A program made the position numbers and the translations under genes. Shown here piece by piece: positions 1 through 64,000 of a stretch of 64,000 nt of DNA. Origin of the DNA: Pseudoxanthomonas sp. SE1. GTDB lineage: Bacteria > Pseudomonadota > Gammaproteobacteria > Xanthomonadales > Xanthomonadaceae. How positions within the stretch are numbered: the stretch's first letter is position 1; each line of letters begins with the position of its first letter. The DNA is taken from the NCBI RefSeq assembly GCF_029542205.1, contig NZ_CP113783.1:3897001-3961000 (forward strand). The letters are read 5' to 3'. The notes beneath the pieces were generated by a model that saw nothing but the letters and a program-made list of their open reading frames with translations, was not told where the DNA came from and did not search any database.

Positions 1-1
1 C

Positions 2-136
2 GAATGCCGCAAGGACGCCGGCGTGATCGACGAATCGCCGGCGGCCTACAAGGACATCGATGCGGTCATGGCCGCGCAGTCCGACCTGGTGGAGGTGGTC
101 CACACGCTGCGCCAGGTGGTGTGCATCAAGGGGTGA
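2..136 (+). CDS. rtcB: RtcB RNA-splicing ligase, C-terminal end (partial)
   Basis: The window opens inside this gene; 44 codons and a TGA remain. The tail has the pattern DESPAAYKDIDAVMAAQ followed by VVHTLRQVVCIKG, which I recognise as the conserved C-terminus of RtcB, the tRNA-splicing / RNA-repair ligase that joins 2',3'-cyclic-phosphate and 5'-OH ends using GTP and Mn2+. The catalytic histidine and metal ligands lie upstream of the window. The stop codon sits inside the stem of a strong intrinsic terminator, so this is the last gene of its transcript. Confidence 0.75.
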   Translation, partial: ECRKDAGVIDESPAAYKDIDAVMAAQSDLVEVVHTLRQVVCIKG

Positions 137-159
137 GCTTCGGCTCGCCCCTTTTTTTC
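129..159 (+). terminator. Rho-independent terminator of rtcB
   Basis: A 10-bp stem (AGGGGTGAGC / GCTCGCCCCT, one G-T type mismatch) closes on a TTCG tetraloop and is followed directly by seven T residues. The left arm overlaps the rtcB stop codon. Confidence 0.9.
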
Positions 160-180
160 TTGGGCTCACCCTTTCTTTTA

Positions 181-260
181 TGTAGGAGCGCCCTCGGGCG
201 CGACGCTCTTCCTTGGCCCGCAGCGAGGGCAAGAGCATCGCGCCCGAGGGCGCTCCTACA
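181..260. repeat. REP-type inverted pair (TGTAGGAGCGCC family)
   Basis: Two near-perfect arms beginning TGTAGGAGCGCCCTCGGGCG and ending in its complement face each other across about 20 bases. The same family recurs at 7208-7283. A shorter related version (TGTAGGAGGGGCTTCAGCCCC) occurs at 59326 and, inverted, at 57824. Such extragenic palindromes are typical of Xanthomonadaceae and related genomes. Here it lies between convergent genes. Confidence 0.85.
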
Positions 261-272
261 ACAACCGCAGCG

Positions 273-2774
273 TTAGCCTTGCAACTCGCGCAACGTCACC
301 GACGGCGGCGCATCCAGCACCTTGCGCGTGGCGAACAGGCCGGCGCCGAGCGCCGCGAGCATGCCCAGCCCGCCACCGATGGCGGCCAGCTGCCAGTTCG
401 CCTTCCACGGCAGATCGAACACCTGCGTGGCAACGACGCCCGACAACACGGATGCGGCGATCGCCGCGACCAGTCCCGCCAGCAGGCCGATGGCGGCGAA
501 CTCCGATGCCTGCGCCAGGCGCAGCTGGCGACGACTCCCGCCGAGCACGCGCATCACGCCGCCCTCCAGCAGGCGTTCGTCCTGGCTCGCGCTCACGGCC
601 GCCATCAGCACCAGCAGGCCGGCCGCCAACGAGAACCAGAACACCACCTGCACCACCTGCGAGACCTGCTCGGCCGTGCTGCGCACCTGGTTCAGCACCG
701 CCTCCACGTCGATCACCGACAGGTTGGGGAACTGGTTGACCAGCTCGCGCGTGAACGCGGCATCGCCCGACGGCACGCTGACGGCGGTGATGTAGCTGGC
801 CGAATAGCCATCCAGTGCGCCCGGCGAGGCGACCACGAAGAAGTTCGGCCGGAAGCTTTCCCAGTCCACGCTGCGCAGACTGGTGATGCGACCCTCGAAG
901 CGCTGGCCGGCGATATCGAAGGCGACCTGGTCGCCAAGCTTCCAGCCCAGGTCTTCGGCGAAGCCTTCTTCCACCGACAGCTCCGGCGACGAAGGCGTGC
1001 GTCCGTTCCAGAACTCGCCCGCGGTGACCTTGTTGTCGTCGCGCAACGTCGCCGACATCGACAGGTTGAACTCGCGCTCGGCACGTCGCTGTGCGCGCTC
1101 GTCGGCGCCTTCATAATCGGCGCCGCTGGCGGGCTTGCCGTTGAGTTGCACCAGGCGCCCACGGATCATCGGGTACAGATCGACCGCAGACAGACCACGC
1201 GCCTGCATGAAGCTCTTCACCGGATCGACCTGGTCCGGCTGCACGTTGACGATGAAGCGGTTCGGCGCATTGGCCGACAGCGCCAGCTGCCAGCGATCGA
1301 GCAGGTCGGTGCGTACGAAGGTCAGCAGCAGCAGCGCCATCAACCCGAGGCCGAGGGCCGAGACCTGCGCGATCGAGGTGCCGGCGCGACGGCTGACATT
1401 CGCCAGTCCGTAGCGCAGGCTGCCGCGCAGTCGCGAGCGCACGCGGCGCACCAGCAGGATCAGCAGCCACGCCAGCAACGCCAGCACGGCGAGCGTGCCG
1501 ACGATGCCGACCAGCATCGCCGTGCCCAGCGTGGGCGAACCCGCCTTCCACCACAGCAGCGCACCCAGGCCAACGAAGCCCGTCAATGCGACCAGCCACG
1601 CGCTGGGCTCGGTGCGGTCCAGGTCGCGACGCAGCACGCGCAATGCCGGCACGCGACGCAGCGCCAGCACCGGCGGCGCGCCGAAGGCGAGCAGTACGAT
1701 CATGCCCACCCCATAACCTTGCAGCGCCGGCATCAGGCCCGCCGGCGGAATGTCGATCTTCAGCGACTGCTGCAGCCAGCTGCCGATGCCCCATTGCAGG
1801 CCGAAGGCGATCAGTACGCCCACCGTGCAGGCCGCCAGGCCCAGCAACACAAGCTCACCGACATGGATGCCGACCAGCGTGCGCTGCTGCGCCCCCAGAC
1901 AGCGCATCACCGCCGTGCCGGACAGATGGCGCTCGCTGTGGCGACGCGCGGCCATCGCGACGGCGACGGCGGCAAGCACCACGGAGACCAAGGCAGCCAA
2001 TCCCAGAAAGCGACTGGCGCGGTCCAATGCGGAGCGTACTTCCGGACGCGCGTCCTGGATGGTCTCCATGCGCTGGCCGCGCGCGAGCTGCGGCTTCACT
2101 GCCGCGGTGAATGTTTCGACCGCGGCCGCGTTGCCGGCGACCACCAGGCGATAGCGCAGGCGGCTGCCCTCCTGCACCAGACCGGTGGACGGCAGGTCGG
2201 CGAGATTGAGGAACACCTTCGGGGCGACGTTGAAATAGTCCAGCGCCGCATCCGGCTCCTGCGTCACCAGTGCCGCGAGTTTGAGCGTGCGCGTGCCGAT
2301 GCCAATCTCGTCGCCGGGCTTGGCGCCCAGCGTTTCCGCACCAGCCTGGCTGATCCACAGCGTGCCCGGCGCCGGGATGCCAGCGGCATCGCGCTCTGCG
2401 CCGCCGCTACCATCGACCACGCGGAAATTGCCGCGCAACGGGAACCCTTCGCCCAGCGCGCGCAGGTCGCCGAGCGACAACGATTCGCCCGCGCGGATCA
2501 TGCTCTGCAGTTCCTGCGTCTCGGTCACGCGCAGGCCCGGTGCCGCCGCCAGTGCGCGCAATGCATCAGTCGGCGCCGAGTCGCCACGCACCACGACGTC
2601 GCCGCCCAGCAGGCGGTTCGCCTCGATCGCCAGCGCGCGTTCGGCGCGATCGGTGACGAAGCCGACGGCGGTGACCGCGACCACCGCGAGCACCAGCGCG
2701 GCGAACAGGATGCGGACATCGCCCGCGACAAGATCGCGGCGCAGCTGGCGCCAAGCCAGCGCCAACGTCCTCAT
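273..2774 (-). CDS. ABC transporter permease, FtsX-type (YbbP-like)
   Basis: 833-residue inner-membrane permease. There is one N-terminal membrane segment (about 18-40), a large periplasmic region, then membrane segments near 260-280, 305-330 and 355-375. A second set follows (about 395-440, 470-490) and a C-terminal FtsX block with three hydrophobic segments at about 715-830. This double-FtsX architecture is that of YbbP. The start codon overlaps the stop of the ATPase gene by 4 bp (ATGA), so the two are translationally coupled. Linkage with a divergent tesA matches the ybbA-ybbP/tesA arrangement of E. coli. By family the complex probably extracts or exports a lipid-like or small hydrophobic substrate; the substrate is not evident from sequence. 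Confidence 0.88.
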   Translation of the reverse strand: MRTLALAWRQLRRDLVAGDVRILFAALVLAVVAVTAVGFVTDRAERALAIEANRLLGGDVVVRGDSAPTDALRALAAAPGLRVTETQELQSMIRAGESLSLGDLRALGEGFPLRGNFRVVDGSGGAERDAAGIPAPGTLWISQAGAETLGAKPGDEIGIGTRTLKLAALVTQEPDAALDYFNVAPKVFLNLADLPSTGLVQEGSRLRYRLVVAGNAAAVETFTAAVKPQLARGQRMETIQDARPEVRSALDRASRFLGLAALVSVVLAAVAVAMAARRHSERHLSGTAVMRCLGAQQRTLVGIHVGELVLLGLAACTVGVLIAFGLQWGIGSWLQQSLKIDIPPAGLMPALQGYGVGMIVLLAFGAPPVLALRRVPALRVLRRDLDRTEPSAWLVALTGFVGLGALLWWKAGSPTLGTAMLVGIVGTLAVLALLAWLLILLVRRVRSRLRGSLRYGLANVSRRAGTSIAQVSALGLGLMALLLLTFVRTDLLDRWQLALSANAPNRFIVNVQPDQVDPVKSFMQARGLSAVDLYPMIRGRLVQLNGKPASGADYEGADERAQRRAEREFNLSMSATLRDDNKVTAGEFWNGRTPSSPELSVEEGFAEDLGWKLGDQVAFDIAGQRFEGRITSLRSVDWESFRPNFFVVASPGALDGYSASYITAVSVPSGDAAFTRELVNQFPNLSVIDVEAVLNQVRSTAEQVSQVVQVVFWFSLAAGLLVLMAAVSASQDERLLEGGVMRVLGGSRRQLRLAQASEFAAIGLLAGLVAAIAASVLSGVVATQVFDLPWKANWQLAAIGGGLGMLAALGAGLFATRKVLDAPPSVTLRELQG

Positions 2775-3493
2775 GCGGCAGCATCCTGCAGGCGGCCGGC
2801 ATCCAGTCGGAGCAGGCGCTGGCAGCGCTCGGCCAGGTGGTCGTCATGCGTGACCAGCACCAGCGTGGTGCCGGCATCGGCATTCAGCGCGAACAGCAGT
2901 TCGATGATCGCCTGGCCGGTATGGGTGTCGAGATTGCCGGTGGGCTCATCGGCGAACAGCAGCGATGGCCGGGTGACGAACGCCCGCGCCAGCGCGACGC
3001 GCTGCTGCTCGCCGCCGGACAGCTGGCGCGGGTAATGGCCCAGGCGCTGGCCGAGGCCGACCTTCTCCAGGATCTGCCGCGCCGGACCCTCCACGTCGGC
3101 ATCGCCCCGCAACTCCAGCGGCAGCATGACGTTCTCCAGCGCGGTCAACGACGGCAGCAATTGGAAACTTTGGAAGACGAAGCCGACCTTCTCGCCGCGC
3201 ACGCGGGCGCGGCCGTCCTCGTCCATGTCCGAAAGGCGTTCGCCGTCCAGCACCACCGTGCCCGCACTGGGCACGTCCAGGCCGGCCAGCAGCGACAACA
3301 GCGTGCTCTTGCCGGAGCCGGATGCCCCCACGATGGCGACGGTGTCGCCGTGCTCGATGCGGAAGCCGATGTCGTCGAGTATCGTCAGGGCACCGTCGGG
3401 CAGCGGCACATGCTTGCCCAACCCCTGCACGTCGAGCACGGCATGGCGCGCAATGGAGGGGGCTTCAGTGGGGAGTCTGCTGGCGTCGGCCAT
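2771..3493 (-). CDS. ABC transporter ATP-binding protein (YbbA-like)
   Basis: Cytoplasmic ATPase of the MacB/LolD/YbbA type that powers the FtsX-type permease encoded next. It shows Walker A (GASGSGKST), Q-loop (FVFQSFQLLPSLTA), signature LSGGEQQRVALARAF, Walker B (LLFADEPTGNLD) and the H-loop (VTHD). The open frame extends up to a GTG at 3532, but tesA begins divergently at 3540. I therefore prefer the ATG at 3493 (MADASRLP), which leaves room for a shared promoter; ATGs at 3511 and 3523 are alternatives. None has a strong ribosome-binding site. Confidence 0.88.
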   Translation of the reverse strand: MADASRLPTEAPSIARHAVLDVQGLGKHVPLPDGALTILDDIGFRIEHGDTVAIVGASGSGKSTLLSLLAGLDVPSAGTVVLDGERLSDMDEDGRARVRGEKVGFVFQSFQLLPSLTALENVMLPLELRGDADVEGPARQILEKVGLGQRLGHYPRQLSGGEQQRVALARAFVTRPSLLFADEPTGNLDTHTGQAIIELLFALNADAGTTLVLVTHDDHLAERCQRLLRLDAGRLQDAAA

Positions 3494-3539
3494 GATCGTC
3501 TCGTCGGTCATTTCGTGGATCATCGGGAGCACGGATTAA

Positions 3540-4226
3540 ATGTTTCTTAATTTGAACAGGTATGGGGCCAGCGGCGTACGCATGCAATGGGCCATGGGCT
3601 TGGCGCTGCTGCTGCTCGTCGCATTATTTGCACGTCCCGCCGCAGCGCAGAGTGCGCAGGCCGCGCCCGCGAAGAGCATGCGCACCGTGCTGGTGATGGG
3701 CGACTCGCTCTCGGCGGCATACGGCCTGGCGCCGTCGCAGGGATGGGTGTCGCTGACCGCAGACCGGATCGGCAAGACGAAGCCGGGCTGGCGTGTCGTC
3801 AACGCCAGCATCAGTGGCGAGACCACTGCGGGCGGGGCGGCGCGCATCGCGGCGGAACTGCAACGCCACAAGCCCGCCGTCGTGGTCATCGCGCTGGGCG
3901 CGAACGACGGGTTGCGGGGTCTGCCACTGGCGCAGACGCGCGCCAATCTGGAAAAGATGATCAAGGCCGCGCAGACGAGCAAGGCGAAGGTGCTGCTGGT
4001 CGGCATGCGCATGCCGCCGAATTACGGCCCGGACTACACACGCGGCTTCGAACAGAACTTCAGCGCGCTGTCCAAGCAGTACCGCACCGCGCTGCTGCCA
4101 TTCCTGCTGCAGCCCATCGCACTGGACCGCAATGCCTACCAGGCCGACAACCTGCACCCCGTCGCCAGCGCCCAGCCGAAACTGCGCGACCACGTCTGGA
4201 CCGCGCTGGAGCCGCTGCTGCGCTGA
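3540..4226 (+). CDS. tesA: Arylesterase / acyl-CoA thioesterase I (SGNH hydrolase)
   Basis: 228-residue periplasmic multifunctional esterase/thioesterase/lysophospholipase of the SGNH superfamily. Block I with the nucleophile is GDSLSAAYGL. Block III is GANDGLRG, and the C-terminal Asp/His block is DNLHPVASAQ. A signal peptide covers roughly residues 16-37 (hydrophobic ALLLLVALFA, cleavage near AAAQS). The start at 3540 is preceded by GGGAG ten bases upstream; an internal ATG at 3582 would also leave a functional signal peptide. It is divergent from the ybbA-like gene, as in E. coli. Confidence 0.93.
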   Translation: MFLNLNRYGASGVRMQWAMGLALLLLVALFARPAAAQSAQAAPAKSMRTVLVMGDSLSAAYGLAPSQGWVSLTADRIGKTKPGWRVVNASISGETTAGGAARIAAELQRHKPAVVVIALGANDGLRGLPLAQTRANLEKMIKAAQTSKAKVLLVGMRMPPNYGPDYTRGFEQNFSALSKQYRTALLPFLLQPIALDRNAYQADNLHPVASAQPKLRDHVWTALEPLLR

Positions 4227-4361
4227 GGACCGGCGTTGCACCTACACGGCGGTAGGAATTTTCCTACGCCGATGCGGGCAGTCCGCCGAATGTGATAACT
4301 GGCACATTCGCGCACAGTCCCCATGCCGGTTCCCTGCCCGGCATGTCGACTGGAGTACGCA

Positions 4362-4574
4362 ATGCCCCGCCTGCTTTTCACCATCGCCGCCGATGCCAGC
4401 GGCTGGCAACTGTATGAAGGCCAGTTCGGCCGGGACTGGTTCGACAACCTCGGCGACGCGCGCGAGAACGCCAAGTTGCTCGCGGCCACCCTGCATCAGC
4501 ATCACGGCATCCCGACCGCCGTGGTGGTCGAGATGCCCAGCAACGAATCCGTGCTGTTGGCGCGCCACGGCTGA
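4362..4574 (+). CDS. Small conserved hypothetical protein
   Basis: 70-residue protein of unknown function. The start at 4362 is favoured by GGAG seven bases upstream (GGAGTACGCA-ATG); the frame extends back to 4323. It is compact and mixed alpha/beta in appearance (beta-like LLFTIA and WQLYEG, an Asp-rich helix, then TAVVVEM) with no signal peptide or Cys motif. The pattern loosely recalls DUF2188-like small proteins, but I would not assign it. It sits alone between tesA and the DUF1579 gene with host-like base composition. Confidence 0.6.
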   Translation: MPRLLFTIAADASGWQLYEGQFGRDWFDNLGDARENAKLLAATLHQHHGIPTAVVVEMPSNESVLLARHG

Positions 4575-4667
4575 AACGCTGTTGCGAGTGCGCGGGAGGC
4601 CGCGTGCTGCCGTGCGTCCTCCGTCAGCGGATGGCATGATCCGCCGCACACACCTGGAGAGACCGCC

Positions 4668-5165
4668 ATGGGCAAGCACGCGTTCGAAGAGTCGCTGGCG
4701 CAAGGCCGGCACCGGCAACTGGCGCAGATGGCCGGTGAGTGGGAAGGCCGCTTCCGCCTGTGGTTCACGCCGGACGAACTGGCCTGCGAGGCTCCGCAGC
4801 GCGGGCGCATCCGCAGCGTACTGGGCGGACGCTTTCTGATGCACGAGTACGAGAGCCGCTTCAACGATGAGCCCATCGAAGGCATCGTGCTGTACGGCTA
4901 CCACCTGGACGATGCCCACTGGGAGTCCGCCTGGGTGGAGAGTTTCGGGACGGGCACCAACATCATGTTCTCGACCGGCGCCGGCAGCGAGCCCAACCCC
5001 AACGTCCTCGTCAGCTACGGCGACGGCCAAGGCGGTCCACGCTGGGGCTGGCGCACGACGCTGGAGCAACCCGACCCCGACACGCTGCTTATCACCATGT
5101 TCAACATCACCCCGCAGGGCGAGGAAATGCGGGCGGTCGAAACGCATTACACCCGCGTCGGATAG
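4668..5165 (+). CDS. DUF1579 family protein
   Basis: 165-residue cytoplasmic protein. It has the DUF1579 pattern: an early GEWEGRFRLW strand, then GGRFLMHEYESRFNDEP, YGYHLDDAHWESAWVESFGTG and WGWRTTLEQPDPDTL. The family folds as a small beta-barrel thought to bind a small ligand; no enzymatic role is established. The ATG follows GGAGAGACCGCC. It ends 25 bp before the convergent DsbA-family gene. Confidence 0.8.
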   Translation: MGKHAFEESLAQGRHRQLAQMAGEWEGRFRLWFTPDELACEAPQRGRIRSVLGGRFLMHEYESRFNDEPIEGIVLYGYHLDDAHWESAWVESFGTGTNIMFSTGAGSEPNPNVLVSYGDGQGGPRWGWRTTLEQPDPDTLLITMFNITPQGEEMRAVETHYTRVG

Positions 5166-5190
5166 CCGGCCGTTGCAGGGGCGGAAACGA

Positions 5191-5847
5191 TCAGGCCGCG
5201 ATGCCCGACAGCTGGCGCAGCGCCTGTTCGAACACCTCCACCGGTTGCCCGCCCTGCACCAGGTGGCGGTCGTTGAAGATCACCGACGGCACCGCGCGGA
5301 TGCCCTGCCGCTGATAGAAGTGTTCGCGTTCGCGGACCTGTGCAGCGAAGGCATCCGTGTCGAGGATATGCCGCGCCGCCGCGCCATCCAGTCCGGCGGA
5401 TCCCGCGATGGCGGCCAGCGTGTCGCGGTCGGACACGTTTCTTCCTTCACCGTGATACGCATCCAGTAGCGCATGCTTGAGGGCAAGCTGCTGCGGGGCG
5501 CCGAGTTCGCCCGCCCAGTGCAGCAGGCGATGCGCGTCGAAGGTGTTGTAGATGCGGTCGCGCTTCTGCAGGTCGAAACGGAAGCCCAGGGCCTCTCCGC
5601 GCTGGCGCAGCGCCTCGCCGTTCTGCGCCAGCTGCTCCGCGCCGAGGCCGTACTTGCGGCCGAGGTGCTCGGCGATGGATTCGCCTTCCGGCACCATGTC
5701 GGGATTCAGTTCGAACGGCTGGAAATGCAGGTCCACCTGCAGGTCGCCGCCGATGTTCGCCATGGCGCGCTCCAGCGCGGCCAGGCCAACCGCGCACCAG
5801 GGGCAGGCCACGTCGGACACGAAATCGATCTTCACGGGCGTGGACAT
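5191..5847 (-). CDS. DsbA family oxidoreductase (FrnE-like)
   Basis: 218-residue thioredoxin-fold protein with the redox motif CPWC at residues 15-18 and the cis-proline segment RAVPSVIF near residue 180. It lacks a signal peptide, so unlike DsbA it is expected to act in the cytoplasm. This is the FrnE / 2-hydroxychromene-2-carboxylate isomerase-like branch of DsbA-fold proteins, linked to dithiol oxidoreductase or isomerase activity and oxidative stress. It is followed closely upstream (11 bp) by the amidohydrolase gene in the same direction, so co-transcription is plausible. Confidence 0.87.
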   Translation of the reverse strand: MSTPVKIDFVSDVACPWCAVGLAALERAMANIGGDLQVDLHFQPFELNPDMVPEGESIAEHLGRKYGLGAEQLAQNGEALRQRGEALGFRFDLQKRDRIYNTFDAHRLLHWAGELGAPQQLALKHALLDAYHGEGRNVSDRDTLAAIAGSAGLDGAAARHILDTDAFAAQVREREHFYQRQGIRAVPSVIFNDRHLVQGGQPVEVFEQALRQLSGIAA

Positions 5848-5857
5848 GCGCTGCGCC

Positions 5858-7138
5858 TCACTCGCTCGCGGTGTTCTTGTACACGCGACCCTGCTTCATC
5901 ACGAAGCCGATGTCCTCCAGCACGGACACCTCCTGCAGCGGATCGCCATCCACGGCGATCAGGTCGGCGTAGTAGCCCGGCTTCAGCACCCCGGCGTCCT
6001 TGTCGATACCGAACAGCCGTGCATTGACCACCGTGGCCGAGCGGATCGCCTGCAGCGGGGTCATGCCGAACTGCACCATGCGCGAGAACTGGCGCGCATT
6101 GAGTCCATGCGGGTAGACGCCACCGTCGGTACCGAAACCCATGATGGCCCCGGCCTGATGCGCCTTGCGGAAATTCTCGCGCTGGGTGGCGCCCACGCGG
6201 CGTTCCTTCTCCAGCGATTCGGGGAGGAAGCCGGCCTTCTCGCCTTCGCCCAGGATGTACTCGGTGTTGTAGATGTCCATCACCAGCACGGTGCCGTTCT
6301 TCTTCGCCAGTGCGATGCCCTCGTCGTCGATGAAGCTGGCGTGCTCGATGGAATCCACGCCGGCCAGCAGCGCGTTGCGGATGCCGGTGGCGCCGTGCGC
6401 GTGCGAAGCCACCTTGCGGCCCAGCGCATGCGCTTCATCCACGAGTGCTTTCAGCTCTTCCAGCGAATACTGCGGCGCACCGACTTCGGTGCCCTTGGAC
6501 AGCACGCCGCCGGTGGAGCAGGTCTTGATGAAATCGGCACCGAACTTCACGTCCTGCCGCACCTTCTGCCGCACGGCCCACGGTCCGTCGGCGACGCCCT
6601 CGCCCACTGCCTTGTATTCGGCCGGCAGCAGGTTGTTGTCGCTGCAATGACCGCCTGTGATGCCGATCGCGACGCCGCCAGCGAGGATGCGCGGGCCCTC
6701 CACTTCACCATTGGCGATCGCATCGCGCAGCGCCACGTCGGCGTAGCCGGGCGAGCCGGGCACGCGCACGGTGGTGAAGCCGGCGAGCAGCGTGGTGCGC
6801 GCGTTCTTGGCGCCCTTGATCGCAGCGGCGGGCAGCGAGATGGCCAGCCGGCGATAGCCCTGCAGGTCGGCATCGCCGTGCAGGTGCACATGCGCATCCA
6901 TCAGGCCGGGCAGCACGGTTTTCGTCGACAGGTCATGGACCGTCGCACCGGCCGGCACCGGCGTGCTCGCGGCCGGGCCGATGGCGGTGATGCGCGTGTC
7001 CTCGATGACGATGGCCTGGTCGGTCAGCATGCGGCCGGATTCGACATCGAGCAGGCGGCCGGCCTTGATGTAGGTGGTGCCGGCCAAGGCGGGTGCGCAG
7101 GCGATGGACAGGACGGCGGCAAGGGCACGCAGGCGCAT
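5858..7138 (-). CDS. Exported metal-dependent amidohydrolase
   Basis: Amidohydrolase-superfamily enzyme of the imidazolonepropionase/prolidase-like group, 426 residues from the chosen start. The open frame begins at 7177, but ATG 7138 has GGAG upstream and yields a clean signal peptide (MRLRALAAVLSIACAPALAG). The metal site includes DAHVHLHGD, a lysine-containing DFIKTCSTGG segment, KVASHAHG, SIEHASFIDDEG and the terminal metal Asp in GFGTDGGVYPHG. Family members hydrolyse peptide or amide bonds in periplasmic or outer-membrane settings. The substrate is unknown. Confidence 0.85.
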   Translation of the reverse strand: MRLRALAAVLSIACAPALAGTTYIKAGRLLDVESGRMLTDQAIVIEDTRITAIGPAASTPVPAGATVHDLSTKTVLPGLMDAHVHLHGDADLQGYRRLAISLPAAAIKGAKNARTTLLAGFTTVRVPGSPGYADVALRDAIANGEVEGPRILAGGVAIGITGGHCSDNNLLPAEYKAVGEGVADGPWAVRQKVRQDVKFGADFIKTCSTGGVLSKGTEVGAPQYSLEELKALVDEAHALGRKVASHAHGATGIRNALLAGVDSIEHASFIDDEGIALAKKNGTVLVMDIYNTEYILGEGEKAGFLPESLEKERRVGATQRENFRKAHQAGAIMGFGTDGGVYPHGLNARQFSRMVQFGMTPLQAIRSATVVNARLFGIDKDAGVLKPGYYADLIAVDGDPLQEVSVLEDIGFVMKQGRVYKNTASE

Positions 7139-7207
7139 CGGAACTCCGTAACGGGCAAAGAGGCGTGACTCTAGCAAGACGGGAAGGGGCGTCGCTGATC
7201 GGTCTTC

Positions 7208-7283
7208 TGTAGGAGCGCCCCATGGGCGCGATGCTCTTCGTGCAACTGCCCGGAAAGCATCGCGCCCATGGGGCGCTCCTACA
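7208..7283. repeat. REP-type inverted pair (TGTAGGAGCGCC family)
   Basis: Arms TGTAGGAGCGCCCCATGGGC and its complement enclose about 20 bases. Same family as 181-260, with GCATCGCGCCC spacing bases conserved. It lies in the gap between the amidohydrolase start and the end of the aldo/keto reductase gene. Confidence 0.85.
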
Positions 7284-7333
7284 GGATCAAGGAATCCCGG
7301 GATCAGGGATCACCGGATGTCGCGATGCCGCAG

Positions 7334-8368
7334 TCAGACCGGCGTGGGATTGCGGTAGGCGAAGCCGGCCTGGTGCCAGTACGGATACGGCTTCGGGCGC
7401 TGGCTCGCCGCATCCAGCTTGGCTACCTGCTCCGTGGTCAGGTTCCAGCCGACCGCGCCGAGATTCTGCTTCAGCTGTTCCTCGTTGCGCGCGCCGATCA
7501 CCACGGTGCTCACGGTGGGACGCTGCAGCAGCCAGTTCAAGGCAACCTGCGGGATCGACCGGCCGGTTTCCTGTGCGACCTCGTCCAGTGCGTCGACCAC
7601 GTCGTACAGATATTCCATGTCCACCTGCGGGCCGGCATCGTTCGCCGTCTGCGATTGCAGGCGGCTGTTCTCGGGCAGCGGCTGGCCGCGGCGGATCTTG
7701 CCGGTCAGGCGGCCCCAGCCCAGCGGACTCCACACCACGGCGCCGACGCCCTGGTCGGCGGCCAGCGGCATCAGCTCCCATTCGTAGTCGCGGCCGACCA
7801 GCGAGTAGTACGCCTGGTGCGCCACGTAGCGCGACCAGCCATGGCGGTCGGCGGCGGCGAGCGATTTCATCAGGTGCCAACCGGAGAAATTGGACACGCC
7901 CAGGTAGCGGATCTTGCCCGCCTTCACCAGCGTGTCGAGCGTGGACAGCACTTCTTCCACCGGCGGACGCGCATCGAAGCCGTGCAGCTGGAACAGGTCG
8001 ATGTAGTCGGTGCCCAGGCGCTTGAGTGCGGCGTCGACGGCGTTGATCAGGTGGTGGCGCGAGGAACCGACCTGGTTCTCACCGTCGCCGAAGCGGAAAG
8101 TCGCCTTGGTGGAAATGATCAGCGCATCACGCGGCCTGCCCTTGATCGCCTCGCCAAGGATTTCCTCCGCAGCGCCCTTCGAATAGACATCGGCGCTGTC
8201 GAACATGTTCAGGCCCGCGTCGAGGCATACATCGACCAGTCGGCGCGCCTCGGCCACGTCGGTGCTGCCCCAGGCACTGAACAACGCACCCTGGCCACCG
8301 AAGGTGCCGGTGCCGAAGGAGAGGACGGGCACGCGGAAGCCGGACGCGCCGAGGTAACGGTATTCCAT
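7334..8368 (-). CDS. Aldo/keto reductase
   Basis: 344-residue NADPH-dependent oxidoreductase of the YdjG/YghZ-like AKR group. It starts MEYRYLGASGFRVP, typical of the first beta strand and helix of these barrels. The frame is open much further upstream, but that extension is a shadow of the SDR gene. Conserved features: catalytic Asp and Tyr in FDSADVYSKGAAEE, Lys in IISTKATF, the QLHGFD strand and the NADP-binding stretch TVSTVVIGARNEEQLKQN. The SDR gene lies just upstream in the same orientation with a strong hairpin between them. Confidence 0.9.
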   Translation of the reverse strand: MEYRYLGASGFRVPVLSFGTGTFGGQGALFSAWGSTDVAEARRLVDVCLDAGLNMFDSADVYSKGAAEEILGEAIKGRPRDALIISTKATFRFGDGENQVGSSRHHLINAVDAALKRLGTDYIDLFQLHGFDARPPVEEVLSTLDTLVKAGKIRYLGVSNFSGWHLMKSLAAADRHGWSRYVAHQAYYSLVGRDYEWELMPLAADQGVGAVVWSPLGWGRLTGKIRRGQPLPENSRLQSQTANDAGPQVDMEYLYDVVDALDEVAQETGRSIPQVALNWLLQRPTVSTVVIGARNEEQLKQNLGAVGWNLTTEQVAKLDAASQRPKPYPYWHQAGFAYRNPTPV

Positions 8369-8387
8369 GAGCGGATGCTCCAGAAGC

Positions 8388-8413
8388 GGGGGAGTGCGCC
8401 ATTGCACTCCCCC
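8388..8413 (-). terminator. Strong intergenic hairpin between SDR and AKR genes
   Basis: A perfect 10-bp stem (GGGGGAGTGC / GCACTCCCCC) with a 6-base loop. No T-run follows on either strand, so it may work as a pause or mRNA-stabilising element rather than a full intrinsic terminator. Confidence 0.5.
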
Positions 8414-8469
8414 GCCGCGACAGCGGCAACCCCCGGCGGTGGAAAACTCCGTTGCCTGCCGACGAAAAC

Positions 8470-9204
8470 TCAGTTGGGGCTGGCCGCCGGGCGCACGATG
8501 ATCTCGCTGACGTCCACATCGTCGGGCTGCTCCACCGCGTAGGCGATGGCGCGTGCGATGGCTTCGGCGGGAATCGCGACCTGGCGGAAGTCCTCGATCC
8601 ACATCTTGATGCCGGGATCGCTGATGGTTTCGGCCAGCTCGCTGGTGGTCACGCCCGGCGACACCACCGTGACGCGCAGGTTGTCGTGTTCCTGTCGCAG
8701 GCCTTCGGACAGCGCGATCACGGCGTGCTTGGTGGCGCAGTAAACCGAGGCGCTGGGCCATACGCGGTGGCCTGCCGTGGAGGCGATGTTGATGATCTGT
8801 CCGCCGCCCTGCGTCTGCATCACCGGCAGCGCCGCCGCGATGCCGTGCAGCACGCCGCGGAGGTTGACGTCGATCATCTGGTTCCATTCGTCGATCTTCA
8901 GCGCGGCCAGCGGCGACAGCGGCATGACGCCGGCATTGTTGACGATCACGTCGAGGCGGCCGAATTCCGCCGTGGCGAATTCGACGAACGCCTCCATGTC
9001 GTCCAGGCGGGTGACGTCGAGCGCACGCTGGCGGGCGGTGCCGCCAGCCCCTTCTATCTCTGCGACCAGCTGTTCGAGCCTGCCGTTACGGCGCGCGCCG
9101 AGCACGACGCGGGCGCCACGGCGCGCGAGTTCACGTGCGGCGGCTTCGCCGATGCCGCTGCTGGCACCGGTGATGGCGATGACTTTTCCTTCGATTCCGG
9201 ACAT
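8470..9204 (-). CDS. Short-chain dehydrogenase/reductase (SDR)
   Basis: 244-residue classical SDR, probably NADP(H)-dependent. Cofactor motif GASSGIGEAAA begins near residue 12; the basic residues in GARRNGRLEQL favour NADP. NNAG-type motif is IVNNAGVMPL, the catalytic Ser is in IINIASTAG, and the Tyr/Lys pair is in SVYCATKHAV. The start at 9204 (MSGIEGKVIAITGASSG) is used rather than the longer open frame, which reads through non-coding sequence. The pattern resembles the YdfG / clavaldehyde-dehydrogenase-like SDRs; substrate unknown. Confidence 0.9.
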   Translation of the reverse strand: MSGIEGKVIAITGASSGIGEAAARELARRGARVVLGARRNGRLEQLVAEIEGAGGTARQRALDVTRLDDMEAFVEFATAEFGRLDVIVNNAGVMPLSPLAALKIDEWNQMIDVNLRGVLHGIAAALPVMQTQGGGQIINIASTAGHRVWPSASVYCATKHAVIALSEGLRQEHDNLRVTVVSPGVTTSELAETISDPGIKMWIEDFRQVAIPAEAIARAIAYAVEQPDDVDVSEIIVRPAASPN

Positions 9205-9551
9205 GGGACACCTCGTTGGGGGAAGCCCGGCGCGGGGGTTCGCCGGGAAGGGGCGCAGTGGGCAGAAGGACATAGTTTGTAGTCGGCCCAACATCAAAGC
9301 CGGTGCGACAAAGGTCAATTCTTGGAACCCAGGGCCGTCTTTGACTAGCAAAGTCGGTGATAGTTTGCCGGCGTACGCCATCCACCTTTGGTATGGCAAA
9401 CGTTACAGGTGCTAAGTTGAGCATTGTCCACGACAGAGACAACCATTTTCTGGAAAGGTCAATGCGCTAGAGGAGCGCGTAACATCCGCCTCTAATGACG
9501 CATCCTTGAAACGAGCCAGCTGCTAGTTTTGAAGTCCGACAGGCGCGTGAA
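9205..9551. other. Intergenic region, probable left end of the Tn7-like element
   Basis: No convincing gene. Base composition changes from host-like GC-rich to about even GC near 9270. The region holds repeated short motifs: AAAGGTCAAT at 9310 and 9454; TGCTAAGTTGA at 9410; TGCTAGTTTTGA near 9530; an inverted TGCTAGT near 9341; and three sites ending CGACA near 9309, 9435 and 9541. Such clusters are what TnsB-type binding sites look like, but an exact end and target duplication could not be fixed. Confidence 0.4.
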
Positions 9552-9791
9552 ATGACACCCAAATCTGCCCCGTATTGCAAAGATGCACTCGAACTTCTCA
9601 AGGGCCTGGCTCCAGTAAAACCTAGGGGCCCTACGATTACGTATGAGGAAGGAATCGAAGAACCAGAGCGACGAATTGAGGCCTGTTGCAAGTTATTGGG
9701 AAATGATGAAACGCTGTGGTACGTGCGAGTTGTGGACAAGTGGGGACGGTCTTTGCTGGTATATCGAGGTCCCCACCCCGGTCACCGATAG
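9552..9791 (+). CDS. Small hypothetical protein near the transposon end
   Basis: 79-residue open frame with no recognised domain. The predicted protein is charged and mixed (KDALELLKGLAPVKPRGP, then a helix around EEPERRIEACCKLL and WYVRVVDKWGRSLLVYRG), and composition does not look like a shadow of another gene. It is convergent with tniQ. It could be a real cargo gene or a chance frame; there is no clear ribosome-binding site. Confidence 0.35.
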   Translation: MTPKSAPYCKDALELLKGLAPVKPRGPTITYEEGIEEPERRIEACCKLLGNDETLWYVRVVDKWGRSLLVYRGPHPGHR

Positions 9792-9943
9792 CTCGGTCCA
9801 ATCGACCTCTGAGTGAGCCTCAAGCTGCCAAGCGTTGTCTAAGTGGCTACTGCAGCTTGCTCTTTCCAGACGGAAGCAGCATAAGGATTTGCCAGCCACT
9901 TGCACCCGTTGTCTGCACGGCGAAATGCCACTCCGTTCCGGCA

Positions 9944-11269
9944 TTAGCCGGACAGCCATGCCGTGCTTTGGGCAACATGCCGAGAGTCCCCTATGTGCCA
10001 CTTGGAACGTAGTCTATAGGCCTCAAGTCGCAGCGCCTCACGCACTACTGAGTCCGCCGTAACCGGGTCTAGTCCGCGGCTTCCAAGGCTGCAGAGAATG
10101 GGAGGCATGGTCGTTCGCCAGGTTGGCTTATCTCTCTTTTGATCGATGCCGGCTAAGGCAACTCTAAATGCATTTCGCAAGCGCCACTGATGAGCAGCAC
10201 CACCCCGAGACCTAGATAGAGCGACGTAACTTGCGTAAGCCATAGGATCGGCTTCAATCATCATCTCACTGCGAATCGCAAAAAATGTCGAAATGACGCC
10301 CGGGGGAGGGATAACTGGGGGCTCCCTTCGTAGAACGGAGGCGATATAGCGGACAGCCGAAAGTACCCGTGGAGAAAAGAGGCGCTTTGAAGGAGGGAGC
10401 CATTTGAACGCGCGTTCTGGGTCTATGAGTGGCGTAGACCCGAAAGCAGGATCCAGCAACATTTCACGTATGTCTATTCCTTGAAATGCAGCAAGCGACA
10501 CTAACGTGTTGATCGTCGGTCTGTAGATCACGCCACGTCGAGAGTTATTGGCGAGCCATCTCAGGCCATGAGTCTTGCGGCCGTCGAGGCCGTCAGATAT
10601 GCCTCGGATCAGATCAACGTAGTTGTTCCACTGCACCGGCTCCGGAAGATTGCTTGAGCAGAGTGCTATCAAGCTAGCGCACTGACGCTCCTGCCACCGC
10701 TCGTGAGCGTCGACCTCCTCCGCTGGCGCACGGTACCCAAGTGCTGCGCGACACTTCCAGCAGGAGAGCCTCTTCCCAAGGGCTGACGCGGCAGGCTGCG
10801 AGGACTTGCAACTCGGACACTTCTCCACAAGTAGACAGCCATGCCAGCGGCATCGCAGCTGCAGTCCAAGTGACCATATGAGGGGCTCGTATGAAGAATC
10901 CTCGCTCCATTCGAAGAAGCAAGTTGGACACCACCGACGACGATTTGAGTCCCACCCGATCGCACGAATAGCGAGTACATTCTTCAAAGCCCAGAACGAG
11001 CCGCACTTCAGATACTCACTCGCACCGAGACGTTGCAATCCTTCAAGGCGATCTACGAATTCCAGAGACTGCCCACATACTGATGCATTGGAGACAATTC
11101 TGACATTTGATGCGTTCTTACAGGAGGCGCGAAGTATCGATGCGGCGCTAGTGTTGCACGCGGCCGCTAACCTTTGGACGTAGTATAGAGCGGACTCTAC
11201 GTCGGGTTGCCCAACTCCTCTAAGTTCTAGCGGAGGAAGTGGGCACCAGAAACTCGCTCCGGCGTTCAT
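9944..11269 (-). CDS. tniQ: TniQ-family target-selection protein
   Basis: 441-residue TniQ/TnsD-like protein that in this family links the transposition ATPase to a target site. The N-terminus has the TniQ-type PLPPLELRG..ESALYYVQRLAAACN segment. Zinc-ribbon motifs follow: CGSFWALKN, then CPTCFFEW, LQLRCRWHGCLLVEKCPSC and LSCWKCRAAL. A TTG at 11281 also opens the frame, but ATG 11269 fits the family start better. The gene begins 16 bp after the end of tnsC and is the last of the operon. The C-terminal part (about residues 200-441) resembles nothing I recognise and probably contacts the attachment site. Confidence 0.8.
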   Translation of the reverse strand: MNAGASFWCPLPPLELRGVGQPDVESALYYVQRLAAACNTSAASILRASCKNASNVRIVSNASVCGQSLEFVDRLEGLQRLGASEYLKCGSFWALKNVLAIRAIGWDSNRRRWCPTCFFEWSEDSSYEPLIWSLGLQLRCRWHGCLLVEKCPSCKSSQPAASALGKRLSCWKCRAALGYRAPAEEVDAHERWQERQCASLIALCSSNLPEPVQWNNYVDLIRGISDGLDGRKTHGLRWLANNSRRGVIYRPTINTLVSLAAFQGIDIREMLLDPAFGSTPLIDPERAFKWLPPSKRLFSPRVLSAVRYIASVLRREPPVIPPPGVISTFFAIRSEMMIEADPMAYASYVALSRSRGGAAHQWRLRNAFRVALAGIDQKRDKPTWRTTMPPILCSLGSRGLDPVTADSVVREALRLEAYRLRSKWHIGDSRHVAQSTAWLSG

Positions 11270-11285
11270 TCTCGACGGCAACTGC

Positions 11286-12302
11286 TCATGGATCTACCGT
11301 TTCCTGAGCGATCTTCCATCGGGCACGAACGAGTGATGATCGTTCCTTCACGCTTCCAGCTTTCATCACTCGCTCAAACTCGTTCACATCTCGCCAAAGC
11401 GAACTCAAATCCGAATCGTTGTAGTACGACAAGCTCAAGTGTCGCCTCAGAAGCTTGGGCGCACCTTCATCTATAGCCCTCTTGGTTGCACGGTCGACCA
11501 GCTGCAAAACTTCACCAACCACACCTGCCGTCGCAGCAAGGATCTCCGGCGCCATGTTGATAAGAATGGCGTCACAGATCAAGGGCGACCTGGCTCCCAC
11601 GGTCTTCAGAAACCGGGAGAATGAAACTCGATCTTCAGCTCGCTTGTCACTGTAGGGAGGAACCCAAATCACGCTTACGCGACGACGTAGTTCCGAGTGG
11701 ATATCCCAAAGTCGAGCTGCTTGATACACGCCCGTCATGATGAACATCAAGCCTGTAGATTCTCCCAGAGACATGAGGTGCAGCGTATGGTCTGCCGGAG
11801 AGGTATCTCGGTGATTCACCAGAAGTGCGGTCACTTGATCAATGGAGACGTAGCGGCATCCGCGAGCACCTGAACCAGCTCGGAAAGCTTGCCACGTCTC
11901 CGCCTCGGTGACTCGCTTGCGTGGAACTGCATGCCAAATCGCTTTGCATTCGGCTAGCTCGCTACGCAACACCGAACACTCTTTCGCCGCGAAAGATCCC
12001 GAATCAAGTAGCCATTCCATACTTGGCGCATTCAGCTCGTCAACCAAGTTGTTCGCCAGATCTCGAGAACTAAAGTAGGCCCGGCTCGGCATCGTTGCAA
12101 AAACTTCGACAAGTGGCGTGCGACCTCTCCCCCAGTAGTGTGGATTACCGAACATCTCGCGTAGAGTCGATCGGCGGATCGTCGTCTTTCCCACGCCAGA
12201 TGGCCCAATGATGAAGACCATGTGTCCTGAGCGGTGAAGTTCTAACTCACGCCGTAACTGCACTCTCGCAATCTTGTAGATAGGATGCTGAATCATCTTC
12301 AT
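11286..12302 (-). CDS. tnsC: Transposition AAA+ ATPase, TnsC/TniB type
   Basis: 338-residue AAA+ ATPase that, in Tn7 and Tn5053-type elements, assembles on DNA and couples TniQ to the transposase. Walker A is GPSGVGKTTI near residue 33. The Walker B strand reads RYVSIDQVTALL near residue 150, with DQ instead of the usual DE. A sensor-like strand GLMFIMTGVYQAARLWD and an arginine-rich LRRRVSVIWVPPY follow. The start codon overlaps the tnsAB stop by one base (TAATG), which indicates translational coupling. Confidence 0.85.
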   Translation of the reverse strand: MKMIQHPIYKIARVQLRRELELHRSGHMVFIIGPSGVGKTTIRRSTLREMFGNPHYWGRGRTPLVEVFATMPSRAYFSSRDLANNLVDELNAPSMEWLLDSGSFAAKECSVLRSELAECKAIWHAVPRKRVTEAETWQAFRAGSGARGCRYVSIDQVTALLVNHRDTSPADHTLHLMSLGESTGLMFIMTGVYQAARLWDIHSELRRRVSVIWVPPYSDKRAEDRVSFSRFLKTVGARSPLICDAILINMAPEILAATAGVVGEVLQLVDRATKRAIDEGAPKLLRRHLSLSYYNDSDLSSLWRDVNEFERVMKAGSVKERSSLVRARWKIAQETVDP

Positions 12303-14713
12303 TAGAAATCCTCCCCCTCTTCGAAAGGGAGAACATCTGTGACGTCCAGGCCTCGCCCTGATTGCGTCTCCTCATGACCCGGGTCGGCGACCAACTGCTC
12401 TGGCCCCAAGTGTTGGGTTGAAGGTAAGGCAGCGATTGCGAGCTGATGTCGAGAGTAGCGCTTTTTCGCGAGATCTCGCTTCTTTAATCGAGCCTCTCGA
12501 TGTACTTCCGGCCTAGACAGAAGCTCAAACAATTTTTCACTCGGGGATAGGTGCGCCTTCTCTATAACACTGGCATGGAACACCTTTACCCAAGCTCTAT
12601 TCAGTTTGGCGTATGCGACTGTCGGGTCACACACGTCCGCACGCACCTCCGAGACGCAATCAAGCTTCAATCCATCGATTAGCTCGCGGCTTGTGTATCG
12701 TGCCTCTCCAATCCGAATTCCTCGGCGTCTGTCACAAGCCCAGGTACGGGGCTTTATGGATGTCTGTATGAGAATGTCGTCACCCCATAGACAATCTATT
12801 CCTCCGTGACCCGAATTCTTGAGGAGCTCCTCCCGCATCTCTCGTGGCGATCTTCCTCCCACACGTGGGGTATTGGGGAGATCCTCGTACACGTATGTGC
12901 TGAACTCCTCCAGTACTTCGGCGAAGCTCATGCGCGCGTGATGGATGCTCTTGAAGCGTCCATCGACCTTTCTCCCCAACTGATCATTCCACTTGCTGCC
13001 AGGCAGGGCATGCGCAACGCACGAATTGATCTGCTTAATAGTGTTTTCTGCAACCCCATTCCAAGCACTCCCAGCGGTTGGTGAATGCCTCAATGAGATC
13101 CTCATATCGCAGAACGACTTCAACCAATCGGAAGTGTTCTCTGCCCCGCGGTCCACATGTATCGTGCGTGGAAGGAAGCCATGCCTACGTACGTGCTCCC
13201 TGATCAACAGAGCTAGTCCATCGGTTCGCGCGGATCCGTAGATTACGGCGTGCGCCATCGAGTCATGGGTTGCGCCGTCGATTCCAATGTAGAAGACGCC
13301 GCTGGTTGCTGGGAAATGGTTTATTAAATCTGGCGCAAACGTTATATCAAATGGCGATGAGTCGATGTACAGCACCTGCCCATAGCGCATTGGTGATTGA
13401 CTTCGATATCTTGGATCTGTGCTCGACCTAACCTGATGAAAGGATCGCATTCCGCCGGTGGCGAGTGCGCGAGATTCAGGGTTCTGCATGCGGCGTATCG
13501 CGTGGAGGCGCGAGTAACCCACGGGATCCACCTCGCGTCTGGCACACTCCTCCTCGAAGACAAACTCAAGCTCCTTAGAGTTCCTCGCTCCACCTCGGTT
13601 CCAGATTTCTATTGCCGCCTGGACTGCCTCCATTTGCTGCTTGTCGATTCTGTCGACCCGGTTCCCACTTTTCGAGTAGTTCGTAAGGCACGCCGACAAC
13701 GGCGACTTGCCAGCATCTACGGCTATTGCGACCTCTCTTATGAGTTGCCGTAGCCTCACGGTCCCCTTCGTTCTGCCAGCCTCAAAGTCTTCAATCTTCC
13801 TCAGCCTTCCCAAGGCTCTGTTCACGTCAGTAGTTGACGCTGTGAGAATTGGATCGCATACATCGGGCTGAGCGAGTGACGCAGATAGATGCGCGAGGTG
13901 CAGGGCGTCAATCTCATTGGCCTGCTCTGAAGACGCACAGAGGAGGAATCTGTCAGCCTGATCAATCGGGAGGGAAGTGATTGGTCCGTATACGAGTCGC
14001 CGCGCGAGCATCCATAGTGCAACCTCCAGTCCAAAGCTGGGAAGCGCCTTTGAGATCGACTCTATGGATGCAGGTCGCGTGGTTAGAAGTCTTTTCACCC
14101 GCCCCATAAGGCTTACGTCTGGCTGGGCGAGGTCATTGAGTGTCGCGTGTATGGCTTCAAGGTTTCTTCCGTAGATGCCGTGTGGAAATGGCGGCGTCCA
14201 GGTGCGGAACGGTAGGCCGAGAACTTCCGCCGCAGCGATGTAGGGCTCATGGAACCACTGACCCTCTCTCCAACTCCAATCGCTGCGCGGTCGCAGCGCT
14301 ACCTTCGCTAGCCACTCCTGAGTCTTGCACTCGACAAGCTCAGCGCAGTTTCCTCGAAAAACGAGGAAATCGATGTGCGCCGAGGAAATGTGACGTCTGC
14401 CCGCAATTGTGGTTCGCTCAATGTTTTGCAATGGCACTTGGACGTAGTAGCCGATCACTGTTGGATCCAACTCTAGTTCACGTGCAAATATCAGCTCGCA
14501 GGTATGGCTTTCCAAAACGCGAGCCGCACCGTTGACTCCCGAAGGGAGCGCGGTCCGGACATTAGTCAAGGCCGACTTGGCGACGTCCCGGAGTCCGCTG
14601 TTACGAATCATTTCTTCGATTAGAGCCGTGGACCTTTCTGAGAGGCCAAGGGCTGCATAGACGCACTCCCTTTCGACCATCGAAGGGCCGCCCAGTACCC
14701 TATTCACCTTCAT
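12302..14713 (-). CDS. Fused TnsA-TnsB transposase
   Basis: 803 residues from ATG 14713, which has GGGAG seven bases upstream; the frame extends to 14848. N-terminal domain (about 60-140) has the TnsA endonuclease pattern: an early ES..CE motif near 68-73, HIDF with Asp115, then VECK with Glu128 and Lys130. The central part (about 320-430) is helical and likely the TnsB DNA-binding region. The DDE integrase core has Asp451 (YIDSSPFD), Asp521 (HVDRGAEN) and Glu556 (NGVAENTIK). Both active sites are intact. TnsA normally cuts the 5' ends and TnsB the 3' ends, giving cut-and-paste rather than cointegrate transposition. Fusion of the two is known in some Tn7-like lineages. Confidence 0.85.
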   Translation of the reverse strand: MKVNRVLGGPSMVERECVYAALGLSERSTALIEEMIRNSGLRDVAKSALTNVRTALPSGVNGAARVLESHTCELIFARELELDPTVIGYYVQVPLQNIERTTIAGRRHISSAHIDFLVFRGNCAELVECKTQEWLAKVALRPRSDWSWREGQWFHEPYIAAAEVLGLPFRTWTPPFPHGIYGRNLEAIHATLNDLAQPDVSLMGRVKRLLTTRPASIESISKALPSFGLEVALWMLARRLVYGPITSLPIDQADRFLLCASSEQANEIDALHLAHLSASLAQPDVCDPILTASTTDVNRALGRLRKIEDFEAGRTKGTVRLRQLIREVAIAVDAGKSPLSACLTNYSKSGNRVDRIDKQQMEAVQAAIEIWNRGGARNSKELEFVFEEECARREVDPVGYSRLHAIRRMQNPESRALATGGMRSFHQVRSSTDPRYRSQSPMRYGQVLYIDSSPFDITFAPDLINHFPATSGVFYIGIDGATHDSMAHAVIYGSARTDGLALLIREHVRRHGFLPRTIHVDRGAENTSDWLKSFCDMRISLRHSPTAGSAWNGVAENTIKQINSCVAHALPGSKWNDQLGRKVDGRFKSIHHARMSFAEVLEEFSTYVYEDLPNTPRVGGRSPREMREELLKNSGHGGIDCLWGDDILIQTSIKPRTWACDRRRGIRIGEARYTSRELIDGLKLDCVSEVRADVCDPTVAYAKLNRAWVKVFHASVIEKAHLSPSEKLFELLSRPEVHREARLKKRDLAKKRYSRHQLAIAALPSTQHLGPEQLVADPGHEETQSGRGLDVTDVLPFEEGEDF

Positions 14714-14852
14714 GCGGATGCTCCCGACTGACTCGTTATGCGAATGAGAAAGCACAACACTCCCGTGCCAAGCGCAAAGAAGTCTTGACAAAGGAAACGA
14801 GGAGAGGGACAGTGCCGGCAGCGGCCCTACGAAGACGTCGCCGACCAAGAGA

Positions 14853-14879
14853 CCCGCGAGTTACCACTCGCGGGTTTTT
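14853..14879 (+). terminator. Intrinsic terminator pointing away from tnsAB
   Basis: An 8-bp GC-rich stem (CCCGCGAG / CTCGCGGG) with a six-base loop and five T residues on the plus strand. No plus-strand protein gene precedes it. A TTGACA hexamer lies at 14785-14790 on the same strand, so a very short RNA antisense to the tnsAB leader is conceivable. Confidence 0.65.
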
Positions 14880-14921
14880 CCTGTTTGAGCCCCAGAAAAC
14901 TAACGATGGCGGTTGTTTAGT

Positions 14922-15164
14922 TCACGGCGCGTGCCCTCGCACTTGCGATCGGAGATAGGCGCTCACGTCACTGGCGTGCGCGAACCAACCGCGCCGTCCG
15001 CACAACCTGAATAGGCTTACTGGAAGCCTCCCAGTTGCATGCGCGCGTCTAAGACCGGCTGGGTTGCTGAACCCTAATAGCCGTGACAAATCCTTCGCCT
15101 GCACTAGGGCTCCGTATGTCTCAGCGATCCAAGCTGTGGAGAGCGTATCGCTAGATGTTTCCAC
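14922..15164 (-). CDS. Small putative DNA-binding protein
   Basis: 80-residue protein from a GTG start. The segment ALVQAKDLSRLLGFSNPAGLRRAHATGRLP resembles a winged or AlpA/excisionase-like helix-turn-helix, followed by a wing-like GWFAHASDVSAYLRS. It may regulate the adjacent transposition operon. This is inference from pattern only. A weak hairpin AACTAA..TTAGTT followed by TTTTC lies just after its stop on the minus strand. Confidence 0.5.
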   Translation of the reverse strand: METSSDTLSTAWIAETYGALVQAKDLSRLLGFSNPAGLRRAHATGRLPVSLFRLCGRRGWFAHASDVSAYLRSQVRGHAP

Positions 15165-15267
15165 GTAGCATCCAGTGGCGCTGGGTTCGCTAGAACGCTA
15201 GCGCCTTTGCTAAGTTGATTCACCCAACGTAAGAGTTGGTTTTCCGCATACTTCCATTGGAGGCGTC

Positions 15268-15996
15268 ATGGGTGAGCTTTACGACGCGATCTTTCGACTC
15301 TCTTCGCTGATGGAGCCTCAGAGAGGAAGGCCGGCCGGTGATGCAGTGGGACGCCTCCATAGGCGGATCATCTGGCACGCATGGGCTTTAAATGAAGGTG
15401 GCGAGGATAAGTTGGAGGCTCGCTACGTTCTGCGTAGGGAAAGCGGCGACGATCCGTTGTGCATGCGTCGAGATGAATTTGCAGCTTACAGCTCAGACTC
15501 CCGTTCTCTCTCGCCCGCTCGAATGCGTCTTGTCACACAGCGACATCCATTGGTTGGAACTATTGCAGGAATGCCATTCGCGTCTTTAAGTTTGAGACCA
15601 CGAAGCCTGGCGGAGGTGCAGTGCTGGATTGAGCCGTACATAGGGGGCTACTACGAGGTAGGTGGCGTCAAGGTTAGTGGCTTCTATAGGTTTCCGGGCG
15701 ATCCAATCGGAGGTCCCGCAGGACTGGGCCCGGCCTCGTTTGAGGACTACGAAGGATTGTGGCGCCGGGGCGACATGTACGGCTTGCTGTCTCTCGCGTG
15801 CCTGTTCCGTCTGATGCACTTGAAGAGGCAAGTGGATAGCCAATGGGTAGCCGCTTGTTACATGGCCATGGCTGTTAGAGACATGCGCAGCGACCCTTAC
15901 CTGAGTCCTTTCATAGGGGAAGTGGCCTGCGCGACTACCGCGCTACTGCGGCTACTCCCAGACTGTTCTAGGCCCATCAGAGTAAGCATGAATTGA
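15268..15996 (+). CDS. Orphan hypothetical protein next to the transposition module
   Basis: 242 residues, no recognised family. The start is well supported by GGAGG eight bases upstream. The protein is probably cytoplasmic with an Arg-rich N-terminal half (LHRRIIWHAWAL, YVLRRESGD), a central Gly-rich part (WIEPYIGGYYEVGG, FPGDPIGGPAGLGP) and a helical C-terminus (LLSLACLFRLMHL, VAACYMAMAVRDMRS). GC content is below that of the backbone. The position suggests cargo of the Tn7-like element or a cassette-type gene, but no attC borders it. Confidence 0.65.
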   Translation: MGELYDAIFRLSSLMEPQRGRPAGDAVGRLHRRIIWHAWALNEGGEDKLEARYVLRRESGDDPLCMRRDEFAAYSSDSRSLSPARMRLVTQRHPLVGTIAGMPFASLSLRPRSLAEVQCWIEPYIGGYYEVGGVKVSGFYRFPGDPIGGPAGLGPASFEDYEGLWRRGDMYGLLSLACLFRLMHLKRQVDSQWVAACYMAMAVRDMRSDPYLSPFIGEVACATTALLRLLPDCSRPIRVSMN

Positions 15997-16235
15997 AAGA
16001 AGAGAGGTTTGCGTCCCGCGCTTTGATCTACGTGCGATGCGATTAGTCGACAGGACGGGGCGCGCGCCGCTTCTTGTTCATGGCACGCTGTCGCAGTCGA
16101 TCGTAGATCAGCCTAGCCAATCTCACTAGTGCGTCAGGAGACGATAGGTGGCAACGACGCTTGCCCTGTACGAATCCCTCTCGGGAGTCGCGCCGAGCTG
16201 ACTTTAGTAGTCCGCAATCGGCCAGAAGCGGACAC
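15997..16235. other. Non-coding stretch with a GTCCGC..GCGGAC palindrome
   Basis: No supported gene. At 16210-16233 it holds one copy of the palindrome GTCCGC-N12-GCGGAC that recurs across the accessory parts of this window. A 66-codon minus frame overlaps it and is not convincing. Confidence 0.5.
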
Positions 16236-16291
16236 CCCGTCAAGATGGAGCCAGCCCGCGAGGCGGCGTCGGCTTGAATGAATTGTTAGGC
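16236..16291 (-). repeat. Integron attC site of the AbiV cassette
   Basis: Read on the minus strand it begins with the R'' box GCCTAAC, then AATTCATTCAAGCCGACGCC and the imperfect palindrome GCCTCGCGGGC, as in classical 59-base elements. The distal R' box is poorly conserved, so the far boundary is uncertain. The stop codon of the AbiV gene lies inside the GCCTAAC box. Confidence 0.8.
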
Positions 16292-16954
16292 GGCAGGCCG
16301 CGTAGCAAAGGCATAGATGGCCTCTTCAAGATCGGTATCCCCGCCCTTTATCCGCTCAAGATAAAACGCAGAAAAGTCTGGGTGCTCCATTAGTTGCTTA
16401 ACTTTGCTGGTGGATTGAGTGTAGAAGAAGTCATTGGCGACAGAGGTTGTAGGCGGCTTCTCACCAGTAAGGTGGGCCCTTGCACGATGCAAACAGTGCT
16501 GCGCAAGCCTGACCGAGTCGCGTGAGGCAACTGGTCGAACGACATCGAGAGGGGATCTTACGGTGCCGTCATGAAGTATCTCCGTGTACATGGATGGCTC
16601 CCGGCCCCGTCGTAGAGCGCCAATGAGCTCCATTGAAGCTTCAATGGCCTCCTCTAAACTATCCTTCTTGGTGAGGTACAGCGAAGGGCCGAATGCAGAG
16701 ATGATCTTGGACTTGTGATCTAGGAGCTTCTCCCGGACAGCTTTAGCTACGCGCGGGTCGTCGAGGTTTCGTCCGGCCGCATTAAATGCCAGTGCAGATT
16801 TCCCGATCTCTTCGATGCCAGCCACTGCTAGAAAGTAGGCTCTTGCAAAGTTCTCGCTCTTTAGCAGTACTTCTGCTTCACCAACTAAAGCTTCGGCGTT
16901 CTCGAGTGCCGCCCTAGATAGCGATATGAGTGTCGATTTGCTGAGCTGTCTCAT
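16286..16954 (-). CDS. AbiV family abortive-infection protein (integron cassette)
   Basis: 222-residue helical cytoplasmic protein with the AbiV pattern. N-terminal helices carry ALENAEALVGEAEVLL. The hallmark FLAVAGIEEIGKSALAF lies near residues 40-57, followed by DHKSKI near 79. AbiV in Lactococcus blocks phage replication after infection, so a phage-defence role is likely by family. The gene is packed between two attC sites, starts 5 bp after the upstream attC, and ends in TAA embedded in the GCCTAAC box, which is the usual layout of a one-gene integron cassette. No promoter of its own is evident. Confidence 0.75.
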   Translation of the reverse strand: MRQLSKSTLISLSRAALENAEALVGEAEVLLKSENFARAYFLAVAGIEEIGKSALAFNAAGRNLDDPRVAKAVREKLLDHKSKIISAFGPSLYLTKKDSLEEAIEASMELIGALRRGREPSMYTEILHDGTVRSPLDVVRPVASRDSVRLAQHCLHRARAHLTGEKPPTTSVANDFFYTQSTSKVKQLMEHPDFSAFYLERIKGGDTDLEEAIYAFATRPAA

Positions 16955-16959
16955 CTGCC

Positions 16960-17019
16960 GTCTAGCACCGGAATTGAGCCCCGCCGCGAGACGGTGTCGG
17001 CTTGAATGAGTTGTTAGGC
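16960..17019 (-). repeat. Integron attC site between cassettes
   Basis: 60 bp on the minus strand: R'' box GCCTAAC, AACTCATTCAAGCCGACACC, central palindrome GTCTCGCGGCGGGGC, CTCAATTCCGGT and R' box GCTAGAC. This is a complete short attC with both simple sites and the expected L-box region. Confidence 0.9.
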
Positions 17020-17646
17020 CTCATCTCGCCGTAGTCTCTCGATTTTTTCGTCATGAGGTGAGTAGCTACTTTTCCCCTCAAACATGCCCTCTGAAACATG
17101 TAGCTTGTAGCTAGCGATTCGCTTCCATTTGGTGTTGGGTGACGAAATTATCTCCAGATAAAGCGTCATTTCACCGTTCTCTTCGTGATCCCATCGATCT
17201 GTCTCAAGCACAACGTGGATGTCTTTCTCTGAATTTGCACCGAGCGTGAACGGATACCAGTCGCGAACAACGGCGCTGTCAAGCCACTCAAATCGCTTGC
17301 TGCCAGATCGTTGGAACTGGGAGTAAGCAACGATCCACTTTGGATAGAACGAGAATCTGCGAGATGTTCGGTGACCCTTCAGCTCACAGACGAGCCTTAC
17401 ATCCAACACTTCTCCGGGCTGTCTACCAAGATTGTAGAAGGAGAGACCCATGTCAAAGCTTGGAATCCACCAGCTCTTACCATCTTCCGAGCCAGATATC
17501 TGAGGTGTGATTCGGTAGAGACGAAAGCTAGGCGCATCATGTGAGACGCGAAGCTTGAATGGGCGCAGGCTGTTTACCCAGAGTGATAAGAAAGAAACCA
17601 CCAAGGCGAGAAGACTGATGATTATTGCGAGATGTCCGACCGTCAT
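17014..17646 (-). CDS. Membrane-anchored hypothetical protein (integron cassette)
   Basis: 210 residues with one N-terminal membrane segment (about 4-25, LAIIISLLALVVSFLSLWV) and a remaining domain rich in beta strands (FKLRVSHDAPSF, MGLSFYNLGRQPGEVLDVRL, MTLYLEIISSP). No known family. It fills one cassette: the ATG lies 15 bp after the upstream attC and the TAA stop is inside the GCCTAAC box of the downstream attC. Its topology (anchor plus a soluble beta domain) resembles other cassette-encoded proteins of unknown role. Confidence 0.75.
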   Translation of the reverse strand: MTVGHLAIIISLLALVVSFLSLWVNSLRPFKLRVSHDAPSFRLYRITPQISGSEDGKSWWIPSFDMGLSFYNLGRQPGEVLDVRLVCELKGHRTSRRFSFYPKWIVAYSQFQRSGSKRFEWLDSAVVRDWYPFTLGANSEKDIHVVLETDRWDHEENGEMTLYLEIISSPNTKWKRIASYKLHVSEGMFEGKSSYSPHDEKIERLRRDEA

Positions 17647-17660
17647 ACAGTGCCTTTGAG

Positions 17661-17720
17661 GCCTAATGCCAAGATTGAGCTGTGCCGCGAAGCGGCATCG
17701 GCTTGAATGGATTGTTATAC
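17661..17720 (-). repeat. Integron attC site between cassettes
   Basis: 60 bp on the minus strand: R'' box GTATAAC, AATCCATTCAAGCCGATGCC, the palindrome GCTTCGCGGC, ACAGCTCAATCTTGGC and R' box ATTAGGC. Architecture and spacing match the neighbouring attC at 16960-17019. Confidence 0.9.
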
Positions 17721-17987
17721 CTTGCTACTGCTGGCGAGCATACGAGACAGCTCAAGTATCGTGTTGGACGCGCTCTGGAAGCCGCTGAGGCCGACGCCTT
17801 GAACCTCATAGAAGTACGTGCCACGAGAGCTGAGTTGCTTATAGATGACGCGAGAACCTAATGCTGTCGCAAGGTTGACAATCGCCTCTTCCAAGGTCTT
17901 TCTCTGAGAGATCGCGGTGTTCTTGGTCGTCGTGTGGAAGCAGCGGTTAGCTGAAGGTGGTGCTTTGATGATTTCTGTCAGAGCCAT
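17715..17987 (-). CDS. Small hypothetical protein (integron cassette)
   Basis: 90-residue soluble protein of unknown function. An AAGGAAAG ribosome-binding site precedes the ATG. Its TAA stop lies inside the GTATAAC R'' box of the next attC, the same design as the two following cassettes. The sequence has a helical centre (KTLEEAIVNLATALG) and a C-terminal Ser-rich helix. No attC or attI could be found upstream, so the cassette's far boundary is unknown. Confidence 0.65.
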   Translation of the reverse strand: MALTEIIKAPPSANRCFHTTTKNTAISQRKTLEEAIVNLATALGSRVIYKQLSSRGTYFYEVQGVGLSGFQSASNTILELSRMLASSSKV

Positions 17988-18384
17988 GAGCTTTCCTTAC
18001 GCGGCACAACTACTTAGCAGTTGAACCCCTAGGTCGGTTATACGACTTATCCAAAGCGCACCGTATGGAAGGCTATACCCTCGATAGGGCTCGATCTTAG
18101 GCCGACCACGTCCGGCTAACAACCCGATGAACAACCGTACCCAGTAGAGTTCGGTGTACTCGCTAAAGCGAATGTCCGCTCTGGGTCGGAAGCAGCCCTC
18201 AGGCGACCAATAATCCGACCCCACAAAGCGCGTGCTCCAGGTGCCCTCCCACGGATGATCGGGCGACCCTCCGCACCGCGATATCGAACGGAGGCGCCCC
18301 ACAGGGTTCGGCGGGCCGCATTGCGAATGCCCATCTATGTGCTTCCCCGACGACATGCCGCAAGGCCCGCCGGGGCTGGACGCC
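17988..18384. other. Non-coding stretch before the signalling operon
   Basis: No supported gene. It contains a degenerate half of the GTCCGC palindrome at 18172-18194 and an inverted TGCTAAGT at 18012-18019. A 119-codon minus frame (17997-18356) overlaps these and reads low-complexity, biased sequence; I do not call it. Composition returns to host-like GC near 18360. Confidence 0.5.
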
Positions 18385-19518
18385 TCACGCCATCGCGATG
18401 TGTTTCTTGATGCTTGAAAGCAGGCGGTTGCGGTCGAAGGGTTTCACCATGAAGTCCACCGCGCCCAGCTTGATGCTCTCGACCGCCACCTCGCGCGTGC
18501 TGTTACCGGTGATCAGAATGATGGGGACCCCGGCGAGTTCGCTGTTCGCCTTCACGATCTTTATCAGCTCGATGCCATCCGTGTCGGGAAGCCCGAAATC
18601 TACCAGGATCAGATCGGGCCGCCAGCCCCTAAGCAGCAGGATGGCCTCCGACGCACTCTTGGCGTAGCTCAATCGCAATCCCGCGTCGGCCAGCAGGTGA
18701 CCGATCATGCGATGCTGGAATTCGTCGTCGTCGACCACCAGCACCTCGGGCTCTACATGCCGTGTCTGCGCGGATATGGCACGGGCATGGCCGATATGAC
18801 TTTCCAGATGCGCCTTCAGGGCCGTCACCCACGCCGCTACTTCGGCCAGGTCCCCGCACTCGCGGATCTGTGTCAGCAGCGCGCGTGCCGCGTCGTAGGA
18901 CTGGGCGGGCAGCGTGCCGGATAGCCCCTCGACGAACGCCTGCATGCCGTCGCCGGCACCGTGCAGCCTGCGCGAGACATCCCCCATTGCCCTGTCGCCA
19001 GCGGCTAAGGTGTCCAGGACGGCCTGCTCCAGTTGCGCCATGTGGCGGGCGTTGGCCGCGATGCCGGAAATGCGCGAGTTCCATGCACTCGATTCCTGGA
19101 GCGCGCGCACGGCGGCGATGACCGCCATGCCCAGCCGCCGAGGGTCGTCGCTGATCGGCCAGAAGACGACGTAATCGTCGAAGCGCTTGTCCTTGCAGAG
19201 ATGAAAGGCGCGCACGGCGTCGGCGCGCTTGCACAGAACGACCGCCTTGTGCCGCAGCGACGCCAGCTGCGCCGATGCCCGGAACAGCCCCAGGTACCAG
19301 CTCTCCGCCTCGTCGAGATCATGGAATGCCAGCACCAGCACGCTCGGCTTGATGGCTTCGGCCTGCTGGTAGGCGGCCTCGATGTTCGACGTGGCCACCT
19401 CAAGCGCGACCTGCTGCATGATCATCTCGGCCAGCAGGCGGCGGTCGGAATTCGAATCGCAGACGACCAGCACGGGGGCCGCATGGGAGCTGTCGCCGGG
19501 TTTGGAATCCACGTTCAT
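18385..19518 (-). CDS. Response regulator with pseudo-receiver and receiver domains
   Basis: 377 residues, cytoplasmic. The N-terminal domain (about 12-125) has receiver-like strands (APVLVVCDSNSDRRLLAEMI) but the strand that should carry the phospho-acceptor Asp reads VLVLAFHDLDE, so it is probably a pseudo-receiver. A helical middle (about 140-250) may be a four-helix segment. The C-terminal receiver (about 258-377) is canonical: VLVVDDDEFQHR, phospho-acceptor LVDFGLPDTDG near residue 307, the ILITGNS Thr region and the FMVKPFD Lys. There is no output domain, suggesting it relays or sequesters phosphate. It starts 5 bp after the EAL gene and is the last gene of the operon. Confidence 0.85.
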   Translation of the reverse strand: MNVDSKPGDSSHAAPVLVVCDSNSDRRLLAEMIMQQVALEVATSNIEAAYQQAEAIKPSVLVLAFHDLDEAESWYLGLFRASAQLASLRHKAVVLCKRADAVRAFHLCKDKRFDDYVVFWPISDDPRRLGMAVIAAVRALQESSAWNSRISGIAANARHMAQLEQAVLDTLAAGDRAMGDVSRRLHGAGDGMQAFVEGLSGTLPAQSYDAARALLTQIRECGDLAEVAAWVTALKAHLESHIGHARAISAQTRHVEPEVLVVDDDEFQHRMIGHLLADAGLRLSYAKSASEAILLLRGWRPDLILVDFGLPDTDGIELIKIVKANSELAGVPIILITGNSTREVAVESIKLGAVDFMVKPFDRNRLLSSIKKHIAMA

Positions 19519-19523
19519 CCGGG

Positions 19524-20750
19524 TCAGTCCCCGCGTGCCTCGCCCACGCCGCGCAGCCGCGAGGGGCCGTCCCACGCGCGCGTCCATGGAATCACTTCGT
19601 CGATGGGCAGCGCGGGCGAGAAGTAGTACCCCTGCGCCTGGGCTGCGCCCAGCTCGCGCACCAGGTGGAACTCCTCTTCCGTCTCCACGCCTTCGGCCAC
19701 CGTGGTCATGCCCAGGTCCGCGGCCAGTGCCAGGGTGGATTGCAGGATCTTGCGGCCACGCTCGTTCCTGGCCGCGCCTGCGACGAAGCTGCGGTCGATC
19801 TTGAGCTCGTCGAACGGCAGGTCGCGGAGATTGGCGAGCGAAGAGTGACCGGTGCCGAAGTCGTCGATCGACAGCGAGATCTTCCGCAGCCTCAAGCGGT
19901 TCGCGGTATCCAGCTGGGCGCTCGGCTGCACGAACGCCTCTTGTTCGGTGATTTCCAGGGTGAGGTTCTCCAGCGGCGCCTGGAAGCGCGAGGCCAGCGC
20001 AACGATGGACTCCGTAAGCCTGATGTCGGCCAGCAGTTCGGCGGTGACGTTGACGGACACCGTCCAGGGATGGCCGCGCCCCGCCCATTCGGCGAGATCG
20101 GAGATGGCGGTGATCAACACCGTGCTGGACACCTCCTTCATGTGGGCGGCATAGCGCTGCGTCGTCGCCAGATTGCCCGGCGTCAGGATCCCGTGCGTCT
20201 CGCTCCGCCAGCGCGCGAGCGCCTCGAAGCCGACGACCTCCAGGGTCCTGAGGTCGATCTTGGGCTGGTACCAGGGCTCGACGTTCTCCACCGCCACCTG
20301 GTCGAGCTCGGACTCGTACAGTTCCAGAGGCTTGCGGGTGGAAGCCGATGCGGCGGACATGCGAAGGACATCGCGCAGCGCCAGCTCCAGCTCATTGGGA
20401 TAGACCGGCTTGTGCAGCGCGGGACCTACGCACAGCCCGTGCGCCATCGCCAGCTCCCGGGCCGACCCCACGATGGCCGTCTCCTCCGCCGAGAACAGCA
20501 GCAGCCCGCCGGAATAGCCCAGCGAGGCGATGTTGCGGATGAACTCCACGCCATCCATTCCCGGCATCTGCAGGTCGCAGACCACGACGGCGACCCGGTC
20601 GTGGGTCTGGGCCAGGGACTCCAGCGCGCTGGCGGCATCGTCGTAGACACGGATCGTGTCGATGCCCTGCGCACGCAGCCCCAGGTTCCTCAGCTGCATC
20701 TCGACCACGCGAAGGGTGATGCGGTCGTCGTCGACCACCACTATCTCCAT
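19524..20750 (-). CDS. Response regulator with EAL c-di-GMP phosphodiesterase domain
   Basis: 408 residues from ATG 20750, preceded by a perfect AAGGAGG five bases upstream; a weaker ATG at 20768 overlaps the kinase gene. Domains: receiver (1-125, IVVVDDDRITLR, acceptor in CDLQMPGMDG near residue 58, KPVYPNE) and EAL (about 155-400). EAL motifs are present: FEALARW, EITEQEAF, DDFGTGHSSL, KIDRSFV, AEGVET and QGYYFSPAL. All known metal- and substrate-binding motifs look intact, so it should hydrolyse c-di-GMP when signalled by the kinase. The layout is that of RocR/PvrR-like proteins. Confidence 0.9.
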   Translation of the reverse strand: MEIVVVDDDRITLRVVEMQLRNLGLRAQGIDTIRVYDDAASALESLAQTHDRVAVVVCDLQMPGMDGVEFIRNIASLGYSGGLLLFSAEETAIVGSARELAMAHGLCVGPALHKPVYPNELELALRDVLRMSAASASTRKPLELYESELDQVAVENVEPWYQPKIDLRTLEVVGFEALARWRSETHGILTPGNLATTQRYAAHMKEVSSTVLITAISDLAEWAGRGHPWTVSVNVTAELLADIRLTESIVALASRFQAPLENLTLEITEQEAFVQPSAQLDTANRLRLRKISLSIDDFGTGHSSLANLRDLPFDELKIDRSFVAGAARNERGRKILQSTLALAADLGMTTVAEGVETEEEFHLVRELGAAQAQGYYFSPALPIDEVIPWTRAWDGPSRLRGVGEARGD

Positions 20751-20760
20751 GGGAACCTCC

Positions 20761-23700
20761 TTATCCATCGGTTTCTCCTCTCTCTTCCAATCTCTTGATC
20801 GCCTGAGTGGTTTCTTCCAGCAGCCCCACCGCTTCGCTGAGCAGCATCACCAGCACCTCCTGGCTGAGCGGACCATCGGCGACAAGGGCTGCGCGCTCCA
20901 GCTCGGAGCAGATTTCCGCGAAGGGCAAGGCGCCGACCGCGCGGGAGGACGATTTCAGCCGATGGGCGATGCCCGCGATCGTGGTGACGTCGTCCCTCAG
21001 GCTTGCGCTCTGCAGGTCGAACGTGGCCTGGCGCAGCGACTCCCCGAAGGCCGACAGGAGCTCGGCATGCACGGACTTGTCGCTGCCCACCAGTTGCTCC
21101 AGGACAGACAGGTCCAGCCTTTCGGCGCCTGCCGGGACGGCGGCCGCCGCCAGGGCGCTGTCGCTGTGGACCGAGGTCAGGCGCGTCAGGGACTCCTGCA
21201 GCGACGTCAGGGTGGTGGGCTTGACCAGGTATTCGTCCGCCTTCAGATCGACCGTGGTCGCCTCCGTACGGATGGCGTTCGCCGTCAGCACGATCACTGG
21301 GATATCGCGCTGCCGGGCATCGGCCTTGAGGCGACCGATCAGCGTGTAGCCGTCCATGTTGGGCATGTGGAGGTCGGTGATGACGACGGCATACCGCCGC
21401 TGCTCCAGAAGCGCCAGGGCTTCCAGGCCGTCCCCGGCCACATCGGCGACGTACCCGAGCAGTTCGAGCTGCCGCAGGATGACCTTCTGGTTGGTGATGT
21501 CGTCCTCGACGACGAGCACGCGCCCACGCTGCGCGGGAGCGCTGGCGGCGCTGCCTGCCGCGGGTTTGTCGGCGCCGGAGGGCGCGAGCGGCCAGTCGAA
21601 TTCGATGCCCGCACTGAGGCACACCGCAGACAGGAGGGCGCGCTGCCTCAGGATGGAGGCATCAAGCACCACGGTGCCGTCGTCTATCCGCCGCGGCGAG
21701 CGCCTGCGTCCGCGCGTGACGACGAGCCGGGCCACGCCGGCGACCCCATCCATGCAGGGCGGCAGCATCAACCAGCCCCTGGCCTTGTAGTCCGCGCCGT
21801 GCAGGAGCAGCGCATCGGGGCGGGACGCAAGCACCTTCGCCGCCAGCTCCATGCCGGGGACCTGGCTGACGTTCGCGCCCGCGTAGCGCAGGTACGAGCA
21901 GACATCGTCGGCGTCGTACACCGCGCTCTGCGTCACCAGCACCTCCAGGCCGTCCAGCCTGAGGTTCAACGAGGGCGACTGGGTCACGCCTGCGACCGGA
22001 ATGCGCGCGTAGAACGTCGATCCTACGTCCAGCTGGCTGGTGGCCCAGATGGATCCACCCATCAGGTCGACCAGCTGCTTGCAAATGGCCAGCCCCAGAC
22101 CGGTGCCGCCGAACCGGCGCGTGGTCGAGGCTTCGGCCTGGGTGAACACATGGAACAGGCGGTCCATGTTTTCCGGGGAAATGCCTATCCCGTTGTCGGC
22201 CACGGTGACCAGCAGCCAGCCGTTGTCGTCGCGGTCCTCCTCGATCGCGAACCTTACGCGCCCCCGCTTGGCGCGACTTCCGCTGAACTTGATCGCATTG
22301 CCCAGCAGGTTGAAGAAGACCTGCCTCATCCTCACCGGGTCGGCCAGCACCGTCTCGGGCAGGCCGGGGGAGATGTAGAGGTTGACGTCCACGCCTTTGG
22401 CGACCGCCTCGGCATTGAGGGTCTCGCAGACGGACTCGGCGAGGGGCTCGAGCGCCGTGGGCTGCCGCACGATCTCCAGCCGGCCGGCTTCGATCTTCGA
22501 GAAATCCAGGATGTCGTCGATCAGCCGCAGCAGGTTGGTGGCCGATTCGTGGATCGTCTTCAACGCATCGTTCTGCCGGCTGCCCAGCTCGCTTCGGGAA
22601 AGCACCTCCACCATGCCCAGCACGCCGTTCATGGGCGTGCGTATCTCATGGCTCATCGACGCCAGGAACGCGGACTTGGCCCGGCTGGCGGATTCGGCCT
22701 GCTGCTTGGCCGCCTGCAGCTCCGCCGTGCGCTGCGCGACGATCCGTTCCAGGTCTTCATTGAGCGTGCGGAGCTCGCGCTCGGCCAGCTTCTGGTCGCT
22801 GATGTCCAGGGCGACGCCCTGCATCGACCCGGCATGCTCGCCGTCGGAGGGGAACATCCTTCCGATGATCGACACCCAGCGCACGTCGCCGGTCGCGGCG
22901 GGCACCCTCACCTCCACACGGAATTCCTGCTCCTCCTGGAGGACATGCCGCAGTTGCCGGTCCTTGGCCTCCCGCTCTTCGGCGTGTATCCGCTCCAGGA
23001 ATTCCAGATAGCCGATGGAACCGGTGGGCGCCAACCCGAACATCTCGGCGCACCTGTCCGACCAGACGATCCGGCGCTGCTCCCTGTTCCAGCTCCAGGT
23101 CCCCAGGCCGGCGGCGCGGATGGCCAGGCGAAGGCTCTGTTCGCTGTTTTCCAGGGCGATCTGCGCCGCCCGGCGTGCCGTGATGTCCCGGAAGTAGACC
23201 GACAGCTCGCCCTCGTGCGGGTAGGCGCGCACTTCGAACCACGCCTGGAGCGGTTGGTAGAAAGCGACGAATTCGCGGGCCGTATCGGTCCGCACGGCTT
23301 CTTCGTACTGCGCCTGGAACTCGCTTCCCACCGCTTCCGGGAACGCATCCCAGATGTTGTAGCCCAGCAGCTTCCCCCGATGCTCGTGCAGCAGCCGTTC
23401 GGCCTGCCGGTTCACGTACCGGAAGGCGAAGTTTCGGTCCAGCTGGAAGAACGCGTCGGTGATGCTCTCCAGGGTGTTGGTCAGCCGGGCCGCCACGTTG
23501 GCCATCTGCTGCTCGGCCCGGTAGCGCGCCGAGGAATCCAGGAAGGCGCCGCGGATGTACGCCACGTTGCCCGCGGCGTCCCGCTCGGCCGTGCCCACGC
23601 AGCGCACCCAGAGGCATTCGCCGGTGGCCGAGATGATCTCGAACTCCTCGTCGATGGGCGCGCCATCGATTTCGCACGAAGCGAAGGCTTCGATCAGGTG

Positions 23701-24321
23701 GTTGCGCCATTCGGGGGCGATGAACTGCACCGCCTGCTCCGGCGTCGGGTGGGTGCCCTCGGGCATGCCATGGATTTCGGCCACCTGGCCCGACCAGGTG
23801 ATCTGGCGTTCGCGCACGTCGTACTGCCACCCGCCGAACCGGACCATCCGGCTGGCGAAGCGCGCCAGGGCGGACACCTCATCGGCCTGTCTCTGCGCCA
23901 GCTTCTGCGCCGTGATGTCTTCGTGCACGACCAGCACGTGCGGTGCCGCCGTGCCCGCGCTGGACGTGAAGCAGGACGCGCGCGCGACGAACCAGCGTGG
24001 CCGGTCGGGGGCATCGCAGGGATATTCCAGCTGAAAGCCGCCCGATCCGGCCTGCACCACCTCGGCGAACAGCTCGACGAACTTGCGCGCGTAGGGGTCG
24101 TCGCAGGCCGCGGCGCGCTTGCAGACGAGCAGGTAGTTGGCACCCTCGGCAACGGCGCCCGGATCGATGCCTGCGCTGTGCGAGGCCTGCTTCCACGCTT
24201 CATTGGTGAACAGCAAGGTGCCGGACTCGCCCACGATGCAGGCCGGGTGGGGCAAAGCGTCCAGCGCCGCGCGTGCCAGATCCTGGTGCAGTGCCATGAG
24301 TGATGTCGCCGCCGCGTCCAT
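20761..24321 (-). CDS. Soluble hybrid histidine kinase (PAS-HisKA-HATPase-REC-Hpt)
   Basis: 1186 residues without clear membrane segments. About four PAS/PAC units fill residues 10-530 (for example NEAWKQAS, GGWQYDVRERQITW, FRYVNRQAERLLHEH, IVWSDRCAEMFGL). A coiled linker leads to HisKA (His in SHEIRTPMNG near 557), then HATPase (NAIKFSG near 677, GGTGLGLAICKQL near 742). A degenerate receiver (VLVTQSAVYD near 794) precedes a canonical receiver (acceptor in VVITDLHMPNMDG near 982) and an Hpt domain (IAHRLKSSSRAVG near 1119). It is a phosphorelay hub for internal or redox signals. It heads an operon with the EAL and receiver proteins, overlapping the former's longest start. Confidence 0.93.
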   Translation of the reverse strand: MDAAATSLMALHQDLARAALDALPHPACIVGESGTLLFTNEAWKQASHSAGIDPGAVAEGANYLLVCKRAAACDDPYARKFVELFAEVVQAGSGGFQLEYPCDAPDRPRWFVARASCFTSSAGTAAPHVLVVHEDITAQKLAQRQADEVSALARFASRMVRFGGWQYDVRERQITWSGQVAEIHGMPEGTHPTPEQAVQFIAPEWRNHLIEAFASCEIDGAPIDEEFEIISATGECLWVRCVGTAERDAAGNVAYIRGAFLDSSARYRAEQQMANVAARLTNTLESITDAFFQLDRNFAFRYVNRQAERLLHEHRGKLLGYNIWDAFPEAVGSEFQAQYEEAVRTDTAREFVAFYQPLQAWFEVRAYPHEGELSVYFRDITARRAAQIALENSEQSLRLAIRAAGLGTWSWNREQRRIVWSDRCAEMFGLAPTGSIGYLEFLERIHAEEREAKDRQLRHVLQEEQEFRVEVRVPAATGDVRWVSIIGRMFPSDGEHAGSMQGVALDISDQKLAERELRTLNEDLERIVAQRTAELQAAKQQAESASRAKSAFLASMSHEIRTPMNGVLGMVEVLSRSELGSRQNDALKTIHESATNLLRLIDDILDFSKIEAGRLEIVRQPTALEPLAESVCETLNAEAVAKGVDVNLYISPGLPETVLADPVRMRQVFFNLLGNAIKFSGSRAKRGRVRFAIEEDRDDNGWLLVTVADNGIGISPENMDRLFHVFTQAEASTTRRFGGTGLGLAICKQLVDLMGGSIWATSQLDVGSTFYARIPVAGVTQSPSLNLRLDGLEVLVTQSAVYDADDVCSYLRYAGANVSQVPGMELAAKVLASRPDALLLHGADYKARGWLMLPPCMDGVAGVARLVVTRGRRRSPRRIDDGTVVLDASILRQRALLSAVCLSAGIEFDWPLAPSGADKPAAGSAASAPAQRGRVLVVEDDITNQKVILRQLELLGYVADVAGDGLEALALLEQRRYAVVITDLHMPNMDGYTLIGRLKADARQRDIPVIVLTANAIRTEATTVDLKADEYLVKPTTLTSLQESLTRLTSVHSDSALAAAAVPAGAERLDLSVLEQLVGSDKSVHAELLSAFGESLRQATFDLQSASLRDDVTTIAGIAHRLKSSSRAVGALPFAEICSELERAALVADGPLSQEVLVMLLSEAVGLLEETTQAIKRLEERGETDG

Positions 24322-24489
24322 GAACTAGCGTGGAAGCAAGCCTGTGGCTTCGGACGGTAGCGGAGCGTGATGAGTCGCCTTTAAATGTGACGTGCGTCGC
24401 AACGTGGCCTGAATGATGAGCAGCATGAAGACTCGTGGGCGGTCAGGGGAAGTCCGCGCGACTTCTCATCGGCCCCGATTCCGGATTCT

Positions 24490-24622
24490 TTAGGCCAGGA
24501 CCCCATCCGGCAGGACGCGTACGCCCCGCGCTTCGCCCTTCAGCACGGCCACCTGCTCCATGTGCTTGCGGTCGCTGATGGCGTCCTGCACCTTGAACCA
24601 GTGCTCCACTGGCATGCCGTAC
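24490..24622 (-). pseudogene. 3'-terminal gene fragment, unknown family
   Basis: About 44 C-terminal codons ending in TAA: HWFKVQDAISDRKHMEQVAV followed by LKGEARGVRVLPDG. The host-like GC content and coding character stop abruptly near 24620, where an unrelated plus-strand fragment begins. The 5' part of this gene is absent from the window, so this looks like a deletion or insertion scar. The helical pattern recalls small DUF4287-like domains, but I do not assign it. Confidence 0.45.
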
Positions 24623-24624
24623 TG

Positions 24625-24999
24625 CCTCTCGGTCGAGGGGTGCCTTATAGCCTGTGGGCTGGCGGCGGCATGCAGACTACGGCCGAGGAGCTTTTGCGCT
24701 GGATTATCGCGCTGTCCGAGGAGCGGTTGATAGACGCGGAGCACATGCAATGGTTGTGGCAACCGGAATCGCTCACTAGCGGTGCGCAGAGTGAATGGGC
24801 CTTGGGCTGGCCGGTACTTAAAGCGGATTTTCCCCGCCAAGTCGCGGGCATCGGCGGCGCACGGGCTGCCTTTGTTGTCTATCCTGACGAAGATCTGGCC
24901 GTCATCGTACTGACCAACCTCGCAGGTTCGAATCCTCAAAGATTCATCCGTCGCATCGGCGAGTTTTATCAATCCCGTCCCAATACGACCGCCCACTAG
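24625..24999 (+). pseudogene. Serine hydrolase (beta-lactamase-like) C-terminal fragment
   Basis: About 124 codons with the C-terminal pattern of class-C-like serine hydrolases: YSLWAGGGMQTTAEELLRWI, then EWALGWPVL, a GIGGARAAFVVYPDEDLAVI strand pair and VLTNLAG. The catalytic Ser-x-x-Lys and Tyr-x-Asn motifs are missing because the 5' two-thirds is absent. The frame upstream of about 24625 is unrelated sequence, so the gene is truncated and cannot make a working enzyme. Confidence 0.7.
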
Positions 25000-25006
25000 G
25001 CCGCCC

Positions 25007-25303
25007 TTGTCGGAGGCCTACGTTAAAAGGTTGTGTCCTGTCTGCTTTCGGCCAAGAGGGCCGCTCTCAATCGTGATGGCCGGGCGCGCGCAGGCTATCC
25101 TGTCGCGCATGGACGAGCAAGAAGAGGTAGTGTTCGGAGATCGGGCCACAGCCATCATGTGGAGCCCGGATATCGTGAGCTTCATGCGCGGAGCCGGTAC
25201 TGATCGCGAACTAGACATTCGGAATGCTGCGGACGCACTGAGTATGACGCTCCGCGTCTGGCTCGCAGGACCTGCTTCCAATGATCCGCATGGGCCTGGC
25301 TAG
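25007..25303 (+). CDS. Small hypothetical protein, doubtful
   Basis: 98-codon frame from a TTG start directly after the serine-hydrolase fragment, no recognised domain. The part from about residue 35 (MDEQEEVVFGDRATAIMW to LDIRNAADALSMTLRVWLAG) reads like a folded protein. An ATG at 25109 would give a 64-residue product. It may be a remnant or a small accessory gene. Confidence 0.3.
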   Translation: MSEAYVKRLCPVCFRPRGPLSIVMAGRAQAILSRMDEQEEVVFGDRATAIMWSPDIVSFMRGAGTDRELDIRNAADALSMTLRVWLAGPASNDPHGPG

Positions 25304-25663
25304 CAGCTCTGTTGGATGGCATGCCAATGCATCGACAAGGTCTTAAGTGTCCTGTTTAAAAGGCATAGACCAGAGACTGCCTCTTGGAGTACCTGCGCGT
25401 GGCACTGGATGTCCGCTTCCGGCCAGAAGCGGACATTGCTAAATCTCTGGCAATCAGAAGTAGCTGTCTTGCATGAAGAAGCTGCGGTACTGCTTGGATC
25501 GATGAGTGGGGAAGTGCTACGCAGAGGGGAGGAGGCCTCCTCTGCGTACGGGCTGTCATCACGACAGTCTTCCGCCAAGGGTGAGGGCGGCATCAACTGG
25601 CTCGGGGAATGCCAGCGAATTAATGAGCGGCGCGCCAAGGAGACGACAGCCCGCTCGGTGAGG
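25304..25663. other. Non-coding scar region with a perfect palindrome
   Basis: No convincing gene in either direction. At 25409-25436 lies a near-perfect copy of the accessory palindrome: ATGTCCGCTTCC, GGCC, AGAAGCGGACAT. The region joins the truncated fragments on the left to the flavoprotein gene on the right. Confidence 0.55.
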
Positions 25664-26737
25664 TCAGGCTAGCTTGGGATAGTCCGTGTATCCCTCCTCG
25701 CCTTGGCTGTAGTAGGTCTCCATGCGATCCTCGTTCAACTCCGAGTTGTTTCGCAGGCGATCCACTAGATCAGGATTGGCGAGGAAGGGACGTCCGAAGC
25801 TGATCGCATCCGCTAGTCCGTTCGAAAGATCGGCCTGCGAGCGCTTCAGGTCGTAGTCGCTGTTGAGAATCAGCGGCCCCTTGAAATGCTTGCGAAGCAC
25901 CGGAGAAAGACGTGGCACGTCGGTTGATCCAAACGTGCCGTCCGGACCCGGCTCGCGCAGCTCAAGGAATGCGATACCAATATCATCCAGCGCCACTGCA
26001 GCCGCGGAGAACAGGGGCTCGGGATTGCTGTCGTCCACCCCATAGCTCTCGCCGTTGGGAGACAGGCGAACGGCCATGCGATCTGCACCAACTGCGTTAG
26101 CCACCGCGCCAGTAACTTGTTTGAGTAGGCGAATCCTGTTGGCGATGCTTCCGCCATACTCATCCGTCCGGGTGTTGCTGCTATCGCGAAGGAATTGATC
26201 GATCAGTTGGCCGTTCGCTGCATGGATCTGTACACCGTCGAAGCCTGCGGCGATCGCATTGTTGGCGGCTCGGACGTAGTCCTGGATCAATCCCGGGATC
26301 TCATCGGAATCAAGCGGCCTAGCGGCCTCGAAGGGCTTCTTCCCATCGTACGTATGCGCATCACCTGGCATGGTGGTCGCACTGGAAGATACCGGGTGAA
26401 TTCCTGTTACCGCTGAGTGTGCCATGCGCCCCATGTGCCAGAGCTGCGCGATGATGAGCCCACCGTTTGCATGTACGGCACGTGTTACGGGCTTCCATGC
26501 CTCAACCTGCTCCTCAGACCACAGGCCCGGCGCGTAGGGCCAACCCACAGCGTGCTGGGAGATGCCCGTGGCTTCACCGATGATCAGGCCGGCCGAGGCA
26601 CGCTGAGCGTAGTATTCGGCCATGATCGGAGTCGGAACGTGCTCTCTTGTCGAGCGCGCGCGCGTCAGCGGCGCCATGATAACGCGGTTCTTGGCCTTTA
26701 GGGCGCCGAGAGAGATGGGATCAAAGAGTGTTGACAT
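25664..26737 (-). CDS. Old Yellow Enzyme-type alkene reductase (NemA-like)
   Basis: 357-residue FMN-dependent ene-reductase reducing activated C=C bonds or nitro groups with NAD(P)H. The start at 26737 has GGAGGA upstream; the longer frame to 26878 is not needed. Motifs: MAPLTRARS near residue 22, LIIAQLWHMGRMAHSAV with the FMN/Gln region, GFDGVQIHAANGQLIDQFLRDSSN with the substrate His-Asn pair, and DEYGGSIANRIRL. The tail has LILNSDYD and DAISFGRPFLANPDLV. A chloride or electrophile-stress role is common for homologues. It lies at one edge of the redox gene region. Confidence 0.92.
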   Translation of the reverse strand: MSTLFDPISLGALKAKNRVIMAPLTRARSTREHVPTPIMAEYYAQRASAGLIIGEATGISQHAVGWPYAPGLWSEEQVEAWKPVTRAVHANGGLIIAQLWHMGRMAHSAVTGIHPVSSSATTMPGDAHTYDGKKPFEAARPLDSDEIPGLIQDYVRAANNAIAAGFDGVQIHAANGQLIDQFLRDSSNTRTDEYGGSIANRIRLLKQVTGAVANAVGADRMAVRLSPNGESYGVDDSNPEPLFSAAAVALDDIGIAFLELREPGPDGTFGSTDVPRLSPVLRKHFKGPLILNSDYDLKRSQADLSNGLADAISFGRPFLANPDLVDRLRNNSELNEDRMETYYSQGEEGYTDYPKLA

Positions 26738-27188
26738 GGTGTTCCTCCAAGCTGGCGTGCGCGTGTTAGTTCGGGCGAAATTGCCGCGTTGTTGCTGACC
26801 GACGGCTTGTTGATCAGCGCTGCTCTGCTTCAGGAGCGCGGGTGTGTCGAGAAGTCTGATTCCGGTGCTTGCGCGCAAACAGCCCTGATCTCGACTAACT
26901 CTCTTGCCACTTCTGGAATAATTCAGAGAGGCGGTCGGACTGGGCGAAGAGCGTCCAGTCCGTCGGCGAGAGAACCGCGTACCTTCGCGCTCTTCGGGCG
27001 CAGGCGCCGATGATCCATTTGTGATGTATCTGTTATCACCGGCACTATTGCGCGTAGCGGAATTCAGTAATTCCTAAGTCGGCATTCCTTTGCGAGCAGC
27101 ACCGCTAGACCATGCTGTTGAACAGAGGTTGGCGTAGTCCTATCTGCCTCATTGAGCACGCACTGGAACGCACGGGTATCAGGCCGCC
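26738..27188. promoter_or_regulatory. Intergenic region with two palindromes between divergent genes
   Basis: No supported gene in 450 bp between the ene-reductase and the hydrolase. Two dyads could be operators: GTGAT-N9-ATCAC at 27021-27039 and GGAATT-CAGT-AATTCC at 27059-27074. A 74-codon plus frame in the left half looks spurious. The regulator that would bind here is not adjacent. Confidence 0.4.
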
Positions 27189-27965
27189 ATGTACTTTCGG
27201 TACAAAGAACACCAGATCCATTTCACCGACGATGGACGGGGCGATGCACTCGTCTTCCTGCACGGACTGGGTGGCAACGCTCGCAACTGGACCTACCAGC
27301 GGCAGCATTTCGTCTCCCGCCGGCGGGTGATTTGCCTTGACTTGCCGGGCCATGGCAAGTCGGAGGGCAAGAACATCGAGTTCTCAGCGTTCGTGGACGT
27401 AGTCATTGCCCTGATCGATCACCTGGGTATCGACAAGGTGGCGATCTGCGGCCTGTCCAAAGGCGCCCGTGTCGGCTTAGGTGTGGCGGCACGCGCCAGG
27501 GATCGGGTCAGCGCGCTGATCGTGGTCAATACATGCCTGTGCCTGAGCCCATCGGATCAGGCTGCCCGAACGACGCTGTACGACGAGCTCCTGCTGGGGC
27601 CGGCCGGCATGCAGTCATGGGCAAGGCAGTTACTCGCCCAGATGGCTATCGAGGAAGGCACGACCATCTACCAGGGCTTCCTGCGTTCGCTCAATAGCTT
27701 GGACGGTCCCTACATCCGGGCGTTGTTCCAGCAGATCCAGGACTACGACCAGCGCTCAGAGGTCGCCACGATCTCGAGTCCCACCTTGCTCATCCATGGC
27801 GCCAAGGACCAGATCGTGCCTTCCTACTGCCACGGCGAGCTACAGCAACTGATTCCGCACGCTGTGCACCAGGTCTTTGAGCGGTGCGGTCATCTGCCAT
27901 ACCTGGAGGCTCCGGAGCGTTTCAATGAGGCCGTCGAGTCGTTCCTGAGCGATGAGGCATCGTAG
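27189..27965 (+). CDS. Alpha/beta hydrolase
   Basis: 258-residue cytoplasmic hydrolase. Oxyanion-hole strand LVFLHGLGGNARNW near residue 22 and nucleophile elbow CGLSKGARVG (Ser near 95). The acid is in IHGAKDQIVPSYC and the base in ERCGHLPYLEAPERF. It resembles 3-oxoadipate enol-lactonase / carboxylesterase-like enzymes. It is convergent with the ferredoxin-reductase gene, 15 bp apart. The ATG lacks a strong ribosome-binding site. Confidence 0.87.
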   Translation: MYFRYKEHQIHFTDDGRGDALVFLHGLGGNARNWTYQRQHFVSRRRVICLDLPGHGKSEGKNIEFSAFVDVVIALIDHLGIDKVAICGLSKGARVGLGVAARARDRVSALIVVNTCLCLSPSDQAARTTLYDELLLGPAGMQSWARQLLAQMAIEEGTTIYQGFLRSLNSLDGPYIRALFQQIQDYDQRSEVATISSPTLLIHGAKDQIVPSYCHGELQQLIPHAVHQVFERCGHLPYLEAPERFNEAVESFLSDEAS

Positions 27966-27980
27966 GTAACCTCCACCGTT

Positions 27981-28934
27981 TCAGACCTGCAAAGTCAATG
28001 TTCCCGCAGAAGAGGCCCATGAGACGCAGGGGCAGAAAGAATGCGCCCTCTGTTCTTCCGTCAGGCAATTGTCGCGATGGATGGGCGTTCCGTCGGTGTA
28101 GGTGGTGATGCAGGCCCCACACTCCCCGCGCCGGCAGTCCGAGGCGATCCATGCACCGGCCGCTTCCATCGCATCGAGCAATGTGGTCCCCACCGGCACA
28201 TCCACTTCGATGTTGGACTCGGACAGGGCCAGCTTTACCGGGCCATCGGTCATGGACCACGCTGGCCCGAAGCTCTCAAAGTGCACCCGCTTTGCCTGTA
28301 CACCATGCGCGCCGGCCGCCAGGCGAACACGGTCGATCAGCGAGGAAGGTCCACACACGTAGAAGTGCGTGTCAGCTTCATGGGCGTGGGTTTTCAGCAA
28401 CTGGTTGATGTCGATCCGCCTGAAAGTGTCGCTCTCTGTGAAGTACACCGTCACGCGATCGCAGTCCTCGCCGAGCAACACTTCCTGAAAGACCATCTCA
28501 GCGCGTGACTTTGAGGAGTAGTGCAACTCAAAGGACGTGCCGGTCTGGCGAAGCCGCGAAATGATGCTGAGCATGGGCGTGATGCCGATGCCGCCTGCTA
28601 TCAGCACGTAGTGCTGGCCATCCGGCGCGATGCTGAACTCGCTGATGGGGCTCGATGCTTCTAATAGTGCGCCCACTGCAAGTCGCTCGTGCAGAAACTT
28701 GGAGCCCCCACGGCCGTTTGGGTTCTTCTTTACTGCGATCTCGTAGTACAAGCCGCCCTGTGGGTCAGAGACTAGCGAGTACTTTCGCTGCACGGGCTCG
28801 TTCTCGAGATCAAAACCCAAGGCCAAGTGCGAGCCCGGCTCGAAAGCGGGCAGCAGCTGACCGTCCGTCGATTCCAGACGTATCAAGTGAACACTGGTTG
28901 TCAGGGCACTGATTTGGCTCACACGCAACTGCAT
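27981..28934 (-). CDS. PDR/VanB-type oxidoreductase with 2Fe-2S domain
   Basis: 317-residue FMN-type reductase of the phthalate dioxygenase reductase class. Flavin-binding RKYSLVSDP near 50-60, NAD-binding GGIGITPMLSII near 113 and CGPSSLIDRVR near 193. The C-terminal plant-type [2Fe-2S] site is CRRGECGACITTY near 272 with the fourth Cys in DNCL near 296. Such reductases feed electrons to a Rieske oxygenase, but no oxygenase gene is in the window. It starts 3 bp after the PNPOx-like gene, so the pair is likely co-transcribed and may work together. Confidence 0.9.
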   Translation of the reverse strand: MQLRVSQISALTTSVHLIRLESTDGQLLPAFEPGSHLALGFDLENEPVQRKYSLVSDPQGGLYYEIAVKKNPNGRGGSKFLHERLAVGALLEASSPISEFSIAPDGQHYVLIAGGIGITPMLSIISRLRQTGTSFELHYSSKSRAEMVFQEVLLGEDCDRVTVYFTESDTFRRIDINQLLKTHAHEADTHFYVCGPSSLIDRVRLAAGAHGVQAKRVHFESFGPAWSMTDGPVKLALSESNIEVDVPVGTTLLDAMEAAGAWIASDCRRGECGACITTYTDGTPIHRDNCLTEEQRAHSFCPCVSWASSAGTLTLQV

Positions 28935-28937
28935 GTT

Positions 28938-29870
28938 TCAAAGACCTTGTGGCAGAAAGGGAGAGGCGTCGACGAACGCTGTACTGAGCTGCTCAGGCAG
29001 TTGCGTTTCGATCCAGGCGCTGGTCTGGAACTGCCAGAAGCGCCCGGTGCCGCCGGTCACGCCCTTGGGATCGAGCTGATCCCAGAGCATCTCGGCGCGT
29101 CCGGTGAGCTGGAGCATCCTGCGTTGGGCATAGTCGGGGAACACCAGCCCGGCACGTGGATCAACAAGTACGTTGCCAGCGCTGTTGAACATCCCGTTGC
29201 CGTTGTAGTCGGGAATCCTGAGCTTGCCGTCGGCGAGCACTTCGACGAATCCCGAAGGGCCGCCTCGATGGGTGATGTCGGCGCCGTGGGTTTTGTGGGC
29301 GGTTGCAAGAAAGAAGGTATCGGAGCTGTGGAGGAGCTTGAGATGTTCTTGCTCAAGCATCAGGCCTTGCTTGATGCCCGCAGGCATCTGCGTGCCCGAA
29401 CCGGCGGGCAGGTCGATGACCCGGCGCTGGATGTAGCGAGGACACACCGGCACCGATTCGGTGATCTGGATAACAAGGCGATCACCGTACCGCTGCGCCT
29501 GTCCGTTGATCTTGAGTCTCTTGCGGGTCTGCAGTTCCAGCAGCAATAGCCCGATGCGACCATCCTGCTCGATGTTGTCCCAGAGGGGGTCGTGAGGCTG
29601 CCTGACCACCTTGTCCAGGTGGATGCTCAGCGCGCCCGCATCCTCGGTGGGCTCCAGAAAGCTAGGCTCACCGATCAGCACCGATGCCCAGACGCGGTCC
29701 ACCGCATCCACGCTGGCCGCGTAGGCCATCTTCTGCTGGCGAACGAACGGCAGTGCAGGACGGATGATGTGATCGGTCACGTTGGACCCGTTGCGGGCGG
29801 CGACGTCAGACTCGTGGGCCATCGCCTGCGCCTGAAGTTCACCCTCGTGGAAGTTGGCTGTCTTGTGCAT
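28938..29870 (-). CDS. Pyridoxamine 5'-phosphate oxidase-like flavoprotein
   Basis: About 310 residues from ATG 29870 (MHKTANFHEGE); the frame extends to 29945. It has two split-barrel-like repeats: WASVLIGEPSFLEP near 60-75 and SDTFFLATAHKTHGADITHR near 190, with FRIPDYNGNGMFNS-like and GLVFPDYAQRRMLQLTGRA segments that contact flavin in this family. These proteins often pair with a ferredoxin reductase (here directly downstream) and are proposed to bind FMN or F420-like cofactors. A LysR gene is divergent 154 bp away and probably controls the pair. Confidence 0.8.
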   Translation of the reverse strand: MHKTANFHEGELQAQAMAHESDVAARNGSNVTDHIIRPALPFVRQQKMAYAASVDAVDRVWASVLIGEPSFLEPTEDAGALSIHLDKVVRQPHDPLWDNIEQDGRIGLLLLELQTRKRLKINGQAQRYGDRLVIQITESVPVCPRYIQRRVIDLPAGSGTQMPAGIKQGLMLEQEHLKLLHSSDTFFLATAHKTHGADITHRGGPSGFVEVLADGKLRIPDYNGNGMFNSAGNVLVDPRAGLVFPDYAQRRMLQLTGRAEMLWDQLDPKGVTGGTGRFWQFQTSAWIETQLPEQLSTAFVDASPFLPQGL

Positions 29871-30024
29871 GGCAGGACTCGTTGCCGCGGCGGCGGCGCA
29901 CTGCATATGCTCGGCAAGGAGCGAAGAGCCAGAAATGGCCTGCAACGCAATTGATTATTTCTGCGCCGGCAATACCGGGGCGGCAGGTTTTGCTAGGCTG
30001 ATCGGACAAGAAAGGGTGCCTCTC

Positions 30025-30927
30025 ATGGATCATGTCCGCCTGATGCAGGTCTTTGTCGCCGTGGTCGAAGCCCAGGGCTTTGCGCCGGCGGCCAGAAAGC
30101 TCGATCTCTCCCCGGCCAGCGTGACGCGTGCGGTGGTCAGCCTGGAGGAAGCACTAGGAGTGACGTTGCTGGTACGCACGACCCGCAGCATGCGGCTGAC
30201 CGACGCCGGCAGCCGCTACTTCGAGGAGTCGCGCTCGATCCTGCAGCAGATCGAGGATCTGAATGCCACCCTCGCCGATGCCAATGCCACGCCCAAAGGG
30301 TCCATTACCGTTACGGCCCCCGTGCTATTCGGCAGGATCGCCGTCATGCCCAGCATCGTTTCCTTCCTGAAGATGCATGCTGAGGTCCTGGTCACGGCCC
30401 ATTTCTCCGACCGCAACCTCAATCTGATCGATGAGAACATCGACGTTGCCGTACGCATAGGCCAGCTTCCCGACTCGGGCATGCGGTCCATGCAGGTGGG
30501 CCACGTGCGTCATGTCCTGTGCGCCTCGCCTGAATATCTTGCTACGCGGGGAACGCCCGCTCACCCTGCCGAACTAACGATGCATGACGTGGTGGTTGCG
30601 GCGGCCATATCCCCCCGCCTGGATTGGCGATTCGGACCCTCGCAGCAGCCTGTCCAGGTCAAGGTGCGACCGCGTATCACGGTCACCAGTAACGATGCCG
30701 CGATCGCTGCGGTGTCCTCCGGGTTTGGCATGGCGCGCCTGCTGTCGTATCAGATCGCCGAGGAGGTATCCGCAGGGCGTCTGAGGATCATCCTTGAGGA
30801 TTTCGAGGAGCCGCCCCTCCCGGTCCACATCCTGCACCGGGAGTCCATCAACGGCTCAGCCCGCGTACGGGCTTTCATCGATCATCTGGCTGCGGCATTG
30901 CGCCGCCTGCCACTGATCCTGGACTGA
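30025..30927 (+). CDS. LysR family regulator divergent from the PNPOx/ferredoxin-reductase pair
   Basis: 300-residue DNA-binding regulator. The N-terminal winged helix (1-60) reads FVAVVEAQGFAPAARKL, SPASVTRAVVSLEEALG and RTTRSMRLT. The effector domain begins near residue 90 (KGSITVTAPVLFG). It starts at ATG 30025 with AAAGGG upstream; a longer frame goes through the divergent promoter. By position it most likely responds to an electrophile or redox signal and regulates the oppositely oriented oxidoreductase genes. The intergenic 154 bp presumably holds the operator, though no clear T-N11-A dyad stood out. Confidence 0.9.
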   Translation: MDHVRLMQVFVAVVEAQGFAPAARKLDLSPASVTRAVVSLEEALGVTLLVRTTRSMRLTDAGSRYFEESRSILQQIEDLNATLADANATPKGSITVTAPVLFGRIAVMPSIVSFLKMHAEVLVTAHFSDRNLNLIDENIDVAVRIGQLPDSGMRSMQVGHVRHVLCASPEYLATRGTPAHPAELTMHDVVVAAAISPRLDWRFGPSQQPVQVKVRPRITVTSNDAAIAAVSSGFGMARLLSYQIAEEVSAGRLRIILEDFEEPPLPVHILHRESINGSARVRAFIDHLAAALRRLPLILD

Positions 30928-31052
30928 TTGCACCAGAAAAACGCAAGACTCAATTGCAGCCGGGCGGATTTCTGCCACCACGCCCGATCCCTATCGTTGG
31001 CTTCGTCGCCGCTGGTTCGGCAGACGCTCCCCTTCAACGTTAAGGATGTCCA

Positions 31053-31424
31053 ATGAAAGCTGCAATTGTTGTCCTGTCTGATCCCAATGCCGGTGAAGAA
31101 GCCCTGGGCCGCGTGTTCAATGCGCTGGCCGCCGCCTACGACTTCAAGGCCAAGGGCAATGAGGTCCGTATCTACTTCCACGGCACCGGTACGCGCTGGC
31201 CGGAAGTGCTCTCCAGCGTCAATCACCCCATCAACGTCCTGTTCGAGGCGGTCAAGGCCAGCGTCGTGGGCGTGTCCTCCGGCTGCGCCGATGTTTTTGG
31301 TGCCAAGGACGGTGCGGAGAAGTCGGGCTTCAAGCTGGTCCAGGAGAACATGGTTCCCGGCACCTCGGGTCTGCCCAGCGTGGCGGACATCGCCGCTGAC
31401 GGTTTCACGGTGCTGACGTTCTAA
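31053..31424 (+). CDS. DsrE family protein
   Basis: 123-residue DsrE/DsrF-like small protein (KAAIVVLSDPNAGEEALGRV at the start, IYFHGTGTRWPEVL, VGVSSGCADVFGAKDG). The Cys in SSGCADVFG matches the conserved cysteine position of DsrE/YchN-like sulfur-relay proteins. A role in sulfur trafficking or thiol redox is inferred from family. It has its own start after AAGGATGTCC and a dyad-rich terminator follows. It precedes glutathione reductase in the same direction. Confidence 0.8.
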   Translation: MKAAIVVLSDPNAGEEALGRVFNALAAAYDFKAKGNEVRIYFHGTGTRWPEVLSSVNHPINVLFEAVKASVVGVSSGCADVFGAKDGAEKSGFKLVQENMVPGTSGLPSVADIAADGFTVLTF

Positions 31425-31480
31425 GGCCAGCCCGGGATGGCGATGCGCTCGCGCGTCGCCATGGCCGCTAGGCGCTGGCC
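31425..31480 (+). terminator. Nested hairpin after the DsrE gene
   Basis: Outer arms GGCCAGC (31425) and GCTGGCC (31474) enclose an inner hairpin ATGGCGA (31437) / TCGCCAT (31456). There is no T-run, so it may be a weak or factor-dependent terminator or a transcript-stabilising element. Confidence 0.5.
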
Positions 31481-31554
31481 AGCATGTCTTGCCAGCGCAT
31501 CCTTCTGACAAGGACCCAGAGCTTGCCTGCCAGGTGCCTGGGCATGTGAGTGCC

Positions 31555-32943
31555 ATGCGTGAATTCGACTACGACCTGTTTGTGATTGGTGGCGGCTCTG
31601 GTGGTGTCAGGGCTGCGCGCTTGGCCGCCTCCCTGGGCAAGCGCGTGGCCATTGCCGAGGAGTATCGGTTCGGTGGCACGTGCGTCATTCGGGGTTGTGT
31701 TCCCAAGAAGCTGTTCGTCTATGCCTCCCAGTACCGGGAGCATTTTGAAGACGCGGCCGGGTTCGGCTGGAACGTAGGACCGGCGACGATGGACTGGCCT
31801 CAACTGATCGCGGCCAAGGATGTCGAGGTCGCGCGTCTTGAGCGTCTGTACCGCGGCGGATTGGAGAGCAACGGTGCCGAGCTTCTGCAGACGCGGGCCG
31901 AGTTGGTAGATGCGCACACGATTCGACTGGTGGGCAGTGGCAAGACCGTCACCGCCGAACGAGTTCTGATTGCCACCGGCGCTGCTCCCAATACCCACAC
32001 AGCACTGCCAGGCCATGAGCTGTGCATCACCTCCAATGAAGCCTTCGACCTGACGGTACTGCCAAGATCGATCCTGATTCTGGGCGGCGGCTACATCGCT
32101 TTGGAGTTTGCCAACATCTTCCACGGACTGGGCGTGGAGGTCACCGTGGTTTATCGCGGCAAGGAGATCCTGTCGCGCTTCGATCACGATCTTCGTGCGG
32201 GCCTGCATCAGGCGATGACCGACAAGGGCATCAAGATCCTGCTAACCGACGTCGTGGAGCAGGTATCCAGAGCCGACGATGGCGAGCTCATTGCCCGGAC
32301 CATGACCGGCCAGACGCTGAGCGCCGAGGTGATCTTGCTGGCGCTGGGCCGCGAGCCGAACACGAAGGGGCTGGGTCTGGATGTCGCCGGCGTCCAGACC
32401 GACGAGCGCGGCGCGATCGTGGTCGATGCCTACTCGCAAACCAGCATCCCCAGCATCTATGCACTGGGCGATGTCACCGACCGGGTGCAGCTGACGCCGG
32501 TGGCCATTCATGAGGCCATGTGCTTCATCGAGACCGTCTACAAGGACAACCCCTCCTCACCCGATCACGATCTGATCCCCACCGCCGTCTTCTCTCAACC
32601 CGAGATCGGCACCGTGGGCCTGTCCGAAGAGGCCGCTGCTGAACGGTACGAGGAGATCGAGGTCTACCGCGCCCAGTTCCGGCCCATGAAGGCCACTCTC
32701 TCAGGGCGCTCGGAGAAAACGATCATGAAGCTGGTGGTCGATGCTGCGACCCGCAAAGTCGTGGGCGCCCACATCCTGGGGCATGACGCCGGCGAGATGG
32801 CCCAGTTGCTGGGCATCCCGTTGAAGGCCGGCGCAACCAAGGAAGACTTTGATCGCACGATGGCCGTGCATCCCACTGCGGCCGAAGAGCTGGTCACCAT
32901 GTACAAGCCCACCTACCGCATCAGGAACGGCGAGCGAATCTGA
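31555..32943 (+). CDS. gor: Glutathione-disulfide reductase
   Basis: 462-residue FAD enzyme that regenerates GSH from GSSG with NADPH. FAD-binding GGGSGGVRAAR near residue 11, redox-active CVIRGC (Cys42 and Cys47) in GGTCVIRGCVPKKL, and NAD(P)-binding GGGYIALEFANIF. FAD-binding ALGDVTDRVQLTPVA and the catalytic His-Glu in MAVHPTAAEELVTM are present. ATG 31555 is used; a frame from 31489 is open but unsupported. It sits between the DsrE gene and a LysR gene. Together with two glutathione transferases nearby it points to a GSH-dependent defence set. Confidence 0.95.
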   Translation: MREFDYDLFVIGGGSGGVRAARLAASLGKRVAIAEEYRFGGTCVIRGCVPKKLFVYASQYREHFEDAAGFGWNVGPATMDWPQLIAAKDVEVARLERLYRGGLESNGAELLQTRAELVDAHTIRLVGSGKTVTAERVLIATGAAPNTHTALPGHELCITSNEAFDLTVLPRSILILGGGYIALEFANIFHGLGVEVTVVYRGKEILSRFDHDLRAGLHQAMTDKGIKILLTDVVEQVSRADDGELIARTMTGQTLSAEVILLALGREPNTKGLGLDVAGVQTDERGAIVVDAYSQTSIPSIYALGDVTDRVQLTPVAIHEAMCFIETVYKDNPSSPDHDLIPTAVFSQPEIGTVGLSEEAAAERYEEIEVYRAQFRPMKATLSGRSEKTIMKLVVDAATRKVVGAHILGHDAGEMAQLLGIPLKAGATKEDFDRTMAVHPTAAEELVTMYKPTYRIRNGERI

Positions 32944-32990
32944 GTCGTCCACGCCACGAGCGTCTACATCGCGTGCATCGAGGAGTTCCA

Positions 32991-33899
32991 ATGAACAAGC
33001 TACAAGCCATGGAAGTCTTTGTTCAGGTCGTGGACGCCGGTGGCTTCACCCGCGCTGCGGAGAACATGAAGCTTCCCAAGGCCACGGTCTCGACCTCAAT
33101 TCAATCATTGGAGACGACGCTTGCGGTCAAGCTGCTCAACCGCACCACCCGTCGGGTGAGCGTCACCGCCGATGGGGCGGCCTACTACGAACGATGCCTG
33201 CAGATCCTCTCGGACGTGCGAGATGCGGAAGACTCCGTGCTGCGCAACCGCCAAAGTCCCTCGGGCAGGCTGCGCGTGGATGCGCCCACGGGCCTGGCTA
33301 GCGAGGTCGTCATCCCGGCACTGCCGGAGTTCTTCAAGCTCTACCCGGACATTCGCCTGGAGTTGGGCTGCAGTGACCGCCCGGTAGATCTTGTCGAAGA
33401 GGGCGTGGACTGCGCGATCCGCGGGGGACGCCGCCTGACCGACTCCAGGCTCGTCGCCAAGCGTGTGGGCACGATGCACTACATGACCTGCGCCTCGCCG
33501 GCCTATTTGGAGCAGCGCGGCTCACCTCAGCATCCAGATGACCTGGTGGAGCACCATTGCGTCAACTACTTTTCCGCACGAACCGGTCGAATGTTCGACT
33601 GGTACTTCGAGCGCGACGGTCAACGGGTTCAGGTAGCCCTGTCCAGTCACATTGCCGTGAGCGATAGCTATGCCTACACGGCGGCAGGCTTGGCTGGACT
33701 GGGCGTGGTCCAGATGGCCGACTTCCTGATGGCACCCATGATCGCGGATGGACGCTTCATTCGCATCCTGGAGGGCTGGACCAACGAGCCGTTGCCCATC
33801 CATGTCGTCTACCCGGAGAACCGGCATCTGTCCGCCAAAGTCCGAGTGTTCGTGGACTGGGTCACCGGCCTGTTCGCCCACCATCCCACCATGCACTAA
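32991..33899 (+). CDS. LysR family transcriptional regulator
   Basis: 302 residues; the start at 32991 has GAGGAG seven bases upstream. DNA-binding helix: VFVQVVDAGGFTRAAENM, KATVSTSIQSLETTL, NRTTRRVSVTADG. Effector domain from about 90 (SGRLRVDAPTGLASEV) with the CSDRPVDLVEEGVDCAIRGG signature of the CrgA-like group. It lies 47 bp after gor in the same direction and 110 bp before the convergent AhpD-like gene, so it may regulate the GSH/GST cluster. Confidence 0.9.
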   Translation: MNKLQAMEVFVQVVDAGGFTRAAENMKLPKATVSTSIQSLETTLAVKLLNRTTRRVSVTADGAAYYERCLQILSDVRDAEDSVLRNRQSPSGRLRVDAPTGLASEVVIPALPEFFKLYPDIRLELGCSDRPVDLVEEGVDCAIRGGRRLTDSRLVAKRVGTMHYMTCASPAYLEQRGSPQHPDDLVEHHCVNYFSARTGRMFDWYFERDGQRVQVALSSHIAVSDSYAYTAAGLAGLGVVQMADFLMAPMIADGRFIRILEGWTNEPLPIHVVYPENRHLSAKVRVFVDWVTGLFAHHPTMH

Positions 33900-34010
33900 T
33901 CACCATCCAACGGTGATCGTGGTGGCGCCATAGGCGGTGTGCCGGTCGGAATCTCTTCAAAAGCATGGGCTGGCCACCTACTCGGCGACCAGCCCACACC
34001 ACCACCAACT

Positions 34011-34355
34011 TCACGCTTTGGGCAGCTGCTTGTAGGTGTCGAACACACGAGCCGAATAGGTCAGCGCGGCGCCGGCGTTGAGCGCGATAGCCACGCCCAG
34101 CGCTTCGGATATCTCCTCCAGCGTGGCGCCGGCATCGACCGCCTTCTGGGTGTGCACGGAGATGCAGCCATCGCAGCGCGTGGTCACGCCCACGGCAAGC
34201 GCGATCAGCTCGTGTACCTTGGCATCCAAGTGGCCGGTCTTGCTCGGTGCGTTGTCCATCAGTGCCATGCCGCGCATCGTGTCCGGGCTGAGCTTGGCGT
34301 AATCGCCCACGCGCTCAATCAAGGCGGCGCGGTAGGCATTCCAGTCTTGCATCAT
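34011..34355 (-). CDS. Carboxymuconolactone decarboxylase family (AhpD-like) protein
   Basis: 114-residue helical protein with the alkylhydroperoxidase D-like CxxC motif in TTRCDGCISVHTQKAVDAG, including the conserved His four residues after the second Cys. Such proteins act as peroxidases or disulfide reductants. The start could be either of two adjacent Met codons. Its terminus lies 76 bp before the GST gene in the same direction. By family it is likely a hexamer with antioxidant function. Confidence 0.87.
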   Translation of the reverse strand: MMQDWNAYRAALIERVGDYAKLSPDTMRGMALMDNAPSKTGHLDAKVHELIALAVGVTTRCDGCISVHTQKAVDAGATLEEISEALGVAIALNAGAALTYSARVFDTYKQLPKA

Positions 34356-34430
34356 GATCGGTAGTCCTTGTGGTTCTTCGGGGTGTCGCCGGGTAGGTGC
34401 ATCCCGGCAACAAGGTTCAGGAGTCAGATC

Positions 34431-35042
34431 TCAGCCGGCGCCCAAGCCTTCGGCTTCCAGCGAGGCGCGAACGCTGGGACGGGTCTCCATGCGCGCCATG
34501 AACTTCTGGATGTGCTCATATCCGGAGATATCCAGGTTCACGCGCGGCACCCAGGAGAGCACGTTGTAGAGGTAGGCATCAGCGATGGAGAACCGGTCGC
34601 CAAGAACGTAGTCCTTACCCGTCAACTTCTCATCGATGTACTCGAATTTGTTGGTCAGATTGACCTGGGCGAACTTCAGCTTTGTCGTGCCATCCACGAC
34701 GGAGGAGAACATCACCGCCATGTTCTTGTGCAGGTCGCTGGCCACGAAATTCAGCCACTCCAGCGCTGTGTAGCGCTCGCGTGTACCGAATTCGGGCAGA
34801 AGGCCGTGACGTGGGTTCTGGTCCGCAATCCACTGCAGGATGACCGCACCTTCGGTCAAGATATCGCCGTCATCGAGCTTGAGCGCCGGCACGAAGCCTT
34901 TAGGCGTGACCTTGAAGTAGTCACCTTCGACGGTCTGTTTGGTCTTGAAGTCGACTTTGATCAGCTCGAAGGTCTGACCAACCTCGCGCAGGGCAATCTG
35001 GGAGGCCAGTCCACAGGAGCCGGGGGAGTAATACAGTTTCAT
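34431..35042 (-). CDS. gst: Glutathione S-transferase
   Basis: 203-residue two-domain GST, beta-class like. The N-terminal thioredoxin domain starts MKLYYSPGSCGLASQIALRE (catalytic Cys/Ser region), with the cis-Pro in KGFVPALKLDDG and the Ser in LTEGAVILQW. The C-terminal helical domain has the N-cap motif GDRFSIADAYLYNVL. It conjugates GSH to electrophiles. ATG 35042 is chosen because it gives the family start; the 96-bp extension to 35138 is not conserved-looking. It is followed by the YghU-like gene upstream in the same orientation. Confidence 0.92.
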   Translation of the reverse strand: MKLYYSPGSCGLASQIALREVGQTFELIKVDFKTKQTVEGDYFKVTPKGFVPALKLDDGDILTEGAVILQWIADQNPRHGLLPEFGTRERYTALEWLNFVASDLHKNMAVMFSSVVDGTTKLKFAQVNLTNKFEYIDEKLTGKDYVLGDRFSIADAYLYNVLSWVPRVNLDISGYEHIQKFMARMETRPSVRASLEAEGLGAG

Positions 35043-35163
35043 GATTATCTCGGTGGTGGGTGAAGAGTCAGCCAGGTTCTCGTCGGAGCATCTTCTTCGG
35101 AACGAAAGACTCCGCTGCCAGACCCGAAGGCCCGGCATTGGCGCACGAGAAGGACGTGGACCG

Positions 35164-36033
35164 TTACTTGGTCAGGGTGTCGAAGTCTTTGGCGTCATGC
35201 CGTTCGAGCAAGAATTCGCCAGGCGCGCCGTTGGTACGGTTGACGCGCCTGCCGCGCTCCACGGCAGGGCGTGCGCCGACAGCCTTGTACCAACGCATGA
35301 GGTTTGTGTACTCCTGCACGGCGAGGAACTCGTGGGTGCCATACACCCCGAACAGGCTGCCCGGCTGCCAAGGCCAGACTGCCATGTCCGCAATGGTGTA
35401 CTCATCGCCGGCAAGGAACTCATTGGCGGCCAGATGTGTGTCCAGGACATGGAGCTGCCGTTTGACTTCCATGGCGTACCGATCAATCGCGTACTCGATC
35501 TTCAGCGGAGCGTAGGCAAAGAAGTGACCGAGTCCACCACCCACAAAGGGCGCGGTTCCCATCTGCCACATGAGCCAGTTGAGGGTCTTGGTCCGAGCTC
35601 GACGTTCGCTCGGAAGAAGGGTTCCGAACTTCTCAGCCAGGTAGATCAGGATCGAACCGCTTTCAAAGACGTTGGTGGGCGGATCGGTCCAGTGGTCCAC
35701 CAGGGCGGGGATCTTGGAGTTGGGATTTATCTCCACGAAGCCGCTGCCGAATTGATCGCCCTTGAAGATGTCGATCAGCCAGGCGTCGTACTCAGCGCCG
35801 CTATGACCTACTTCCAGAAGCTCTTCGAGCAGGATCGTGACCTTCTGGCCATTCGGTGTTCCCTGCGAGTACAGCTGAAGAGGGTGCTTGCCTACCGGCA
35901 GTTCACGTTCGAACCTGGCGCCCGAGACCGGGCTGTTGATGCTGCCGAACGTGCCGCCATAGTTGGTTTTGGGGGCCCAGACTTTCGGCGGCACATAGCC
36001 TGGCGGCTGATTCTCAAGAGCATTGTCTGTCAT
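35164..36033 (-). CDS. yghU: Glutathione-dependent disulfide-bond oxidoreductase (YghU-like)
   Basis: 289 residues from ATG 36033, which has GGAG six bases upstream. The thioredoxin domain starts near residue 40 with GKHPLQLYSQGTPNGQKVTI, carrying the Asn/Thr-based site of the Nu-class GSTs. NSKIPALVD and FESGSILIYLAEKFG follow, and the helical domain has the N-cap EYTIADMAVWPW. E. coli YghU binds two GSH molecules and reduces organic hydroperoxides and disulfides. The N-terminal extension KVWAPKTNYGGTFG is typical of the family. It is co-oriented with the upstream flavoprotein gene. Confidence 0.92.
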   Translation of the reverse strand: MTDNALENQPPGYVPPKVWAPKTNYGGTFGSINSPVSGARFERELPVGKHPLQLYSQGTPNGQKVTILLEELLEVGHSGAEYDAWLIDIFKGDQFGSGFVEINPNSKIPALVDHWTDPPTNVFESGSILIYLAEKFGTLLPSERRARTKTLNWLMWQMGTAPFVGGGLGHFFAYAPLKIEYAIDRYAMEVKRQLHVLDTHLAANEFLAGDEYTIADMAVWPWQPGSLFGVYGTHEFLAVQEYTNLMRWYKAVGARPAVERGRRVNRTNGAPGEFLLERHDAKDFDTLTK

Positions 36034-36290
36034 GGTCATCTCCATCTGGCCGGGCAAGCCGGCATTCGGGGAAGAAGTGGCGGTAGCGGCAAGGAGCGTG
36101 AGCTACCAACGGGTCGGGACAACTGAACTTTCTACGGATGCCCTACGCCGACGTGGTTGGGATGGCGCATCTACGGCAGTACTTGGCTTGAATCGAGTCT
36201 ATCCAGCGCTTTGTTTGGCATATACAAGAGCCGAACGAATTTACTGTTCAAACATCTGAACAATCGATTCGTGGCCCAGTAGCCCGAGCT

Positions 36291-37379
36291 TTACTTGCTC
36301 GTGGGGATGACGAAGCTGGGCCAGCCACGCATGTGAGTGATGAATCGCTCACTCAGACCTCCAGATCGCAGGTGCTGCGCAGGCACGGGCGTTGGGACAC
36401 TGTCGTAAAAAGGATTGGCTTTCACCTGCAAGGGGAAGTCACGCTGAAGGATCCCCGCGCGGGCGATCAGGACGAAGTCGCACCCCTGATCCAGAAGCTG
36501 CGCACAGCGTTGTGCGCTCATGATCTTGCCCGCCACGCCCACGCGCACGCCCCTGCGCGGAGTGCTGGTAAAGACGCTGAGCATGGAGTTCCCTCTGAAG
36601 CTTCCGTCCTGCACGATCTGAGCCGAATCCCATAGCGCCAGATCCAAGTAGTCGATCATCTCGCGATCGAGAATGAAGGCGGTGATTTCTCGCAGCTCTT
36701 CAAGGCGAAGTCCGTAGCGCTCTACCGACAGACGCCATCCAATCTGGAAATCCGGACCACACGCGCGACGGATACCCTGCATCACCTCAAGCGTCAGTCG
36801 TGCGCGGTTCTCTACACTGCCGCCGTACTTGTCGGTCCGATCATTGAGATAGGGCGACATGAACTCGGACAGGATCCAGCCAAAGGCACCATGGATGGCA
36901 ATGCCATCAAAGCCGGCCGTCTCAGCACGCTGGGCCGCGGTGATGAAACTGTCGCGAATGCGCTCGACCTCTTCGGTCGTCAGTGCCCTGACACCTGGCA
37001 ACGTGTGGCTGGAGGCAGGAGAAGGGATGCCGCCCAGCTCAGGACGGGCGCGGTGGCCGGCGTGATGCAGCTGGACAGCTGACAGACCACCACCAGCGCG
37101 GATGGATGAGGCCATTTGGGTCAAGCCCTCCAGATGCTCGTCTCGGTGAATGCCCAGCTGCCTCGCAAAGGCGATGCCGCCAGCCTCCACAGTGGTTGCG
37201 CAAGTAGTAATGAGGCCATAGCCGCTCTGTGCTACTTGGCGAATCCAGTCTTGGTCGAACTCGGAAGCAAATCCGTCGTCCTCACTTTGCTGGTTGGTCA
37301 GCGGTGCCAGCATGAAGCGGTTCCTCATTGCCGGTCCGTGCAGCAGCGTTAAAGGCTCGAAAAGATCATCAACAGACAT
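36291..37379 (-). CDS. NADH:flavin oxidoreductase (Old Yellow Enzyme superfamily)
   Basis: 362-residue FMN enzyme, different from the NemA-like gene at 25664. AAGGAG four to eight bases upstream fixes the start at 37379 (MSVDDLFEPL). Motifs: RNRFMLAPLTNQQSEDDG, VQLHHAGHRARPEL, GFDGIAIHGAFGWILSEFMS and DKYGGSVENRARLTLEVMQ. The tail has GVRVGVAGKIMSAQ and the FMN-phosphate site FVLIARAGI. The pattern is of bacterial yqjM/2,4-dienoyl-CoA reductase N-terminal-like enzymes without the Fe-S domain. Substrates are likely enones or nitro compounds. Confidence 0.88.
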   Translation of the reverse strand: MSVDDLFEPLTLLHGPAMRNRFMLAPLTNQQSEDDGFASEFDQDWIRQVAQSGYGLITTCATTVEAGGIAFARQLGIHRDEHLEGLTQMASSIRAGGGLSAVQLHHAGHRARPELGGIPSPASSHTLPGVRALTTEEVERIRDSFITAAQRAETAGFDGIAIHGAFGWILSEFMSPYLNDRTDKYGGSVENRARLTLEVMQGIRRACGPDFQIGWRLSVERYGLRLEELREITAFILDREMIDYLDLALWDSAQIVQDGSFRGNSMLSVFTSTPRRGVRVGVAGKIMSAQRCAQLLDQGCDFVLIARAGILQRDFPLQVKANPFYDSVPTPVPAQHLRSGGLSERFITHMRGWPSFVIPTSK

Positions 37380-37618
37380 GGGGTACTCCTTGAGGCAGCG
37401 AAGTTGACTGGTGCTCCGCTTGGCGGCGTAGATACGAGACGCGGCTGGCGTGAACAATGCGGGGCGCAGGTAGGCAGAGCCCTCGGCAATGAGGGCTCCC
37501 GATCTGGGTTGGGAGACGGCTAACGCGTGCAACGAGACAGGTCCTGATCGCAGCTGGGATCAGGGCGTCATGCCACCGAAGGTCGAATCAGGTCTTTTTA
37601 TGTTTCGATCTACCGCGC

Positions 37619-39148
37619 TCAGTCTTTTGCGGTGGCCAGACCCACGGATTTGGCATCCCACCCACCACCCAGGGCACGAATCAGATCGACGGTTGCCCGC
37701 GCTCGCTCGCCCTCGGACTGGATGAGCAGCTGACGGCTGCGAAGATGGGTCCGCTCGGCATCGACGACCAGCAGATAGTCGACATCGCCGGTATCAAAAC
37801 GGTTCTTTGCCGAGCTGGCCACGCGCGAGGACGCCAGCTGCGCCTGCTGTTGGTAGACCACGCGTTCATCGATAGTCCTGATCGATACCAGGGCATCTTC
37901 TACTTCACGAAAGGCTTGGAGCACGGTCTTGCGATATTGCCCCACGCGTTCGTCATAGAGCGCGCGGGCACGTGCTACATCGGCCTTGCGCTTGCCGCCA
38001 TCGAAAATGGGCAGATTTAGTACTGCAACCACCAACGGACCCAACAAGAAGGTGCGTTGCGACCAGTTGGTCAGATTGCTCAGCTCCAGCGACTCATAGC
38101 CACCGGAGCCGGTAAGCGAGAGCGAAGGAAAGTACGCCGCCTTGGCGGCACCGATGCGGGCGTTCTCCGCCACCATCGCGCGCTCGGCCGCCGCGATGTC
38201 CGGCCGCCGTTTCAGCAGCGCGGATGGCATACCGGCAGGTATCTGGACTTTCACGCTCTGGATCTTGTTGACCCAGAGGGAGAAGCCTGCAGGCGGTTTG
38301 CCTACCAGCACGGCAAGGGCGTGAGAGGTCAGCGCGTACTGCTGTTCGATGCTGGACAGTTCAGAGCGTGCCGACAACAACTCCGTCATCGTCTGGTCGA
38401 CCAGATAGCCGGCCACTGTACCCACCTGCTCACGCTCTTCCTGCAGTTTGGTAGCCGCCTCCCTGAGCGTCACGGTTTCCCGCAGCAACTCGCGCTCTGC
38501 CTCCAGCTGGCGCAGGCTGAAATAGGTCCGGGCGACGTCGGCTTGCACCACCAACAGAATTTGATGGGCCAGCGCGGTCTGCTGCTCGGACTCTGCACGA
38601 GCTGCGGCAACCCCGGAGCTCACGCGACGGAAGAGGTCGACCTCATAGGCGATGGAGGCTTGGGCCCGCCACAGGGTCTGGGTGGAGCCAGGCGCTCCAT
38701 CTCCCTGGCCGGCGGCGGCACCGCTGGTCCGTTGACGGGTAGGCCCGAAGCCCGCGTTGATCTCGGGAAAGCGGGCCGCTTCGCTACGCGAGGTCAACGC
38801 ACGGGCCTGCTTGATCCGGGCCAGGGCGATGCTCACGTCCGGATTGGCGGCCAGGGCTTCTTCCTGCAGGCGCACCAGTGTCGAATCTTCGAACAGGTTC
38901 CACCACGGTGATGCGTGCGTCTGGTCTGCTGGCTCCGCCGGCTTCCACACGCCGGCTTCTTCGCTGGCATCCAGTACGGGCTGAGCCAGGTTGCTGGCCT
39001 GTCCATAGCTGGAAGGAATATCGAAGTTGGGGCGATTCTCCTTCGGTGCCAGCGAGCAAGCCGAGACAAACAGTGCACACATGATGGCGAGCATTGGGCG
39101 GGCAAACCGTTGCGTGCCACCAGAAGTTGTCAGGTTCTCGAGCTTCAT
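37619..39148 (-). CDS. RND efflux outer-membrane lipoprotein (NodT/OprN family)
   Basis: 509-residue outer-membrane channel of the TolC superfamily. Signal with lipobox FVSAC places the acylated Cys near residue 31. Two repeats of the helical OEP domain are evident: DVSIALARIKQARALTSRSEAARFPEI in the first half and the matching RRPDIAAAERAMVAENARIGAAKAAYFPSL in the second. It is the last gene of the efflux operon and overlaps the permease stop by 4 bp. It is expected to form the trimeric tunnel for the pump. Confidence 0.93.
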   Translation of the reverse strand: MKLENLTTSGGTQRFARPMLAIMCALFVSACSLAPKENRPNFDIPSSYGQASNLAQPVLDASEEAGVWKPAEPADQTHASPWWNLFEDSTLVRLQEEALAANPDVSIALARIKQARALTSRSEAARFPEINAGFGPTRQRTSGAAAGQGDGAPGSTQTLWRAQASIAYEVDLFRRVSSGVAAARAESEQQTALAHQILLVVQADVARTYFSLRQLEAERELLRETVTLREAATKLQEEREQVGTVAGYLVDQTMTELLSARSELSSIEQQYALTSHALAVLVGKPPAGFSLWVNKIQSVKVQIPAGMPSALLKRRPDIAAAERAMVAENARIGAAKAAYFPSLSLTGSGGYESLELSNLTNWSQRTFLLGPLVVAVLNLPIFDGGKRKADVARARALYDERVGQYRKTVLQAFREVEDALVSIRTIDERVVYQQQAQLASSRVASSAKNRFDTGDVDYLLVVDAERTHLRSRQLLIQSEGERARATVDLIRALGGGWDAKSVGLATAKD

Positions 39149-42100
39149 GACTTGTTCTCCGAATGAGCGAGCTCAGCGTGATGGGGAACGATCCCCGGCG
39201 CCTTGTGGTGTGCCGCCGAGTGCAGCGGCTTGCCTCCGGTGATAGCGCGCATGACCACGTAGAACACCGGGGTGAGGAACAGGCCGAACAGCGTCACGCC
39301 GATCATCCCGAAGAACACCGAGATGCCCATGGCTTGGCGCATCTCGGCGCCGGCACCGGTGGAGAGCACCAGCGGCACTACACCCATGATGAAGGCCAGT
39401 GAGGTCATCAGAATCGGGCGCAGGCGCAGGCGGGAAGCCTCCACGACCGCCTTCAAGGTCGGCATGCCGGAAATTTCCAACTCTCGCGCGAACTCAACGA
39501 TCAGGATGGCGTTCTTTGTTGCCAGTCCCACTAAGACGATCAATCCGATCTGCGTAAAGATGTTGTTCTCGCCATCGGTCAGCCAGACTCCGAGCAGCGC
39601 GGAGAAGATGCTCATCGGAATGATCAGGATGATGGCCAGCGGCAGGGTCAGGCTCTCGTACTGAGCGGCCAGCACGAAGAAGACCAGCAACACGCACAGT
39701 GGCAGGATCCAGATGGCGCTGTTGCCCGCGATGATCTGCTGATAGGTCAGATCGGTCCATTCGTAGGTCATGCCTGGCGGCAACGTTTCAGCCGCAATCC
39801 GATCAATGGCCGCCATGGCCTGGTCGGAGGAGTAGCCCGGTGCGGGACTGCCAGTAACGTCGGCCGAGGTGAAGCCGTTGTAGCGCAGCACCTGGTCAGG
39901 ACCATAGGTCTGGCTCACCGAGGCCACCGAGGCAATCGGCACCATCTGCCCGGACTCGCTTCGCACATGCAGCTGACCGATGTCATCGGGCTTGGAGCGA
40001 TACTGGCTGTCGGCTTGCACGCGGACCTGGTACACGCGACCCAGGAAGTTGAAGTCGTTGACGTAGTAGGAGCCAAGGAAAGCCTGCAGCGTGCTCAGCA
40101 CCGCCGGCGTTTCCACGCCAAGCTGCTGCGCCGTGGCCCGATCAATGTCCACTTTCAACTGCGGGACGTTCACGGTGTAGGTGGAGTACAGCGGGCTCAG
40201 TTCGGGGGCTTCGGCTGCCTTCTGGATGAAGGCCTGCGTCGCCTTGTAGAGCTCTTCGTAGCCCAGGTCGGCACGATCCTCGATCTGGAACTTGAATCCA
40301 CCCAGCGTACCCAGTCCGTAGACCGGCGGTGCGGGGAAGATGGCGGCGAAGGCGTGGCCGATCTTTGCGTACTCCTTACCAAGATCTGCTGCGACGTCAT
40401 CGGCGCTGACGCCAGGGCGATCCTTGAACGGCTTGAGCAGGACGAAGGTCAGCGCGGTGCTCGAACTCTTGGTCACGCCGTTGATCGACAGTCCGCTGTA
40501 GCTGGAAGTCCCCATCACCGCGGGATGCTTCAGCGCGAGATCATTCATGGCCTTCATGGTCTCTTCGGTGCGATCGAGCGTTGCGCCTTCAGGCAGCTGT
40601 GCCAGGCTGACCAAGTACTCCTTGTCCTGTGCCGGAACGAATCCACCCGGTACTCGGTCGGTCAGCCACCACGTACCGCCCAGCAGGACCGCATAAACCA
40701 CCAGCAGCGTGCCCTTGCGCTTGAGCAGCACGCCCACCTTGTTGCCATAGGACTCCGACCCACGATCGAAGAAGCGATTGAAGCGACCAAAGAACCGACC
40801 GAACAGCTTCTCAGTCACGCGCGTGAAGCGGTCAGGCGCTTCGCCATGGCCTTTGAGCAGCAGGGCCGACAACGCTGGGGACAGGGTTAGCGAGTTCACC
40901 GCCGAGATAAGCGTTGAGATAGCGATGGTGACGGCGAACTGCTGATAGAACTCACCGGTCAGACCGCTCAGGAACGCCAGCGGCAGGAATACGGCCGACA
41001 GGGTTAGCGCGATTGCGATGATCGGGCCGCTGACCTCCTGCATCGCCTGGTAGGTAGCCTCACGCGGCGACAAGCCGCTGGCGATGTTGCGCTCTACGTT
41101 CTCCACCACCACGATCGCATCGTCGACCACGATGCCGATGGCTACCACCAGTCCGAACAGCGAAAGTGTATTGATCGAGTAACCGGCCAGTAGCAGGAAG
41201 GTGAAAGTGCCCACGATCGATATCGGCACTGCGAGCAGCGGGATGATCGAGGCGCGCCAGGTTTGCAGGAACAGGAACACCACCAGCACAACGAGCGCCA
41301 CGGCCTCGAGCAAGGTCTTGATGACAGCGTCGATACCGGTCTGAACCGCCTTGCTGGGCTCGTAGACCACGCGGTATTCCAGGTCCTCCGGGAACTCCTT
41401 GGCCAGCTCTTCCATGGCGCTGTGCACTTCCCGGGAGATCTCCAGGGAGTTGGCACCCGGCGCTTCCTGCACCGCGACGGCAATGGCTGGCTGGTTATTG
41501 AGCGTGGCGCGAATGCCATAGTCTTCGGCGCCGAGTTCGACGCGGGCGATGTCAGCCAAGCGCGTGATCGCACCCGACGCATCGGACTTGATGATGATGT
41601 TCTTGAACTCATCCGGCGTCTTGAGCCGACCATCGGCATTGACGGTGAGCTGGAATGCGGCTTCGGGCGTTGTCGGTGCGCTGCCGATGGTGCCCACGGC
41701 GGCTTGGATGTTCTGGCGCCGAATGGCGCCGGCAACATCAGCCGCGCTCAAACCACGCTCAGCCAGGGCGGCCGGGTCCAGCCAGACGCGCATCGCATAA
41801 CCGCCTGGTCCCCACAGAACGACGTCACCGACGCCCGGGATACGGGCCATGCGGTCCTTTACATGCAGTACCGCGTAGTTGCTGATGTAGTTGTTATCGA
41901 AGGTACCCTTGGGGGAGACCATGTGCACGGCGATCGTGATGATCGGCGAGCTCTTGATGGCTGTTACGCCTAGGCGCTGCACATCTTCGGGCAGGCGTGG
42001 TTGGGCCTGCGACACCCGCGTCTGCACCAGTTGTTGGGCTTTGTCCGGATCCGTGCCGAGCTTGAAGGTGACGGTCAAGTACAGATGACCGTCACTGCTG

Positions 42101-42351
42101 GCTTTGGAGTCCATGTACAGCATGTCCTCCACGCCATTGATCGACTGCTCCAGTGGTGCGGCCACTGTCTCAGCGATCGTCTTGGCATTGGCGCCGGGGT
42201 ACTGTGCATGCACGACCACCGAGGGCGGAATGACCTGCGGATACTCGGACACTGGCATGTTCAGTGAAGCAACGATGCCGGCAAGCAGAATCAATGCCGA
42301 TAGGACACACGCAAAAATCGGCCTATCGATAAAGAACTTGGAGATGTTCAC
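39145..42351 (-). CDS. RND efflux permease (MexF/AcrB type)
   Basis: 1068-residue inner-membrane drug/proton antiporter. It begins MNISKFFIDRPIFACVLSAL, has 12 membrane segments in two halves and large periplasmic loops after TM1 and TM7. The proton-relay pair is IVVDDAIVVVENV in TM4 (Asp-Asp near 407-408). RND motif GFVPAQDKEYL near 590 is conserved. The sequence is closest in pattern to MexF (1062 residues) rather than AcrB. It overlaps the adaptor stop by 4 bp and the channel gene by 4 bp. Substrates of the MexEF group include chloramphenicol, quinolones and electrophilic metabolites. Confidence 0.95.
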   Translation of the reverse strand: MNISKFFIDRPIFACVLSALILLAGIVASLNMPVSEYPQVIPPSVVVHAQYPGANAKTIAETVAAPLEQSINGVEDMLYMDSKASSDGHLYLTVTFKLGTDPDKAQQLVQTRVSQAQPRLPEDVQRLGVTAIKSSPIITIAVHMVSPKGTFDNNYISNYAVLHVKDRMARIPGVGDVVLWGPGGYAMRVWLDPAALAERGLSAADVAGAIRRQNIQAAVGTIGSAPTTPEAAFQLTVNADGRLKTPDEFKNIIIKSDASGAITRLADIARVELGAEDYGIRATLNNQPAIAVAVQEAPGANSLEISREVHSAMEELAKEFPEDLEYRVVYEPSKAVQTGIDAVIKTLLEAVALVVLVVFLFLQTWRASIIPLLAVPISIVGTFTFLLLAGYSINTLSLFGLVVAIGIVVDDAIVVVENVERNIASGLSPREATYQAMQEVSGPIIAIALTLSAVFLPLAFLSGLTGEFYQQFAVTIAISTLISAVNSLTLSPALSALLLKGHGEAPDRFTRVTEKLFGRFFGRFNRFFDRGSESYGNKVGVLLKRKGTLLVVYAVLLGGTWWLTDRVPGGFVPAQDKEYLVSLAQLPEGATLDRTEETMKAMNDLALKHPAVMGTSSYSGLSINGVTKSSSTALTFVLLKPFKDRPGVSADDVAADLGKEYAKIGHAFAAIFPAPPVYGLGTLGGFKFQIEDRADLGYEELYKATQAFIQKAAEAPELSPLYSTYTVNVPQLKVDIDRATAQQLGVETPAVLSTLQAFLGSYYVNDFNFLGRVYQVRVQADSQYRSKPDDIGQLHVRSESGQMVPIASVASVSQTYGPDQVLRYNGFTSADVTGSPAPGYSSDQAMAAIDRIAAETLPPGMTYEWTDLTYQQIIAGNSAIWILPLCVLLVFFVLAAQYESLTLPLAIILIIPMSIFSALLGVWLTDGENNIFTQIGLIVLVGLATKNAILIVEFARELEISGMPTLKAVVEASRLRLRPILMTSLAFIMGVVPLVLSTGAGAEMRQAMGISVFFGMIGVTLFGLFLTPVFYVVMRAITGGKPLHSAAHHKAPGIVPHHAELAHSENKS

Positions 42352-43520
42352 TTCCGGCCTCCTGCCACCGGGTTTCCGGCTGGCTTAGGCGTTTCAGCGG
42401 CTACGGCTGACACCAACGTGCCCGGGGCGCGGAAGGCGCCATCGACGATGACTCTGGATCCGGCCGGCAGACCACCACGCAGGATGCGGCTGGTGCCTTG
42501 CAGTGCGCCGGTCTCGACAACGCGTCGTTCGACCTTGTTTTCCTTGTTCACCACCAAGACATACTTGCGGTCCTGGTCCGTGCCTACCAGTGCATCGTCG
42601 ATCACGACGGCCTTGTACGGAACGCCACCTTGGAGCCGGATGCGCGCCTGCAGACCGGGCAGCATCTCGGGGCTGACCTCATCGATGCGAGCGCGAACGC
42701 GCACGGTGCCTGAGCGCGTGTCCATCTGATTGTCGAGTGTTTCGATGGTGGCCGAGTACGAGTACGCGCGGTCATTGGCCAGCCCCACCTTCACCGACGG
42801 ACGCGTGCCGGCCTTGAGGGACGGAGCGATGATGCGAAGGTAGCTCTGCTCATCGACACTGAAAGATGCGTAGAGCTTGCTGTCGGAGACGATGCGGGTC
42901 AGTGGAACCGAATCTCCGCCGGCGCTTACGACATTGCCTGGCGTGATTTCCGCGCGAGAGATGCGTCCGGAGATGGGGGCCCGGACCTGTGTGTAGCTCA
43001 GCTGCAGTTGCGCCTGGGCAAGTTCTGCCTTGGCGCCATTCAGGGAAGCTGCAGCCTCGCGTGCGCCGTGGTCGAGGGCGTCGAAGTCCTTGCGGGAGAT
43101 CGAATTAGAGGCGATCAACTTCTGGGCACGGGCCTGCTCCAGCTCGGTTAGCCGGCGCTGCTCACTGACCTTGGCCAGATTGGCTTGGGCCTGGTTCACC
43201 TGCGTCAGGAGCGGTGCCGGATCGATGGTAAACAACAAGTCGCCTTGCTGAACCTGTTGCCCGTCCTTGAAGTGGACCTTCAACAGGGTGCCCGGCACCT
43301 TGGGTCGAACGTCGACCACGTCTACCGCCTCTAGGCGACCGGTGTAGTCCTGGGTGTCGGACACCGGGCGTTCCATGGCGTACTGGATCTTGACCACCGG
43401 TAGAGCGGCGGCCGGTTCAGCGTGAGCTTCATTGCCGGTCCGGGCGATAACAATCCCTGCACCTACCAGGGCAATTGCAAACGCTAGAACTGCTACATGG
43501 GGTGTCTTGCGGGCTTTCAT
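42348..43520 (-). CDS. RND efflux periplasmic adaptor subunit (MexE-like)
   Basis: 390 residues from ATG 43520, giving an uncleaved or signal-type N-terminal helix (HVAVLAFAIALVGAGIVIA) without a lipobox Cys. Biotinyl-lipoyl half-motifs: RLEAVDVVDVRPKVPGTLLK near residue 65 and YTQVRAPISGRISRAEI near 175. A coiled-coil hairpin lies between (QAQANLAKVSEQRRLTELEQ) and a beta-barrel after (YASFSVDEQSYLRI). It is the first gene of the efflux operon and overlaps the permease by 4 bp. Confidence 0.93.
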   Translation of the reverse strand: MKARKTPHVAVLAFAIALVGAGIVIARTGNEAHAEPAAALPVVKIQYAMERPVSDTQDYTGRLEAVDVVDVRPKVPGTLLKVHFKDGQQVQQGDLLFTIDPAPLLTQVNQAQANLAKVSEQRRLTELEQARAQKLIASNSISRKDFDALDHGAREAAASLNGAKAELAQAQLQLSYTQVRAPISGRISRAEITPGNVVSAGGDSVPLTRIVSDSKLYASFSVDEQSYLRIIAPSLKAGTRPSVKVGLANDRAYSYSATIETLDNQMDTRSGTVRVRARIDEVSPEMLPGLQARIRLQGGVPYKAVVIDDALVGTDQDRKYVLVVNKENKVERRVVETGALQGTSRILRGGLPAGSRVIVDGAFRAPGTLVSAVAAETPKPAGNPVAGGRK

Positions 43521-43728
43521 AAAAAGGGCCTGAGGGAGTTGGACGGCTGGCAGTCTGTCCCTCCGCCTACCAGTCATCTAGGTCCTAAACTGGCTATCTT
43601 TATTGCTTGAAATGGAATAAATGATGCGAGACCAGCCCGGAAAGTGCTGGTATATATGTCCCTGCCGGGACAAGCTTTGAAGTCTTATTGCTGTTCAGGC
43701 AACAAAATTCCGCCGGAGGACACGACCT
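43521..43728. promoter_or_regulatory. Divergent promoter region of the efflux operon and its LysR gene
   Basis: 208 bp between the adaptor and LysR genes. Dyads at 43631-43651 (ACCAGC-N9-GCTGGT) and 43658-43671 (GTCCC-TGCC-GGGAC) are candidate LysR-type sites. A GGAGG at about 43715 serves the LysR GTG start. Confidence 0.55.
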
Positions 43729-44652
43729 GTGGATCGCTTCCAGTCGATGCAGATCTTCACTCGCGTCGTCGAAATGCACAGCTTCAGTCGCGCTGCAGAT
43801 AGCCTCTCTTTGCCCCCCTCGCGGGTCACCCGCGCAGTGAAGGAGCTCGAAGCATTTCTTGGTGTGCGTCTGCTGCAGCGAACGACGCGCCATATCAGCC
43901 TGACGCCCGATGGCACGCTCTACTACGACAATTGCAGAAGGCTTCTAGATGATCTGGAAGCAGTGGAGTCCGGATTCCCAGGAAGCGCCGGACAGCCTCG
44001 CGGGCGTCTGCGCGTCGACATGACGCTCTCGCTTGCCCGTTTGGTGGTGCTGCCTCGCATCAAGGATTTTCAGTCGCGCTTCCCGGATGTTGAGCTCACC
44101 CTCACTGCGGCCGACCGCACCGTCGAGCTGATTCAGGAGGGTGTCGATTGCGCGATTCGCGCAGGTACGCCGGAAGATTCACCAACACTGGTCGCAAAGC
44201 GTATTGGTGCTTTCGAGTGGGTGACATGCGCCTCACCGGAGTATCTCGCTACTCATGGCACGCCTAGCACGCTGGAAGACCTCTGCGATCACTACGCCGT
44301 GGGATACCTGTCAAGCCGAACGGCGCGATCTATGGAGTGGAACTTTGTGGTCGATGGCGAGAGCCGTAGCATCAGAATGCGGGATCGCCTGATCGTGAAC
44401 GACACCGATGCCTATGTTGTAAGTGGGCTGCAGGGGTTGGGCCTGGTGCGGCCAGGCAGCTACATGGTGCTCGACCACCTCCGTAGCGGACGCCTGCTCA
44501 GGGTCCTTCCAGACTACACGGCGCCTATGGTCCCCCTGTCGGCCCTCTACCCGAAGAATCGCCACCTATCGCCTACGGTGCGCGCCTTCGTGGATTGGAT
44601 CGCTGAAGTCGTGGGAAAAGCGGAAAAGGAGTGGCGCGTCGATGCCTACTAA
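43729..44652 (+). CDS. LysR family regulator divergent from the RND efflux operon
   Basis: 307 residues from a GTG start with a strong GGAGG upstream. Helix-turn-helix region: IFTRVVEMHSFSRAADSL, PPSRVTRAVKELEAFLG, QRTTRHISLTPDG. Effector domain starts near 92 (RGRLRVDMTLSLARLVV). The divergent arrangement with an efflux operon of MexEF-OprN type recalls MexT, but the sequence belongs to the CrgA-like LysR group; the role as pump regulator is inferred from position. It is convergent with the MocR gene, 26 bp apart. Confidence 0.9.
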   Translation: MDRFQSMQIFTRVVEMHSFSRAADSLSLPPSRVTRAVKELEAFLGVRLLQRTTRHISLTPDGTLYYDNCRRLLDDLEAVESGFPGSAGQPRGRLRVDMTLSLARLVVLPRIKDFQSRFPDVELTLTAADRTVELIQEGVDCAIRAGTPEDSPTLVAKRIGAFEWVTCASPEYLATHGTPSTLEDLCDHYAVGYLSSRTARSMEWNFVVDGESRSIRMRDRLIVNDTDAYVVSGLQGLGLVRPGSYMVLDHLRSGRLLRVLPDYTAPMVPLSALYPKNRHLSPTVRAFVDWIAEVVGKAEKEWRVDAY

Positions 44653-44678
44653 CGCCAGGATCCTCATGCAACGCAACG

Positions 44679-46199
44679 TCACCTGACAGCATTCGCACTC
44701 GCCAACTCACCCAGTCGTTTAAGGGCTGATCGAACCGCCGCTGACAACGGATGTCCGAAGTTGATGCGAATGAAGTGATCGAATCCGCCTGCAGCGGTGA
44801 ACATCGGACCTGGCGCCAAGCTGACTCCGTCGACGCCGGCGCGGCGAGCCAGCGCCAAGGCATCCACCTGCTCAGGCAGCTCGATCCAGAGAAAGTAGCC
44901 CCCGCCAGGGCGACTAATGCGCGTGCCGACAGGGAAGTACTCAGCCACTGCCTGGATGTACTCGTCGCGCTGTAACTGCAGCGTCGAGCGCAGTGAGCGC
45001 AGGTGGCGCTCATAGCTGCCTCGCTCCAGATACTTGGCGATCGCCAGCTGCACGGGTATGGAGGTACCCAGTGAGGCCGTGAGCTTCTGGCGAGCCACCT
45101 GTTCGGCGAATCGACCCGCTGCGACCCAGCCCACCCGATACCCGGGCGCCAGAGACTTAGAGAAGGAGCCGCAATGCATGACCCATCCCTCATCGTCGAA
45201 ACGCTTGCTGTTGGCCGGCCGATGGGTATCGAAGTAGAGCTCCTGATAGACGTCATCCTCGATCATTGGCACTTGGTGCCGCGCCAGTAGCTCAACAAGC
45301 GCCTGCTTCTTCTCGGAGCCCATCGAGCTGCCGAGCGGATTCTGGTGATTGGTCATGACCCAGCACGCCTTGGGTTTGTGCTCGACCAACGCCTTCTCAA
45401 GCGCATGAAGGTCGATTCCCTCACGCGGATCGGTGGCCACTTCAATTGCATGTAGGCCCAAACGTTCCAGTGCTTGTAGGCACGCATAGAAGCAAGGCGA
45501 CTCGACGACGACCGCATCGCCCGGTGCGCAGACGGCCGAGAGACACAGGTTCAGCGCCTCCATCGCGCCATTGGTGATCACGATGCCGGCAGGATCTACC
45601 GTGGCCCCACCGAGCATGTAACGCAGCGCGATCTGGCGACGAAGCTCGAAGTTGCCCGGCGTCAGGTCGTCGACCGTGCTCCATGGGTCCATGTGAGTGG
45701 CCACCAGCGCGAGCGCCCTGCCGAGGCGCGGCAGCGGATAGAACAAGGGACTGGGAAAGGCCGATCCCAGTGGCACGACATCGCGCGAACCTACCGATCG
45801 CAGGATGTCGAACACCAGACTGCTGATCTCGACCGGGCGCGCCTGTCCATCGGGGGAGGAGTGGCGCTGTGGCTCCATCGGGTGCTGCCGCGGCGCCTGG
45901 GCGACGTAGTAGCCCGAGCGCGGGCGCGACTCGATCAAGCCCTGTGACTCCAGCAGGTAGTACGCCTCGAAGACCGTAGCAGGGCTGACGTCGCGGCTGG
46001 CGCTGGCGCGTCGCACGGAGGGCAAACGATCGCCGGGGGCAAGCAGCCCCTGGCGGATGGAAAACGCTATGTCCCGTGCCAACGCCTCATAGCGCTTCAG
46101 CGTCCGGCCCGGTGCGGGCTGCCAAGCCGTAGGCGCTGACTCATCTGATCTGGTTTTTCTCACAAAATCTGAGCCTGACGGTTCTGATCTGGTTTCCAC
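44679..46199 (-). CDS. MocR/GntR-type regulator with aminotransferase domain
   Basis: 506 residues (or 494 from a GTG near 46163). N-terminal GntR winged helix (about 35-105): RYEALARDIAFSIRQGLL, PSVRRASASRDVSPATVFEA. A fold-type I aminotransferase-like domain follows (about 130-500) with the PLP lysine in CGSFSKSLAPGYRVGWV and the YPHQNP-equivalent NHQNPLGS. Such MocR regulators sense PLP or amino-acid derivatives and usually act on a divergent gene. Two direct repeats of TCTGATCTGGTTT overlap its 5' end. Confidence 0.88.
   Translation of the reverse strand: METRSEPSGSDFVRKTRSDESAPTAWQPAPGRTLKRYEALARDIAFSIRQGLLAPGDRLPSVRRASASRDVSPATVFEAYYLLESQGLIESRPRSGYYVAQAPRQHPMEPQRHSSPDGQARPVEISSLVFDILRSVGSRDVVPLGSAFPSPLFYPLPRLGRALALVATHMDPWSTVDDLTPGNFELRRQIALRYMLGGATVDPAGIVITNGAMEALNLCLSAVCAPGDAVVVESPCFYACLQALERLGLHAIEVATDPREGIDLHALEKALVEHKPKACWVMTNHQNPLGSSMGSEKKQALVELLARHQVPMIEDDVYQELYFDTHRPANSKRFDDEGWVMHCGSFSKSLAPGYRVGWVAAGRFAEQVARQKLTASLGTSIPVQLAIAKYLERGSYERHLRSLRSTLQLQRDEYIQAVAEYFPVGTRISRPGGGYFLWIELPEQVDALALARRAGVDGVSLAPGPMFTAAGGFDHFIRINFGHPLSAAVRSALKRLGELASANAVR
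46144..46195. promoter_or_regulatory. Direct repeats upstream of the MocR gene
   Basis: TCTGATCTGGTTT occurs at 46144-46156 and again identically at 46183-46195, 39 bp apart on the same face. Paired direct repeats in front of a divergent gene are typical MocR operators. If the true start is the GTG near 46163, the repeats straddle it. The divergent membrane-protein gene begins at 46239. Confidence 0.55.
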
Positions 46200-46238
46200 A
46201 GACTAGCACCCGGACCAATCCGTACCCCCCAAAGCGCC

Positions 46239-46565
46239 ATGAACCCCACCGTCGAACTCAACCTGACCCTGATCCTGTTCCTTCCTTGGCTGCTGATCCT
46301 AGGGTGGGTTTATGCGGTCTTCCCCAAGTCGCATCGCGGCCGGGCAAGACGCGTGTTCGATGCCATTGCCCTTGCTGCCTCATTGGCCGCTTTTCTCGCC
46401 AGCGTGTACTGGTCTTTCATCCATGCCGATCCCTTCTACGGTCGGATGTGGAAGCAGATTCTGGCTACCGCGCTTTCTTATGGCGTCTTCCTTGCCGTCC
46501 TTGGAGCGGCGTTCACGATTCGAACCTACTGGTTCGCACGTACACGCTCGCAAGCCGCGTTCTGA
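46239..46565 (+). CDS. Small hypothetical inner-membrane protein
   Basis: 108 residues with three membrane segments (about 8-28 LILFLPWLLILGWVYAV, 42-62 AIALAASLAAFLASVYW, 72-96 ILATALSYGVFLAVLGAAF) and a short positively charged loop. No family recognised. It is divergent from the MocR gene and followed by the twin-transmembrane gene, so the two may be co-transcribed under MocR control. Confidence 0.7.
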   Translation: MNPTVELNLTLILFLPWLLILGWVYAVFPKSHRGRARRVFDAIALAASLAAFLASVYWSFIHADPFYGRMWKQILATALSYGVFLAVLGAAFTIRTYWFARTRSQAAF

Positions 46566-46598
46566 GGCGCCTAACCCTCATCACTCTGTTTGGTCACC

Positions 46599-46805
46599 AT
46601 GAAAACGCTCGTCATCATCGGATTCTTTGTCCTGATCCTCTACAACCTAGGCGCGGGCATGTACTACATGCTTACCGACAAAGGAAACTCAAAGCGAACA
46701 GTTCATGCACTGACACGCCGAGTGGCATTCTCAGTGCTTCTTATCCTTCTCGTCTGTATTGGCATTGCTACAGGAATCATTGAGCCCCATGGCATACCGG
46801 CCTAG
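46599..46805 (+). CDS. Twin transmembrane protein (DUF2909-like)
   Basis: 68 residues with two membrane helices (about 2-22 TLVIIGFFVLILYNLGAGMYY, 42-62 VAFSVLLILLVCIGIATGI) linked by a basic loop containing KRTVHALTRRV. The pattern fits DUF2909 small proteins often found near cytochrome oxidase genes, though none is here. ATG 46599 is preferred to an upstream GTG at 46590. The IS30 element begins 52 bp downstream. Confidence 0.75.
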   Translation: MKTLVIIGFFVLILYNLGAGMYYMLTDKGNSKRTVHALTRRVAFSVLLILLVCIGIATGIIEPHGIPA

Positions 46806-46856
46806 GCATTCGCGATTGGCGCCAGGTATTCGAAGATCCGATGTCTGCTATGGGTC

Positions 46857-48083
46857 TTGGATTCAACCGATCGACGCAACAGTTTGTCGATATCGCTCTG
46901 CCGGTGTTTCGTAGCCGAGCGTCTTGCGTGGCCGTTCGTTGAGCTGACGCGCCACGGCATCCAGTCTGGCCTGCGAGATATCCGCCAGACTGATGCCCTT
47001 GGGGAAGTACTGCCGTAGCAGGCCGTTGGTGTTCTCGTTCGTGCCGCGTTGCCAAGGATGGTGCGGGTCGCAGAAGTAGACCTGGATATCGGTGGCCAAA
47101 GTGAAGCGGCGGTGCGCCGCCATTTCCTTGCCTCGATCCCAGGTTAGTGATCGGTAGAGCTGCTTCGGCAAGCGGCGTGCGTTCTTGATCAGCGCGTTGA
47201 CCACGGTTTCGGTGTCTTTGCCGGCCACCTTCACCAGCATCAGATAGCGTGTCTGTCGCTCCACCAGCGTAGCGATCTGACTGTTCCGGTCACCGAACAG
47301 CAGGTCGCCTTCCCAGTGCCCCGGCACGGCCCGATCTTCGGCATTGGCCGCCCGCTCACTGATCGAGACGGTGTCGGTAATCCGGCCGTGGTTCTCTGTC
47401 TTCTGGGTGTCATGTCGTGAACGACGCATCGCCCGCGTGCGCCTCAAGTGCGCGAGCAGCTCCTGTTTCAAGGCTCCGCGCGACTGGATGTAGAGCGTGC
47501 GATAGATCGTCTCGTGGGACACCTGGCGGCTCGCATCATCGGGATAGGTGCGTTTGAGCCAGCCGGCCACCTGCTCAGGCGACCACTGCCGCTGAATCTT
47601 CTCTGCCACGCGAGCGGCCAAGGCTCGATGCAGCGCCAGCTTACAGGGCTTGGGACGCCGCGCCCGGTCCCAAGCAGCCCGGTCGGCCTGGCTGGCGCGG
47701 TAGCCTTCAGCGCCTTCGTTGCGACCGATCTCGCGGCTGATCGTGGATGGCGCCCGCTCGAGTAACGCAGCGATCATGCGGATCGATCGTCCCGCCGCCA
47801 AGCCGCGGGAGATCTCCTCGCGCTCAGCCAGGCTCAGCGCCCTTGGAGATCTTCGCCTCATCGGCGGACGAATGCCGCCGTGCTCGGCCAGGATGTTCCG
47901 GACGGAGCTGTGGTGCCGGTCAAACAGGGACGCGATCTGGTGCAGCGACTCGCCCTGCTGCCAGCGATCCCACATCAGTGCCTTCTGGGTGTCGGTGTAA
48001 TAGGTCCTCTTCCTGCGCTTCATCCGCAACACTCCTGCTCCCTATGCAGCTATCCGTGTGTTGCGTCGATCATATGAATCCGC
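46857..48083 (-). mobile_element. IS30-family insertion sequence, apparently complete
   Basis: 1227 bp with one transposase gene. Terminal repeats GGATTCAACCGATCGACGCA at 46859 and the matching complement ending at 48081 differ by three bases. GGTC at 46853-46856 and 48084-48087 fits a 4-bp target duplication (3 bp possible). Removing the element and one copy restores a continuous GATGTCTGCTATGGGTCGAA-type palindrome, so it inserted into the loop of that hairpin. Confidence 0.85.
46863..48023 (-). CDS. IS30 family transposase
   Basis: 386 residues from ATG 48023. The N-terminal half has the two helix-turn-helix motifs of IS30 (SLHQIASLFDRHHSSVRNIL and RSIRMIAALLERAPSTISRE). The DDE domain has Asp in GHWEGDLLFGDRNSQ, Asp in LTWDRGKEMAAH and Glu in QRGTNENTNGLLRQYFPKG. 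All three catalytic residues are present and the frame is uninterrupted, so it is likely active. It fills nearly the whole insertion sequence. Confidence 0.95.
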   Translation of the reverse strand: MKRRKRTYYTDTQKALMWDRWQQGESLHQIASLFDRHHSSVRNILAEHGGIRPPMRRRSPRALSLAEREEISRGLAAGRSIRMIAALLERAPSTISREIGRNEGAEGYRASQADRAAWDRARRPKPCKLALHRALAARVAEKIQRQWSPEQVAGWLKRTYPDDASRQVSHETIYRTLYIQSRGALKQELLAHLRRTRAMRRSRHDTQKTENHGRITDTVSISERAANAEDRAVPGHWEGDLLFGDRNSQIATLVERQTRYLMLVKVAGKDTETVVNALIKNARRLPKQLYRSLTWDRGKEMAAHRRFTLATDIQVYFCDPHHPWQRGTNENTNGLLRQYFPKGISLADISQARLDAVARQLNERPRKTLGYETPAERYRQTVASIG

Positions 48084-48106
48084 GGTCGAAGGCGGACATC
48101 CGGGGC

Positions 48107-48799
48107 TCACGGGACGTTAGCCTGGAGTGACTCAATTTTTGCCTGCACTCGCTCAAGAATCCGTCTAACTTGCTCGGCGCGCACATATCTCGGAGCTTCA
48201 GGCTGCTTTCCCAGATCGATCAAAAGCTTCCAGGCCGCATCGTAGTCTTCCGGCGGCACGCCCGCTGCCGCGCACAACTCTTCGAACGGGCTGCTTCTCC
48301 CAGAGAAGGCCACGATTTCCAGGCACCTCGCGTTTCTATTGAGAACCACCTCGTGTTGACGGCTCGCGATCTTCCAGATTGCCTCTGCCTCAACGCCGTT
48401 GCGGACCCGATAGTCCTCAGCCGCTCGCCGGAATTCCTCAGATGCCCAAAGCGCGGGAATGCTGACGACCACTTCGTCCATATCAGGCTCGCATCGAAAG
48501 ATGGCAGCGGTCACCGCGCCCTCCCGCTCAACCCCCTTAAATGTATCTGCGAAATCCGCATCCAGCGTCCAACTTGCAATGCCATCGGGAACGAAGCCAT
48601 CAGGTGCTAACAACCGAGAAAAGTCGCCAATGTAGAGAAATCGCTTTCTAAAGCACGGCGCAGAGACCGTTCGAAACTGCGTAGGCAAGCTATCCGCTTC
48701 TCTCAGCAGATTCTTTGCGCGCTTGATGCGCTCTGCTTGGTCTTCGCGCCATCCTCGCTGCCAAGCCCCTAAAGCTTCGAAGAAGGAGTCTGAGAACAT
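48107..48799 (-). CDS. Hypothetical protein in the accessory island
   Basis: 230-residue soluble protein, family not recognised. The start has GGGAG nine bases upstream. The first 60 residues are helical and charged (AWQRGWREDQAERIKRAKNL). A beta-rich middle follows (FLYIGDFSRLLAPDG, AAIFRCEPDMDEVVVSIP, IVAFSGRSSPFEEL), and the C-terminus is helical (VRRILERVQAKIESLQ). The middle has the look of an ADP-ribosyltransferase-like or RES-type small domain, but no catalytic triad is clear. It lies between two GTCCGC palindromes, suggesting mobilisation as a unit. Confidence 0.65.
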   Translation of the reverse strand: MFSDSFFEALGAWQRGWREDQAERIKRAKNLLREADSLPTQFRTVSAPCFRKRFLYIGDFSRLLAPDGFVPDGIASWTLDADFADTFKGVEREGAVTAAIFRCEPDMDEVVVSIPALWASEEFRRAAEDYRVRNGVEAEAIWKIASRQHEVVLNRNARCLEIVAFSGRSSPFEELCAAAGVPPEDYDAAWKLLIDLGKQPEAPRYVRAEQVRRILERVQAKIESLQANVP

Positions 48800-48872
48800 C
48801 TGAATCTCCCATGGAATGCCTGGTGCCGGTCCGTCCAGAAGACTGGCATCCCGTCTTTCAGGCGCTTAGCCC

Positions 48873-48899
48873 GATGTCCGCATTCAGCCAGAAGCGGAT
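48873..48899. repeat. GTCCGC..GCGGAT palindrome
   Basis: GATGTCCGC-ATTCAGCCAGAA-GCGGAT, one copy of the accessory palindrome found also at 16210, 25409, 46840/48084 (split), 51047 and, degenerate, at 18172 and 53235. It lies upstream of the hypothetical gene. Confidence 0.75.
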
Positions 48900-49350
48900 G
48901 CCACTCCCTTCACCCCTAGCAGCTGAGCTAAGCCGACCGTTAAGAACCGTCGGCTCGGGCGAACACGCAGGCACTTAAATGCTTGGCCTCACAGCTTGCA
49001 GGATCTGGTTGGGCGATCCGCCGAACATCTTGATTTGCTCCCGTGCCCTCGGTCCGATTGTGACCCTCGGATTCTCACGAACCTCGAGCAGGTCAACAGC
49101 TGTGTGAAACGCAACCTTGATCAACCGAACATCGTGTTGATCCAAGGAGTTGAGGAAGGCCTCCGGCTGTCGGTCTTGTGTGTCGTGCAAGTAGAAGACA
49201 TCAAGGGTGATTTGATTGAACCTGGCCAAGAACCCACACATGACCGCAGAACAACTCTCGCAAGGAATCCTCTCGGTTATTAGGGAAAGTCTTCCAGTAT
49301 CCGGAACCCTCCGGTAATCCCCCCATTTTTAGCAGTCGCCAAAAGTGGAG

Positions 49351-50178
49351 CTATGCGGCCATCGCCAGCCTCATGGCTGGTGTGATGCCGCCGAGCGCCA
49401 TGTTCGGGCGCTCATGGTTGTAAGTCCATAGCCAGCGCGTGGCCTTGTCCTGCACCTGCTCGATGGTGTCGAACAGGGTACGGGCCAGCCAGGCGTAGCG
49501 GACCGTGCGGTTGTAACGTTCAACGTAGGCGTTCTGCTGTGGCTTGCCCGGCTGGATGTGCTCGATCCGGATGCCGTTGCGTTCCGCCCACGCCAGCAGT
49601 GCCCCGCTGATGTATTCAGGTCCGTTATCGCAGCGAATGACACGCGGCTTGCCACGCCATTCGATGATCTGTTCCAACGATCGGATCACCCGGGCAGAGG
49701 GCAGCGACAAGTCCACCTCGATGGCCAGCCCCTCGCGATTGAAGTCGTCCAGGACGTTGAACAACCGGAAGCTGCGGCCATCGGCCAGCTGGTCGTGCAT
49801 GAAGTCCATCGACCAGATCTGGTTGATCGACTCCGGCACGGCCAGCGCCTCGGGCCTCTCGCGCACAAGTCGCTTCCTTGGCTTGATCCGCAGATTCAAT
49901 TCCAACTCCCGGTAGATGCGGTACACCCGCTTGTGGTTCCAGCCCAGGCCCTTCACGTTGCGCAGGTACAGGAAGCAAAGACCGAAGCCCCAGTCGCGAT
50001 ACGTCGTCGTCAATCGCACCAGCCAGTCCGCGATCCGGGCGTTCTCGTCCGAAGCCTTGGCCTGGTACCGGTAGCAGGTCTGACTCACCTCGAATGTCCG
50101 GCAGGCGTGCTGGATGTTCGTGCGTCCGCCTTCGACCGTTGTTCGGGCCATCTCCCGGCGTTGAGATGGCCTCACCAT
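49351..50178 (-). CDS. IS3-family transposase OrfB
   Basis: 275 residues from ATG 50178; produced mainly as an OrfAB fusion by -1 frameshifting. DDE core: Asp in [14 protein letters not shown], Asp in [13 protein letters not shown] and Glu in [15 protein letters not shown]. The HTH_21-like N-terminal part has [16 protein letters not shown]. All catalytic residues are present. An A7 stretch at the OrfA/OrfB junction (plus-strand T7 near 50178-50184) provides the slippery site, continuing as [13 protein letters not shown]. Confidence 0.93.
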
Positions 50179-50438
50179 TTTTTTGACAGCGCCTCCTTCA
50201 GCAGGTCGGCGCTGAGCTGGGCGTCGGCGTACATCTTCTTCAGGCGCCGGTTCTCTTCCTCCAGCTCCTTCATCCGCGCGACCATGGACACCTCCATGCC
50301 GCCGAACTTGCTGCGCCACTTGTAGAACGTCGCCGAGCTGATGCCGTGCTCGCGGCACAGCTCAGGCACGGGCGTACCGCCTTCGGCCTGCTTGAGCACG
50401 GCAATGATCTGGCTGTCGGTGAATCGGGACTTCTTCAT
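50172..50438 (-). CDS. IS3-family transposase OrfA
   Basis: 88 residues, IS407-type: starts [20 protein letters not shown], has a helix-turn-helix ([20 protein letters not shown]) and a leucine-zipper-like helix ([20 protein letters not shown]). It binds the element's ends. It terminates just beyond the A7 slippery sequence. ATG 50438 has a GGAGG-type site upstream (GAGGTTCC). Confidence 0.93.
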
Positions 50439-50941
50439 GGAACCTCCTCGGGAAAGCGTACGAGAAAATTCCACTTCTGGTGTCAGCTAATCCGCGGGGG
50501 GATTACCCTCCCTTGTTCTATGGCGTTTCCAAGGAAGTTAAGCAGTAGGTATTCGGAGTCATGCGTTCTATCGTCTTCCAAAGCAGGAAATAAGGGAGGG
50601 AAGCTCGAAGCTTCGTCGCCGGCTTTGATGTGGGAGCGTATGCACTTTCCTTGAGGCTCTATCAATACGTAACTACCCTCAGAAGCGAGAACCTCTTTGA
50701 GATAGTCTTTCATATTAAAACTAGCCGCCACCCATTCCACTCCGTGCGAATGGTTCCCACTGGAAAGGATCAAGCAGCCAATGTTGCCTTCGATAATTCT
50801 ATTGTTGGCTTTATCGAGCCTGCTGGCTCCCGAGTTGGCACGGTTGTGTGCAAGGTAGTTGTTTACGTCTCGAAATCGAAGCATCCGATTGACACAGTCA
50901 ACCAAATGAGCAAGGTAGTACGGTTTATTGTTGTCCTGCAC

Positions 50942-51447
50942 GGCACTCTCCTAAGTCGTCGGCAGCAGCCCAGACACCATTCGTCTCCCCAATGCGCCCT
51001 CAGATCTCCCTATCTGGCGTCGAAACAGCCGTTCTTGGCCCGTTCCGATGTCCGCTTCGGGTCGGAAGCGGACATCCCCGACCCTAGTCGGACTTCGGAC
51101 GTCGGCCAGAGTCGAGCATCGGAGCTGAGTATCGTCCGGATTGAATGAGCCCTTAGGGTGCAGCAAGCCGCCCCCCCTAGGGCCGATCTCGGCGCGCTGA
51201 ACCCGCAAGTCGCTAGACGATCTGCTCCCCGGCGTGCACAGTCCTCGTGCGCCGGCCTGGCATCGGATGCCTCCCTCGCGAGCCGCTCGGAGAGCTTCGT
51301 GTCCAACGCGCCACCGGGCTCGACGATCTTGACGACGATGCCCTGCGACAACAGCTCGCAAGACAAAGACTCTGACCTAGATTTCTTCGTCCAGGTCTAT
51401 AGGTAGTAGTTCACCTAGAAGAGCCTGAGGAAGCATCAGATGCTCTT
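50942..51447. other. Gene-poor stretch with palindrome and an SDR remnant
   Basis: No intact gene. A perfect copy of the palindrome lies at 51047-51076 (GATGTCCGCTTCG / CGGAAGCGGACATC). On the minus strand, about 51220-51366 reads CELLSQGIVVKIVEPGGALD, the tail-region pattern of a short-chain dehydrogenase, with no surrounding SDR sequence. This is probably a decayed remnant. A hairpin AGAAGAGC..GCTCTTCT at 51417-51449 overlaps the end of the next gene. Confidence 0.5.
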
Positions 51448-53016
51448 CTAGTGACTACCAGGGCAAGCGCCCCGTGCGAATCCTCCGCAGTAGCGGATTG
51501 CTAACTCGTCCTGGTCCAGCTCTCTGAGTTCTTCAATGTTGGGCGCATCTTTCATGAACTCCAGCAGCTGCTCCTTTGCCGTGTCCTTGTAGGTCGAGTA
51601 AGCGAACTCAAACCATTCAAGCTGCGTCTCGGGTCGCTCTTTCCTCGCGTTCCTGTCGAGGATGCTAAAGAACGTTTCAGGATGGGCGTTATATGCCTCT
51701 AATTCGGCGTCCGAGAGAGTGTCCCTATGTATGACAAGGTCACCTCCATGCTTGAAAACCAGGGCGGCTTCTTTGCTCTCCGGCAGAACTATCCCCGACT
51801 CCAACACGAATAGGCCCTCAGTGTCACCGACCGTGTATTCCTCGCCCACCACCCAACGTCTCTTAGCCGTACCAAAAGAGAATTGAGGAATCTCTCCGTC
51901 AAACGTAGAGGGAATCGAGTAAGCCTTGAAGCGATCCATCAATAGATAGAGAGGTGCATGCGCCCGCTTTGCCTTGAACGCTTCCTCTACAGTTCGGTAG
52001 CCCACTCCCACTCCGAACTCTGGTCGCTTAAAGCCCAAGGGAACAATCATTCTTCTGGGTGGCTTCGCCTGAATATTCAGATGAGCTGGAAAATTTGTCA
52101 CGAAGATGAAAGCCTTGGGTGTAGGCTGACCGTCAATCGTCATCGTTAGTTCGCACTCACGCACTGCTGAGGTGAGAACGTCCGCCACCGTCTCATCTAA
52201 AGTTTCATCACGAACATTGAGATCAACAAAAACGATCCGCTCCACATCGGCACTCTTCTTGAACGCCTTGTAAAGTTGATCGCGAATATTCGTGTGATCT
52301 TTGCCTGGAGATCGAGACTTAGCTTCCACCCAAAATTTCCGGCCTGAAACAGGCTCAACGGCATAAAATTCACAATGAGTTGAGCTTGCGTCGCCCTCAT
52401 CTTCTAGCTCTAGCTTCAGACCAGCGAGGATGCAGGTAGCCGCAACGCATGTCTCGTAATACGCTCCATGGAATTCAGACCTCAAGCGAAGTCGCCGAAG
52501 AAGCCGCCTCTTCAGCTCCGAGTTGTGCTGCAATAGATACAGGTTGTAGGCGAGCCCAAAGTAGGCAGAATGTGCACCCACGGACTTCATGGTCTTAATG
52601 CCTGAGGGAGCGGCAGGCGCCAGATCGAGTTGGCGGGCATACTCGGCGATCCACGAGAACAATGGATGACGTTCGTTCTCGGGCTTGGCTAGTTCTTTGT
52701 CTGCCCAGTGCTTTCCGAAGACGAGCTTTAGGTTCGTATCAAGGAAGTCCTCGAAGGTTTTCCAGGTCCCATAGCGCACGCTGTTCCCTACGCCCACAAA
52801 TTGGACGTCACCTAGCTTCGCGCTGATGATTGGCTTGCCGTGACCTTGCTGGTGTCGGCGGCGGGCTTGTTCGGCATCGTGCCGCGCTTTGCCAGCTTGG
52901 AAACCCTTCTCCAGGATGTCGTTCCAGGGAGCCGGGAAGGCTCCGTGACAATGCTTGTACCGCTTGCCGCTGCCGCAAGAGCAAGGGTCGATCCTTCTCT
53001 GCTCGATCTCCGACAT
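51448..53016 (-). CDS. SEC-C motif protein with a possible PD-(D/E)xK nuclease domain
   Basis: 522 residues from ATG 53016 (GGAGGAAGTGAG upstream). The N-terminus has the zinc-binding SEC-C motif PCSCGSGKRYKHCHG at 11-25, as in SecA tails and many accessory proteins. A helical middle leads to a strand-rich region near 195-245. There HGAYYETCVAATCILAGLKL, CEFYAVEP and FWVEAKSRSPGKD match the alternating pattern of a restriction-endonuclease-like core, with E-x-K as the signature. The remainder (about 250-522) has no known match. It lies in the accessory island beside IS elements, so a defence role is plausible but unproven. Confidence 0.6.
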   Translation of the reverse strand: MSEIEQRRIDPCSCGSGKRYKHCHGAFPAPWNDILEKGFQAGKARHDAEQARRRHQQGHGKPIISAKLGDVQFVGVGNSVRYGTWKTFEDFLDTNLKLVFGKHWADKELAKPENERHPLFSWIAEYARQLDLAPAAPSGIKTMKSVGAHSAYFGLAYNLYLLQHNSELKRRLLRRLRLRSEFHGAYYETCVAATCILAGLKLELEDEGDASSTHCEFYAVEPVSGRKFWVEAKSRSPGKDHTNIRDQLYKAFKKSADVERIVFVDLNVRDETLDETVADVLTSAVRECELTMTIDGQPTPKAFIFVTNFPAHLNIQAKPPRRMIVPLGFKRPEFGVGVGYRTVEEAFKAKRAHAPLYLLMDRFKAYSIPSTFDGEIPQFSFGTAKRRWVVGEEYTVGDTEGLFVLESGIVLPESKEAALVFKHGGDLVIHRDTLSDAELEAYNAHPETFFSILDRNARKERPETQLEWFEFAYSTYKDTAKEQLLEFMKDAPNIEELRELDQDELAIRYCGGFARGACPGSH

Positions 53017-53555
53017 CTCACTTCCTCCGTCCTTGGCGCTGAGTTACCACAAATTTCCGAGAATTGTTACGTATTAGACCTGCAAGGCTTCGGCGGGCAG
53101 CTCACGAAAGCTGGCGCGGCAGTTTGGGCTTGCCCCCCTGTTGGAGGCTTTACGAATGCGACGGTCCTTCGCCGGAGCCGGCAGGCCGGATCGAGCCCCC
53201 GCCCCCCCCCTCGCCGCTTGACCCCGGTGACGCCTGCTTTCGAACAGAAGCGGATATCTACCGGCCTGAGCTGAGCCGTCCGGCGAACTGGGTTCGGCTC
53301 GGACTAACTTCTAGGCCTTAGGCGCGGTTGAGGGGACCACCATAGTTTGTGTTCCTCCAGCCACCATAGTTGGTGGGCTCCTTACAGACTTTGGCCTTTC
53401 GCTCACCAGTCTGGGCGCCGGCATCACGGGGTCGATATCCGGTTCCTCCGCGATCCTTGCCTGATCCTGCGACTGCCGTCCTTGCCCCGTTCCATCCCCC
53501 TGCGCGCTGCGTAGACTCGCTTTCATCCCCACCGCATGTCCCACAGGCGCTTCCC
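53017..53555. other. Non-coding stretch with degenerate repeats
   Basis: No supported gene. It includes a degenerate copy of the accessory palindrome (about 53235-53258) and an imperfect hairpin GAGCCG..CGGCTC near 53270-53310. Two direct repeats, CCACCATAGTTTGT and CCACCATAGTTGGT, lie near 53337 and 53361. On the minus strand the latter read as tandem NYGG codons at the tail of a frame with no start in a plausible gene. Composition turns host-like near 53400, the probable right edge of the island. Confidence 0.45.
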
Positions 53556-54464
53556 ATGCCCGATACCGCCCCTGAGCTCGATGACCGCGTCCGCGAACTG
53601 GCCGGGCTGATTGAACGATCCACCGGCCAGGACGGCTTCCACACCACCGCGATCCCGGCGCTCAACTTCTCGCGGCTCAGCGCCCCGATGGCGCTGCCGA
53701 TGCGCGGCGTGCAGGAAGCCGCGCTATGCCTGATCGTGCAGGGCGCCAAGCGCGCGATCCTGGCCGACGAGGTCTACGAGTACGACGCCAGCCGCTTCGT
53801 GGTGGCCTCGGTCGACCTGCCGGTGACCGGCCAGGTGACGGAAGCCTCCTCCGAGGCGCCCTACCTGTGCCTGGTGCTGAAGCTGTCCTCCGCCACCATC
53901 GCCGAGATGGTCACCGAGGCCGAGTCGGCGAAGACGCCACTTCCACCACCGTCGCGCGGCCTGTTCCTGCAGCCCAGCAGCATGGAGATGCTGGATGCGG
54001 CCATCCGCCTGGTGAAGCTGCTCGACACGCCGCACGACATCCCGCTGCTCGCACCGCTGGTCGAACGCGAGATCCTGTACCGCGTGCTGTGCAGTCCGCA
54101 GGGCGCGATGCTGCGCCACATCGGCATCGCCGACAGCCAGGGCCAGCGCGTGGCGAAGGCGATCCACTGGCTGCGCCAGCACTACGCCAAGCCCCTGCGC
54201 ATCGACCACATCGCCCGCGAGGTGCACATGAGCGCCTCGGCGCTGCACCACCACTTCAAAGCCGTCACCGCGATGAGCCCGCTGCAGTACCAGAAGCAGT
54301 TGCGCCTGCAGGAAGCGCGTCGGCTGATGCTGAGCGAAGTGATGGATGCCGCCAGCGCCGGCCATCGCGTTGGCTATGAGAGCCCGTCGCAGTTCAGCCG
54401 CGAGTACAGCCGCATGTTCGGCGCGCCGCCGGTCCGCGATGTGGAGCGCCTGCGCAACCTCTGA
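53556..54464 (+). CDS. AraC family transcriptional regulator
   Basis: 302 residues from ATG 53556; the frame opens earlier at 53370 but includes non-coding sequence. N-terminal AraC_N-type domain (about 30-170) with AALCLIVQGAKRAIL and RFVVASVDLPVTGQV. C-terminal double helix-turn-helix: LRIDHIAREVHMSASALHHH and the second motif AGHRVGYESPSQFSREYSR. It belongs to the group with an arabinose-type cupin variant found by many proteobacterial regulators of SDRs and oxidoreductases. Its target is not evident; the next gene downstream is DUF3016. Confidence 0.9.
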   Translation: MPDTAPELDDRVRELAGLIERSTGQDGFHTTAIPALNFSRLSAPMALPMRGVQEAALCLIVQGAKRAILADEVYEYDASRFVVASVDLPVTGQVTEASSEAPYLCLVLKLSSATIAEMVTEAESAKTPLPPPSRGLFLQPSSMEMLDAAIRLVKLLDTPHDIPLLAPLVEREILYRVLCSPQGAMLRHIGIADSQGQRVAKAIHWLRQHYAKPLRIDHIAREVHMSASALHHHFKAVTAMSPLQYQKQLRLQEARRLMLSEVMDAASAGHRVGYESPSQFSREYSRMFGAPPVRDVERLRNL

Positions 54465-54572
54465 CGGGCGTGGAAACACGGGCTGAACGCCGCCTTTGCA
54501 GACCCGGCTCTGACGTTGCCGCGCCCGCAGAGCAGGCGCACACTCGAATGTGACACCTACCGAGGAACGGCC

Positions 54573-55145
54573 ATGAAGACGCCTGCCCTGTTGCTCACCG
54601 CCATCGTCGCGCTGGCGACCGCCGTGCCCGGCATGGCACGCCAGAAGAACGTCACCGACCCCGACATTCCGCGCAGCCTGCCGGCCGAAGGGGGCGCTGT
54701 CAGCGTGAGCTGGACTGATCCCGCCGGGTTCAGCGAAATCAAGTACAGCGGCAACCGCTGGGAAGCCGAACGCGGCAGCTGGGTCACCGACCTGGCGAAG
54801 TACCTCCGCGATGAGGCCGGCCAACAGCTTGCCCGCGGCCAGACCCTGGACATCGTGATCACCGACATCGACCGTGCGGGCCGTTACGAGCCGACGGTGC
54901 GCCCCGGGATGGACGACATCCGCATCGTGAAGGACCTCTACCCCCCGCGCATGACGCTGAACTTCACCCTGAAAGGGGCAGACGGCCAGGTCGTGGCTGA
55001 GGGCGAACGCAAACTGGTCGATCATGGGTTCCTGATGGGCCCCAATCTCAACAACAACGACAACCTGCGCTACGAGAAGCGCCTGATCGACGATTGGCTG
55101 CGCAAGGAGTTCCGGAACGGCCAGGCCGTCACTTCCACGCCCTGA
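54573..55145 (+). CDS. DUF3016 periplasmic protein
   Basis: 190 residues with a cleavable signal peptide (TPALLLTAIVALATAVPGMA) and the DUF3016 core: VSWTDPAGFSEIKYSGNRW, WVTDLAKYLRDEAGQQLA and LDIVITDIDRAGRYEP. It ends with RMTLNFTLKGADGQVVAEGE and the YEKRLIDDWL tail. ATG 54573 has GAGGA upstream. The family is common in Xanthomonadales and has no assigned function; the conserved DID-x-AG segment suggests binding of a metal or glycan. It is probably monocistronic. Confidence 0.87.
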   Translation: MKTPALLLTAIVALATAVPGMARQKNVTDPDIPRSLPAEGGAVSVSWTDPAGFSEIKYSGNRWEAERGSWVTDLAKYLRDEAGQQLARGQTLDIVITDIDRAGRYEPTVRPGMDDIRIVKDLYPPRMTLNFTLKGADGQVVAEGERKLVDHGFLMGPNLNNNDNLRYEKRLIDDWLRKEFRNGQAVTSTP

Positions 55146-55199
55146 CCCCGCACCATCGCATGTGGCCCCCGCATCGATCCGGTGCGGGGCCTTTCGGTT

Positions 55200-56000
55200 T
55201 CAGCCTTCCGGTTCGTGCGGGTACACGGCTGCCACATTGCATTGCACGCGCATACCCATGCGCGCCGACCGCCGCGGATCATCGGCGAACGCGAGCGCCG
55301 GATCCCCGGCATCGAAAAGGCTGCCACCACCGCTGTCCTGGGCGATCACGCGATCACCGGGATTACCGCAGATCAGGCCGATGCCCACGCCGGACCGGAA
55401 GACGATGGCCGGCGCCGAATCCAGATCGGGACACGTCTGCGCCAGCTCCACGCGGTAGTAGCGATGACCGCCGGAGCGGCGTGGCGAGAGTTCCACCAGC
55501 ATGCCCTTGCTGTCCTCCGACCATGCACGCAGGTAGCGCGGGTTGAAACAGAAACTTGGCGAGCCCGCGAAACCCTTGCGCTGCGGTGCACGCACCTGCA
55601 CGGTCTCCAGCGTCTTAACTTCGTCGTCCGCACGCCGGATGGACGCCTCGCGTGCCATCGCGGCGTAGGCACGCGCATCGATCCGCTCCACCCCGGCCAC
55701 GGCACAGACCGAAGCACCAATGCGGACGAACTCGTCACCCGCACCACAGACCCAGCCCTCGTGGGCGAGCAGCACGGCGCTCGCTTCGCCTGCACCCGGG
55801 CAATCTCCGTCCAGCGTGATGCGGAAACGCTGGCCATCCTGTCCCTGCACCGCAAGCTGGCGGGACGAGGCCTGCCGCACTTCGGACATCTGGCGCGCAT
55901 CGAGGCAGCCGGGGGCGGGCGGCACTCGCTGCGCCAGTGCAGGTATCGCCGCCATCAGGAGCAGCAGCGCCCACCCGGCCCGTGAACAAGACAAGCGCAT
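55200..56000 (-). CDS. Secreted hypothetical protein with two internal repeats
   Basis: 266 residues with a signal peptide ([14 protein letters not shown]). The mature part holds two similar Cys-containing halves. The first is near 32-110: [42 protein letters not shown]. The second is near 155-250: [49 protein letters not shown]. The halves resemble DUF6491-like domains. The even number of Cys in equivalent places suggests disulfides in the periplasm. Function unknown. Confidence 0.75.
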
Positions 56001-56100
56001 CCGTGCCTACCTCCCTGAAACCGATCCGGATGGTAACCCAGGCTTGCAGCATGGCGATCGCGGCACCATATCGGGGCCATCTTCCCGCGGAGTGCCCATC

Positions 56101-56568
56101 ATGACGACCTTCGACCTGTCGCCCCCCACCGACGCGCAACGCGAGCGCCTGATAGCGGACCTGAGCGACGAGGAGCGCCGCGTGCTGCTGAACCATGGGA
56201 CGGAGGCGCCGTTCTGCGGCGTCTTCCTCGACAACAAGCAGGACGGCGTCTACACCTGTCGGCTGTGCGGGCTGCCGCTGTTCCGCTCCAGCGCGAAGTT
56301 CGACTCCGGCACCGGCTGGCCGAGCTTCTTCCAGCCCGTGGACGAAGCGCATGTCGGCCGTATCCGCGACAGCAGCTACGGCATGGTCCGTACCGAGATC
56401 GTCTGCGCGCGCTGCCACAGCCACCTGGGCCACGTGTTTCCCGATGGTCCGCCGCCGACCGGCGAGCGCCACTGCCTGAATTCGGCCTCGCTGGCGTTCA
56501 CGCCCAATGGCGAAGCGTTGCCCGACCTGCTCCAGCGTGGTGGCGCGGAAGCGCAGCCCGCCGGCTAG
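56101..56568 (+). CDS. msrB: Peptide methionine-(R)-S-oxide reductase
   Basis: 155 residues; reduces the R-epimer of methionine sulfoxide in proteins. The zinc pairs CRLCG and CARCH are present. The substrate-binding segment is [11 protein letters not shown], and the catalytic Cys sits in [11 protein letters not shown] with the upstream [17 protein letters not shown] signature. ATG 56101 has GGAG nine bases upstream. No MsrA domain is fused. It is a cytoplasmic stand-alone repair enzyme. Confidence 0.95.
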
Positions 56569-56656
56569 CCGCCCGCTGCTGTCACAAGACCGGCACATGA
56601 CGGCGGTAGCCTGACCGTCACCCAACCGTCTCCCGGCTGCCGCACGGGTGCAACAC

Positions 56657-57712
56657 ATGCCGCTGCCCGCCGATCCCGAAGCGCCTGCGTCGCCCTTTGC
56701 CGGACTGCCCGCCGCACTCTGGCTCTATCGTTTCGATGCCGAAGGCCGGGCACGGATACTGAATGCGGCGAAGTGCGGGCCCGACGCGCTGGATGCCTTC
56801 GCGGATGGCTGGCACTGGCTGCACCTGGACCTGAGCGACGCACGCAGCGCGCAGGTGGTCGCGATGCTGCCGATCCCGGACGACGCGCGCACCGCATTGG
56901 TGTCGCCCGATACCCACGTCAACCTGCAACTGGAAGACGATGCCGCGCACGGCGTATTCGTCGACTGGGTGCACCAGCGAGGCGTCGATCTCGCGGTCGA
57001 GGGCCAGCTGCGTGGCGACGATGGCATCGGCTGGCTGCACTTCGCCGCGACGCCGGGCCTGCTCGTCACCGCACGGCGGCAGGCACTGCGCTCGGTCGAG
57101 GCGGCACGCCGCGGCATGGCGGGCGGCATGCGCGCCGGTTCCCCGGTGCGCTTGCTGGAAGTGATCGCCGACCATTTCGCCGACACGGTGGAGCGCAGCA
57201 GCGACAGCCTTTCCGTGCGACTGGACCGGATCGAGGACCGCGTGCTGGCCGACAGCATCGGCGAAGAACGCCGCGACCTGGCGCAGCTGCGCCACCAGAC
57301 GGTCCGCCTGCACCGCCCGCTCACCGCCATGCGGCGCGTGCTCAAGCAGTTCGAGCAGCGCCACCCCGCCGACGCCGAACACGAACTTCTGCCCGCCGTC
57401 TCGCGCCTCAACCAGCGCTTCGACGACCTCGATGGCGATGTAGGCACGCTGCAGGAACGCGCGCGCCTGCTGCAGGATGAAGTGGCCGCGAAGCTGGCCG
57501 AACGCACCAACCGCCATCTCTACGTGCTCTCGATGATCACGGCCTTGCTGCTGCCGCCCAGTCTGGTGGCCGGTATCTTCGGCATGAACCTGCCCGGTCT
57601 GCCGTTCGCGCACGGGACGCATGGCCTGGTGTTCGCGCTGCTGCTGGGCGCGGCCTCCAGCGTGGCGGTCTATCTGATGTTGCGGCGCATGGGCGTGGCG
57701 CGGTCGACCTGA
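56657..57712 (+). CDS. CorA/ZntB-type divalent cation transporter
   Basis: 351 residues. A cytoplasmic alpha/beta funnel domain (about 1-250) leads to long helices (TAMRRVLKQFEQRHP, RARLLQDEVAAKLAERTN). Two C-terminal membrane segments follow: LYVLSMITALLLPPSLVAGI and LVFALLLGAASSVAVYLML, with the diagnostic FGMNLPG loop near residue 309. The pattern is closest to ZntB (zinc) rather than CorA (magnesium). A GTG at 56648 is an alternative start. It follows msrB by 88 bp. Confidence 0.87.
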   Translation: MPLPADPEAPASPFAGLPAALWLYRFDAEGRARILNAAKCGPDALDAFADGWHWLHLDLSDARSAQVVAMLPIPDDARTALVSPDTHVNLQLEDDAAHGVFVDWVHQRGVDLAVEGQLRGDDGIGWLHFAATPGLLVTARRQALRSVEAARRGMAGGMRAGSPVRLLEVIADHFADTVERSSDSLSVRLDRIEDRVLADSIGEERRDLAQLRHQTVRLHRPLTAMRRVLKQFEQRHPADAEHELLPAVSRLNQRFDDLDGDVGTLQERARLLQDEVAAKLAERTNRHLYVLSMITALLLPPSLVAGIFGMNLPGLPFAHGTHGLVFALLLGAASSVAVYLMLRRMGVARST

Positions 57713-57823
57713 GCACGCGCGGGAGGACCCGAAGCCCCGACACGCACGCCACCCGACACGATGAAGCATGTCCGGCACGCGCCGCATCGATGGGCAGAGC
57801 TCACCGGCGCCCACGTTTCTGCG

Positions 57824-57846
57824 GTCGGGGCTGAAGCCCCTCCTGC
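57824..57846 (-). repeat. REP-type element, inverted relative to 59326
   Basis: TCGGGGCTGAAGCCCCTCCT, almost identical to the complement of the element at 59326-59353. The two flank the three-gene operon between them. Confidence 0.8.
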
Positions 57847-57866
57847 ACGGGTATCCTAGCGGCCTG

Positions 57867-58640
57867 ATGACGCTGCCTTTCCGTACCGCCACCCGCTATG
57901 TCACCCCGCTGCGCGAAGGCGGCTCGATGCCGGCCGTGGTCGAGGCCGACGACGACGGCCTTTATGTGCTCAAGTTCCGCGGTGCCGGCCAGGGACCCAA
58001 GGCGCTGGTGGCCGAACTGATCGCCGGCGGCCTGGCGAAAGCGCTGCAGTTGCCGATGCCGGACCTGGCACTGATGGAACTGGATGCCGACCTGGCGCGC
58101 ACCGAAGGCGACCCGGAAATACAGGACCTGATCAAGGCCAGCGCCGGGCTCAACCTGGCCATGGACTACCTGCCCGGCGCGGTGAATTTCGATCCCGTGG
58201 CCGAACAACCGGATGCGGACCTCGCCTCGCGGATCGTGTGGTTCGATGCCTTCATCAGCAACGTGGACCGCACCGCACGCAACACCAACCTGCTGATGTG
58301 GCACCGGCGGCTGTACCTGATCGACCACGGGGCGTCGCTGTACTTCCATCATGGCTGGGACGGCGACGTGTCCGGCGCCGGCAAGCCGTTCCCGCTGATC
58401 CGCGACCACGTGCTGCTGCGCTGGGCCTCGCGCCTGGCGGACATCGATGCGGCCATGGCGGCGCACCTGCCGGATGCCGTGATGGCGGGAATCGTTGCCG
58501 AGGTCCCCGACGCCTGGCTGCAGGGACCGGACAGCTTCGGCGATCCGCCGGCACAGCGCGCGGCCTACACCGACTACCTGATCCGACGCCTGACACAGCG
58601 GGACGCGTTCGTGCAGGGGGCGATCCATGCGCGCGCATGA
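57867..58640 (+). CDS. HipA-like kinase
   Basis: 257-residue protein with the HipA C-terminal kinase-like pattern: TPLREGGSMPAVVEADDDGL, LYVLKFRGAGQGPKALVAEL (Lys), NRTARNTNLL in the form VDRTARNTNLLM (catalytic loop), and YLIDHGASLYFHH (metal Asp). It lacks the full HipA N-terminal domain and a HipB partner. The partner here is the overlapping DUF3037 gene, a recurring pairing. ATG 57867 is chosen; an upstream frame from 57768 crosses the REP element. Confidence 0.83.
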   Translation: MTLPFRTATRYVTPLREGGSMPAVVEADDDGLYVLKFRGAGQGPKALVAELIAGGLAKALQLPMPDLALMELDADLARTEGDPEIQDLIKASAGLNLAMDYLPGAVNFDPVAEQPDADLASRIVWFDAFISNVDRTARNTNLLMWHRRLYLIDHGASLYFHHGWDGDVSGAGKPFPLIRDHVLLRWASRLADIDAAMAAHLPDAVMAGIVAEVPDAWLQGPDSFGDPPAQRAAYTDYLIRRLTQRDAFVQGAIHARA

Positions 58641-59034
58641 CACCTACGACTATGCGGTGATCCGCGTGGTACCGCGCGTGGAACGCGAAGAGTTCGTCAA
58701 CGTCGGCGTCATCCTGTCGTGCGAACGCGCGGGATTCCTGGAAGCGCGCATCGAACTGGACGAAGCCCGCCTGCAGGCCCTCGACGCCACGCTGGACATC
58801 GAGTCGCTGCGCCGCCACCTGGACACCATCCCGGCCATCTGCCGCGGCGGCGAAGCGGCTGCGCCGATCGGGCTGCTGCCGCCGCGCGCCCGCTTCCACT
58901 GGCTCACGGCGAAGCGGAGTTCGATCATCCAGACCTCGTCCGTGCACATGGGCCGTTGCGGCGATCTTCCCGCAACGCTGGAGCACCTGATGGATCGCAT
59001 GGTGCGGCCACCGAAAGCAACTGCGCCGCGATGA
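58627..59034 (+). CDS. DUF3037 protein
   Basis: 135-residue protein that overlaps the HipA-like gene by 14 bp. It has the DUF3037 pattern: DYAVIRVVPRVEREEFVNVG and VILSCERAGFLEARIELDEA. Family function is unknown; genes of this family are regularly next to HipA-like kinases, so it probably is a substrate or partner of the kinase. It is followed without gap by the DUF4031 gene (ATGA overlap). Confidence 0.85.
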   Translation: MRAHDTYDYAVIRVVPRVEREEFVNVGVILSCERAGFLEARIELDEARLQALDATLDIESLRRHLDTIPAICRGGEAAAPIGLLPPRARFHWLTAKRSSIIQTSSVHMGRCGDLPATLEHLMDRMVRPPKATAPR

Positions 59035-59330
59035 GCGTCTACGTGGATGACGCCGTCACCCTGTGGCGCGGCCGTCGCTGGGCACACATGATGGCCGACA
59101 CGCTGGAAGAGCTGCATGCGATGGCGGAACGGTTGGGTATGCCGCCCCGCGCCTTCCAGGACAAGCGCAGCGGGGCGCACTACGACCTGACCGAAGAACT
59201 GCGCCAAGAAGCATTGCGGCTCGGCGCCATTGCCATTTCCCGCCACCGCGACCGCGAACAGGTCCGCGCGATCATCCGTCTCGCGCGTTCGCAATGGAGC
59301 GGCGCGGCAGACGGCGAACGCTCCCTGTAG
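59031..59330 (+). CDS. DUF4031 protein
   Basis: 99 residues starting MSVYVDDAVTLWRGRRWAHM, the DUF4031 hallmark, followed by LHAMAERLGMPPRAFQDKR and a YDLTEELRQEALRLGA helix. Function unknown. The start codon overlaps the DUF3037 stop (ATGA), so the three genes from 57867 are a coupled operon. A REP element begins inside the last codons. Confidence 0.87.
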   Translation: MSVYVDDAVTLWRGRRWAHMMADTLEELHAMAERLGMPPRAFQDKRSGAHYDLTEELRQEALRLGAIAISRHRDREQVRAIIRLARSQWSGAADGERSL

Positions 59331-59353
59331 GAGGGGCTTCAGCCCCGACCGCA
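59326..59353 (+). repeat. REP-type element TGTAGGAGGGGCTTCAGCCCC
   Basis: A GGGGCT-TC-AGCCCC-centred palindrome preceded by TGTAGGA, overlapping the DUF4031 stop. Its inverted copy lies at 57824-57846. Confidence 0.8.
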
Positions 59354-59410
59354 CCCCTGCTGGGGCCGACGCCATGAAGGCGCCGGAGAAGCCCGGCCCC
59401 GCGATCTGCG

Positions 59411-61240
59411 TCAGAGCTGTTGCGCCTTGCCGCTGCGGATGGCGTCGTCCAACAGGCGCTTCACTTCACGCTGCATCTGTTCCGTGGCGGCCACCTGCCT
59501 GCGGCTCAGCGCTTCCTGCTGCCGTGCGAGCGGCTCCTGCTGCCGCGAAAGGACTTCCTGCTGGCGCGCCAGCGCTTCCTGCTCCTGTGCGAGCGCGTCC
59601 AGGCGGCGGTCGATCTCCGCATCGCTGGCACGGCTGCCCTGCAGCGCAGCCGACGCGCGTTCGGTGGCGATGGCGGCCATCTTCACCCCCAGTTCGCCCT
59701 GCTTCACGCCCAGGTCCCCCTGGCGCTCGCCGAGCGCACCCTGCTGTTCGCCGAGCTTGCCCTGTTGTGCACCCAACGCCTCGACCGGCGCATGCGCGGC
59801 CTTCACGCGCTGCACGGTGGCGGCATCGCGCAGGATGTATTGCTTGCCGTCCTCGCGTATCCACAACACCGGCGCCTTGCCCTGCTGCAATGTCCTGGCG
59901 ATGCGGATGTCGTCGCTGTGCCCGGCCATGGTCACCTCGTTGTCCTGGATCAGCACGTAGGCGTCGCCATCGCGTGCGCCGCCGATGCTCCATGTGCCAC
60001 GCATCGGGGGCGGTGCGGGCGGAGTGGGCGCCGCCGGTGCGCGCACGCGGGGCGCCGCAGGGGGTGCCGGCGGTGCCGGCATGTCGCCCGCTGCCGCGAC
60101 CACGACGGCACGCGGGGCAGCCACGGGCGTCGGCGCGGCTACCGGATCGGCCTGCGCGGCGATCACGGGTGCCGCGACGGGCGTCGCTGCCACCGGCACT
60201 GCGGTGGCCACCGGCGTGACCGGGGTGCTGCTGGCGATCACGCGATAGGGCACCACGCCCAGCAGCACGATGCCGACGGTGACGGCCAGGGCGCTGGTGC
60301 GCAGGGGGGAAGCAGTGTGCTGCAGCATGAGCAGTCTCCTCTTGAGGATGCGGAATGTGGGGGAGGCGCCGGCCAACGCCGGCGAGGGAGCGGTGGAAAC
60401 GCCCAGCTTCACCAGCAGGCGCCCGTAATCGCGGGGAGCGTGGCGCTCGTCCGCGAGCACGGCGGCATCGCAGGCGACTTCACGCGCCAGGCTGTATTCG
60501 CGTGCCGCGAAGTGGGCGACGGGGTGGAAGAAGAACAGGTGCTGCGCCAGTGCCGGCATCCACGCCCACCACAGGTCGCGACGCTGCAGATGGGCCAGTT
60601 CGTGATGCAGCGACATGCGCAGGTCGTCAGCATTCATGCGGGCCAACGCGGCGGCAGGCAGCATCAGGACCGGTCGCCACGGCCGCGCGAGTTGCGGCGA
60701 ATCGATGTCGTCGCTGACCTGCAACACCGGCAAGGCCCGGATGCCGAGATGGCGACCCAGCGCGTGGTATTCCTCGCGCGCCTGGCGATCCCGGCACGGC
60801 CGAGCGCGCGCGATCTGCCGCCGCAGTTGCCACGCCTGGCGCACCGTGTTGGCCAGCATCACCGCCACGCCGGCCAGCCATGCGATCAGCAACAGCACGC
60901 CGGCATCGAGGGATGCCTCCTGCGCGAACGCCGCCGAAGGCACGACGGGCTCCGTCGCGCCCGCCGCGGCGAACGCAGGTAAGGCCTCCCCAGACGCGAC
61001 CATCGCCACCTGCGCCGTGGCGGGCTCCGCCGGCAACAACGGCAGTGCGACGGGAGCGTGCCACACCAGTCCGACCACCATCTGCGCGGCCACCAGCCAC
61101 CATAGCCAGGCCCGCGTGCGCGCATCCAGGCGCGGCAGGTAGCGGCACAGCGCCCAGACCAGGGCTGCGAGCAACAGCGACTGCATGCCGACGCCGAGCA
61201 AGCGGGAAAGCAGGTTGTCCGCCAAAGCGACGAGATCCAT
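59411..61240 (-). CDS. M56 (BlaR1/MecR1-like) membrane metallopeptidase
   Basis: 609 residues. N-terminal membrane segments (about 18-34, 45-62, 113-132) and the zinc motif LHHELAHLQRRDLWW (HELAH at 213-217) with the downstream FHPVAHFAAREYSLAREVACD. A further membrane segment lies near 310-330. Instead of the penicillin-binding sensor domain of BlaR1, the C-terminal half has a Pro/Ala-rich linker. Two arrays of short repeats follow (QQGALGERQGDLGVKQGELG and the LARQQEVLSRQQEPLARQQE series). It is coupled to blaI (gap 1 bp), so it should sense an envelope signal and cleave the repressor. Confidence 0.87.
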   Translation of the reverse strand: MDLVALADNLLSRLLGVGMQSLLLAALVWALCRYLPRLDARTRAWLWWLVAAQMVVGLVWHAPVALPLLPAEPATAQVAMVASGEALPAFAAAGATEPVVPSAAFAQEASLDAGVLLLIAWLAGVAVMLANTVRQAWQLRRQIARARPCRDRQAREEYHALGRHLGIRALPVLQVSDDIDSPQLARPWRPVLMLPAAALARMNADDLRMSLHHELAHLQRRDLWWAWMPALAQHLFFFHPVAHFAAREYSLAREVACDAAVLADERHAPRDYGRLLVKLGVSTAPSPALAGASPTFRILKRRLLMLQHTASPLRTSALAVTVGIVLLGVVPYRVIASSTPVTPVATAVPVAATPVAAPVIAAQADPVAAPTPVAAPRAVVVAAAGDMPAPPAPPAAPRVRAPAAPTPPAPPPMRGTWSIGGARDGDAYVLIQDNEVTMAGHSDDIRIARTLQQGKAPVLWIREDGKQYILRDAATVQRVKAAHAPVEALGAQQGKLGEQQGALGERQGDLGVKQGELGVKMAAIATERASAALQGSRASDAEIDRRLDALAQEQEALARQQEVLSRQQEPLARQQEALSRRQVAATEQMQREVKRLLDDAIRSGKAQQL

Positions 61241-61241
61241 G

Positions 61242-61637
61242 TCAGCCCTCCTTACGCCGGGATTGCAGGCTGGCGACCATCGCTTCCAGCTCCGCCAGTT
61301 CGTCGTCGCTCACCTCGGTGCGTTGGGACATCCACGCCACCCACGGCGACAGCGAGCCCTGCAGCGTCTTCTCGACGAAACTGCCGACCGCATGCCGCAT
61401 CACTTCATTGGACTGCGCGACCGGCGCGTACCGGTACACGCCCTCCACCTGGCGGCGCCGCAGGTAGGCCTTGGCGCGCAGGCGCTCCATCATCGTGAGC
61501 ACCGTGGAGCGGGCCAGACCGCGGGCTTCGCCGAACGCGGCCGCCACTTCGCCCACGCTGGCCTCGCCGTGGTCGGACAGGTGTTGCAGCAGCGCCAGTT
61601 CCTGGTCGCCGATGGACTTGCGGGCCTTGCCGGGCAT
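61242..61637 (-). CDS. blaI: BlaI/MecI/CopY family repressor
   Basis: 131-residue winged-helix repressor: IGDQELALLQHLSDHGEASV, VAAAFGEARGLARSTVLTMMERL and YRRRQVEGVYRYAPV-like wing (RRRQVEGVYRYAP). The C-terminal dimerisation helices hold the site usually cut by the partner peptidase. The stop is followed at once by the M56 peptidase gene, whose ribosome-binding site lies in the blaI tail. A double dyad operator is 13 bp upstream of the start. Confidence 0.9.
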   Translation of the reverse strand: MPGKARKSIGDQELALLQHLSDHGEASVGEVAAAFGEARGLARSTVLTMMERLRAKAYLRRRQVEGVYRYAPVAQSNEVMRHAVGSFVEKTLQGSLSPWVAWMSQRTEVSDDELAELEAMVASLQSRRKEG

Positions 61638-61649
61638 GGGATCGCCTTG

Positions 61650-61694
61650 TGACTACAGTTGTCGTCAACATGCCCGTGACGACAACTGTAGTCA
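61650..61694. promoter_or_regulatory. Double BlaI-type operator
   Basis: Two 17-bp arms form a perfect inverted repeat separated by 11 bp. Each arm is itself a dyad (GACTACAGTTGTCGTC, then GACGACAACTGTAGTC) matching the BlaI-box type GAC-N-ACA-NN-TGT-N-GTC. It lies between blaI and the divergent motA. Confidence 0.85.
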
Positions 61695-61799
61695 ACCCTG
61701 CCGAAGGTCATTCCCGCGCATCGGCCGACGGGCGGTCGCGGCTCAAGAAACCGGTGGTCAGGCCGATCCTTGGACAACCCCACCGTGTGTGCGCTCGCC

Positions 61800-62654
61800 A
61801 TGCTGATCATCGTCGGCTTCATCATCGTCACCCTGAGCGTGATCGGCGGCTACCTCGGCTCGCACGGCAAGCTGGGCGCGCTGTGGCAGCCATTCGAGCT
61901 GGTCATCATCGGCGGCGCGGCACTGGGCGCTTTCATGGCCAGCAACCCGACCAAGGTGGTCAAGGGCACGCTGGCCGCCTCGCTGTCGGTGTTCAAGGGC
62001 GCGAAGTACAAGTCGGCCGACTACCTGGACGTGCTGACGCTGATCCACGAGATGCTCAACAAGGCGCGCCGCGACGGCTTCATGTCGCTGGAAGAGCACA
62101 TCGAGAATCCGACCAACAGCCCGCTGTTCCAGAAGTATCCGAAGATCCTCGCCGACCACCACCTGCTCGACTTCCTGACCGAATGCCTGCGCCTGATGGT
62201 CGGCAGCAACATCGAGCCGCACGAACTGGAACCGCTGCTCGAACTGGAACTGGAGAAGCACCACCACGAAGCGATGGCACCGGCGCACGCGCTGCAGAAA
62301 GTGTCCGACGGCCTCCCCGGCTTCGGTATCGTGGCGGCGGTGCTGGGCATCATCGTGACGATGGGCTCGATCGGCGGCGACATCGCTGCGGTGGGCGCGC
62401 ATGTCGCCGCGGCGCTGGTCGGCACGTTCCTCGGCATCCTGCTGGCCTACGGCTTCGTCTCGCCGCTGGCCGCCGCCATCGAGGCGCAGGTCGAGCAGGA
62501 CAGCCGCATGTACGAATCGGTGAAGACCGCCCTGCTCGCCTGCCTGCGCGGCTACAACCCGGCGGTGGCGCTGGAGTTCGCCCGCAAGACGCTGCCCTCC
62601 GACGTGCGCCCGCCGTTCGTCCAGTTCGAAGCGCACCTCAAGGCCAACAAGTAA
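61800..62654 (+). CDS. motA: Flagellar motor stator protein MotA
   Basis: 284 residues from ATG 61800 (MLIIVGFIIVTLSVIGGYLG), the usual MotA start; a TTG at 61770 also opens the frame. Four membrane segments (about 1-20, 30-50, 170-190, 200-220) and the cytoplasmic loop with charged residues (ARRDGFMSLEEH, LMVGSNIEPHELEPLLE). The Pro pair flanking TM4 and GILLAYGFVSPLAAA are conserved. With MotB it forms the proton channel of the stator. Confidence 0.92.
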   Translation: MLIIVGFIIVTLSVIGGYLGSHGKLGALWQPFELVIIGGAALGAFMASNPTKVVKGTLAASLSVFKGAKYKSADYLDVLTLIHEMLNKARRDGFMSLEEHIENPTNSPLFQKYPKILADHHLLDFLTECLRLMVGSNIEPHELEPLLELELEKHHHEAMAPAHALQKVSDGLPGFGIVAAVLGIIVTMGSIGGDIAAVGAHVAAALVGTFLGILLAYGFVSPLAAAIEAQVEQDSRMYESVKTALLACLRGYNPAVALEFARKTLPSDVRPPFVQFEAHLKANK

Positions 62655-62663
62655 GCCGCGACG

Positions 62664-63707
62664 ATGAGCGAGCAGCGCCCCACCATCATCGTACGCCGGG
62701 TCAAGAAGGTCGCCGGCGGCGGCCATCACGGCGGCTCGTGGAAAGTCGCCTACGCGGATTTCGTGACCGCGATGATGGCGTTCTTCCTGGTGATGTGGCT
62801 GATGGGTGCCACCACCAACAAGGAACGCGCGGCGATCTCCGAGTACTTCCGCAACCCGAGTCCGCTGAGCGGCAAGAGCTTCTCGCCCGCGCCCGGCCCC
62901 GCCGGTCCCGGTGGCGCCAGCAATTCGATGATCAAGCTGGGCGGCACGATGGACATACCGCGTGGCGACGCCAACGATCCTTTCAGCAAGCCTTCGGCCG
63001 ATGCGCAGAAAGCGGAGGTCGAGGCACAGCAGAAGGCACAGGAACAGAAGCGCCTGGAGACGCTGATGCAGGCGCTGGAGGAAGCCATCGGCAAGAGCCA
63101 GGCGCTGGAGCCGTTCAAGGACCAGTTGCTGCTCGATCTGACGCCGGAAGGGCTGCGCATCCAGATCGTCGACCAGCAGAACCGGCCGATGTTCGACCTC
63201 GGCGGCACCACGCTGAAGTCCTACACGCAGACGATCCTGGGCGAACTGGCGGGCTTCATCAACCAGGTTCCCAACCGCGTCAGCATCACCGGCCACACCG
63301 ACACCACGCAGTACGCGTCAAATCGCGGCTACACCAACTGGGAGCTCAGCGCCGAGCGTGCCAATGCGGCGCGACGCGCGCTGGTGGCCGGTGGCATGCA
63401 CGAGGACAAGGTCTCGCGCGTGGTGGGCCTGTCGTCGTCGGTGCTTTTCGACAAGCAGGATCCGCAGAACCCGATCAATCGCCGCATCAGCATCGTGGTG
63501 ATGACAAAGGCAGCGGAAGAGGCGATGCAGGGCGGCGGCGGAATGCTGACACCCGGCTCCCCTTTGCCGGATGCCGATACCGCGATGCCGGAAGCCACGG
63601 CCAGCATCACCTCTCCACACGCCCCTTCGCCTGCAACGTCCGTCGCCGTCGCGTCCACGCCTTCGACGGCCGCAGTGCCTGTACGGAGCGCATCCGCGCA
63701 TCCCTGA
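62664..63707 (+). CDS. motB: Flagellar motor stator protein MotB
   Basis: 347 residues. One membrane helix with the proton-binding Asp32 in YADFVTAMMAFFLVMWLMG. A linker with a plug region follows, and the OmpA-like peptidoglycan-binding domain includes ISITGHTDTTQYAS and the NWELSAERANAARRAL helix. The C-terminal 60 residues are Ser/Ala/Pro rich without structure. It starts 9 bp after motA, the standard stator operon. It anchors the stator in the cell wall. Confidence 0.93.
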   Translation: MSEQRPTIIVRRVKKVAGGGHHGGSWKVAYADFVTAMMAFFLVMWLMGATTNKERAAISEYFRNPSPLSGKSFSPAPGPAGPGGASNSMIKLGGTMDIPRGDANDPFSKPSADAQKAEVEAQQKAQEQKRLETLMQALEEAIGKSQALEPFKDQLLLDLTPEGLRIQIVDQQNRPMFDLGGTTLKSYTQTILGELAGFINQVPNRVSITGHTDTTQYASNRGYTNWELSAERANAARRALVAGGMHEDKVSRVVGLSSSVLFDKQDPQNPINRRISIVVMTKAAEEAMQGGGGMLTPGSPLPDADTAMPEATASITSPHAPSPATSVAVASTPSTAAVPVRSASAHP

Positions 63708-63713
63708 CCGCGC

Positions 63714-64000
63714 TCAGCCGGCTTCGTGGCCACCCGGTTCCGGCGCGCGCGGGGAGTGCAGCGACTGCAGCACGTCATCCGCCACCGTGCGCAGGTGCAG
63801 GTCCTGCTGCGGGAAGGGAATCTCGATGCCGGCCGCATCCAGCGCCGCATGCAGCCGGGTCATCAACTCGCTGCGGAGGGCCGACCAGTTGTCGAAGTCG
63901 TGCGTCCATGCCCGGATCGCGAAATCCAGCGAACTGGCACCGAATCCGGTGAACAGCACGGCCGGGGCGGGATCGTCCGCGATGCCCTGCGTCGCGCGCG
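63714..64000 (-). CDS. MscS family mechanosensitive channel, C-terminal end (partial)
   Basis: About 95 C-terminal codons; the gene continues past the right edge. The pattern SLDFAIRAWTHDFDNWSALR then LMTRLHAALDAAGIEIPFPQ is the conserved C-terminal domain of MscS-like channels (the IPFPQ motif is diagnostic). The pore-lining helix is outside the window. It is convergent with motB, 6 bp away. Confidence 0.88.
   Translation of the reverse strand, partial: RATQGIADDPAPAVLFTGFGASSLDFAIRAWTHDFDNWSALRSELMTRLHAALDAAGIEIPFPQQDLHLRTVADDVLQSLHSPRAPEPGGHEAG

Follow-up and report, generated by a model that had tools for sequence, protein, structure and literature searches.

A chromosomal Tn7-like transposon of the fused-TnsAB branch with probable homing to host control regions

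In Tn7 itself, homing at a fixed distance is directed by a protein, TnsD, which binds at +23 to +58 relative to the centre of the duplication (PMC2918618). A review groups the CRISPR-associated types I-B2 and I-D in a subfamily whose TnsA and TnsB are fused and whose TniQ partners vary (PMC11406308). The window, by which we mean the whole 64,000-nt stretch of Pseudoxanthomonas DNA that was analysed, very probably carries a further member of this fused-TnsAB branch: judging from sequence, a chromosomally inserted Tn7-like transposon of 44,147 bp, whose TnsD-like TniQ would home to host control regions. Its conserved core, in the window's clade, comprises five genes.

9944-11281, minus strand: tniQ, 445 aa, TnsD-like target selector by sequence (Pfam TniQ below cut-off, PDB TnsD/TniQ matches, alignment)
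11286-12302, minus strand: tnsC, 338 aa, AAA ATPase, 26-58% identical to the tnsC adjoining tnsAB in relatives
12302-14713, minus strand: tnsAB, 803 aa from its ATG, fused TnsA endonuclease and TnsB DDE transposase
14922-15164, minus strand: HTH-like gene upstream of tnsAB, 80 aa, probably a regulator (tblastn; weak PyocinActivator match, E 0.037)
15268-15996, plus strand: function-unassigned gene divergent from the module, 242 aa, conserved in the window's clade (tblastn)

The original prediction, of three tightly coupled minus-strand genes at 9944-14713 with TnsA joined to TnsB in one gene and the catalytic residues of both visible, holds up well. In a profile comparison the TnsA segment matches a solved TnsAB, PDB 9bw1_M (i-Evalue 4.4e-25, DF...ECK aligned), as does, separately, the TnsB part (i-Evalue 9.7e-28, DDE region aligned), and the presumed catalytic residues, D160, E173 and K175 together with D496, D566 and E601, are invariant in a 17-row alignment, these numbers being counted from the mechanical ORF start, a TTG at 14848, while most aligned relatives start near the ATG. 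Pfam gave no match to TnsAB, AAA/TniB-type matches under their cut-offs to TnsC, and the TniQ family at E 1.1e-4, under the family cut-off, to TniQ; TnsA endonuclease, TnsB DDE transposase, TnsC ATPase and TniQ/TnsD are nonetheless all recognisable, which places the element among the Tn7-like transposons. Of 26 other regions compared with tblastn, 15 have a match to the 80-aa gene next to tnsAB and 8 have a match to the 242-aa gene. The C-terminal half of TniQ had been called unrecognisable, a view that we now largely abandon, since a profile match to PDB 8v32_J, labelled TnsD, runs over positions 19-369 of 445 (E 2.5e-31) and covers most of that half; TnsD-type selectors across the family measure about 420-470 aa.

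The precise boundary that the prediction called for was found by comparison with 17 genomes of the same genus in which the site is intact. These place the 44,147-bp insertion at 9259-53405, the empty sites joining 9259 to 53407, and the element has a GC content of 60% against 68% outside.

8470-9204, minus strand: short-chain dehydrogenase gene, one host flank (Pfam, scanned from a longer mechanical start)
9255-9258: left target-site copy GCAG, matching the right copy at 3 of 4 positions
9259-9305, plus strand: left (L) end, terminus 5'-TG, placed by the empty sites and as the sole top-scoring L candidate in the window
9269-9281: L-end site 1, GACATAGTTTGTA
9293-9305: L-end site 2, ATCAAAGCCGGTG
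53339-53405, plus strand: right (R) end, terminus CA at 53405
53339-53351 and 53363-53375: R-end direct sites
53383-53395: R-end inverted terminal site
53406-53409: right target-site copy CCAG
53432-53470: intergenic conserved block, the presumed TniQ site, +26 to +64 counted from the R terminus: TCGATATCCGGTTCCTCCGCGATCCTTGCCTGATCCTGC
53556-54464, plus strand: target gene, AraC-type regulator (AraC_N and HTH_18; Pfam from codon 2), the other host flank

The element thus starts with TG and finishes with CA, and copies of one 13-bp site, candidate transposase-binding sites, stand in asymmetric arrays at its two ends, as is usual for Tn7-like transposons. The window's R end, itself in the training set, scores 62.1, against at most 9.9 in shuffled controls. 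An alternative boundary, CAGT/CAGT with termini GGG...CAC, would give a 4/4 duplication at the price of violating the 12-nt spacing and the TG...CA rule of most relatives, and we keep it only as an alternative. An island moved by a site-specific recombinase was also rejected: the scanned ORFs hold no tyrosine or serine integrase family, and the boundary bears transposon ends. The insertion now parts the short-chain dehydrogenase gene from the AraC-side control region, in which the block at 53432-53470 is largely conserved in all 17 aligned empty sites (2-7 mismatches within a 30-bp stretch). Between the core and the R end lie integron-like cassettes and a cargo region assigned with Pfam.

16245-17720, minus strand: integron-like cassettes, with repeats at 16245, 16973 and 17674 that we take to be attC-like
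16286-16954, minus strand: AbiV, inside the cassettes
18385-53016: cargo region, which also holds flavin oxidoreductases, LysR regulators and two IS-type transposase genes
18385-20088: response regulator
20761-24321: hybrid histidine kinase
37619-43577: RND efflux operon
51448-53016: SEC-C protein

Could such an island have been assembled from a degenerate element and other islands, its tns module being left over and no longer able to move these ends? We consider this unlikely, and worth weighing all the same. The tns operon points to the L end and is inverted relative to the ends, unlike that of 21 of 21 relatives; the window's duplication is 3/4; GC ranges between 0.53 and 0.68 over the island, which contains the two IS-type genes and the cassettes; and tandem elements are present in two relatives (G348 and G569, in our numbering of genomes). 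However, an end of each expected type stands at the boundary defined by the empty sites, the tnsAB, tnsC and tniQ reading frames are open, and a P. japonensis record encodes a TniQ 94% identical to the window's, so the gene has been kept elsewhere.

The inverted pair of sites at the R end is found in 24 related elements of the order, making 25 with the window, and an outer direct copy in 17; the family's R ends score 26.7-66.3, compared with at most 9.9 for 12 shuffles, 20 of the 25 elements being in the training set. In a search of 395 family genomes the R-end pattern matched 13, its reversed control none, and nine of the 13 were used, G013, G089, G136 and G151 being left out for unclear end type or orientation. 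The R terminus is CA in 21 of the 25, CG in G348 and TA in G353, G397 and G402; where the outer copy is missing, orientation was read from the terminal CA, and for G402 from its likeness to G353 and G397. The counts leave aside the extra R ends in the tandem elements of G348 and G569 and the additional tnsAB present in each of G343 and G234, and G342 and G343 may represent one insertion event. Weaker TnsAB matches (G005, G007, G013, G020, G021, G022, G036, G038, G048 and G056) fall outside the survey. The R end was not found in eight TnsAB regions or genomes (G341, G347, G351, with a score of 9.0, G355, G356, G305, G613 and G579). As to mobile carriers, none of 72,556 plasmid records covers 80% of TnsAB (17 have weak partial matches), 50,697 phage records contain no TnsAB, and the viral contigs yielded no confirmed one.

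In 24 of the 25 elements, all but G618, the R end points at a gene's 5' side, and a conserved block lies about 20-60 bp from it; conservation peaks are weaker in a gap-free analysis. Targets recur, namely ntrB (8 elements, block half-site at +39 to +42), frmR (4, +36 to +39), an outer-membrane gene (5, +48 to +52) and padR (3, +38 to +39). Across the family, insertion is orientation-specific and keeps a fixed distance to a conserved site; the window's AraC target is a single case. Seven further TnsAB genomes were held out, and four show the R end in the expected orientation, three of these with an exact 4-bp repeat as well; the held-out genome G643 is unclear. A connection with tRNA homing, by way of G618 and G089, was set aside: the flank is part-tRNA-like by eye, ARAGORN finds no tRNA in L209 or L180, and G089 has no TnsAB match at 1e-60. 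The 64,000-nt window itself contains no tRNA gene. Comparison across genomes thus establishes a precise insertion, both ends, a shared end architecture and, as a rule of the whole family, a near-fixed R-end distance upstream of a conserved host control region, and the suggestion that TniQ may specify a new attachment site gains support from both the insertion point and the relatives.

We picture the reaction as follows. TniQ, as a TnsD-type selector, would bind the block about 20-60 bp from the insertion point through its C-terminal half, an idea suggested by the position of the block, whose conservation may instead reflect use by host regulators; TnsC would then join TniQ, and TnsAB would cut both ends, in a cut-and-paste manner, and join them to target strands staggered by 4 bp with the R end toward the gene. 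A host can hardly lose its operators, which would make them safe and durable docking sites, like the end of glmS for Tn7. A broader proposal, which we put forward tentatively and with rather less than even confidence, is that a lineage of Tn7 relatives in the Lysobacterales (Xanthomonadales) attaches at host operators or promoters, mostly of regulators, with different TniQs each reading one control region (NtrC-, FrmR-, PadR- or AraC-type) and the fused transposase staggering its cuts by 4 bp, not 5 bp. As for target class following TniQ relationships, the TniQ tree is a weak guide, with strong support for 8 of its 22 inner branches, and ntrB targets occur in several places in it.

It seems to us quite unlikely that this is instead an ordinary TnsAB-branch relative of Tn7, its upstream sites chance conserved sequence, its duplication an eroded one of 5 bp and its targets devoid of common logic. 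Every core protein is homologous to known ones, fixed-distance TnsD-directed homing is already known for Tn7 (PMC2918618), and the fused-TnsAB branch has been described with other, unstudied non-CRISPR targeting systems (PMC11406308). An L end was accepted in 14 elements, with an exact 4-bp duplication in 13 and 3/4 in the window, a biased rate in that acceptance leaned partly on the duplication, which the first scan took as a criterion and later rankings did not. For 11 of the 25 R ends no L end was accepted (G353, G350, G349, G428, G397, G402, G372, G107, G234, G271 and G662), several at contig or stretch limits. If the duplication is kept out of the L-end ranking, the candidate that comes first, or ties for first, has an exact 4-bp repeat in 12 of 25 (the sole top in 9), with a chance of about 1 in 256 per candidate, and an exact 5-bp repeat in 0 of 25. 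Moving the termini by up to 2 nt does allow some 5-bp repeat in 6 of the 25 (G352, G350, G016, G610, G569 and G618), yet seven elements (G348, G346, G343, G342, G340, G027 and G028) keep 4 bp and never give 5 bp under any shift tested, and in 11 element pairs neither of two one-base shifts yields 5 bp. Terminal TGT/ACA with a 5-bp duplication likewise finds no support in these comparisons. Nor does an ordinary relative sit easily with 24 of 25 R ends facing gene 5' sides, whereas Tn7 inserts past the glmS 3' end.

A CRISPR-guided transposon whose cas genes have been lost, or which is targeted by distant ones, is scarcely credible: among PDB entries, TnsAB and TniQ do match 9bw1 and 8v32 best by sequence, presumably type I-B2 components, but, just as had been predicted, Pfam scans of 34 ORFs in the element (E up to 0.1 in one scan, 0.001 in others) show no match to a cas family, no exact 18-mer recurs in at least three copies at CRISPR-like spacing within it, relatives with the same core occupy recurrent sites, and TniQ matches TnsD across most of its C-terminal half.

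What is offered here, then, is a target rule for a CRISPR-free fused-TnsAB transposon, and the prediction drawn from it fared reasonably well on the few held-out genomes (4 of 7). If small TnsD-type selectors each have their own recognisable target, together they would amount to a natural code by which proteins direct large DNA to positions upstream of chosen genes, and the 4-bp duplication, if true, would mean that spacing within the Tn7-type transpososome can vary.

Set beside known systems, the element shares with the type I-B2 CAST and fused-TnsAB branch (PDB 9bw1, 8v32) a fused TnsA-TnsB, a TnsC and a TnsD-like TniQ (profile positions 19-369), and differs from it in the 4-bp duplication of the window's relatives. 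Unlike the type I-B2 and I-D CASTs it has no cas genes, CRISPR array or second TniQ, and whereas those are described at tRNA genes, it sits at the 5' control region of a protein gene (AraC). Tn6022 (PMC10293859) resembles it in a core of TnsC and TniQ and in protein-guided homing (by TniQ and TnsF, at comM), in contrast to its separate TnsA and TnsB, its extra selectors TnsF and TnsE and its insertion in comM. With Tn7 (TnsABCD, attTn7 at glmS) the element has in common insertion in one orientation, a set distance away from a conserved block, a TnsD-type selector, asymmetric ends with several repeated sites and a block position close to the +23 to +58 given for TnsD; it departs from Tn7 in its fused TnsA and TnsB, in the mostly 4-bp duplication of its relatives, where Tn7 relatives are described with 5 bp, and in a target gene that is transcribed away from the element, on its 5' side, and not toward it.

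The element in the window is a genuine and seemingly complete member of the fused-TnsAB branch of Tn7-type transposons, and two properties read from sequence across its lineage would be new: a target rule, by which the element enters host 5' control regions with its R end toward the gene, and a 4-bp target-site duplication. The window gives a single case of each, and its duplication is imperfect.

The window covers 3,897,001-3,961,000 of a 4.23-Mb single-contig genome, and tniQ, tnsC and tnsAB lie where the original prediction placed them. The joining of TnsA to TnsB that it proposed is likewise supported, at the level of profiles, by alignment of TnsAB with PDB 9bw1_M over both halves. The precise boundary against related strains, whose absence would have counted against it, was also found: when 38 genomes of the genus were searched with the left flank, 17 of them each yielded one locus where the site is intact, and in all 17 alignments the empty-site sequence leading up to window 9259 runs on with that from 53407, the junction being read letter by letter in 14 loci. 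G+C is 60% in the island and 68% in the flanks. The cargo includes AbiV in integron-like cassettes, a two-component pair, an RND efflux operon and oxidoreductases; the attC identity of the cassette repeats is our assumption, and no integron integrase was present among the scanned ORFs. Features within the element are:

16210-16234 and 25411-25435, palindrome-like GTCCGC...CGGCCAGAAGCGGAC repeats
16210-16286, 75% match at 742-819 of L059, a locus of Pseudoxanthomonas sp. PXM02
16245-17720, three attC-like 47-nt repeats, ending GTTAGGC or GTTATAC, bounding gene cassettes, one with AbiV
35041-36126, 361-aa protein, no Pfam match at 0.001; a relative (39% over 280 aa) lies at 57555-58391 inside the element of genome G348

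The ends are defined by a repeated site, consensus ACCATAGTTTGTG, first noticed at element junctions in Dyella, Frateuria and Tahibacter. At the R end a site copy is followed 20-21 bp on by an inverted copy, and the terminus lies 12 nt past CTATG, ending in CA in 21 of 25 elements. About 25 bp more internally, 17 elements (the window's among them) carry an outer direct copy; G346, G340, G234, G107, G372, G402, G271 and G618 have the inverted pair without it. The L end starts with TG; its first site comes 10 nt inside the terminus, and another 24-26 bp later. These 25 R ends comprise those of 13 regions, seven from a pattern search of family genomes, G271 and four held-out ones. The R-end pattern matched 13 of 395 family genomes and its reversed control none of them, while shuffled controls (twelve one-strand shuffles of four regions) scored at most 9.9 under a model whose training set contained 20 of the 25 ends. 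Since the R-end pair is palindromic, the reverse strand scores too, and orientation was decided by the outer copy and terminal CA; G402, where orientation tied, was assigned by its likeness to G353 and G397. In a held-out set of seven previously unused TnsAB genomes from the order search, scanned with a site model built on the earlier ends, four (G610, G569, G662, G618) had an R end in the expected orientation, G613 and G579 had none and G643 was ambiguous.

When flanking ORFs were catalogued for all 25 elements, the gene that the R end faces had its 5' side toward the element and was read outward in 24, with no clear assignment for G618. The targets are ntrB-like (8), an outer-membrane beta-barrel gene (5), frmR-like followed by an frmA-like gene (4), padR-like (3) and, once each, AraC-type (the window), gntR-like, a LysM protein and an efflux adaptor protein. 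Pfam gave AraC_N and HTH_18 for the AraC product and Trns_repr_metal for one FrmR, and one outer-membrane protein was also scanned; the remaining names are our assignments from sequence. Between terminus and gene lie conserved blocks: a TGCAC half-site at +39 to +42 from the R terminus in the eight ntrB flanks, ATACT at +36 to +39 in the four frmR flanks, a CAGTT block at +48 to +52 in five flanks, and blocks at +19 to +20 and +38 to +39 in the three padR flanks. We take the ntrB- and frmR-flank blocks to resemble NtrC and FrmR operators. In gapped class alignments identity was 0.21-0.29 over the first 16 bp against 0.64-0.85 at +40 to +56; the ungapped values for these bins (0.35/0.37, 0.58/0.38, 0.33/0.31) contrast less because block distances vary by a few bp. 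Across the 17 empty sites most of the window block (+26 to +64) is kept, and G016 and G027, from different species, lie at an identical distance from the same frmR block. Extra R ends, with another element's L end a few bases on, lie at about 48.5-51 kb of contig C19 (G348, ntrB site) and about 87.9 kb of contig C2 (G569, padR site); as tandem insertions they are consistent with repeated homing. R-type ends at 1645652 of G618 contig C8 (locus L209) and 681525 of G089 contig C1 (L180) have flanks that by eye look like part of a tRNA, possibly a tRNA fragment; ARAGORN found no tRNA in either locus.

For the duplication, L candidates in all 25 elements were ranked solely by site match and TG, and an exact 4-bp repeat fell at the top or tied candidate in 12. 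It was the sole top in G352 (AAAA), G348 (CAGA), G343 and G342 (CTTT), G027 (CGGG), G028 (CACA), G340 (TGAG), G610 (CAAG) and G618 (AAAG), and tied in G346 (CCAC, four tied), G016 (GGCC, ten) and G569 (CCAC, two). The G318 repeat, ATGG, is at the rank-four candidate, and the window's sole top candidate pairs GCAG with CCAG, matching at three of four positions. Elements with an accepted L end show exact 4 bp in 13 of 14; because the repeat itself helped some L ends to be accepted, 12 of 25 gives the less biased rate. Three of the four held-out R-end elements had the exact repeat (that of G569 placed third under a differently scaled score) and the remaining stretch was without an L side. An exact 5-bp repeat occurred in none of the 25 at the top-ranked candidates, and two one-base shifts across 11 element pairs never produced one. 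Moving each terminus by up to 2 nt gave some 5-bp repeat in six (G352, G350, G016, G610, G569, G618); left flanks of G610, G569 and G352 are tandem-like and look like a further R end, so that some of these repeats may arise from this.

The window element is odd in the direction of its tns operon, which points toward the L end, against the R end in all 21 relatives for which both an R end and a full-length tnsAB were located (G402 retains just fragments of tnsAB, and the stretches examined for G397 and G428 contain none). Presumably at least 9.9-16 kb of the window element has been inverted.

TnsAB relatives were found in 20 of 297 family genomes (E <= 1e-3) and 14 of 398 order genomes (E <= 1e-60), and a phylum sample of 398 genomes gave no match at E <= 1e-60 beyond the window's own. 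An 80-aa gene has matches adjoining tnsAB in 15 of 26 other regions, and a 242-aa gene has matches in 8 of 26. Among the matches listed from openly licensed literature (titles and abstract openings), no paper dealt with a 4-bp duplication in a Tn7 relative, with ntrB or frmR serving as an attachment site, or with such elements in Lysobacterales, which is weak evidence of novelty because it covers only openly licensed papers and the matches listed.

How does the element compare with known systems? The window TniQ is 94% identical to one in a Pseudoxanthomonas japonensis record, which is part of the basis for assigning the host to Pseudoxanthomonas (order Lysobacterales, or Xanthomonadales), and has profile or sequence matches to PDB TnsD 8v32_J and TniQ 8fcu_P; the labels given are 'Integrase' for 9bw1 and 'TnsD' for 8v32, both presumably type I-B2 (Pmc) components. 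In Stenotrophomonas sp. VV52 a second tnsC (L046, 12427-14652; 51% identity to the window tnsC) follows the first. Second TniQ genes lie upstream of tnsAB at 1934-2854 of locus L056, on the opposite strand, and at 7764-8912 of locus L058, which suggests two-selector elements. TnsD of Tn7 binds +23 to +58 (PMC2918618). Where a locus has two TniQ/TnsD proteins, according to PMC10293859, the one longer than 400 aa is likely to choose the target itself; the window TniQ, at 445 aa, also exceeds 400 aa, but it is the sole TniQ of its element.
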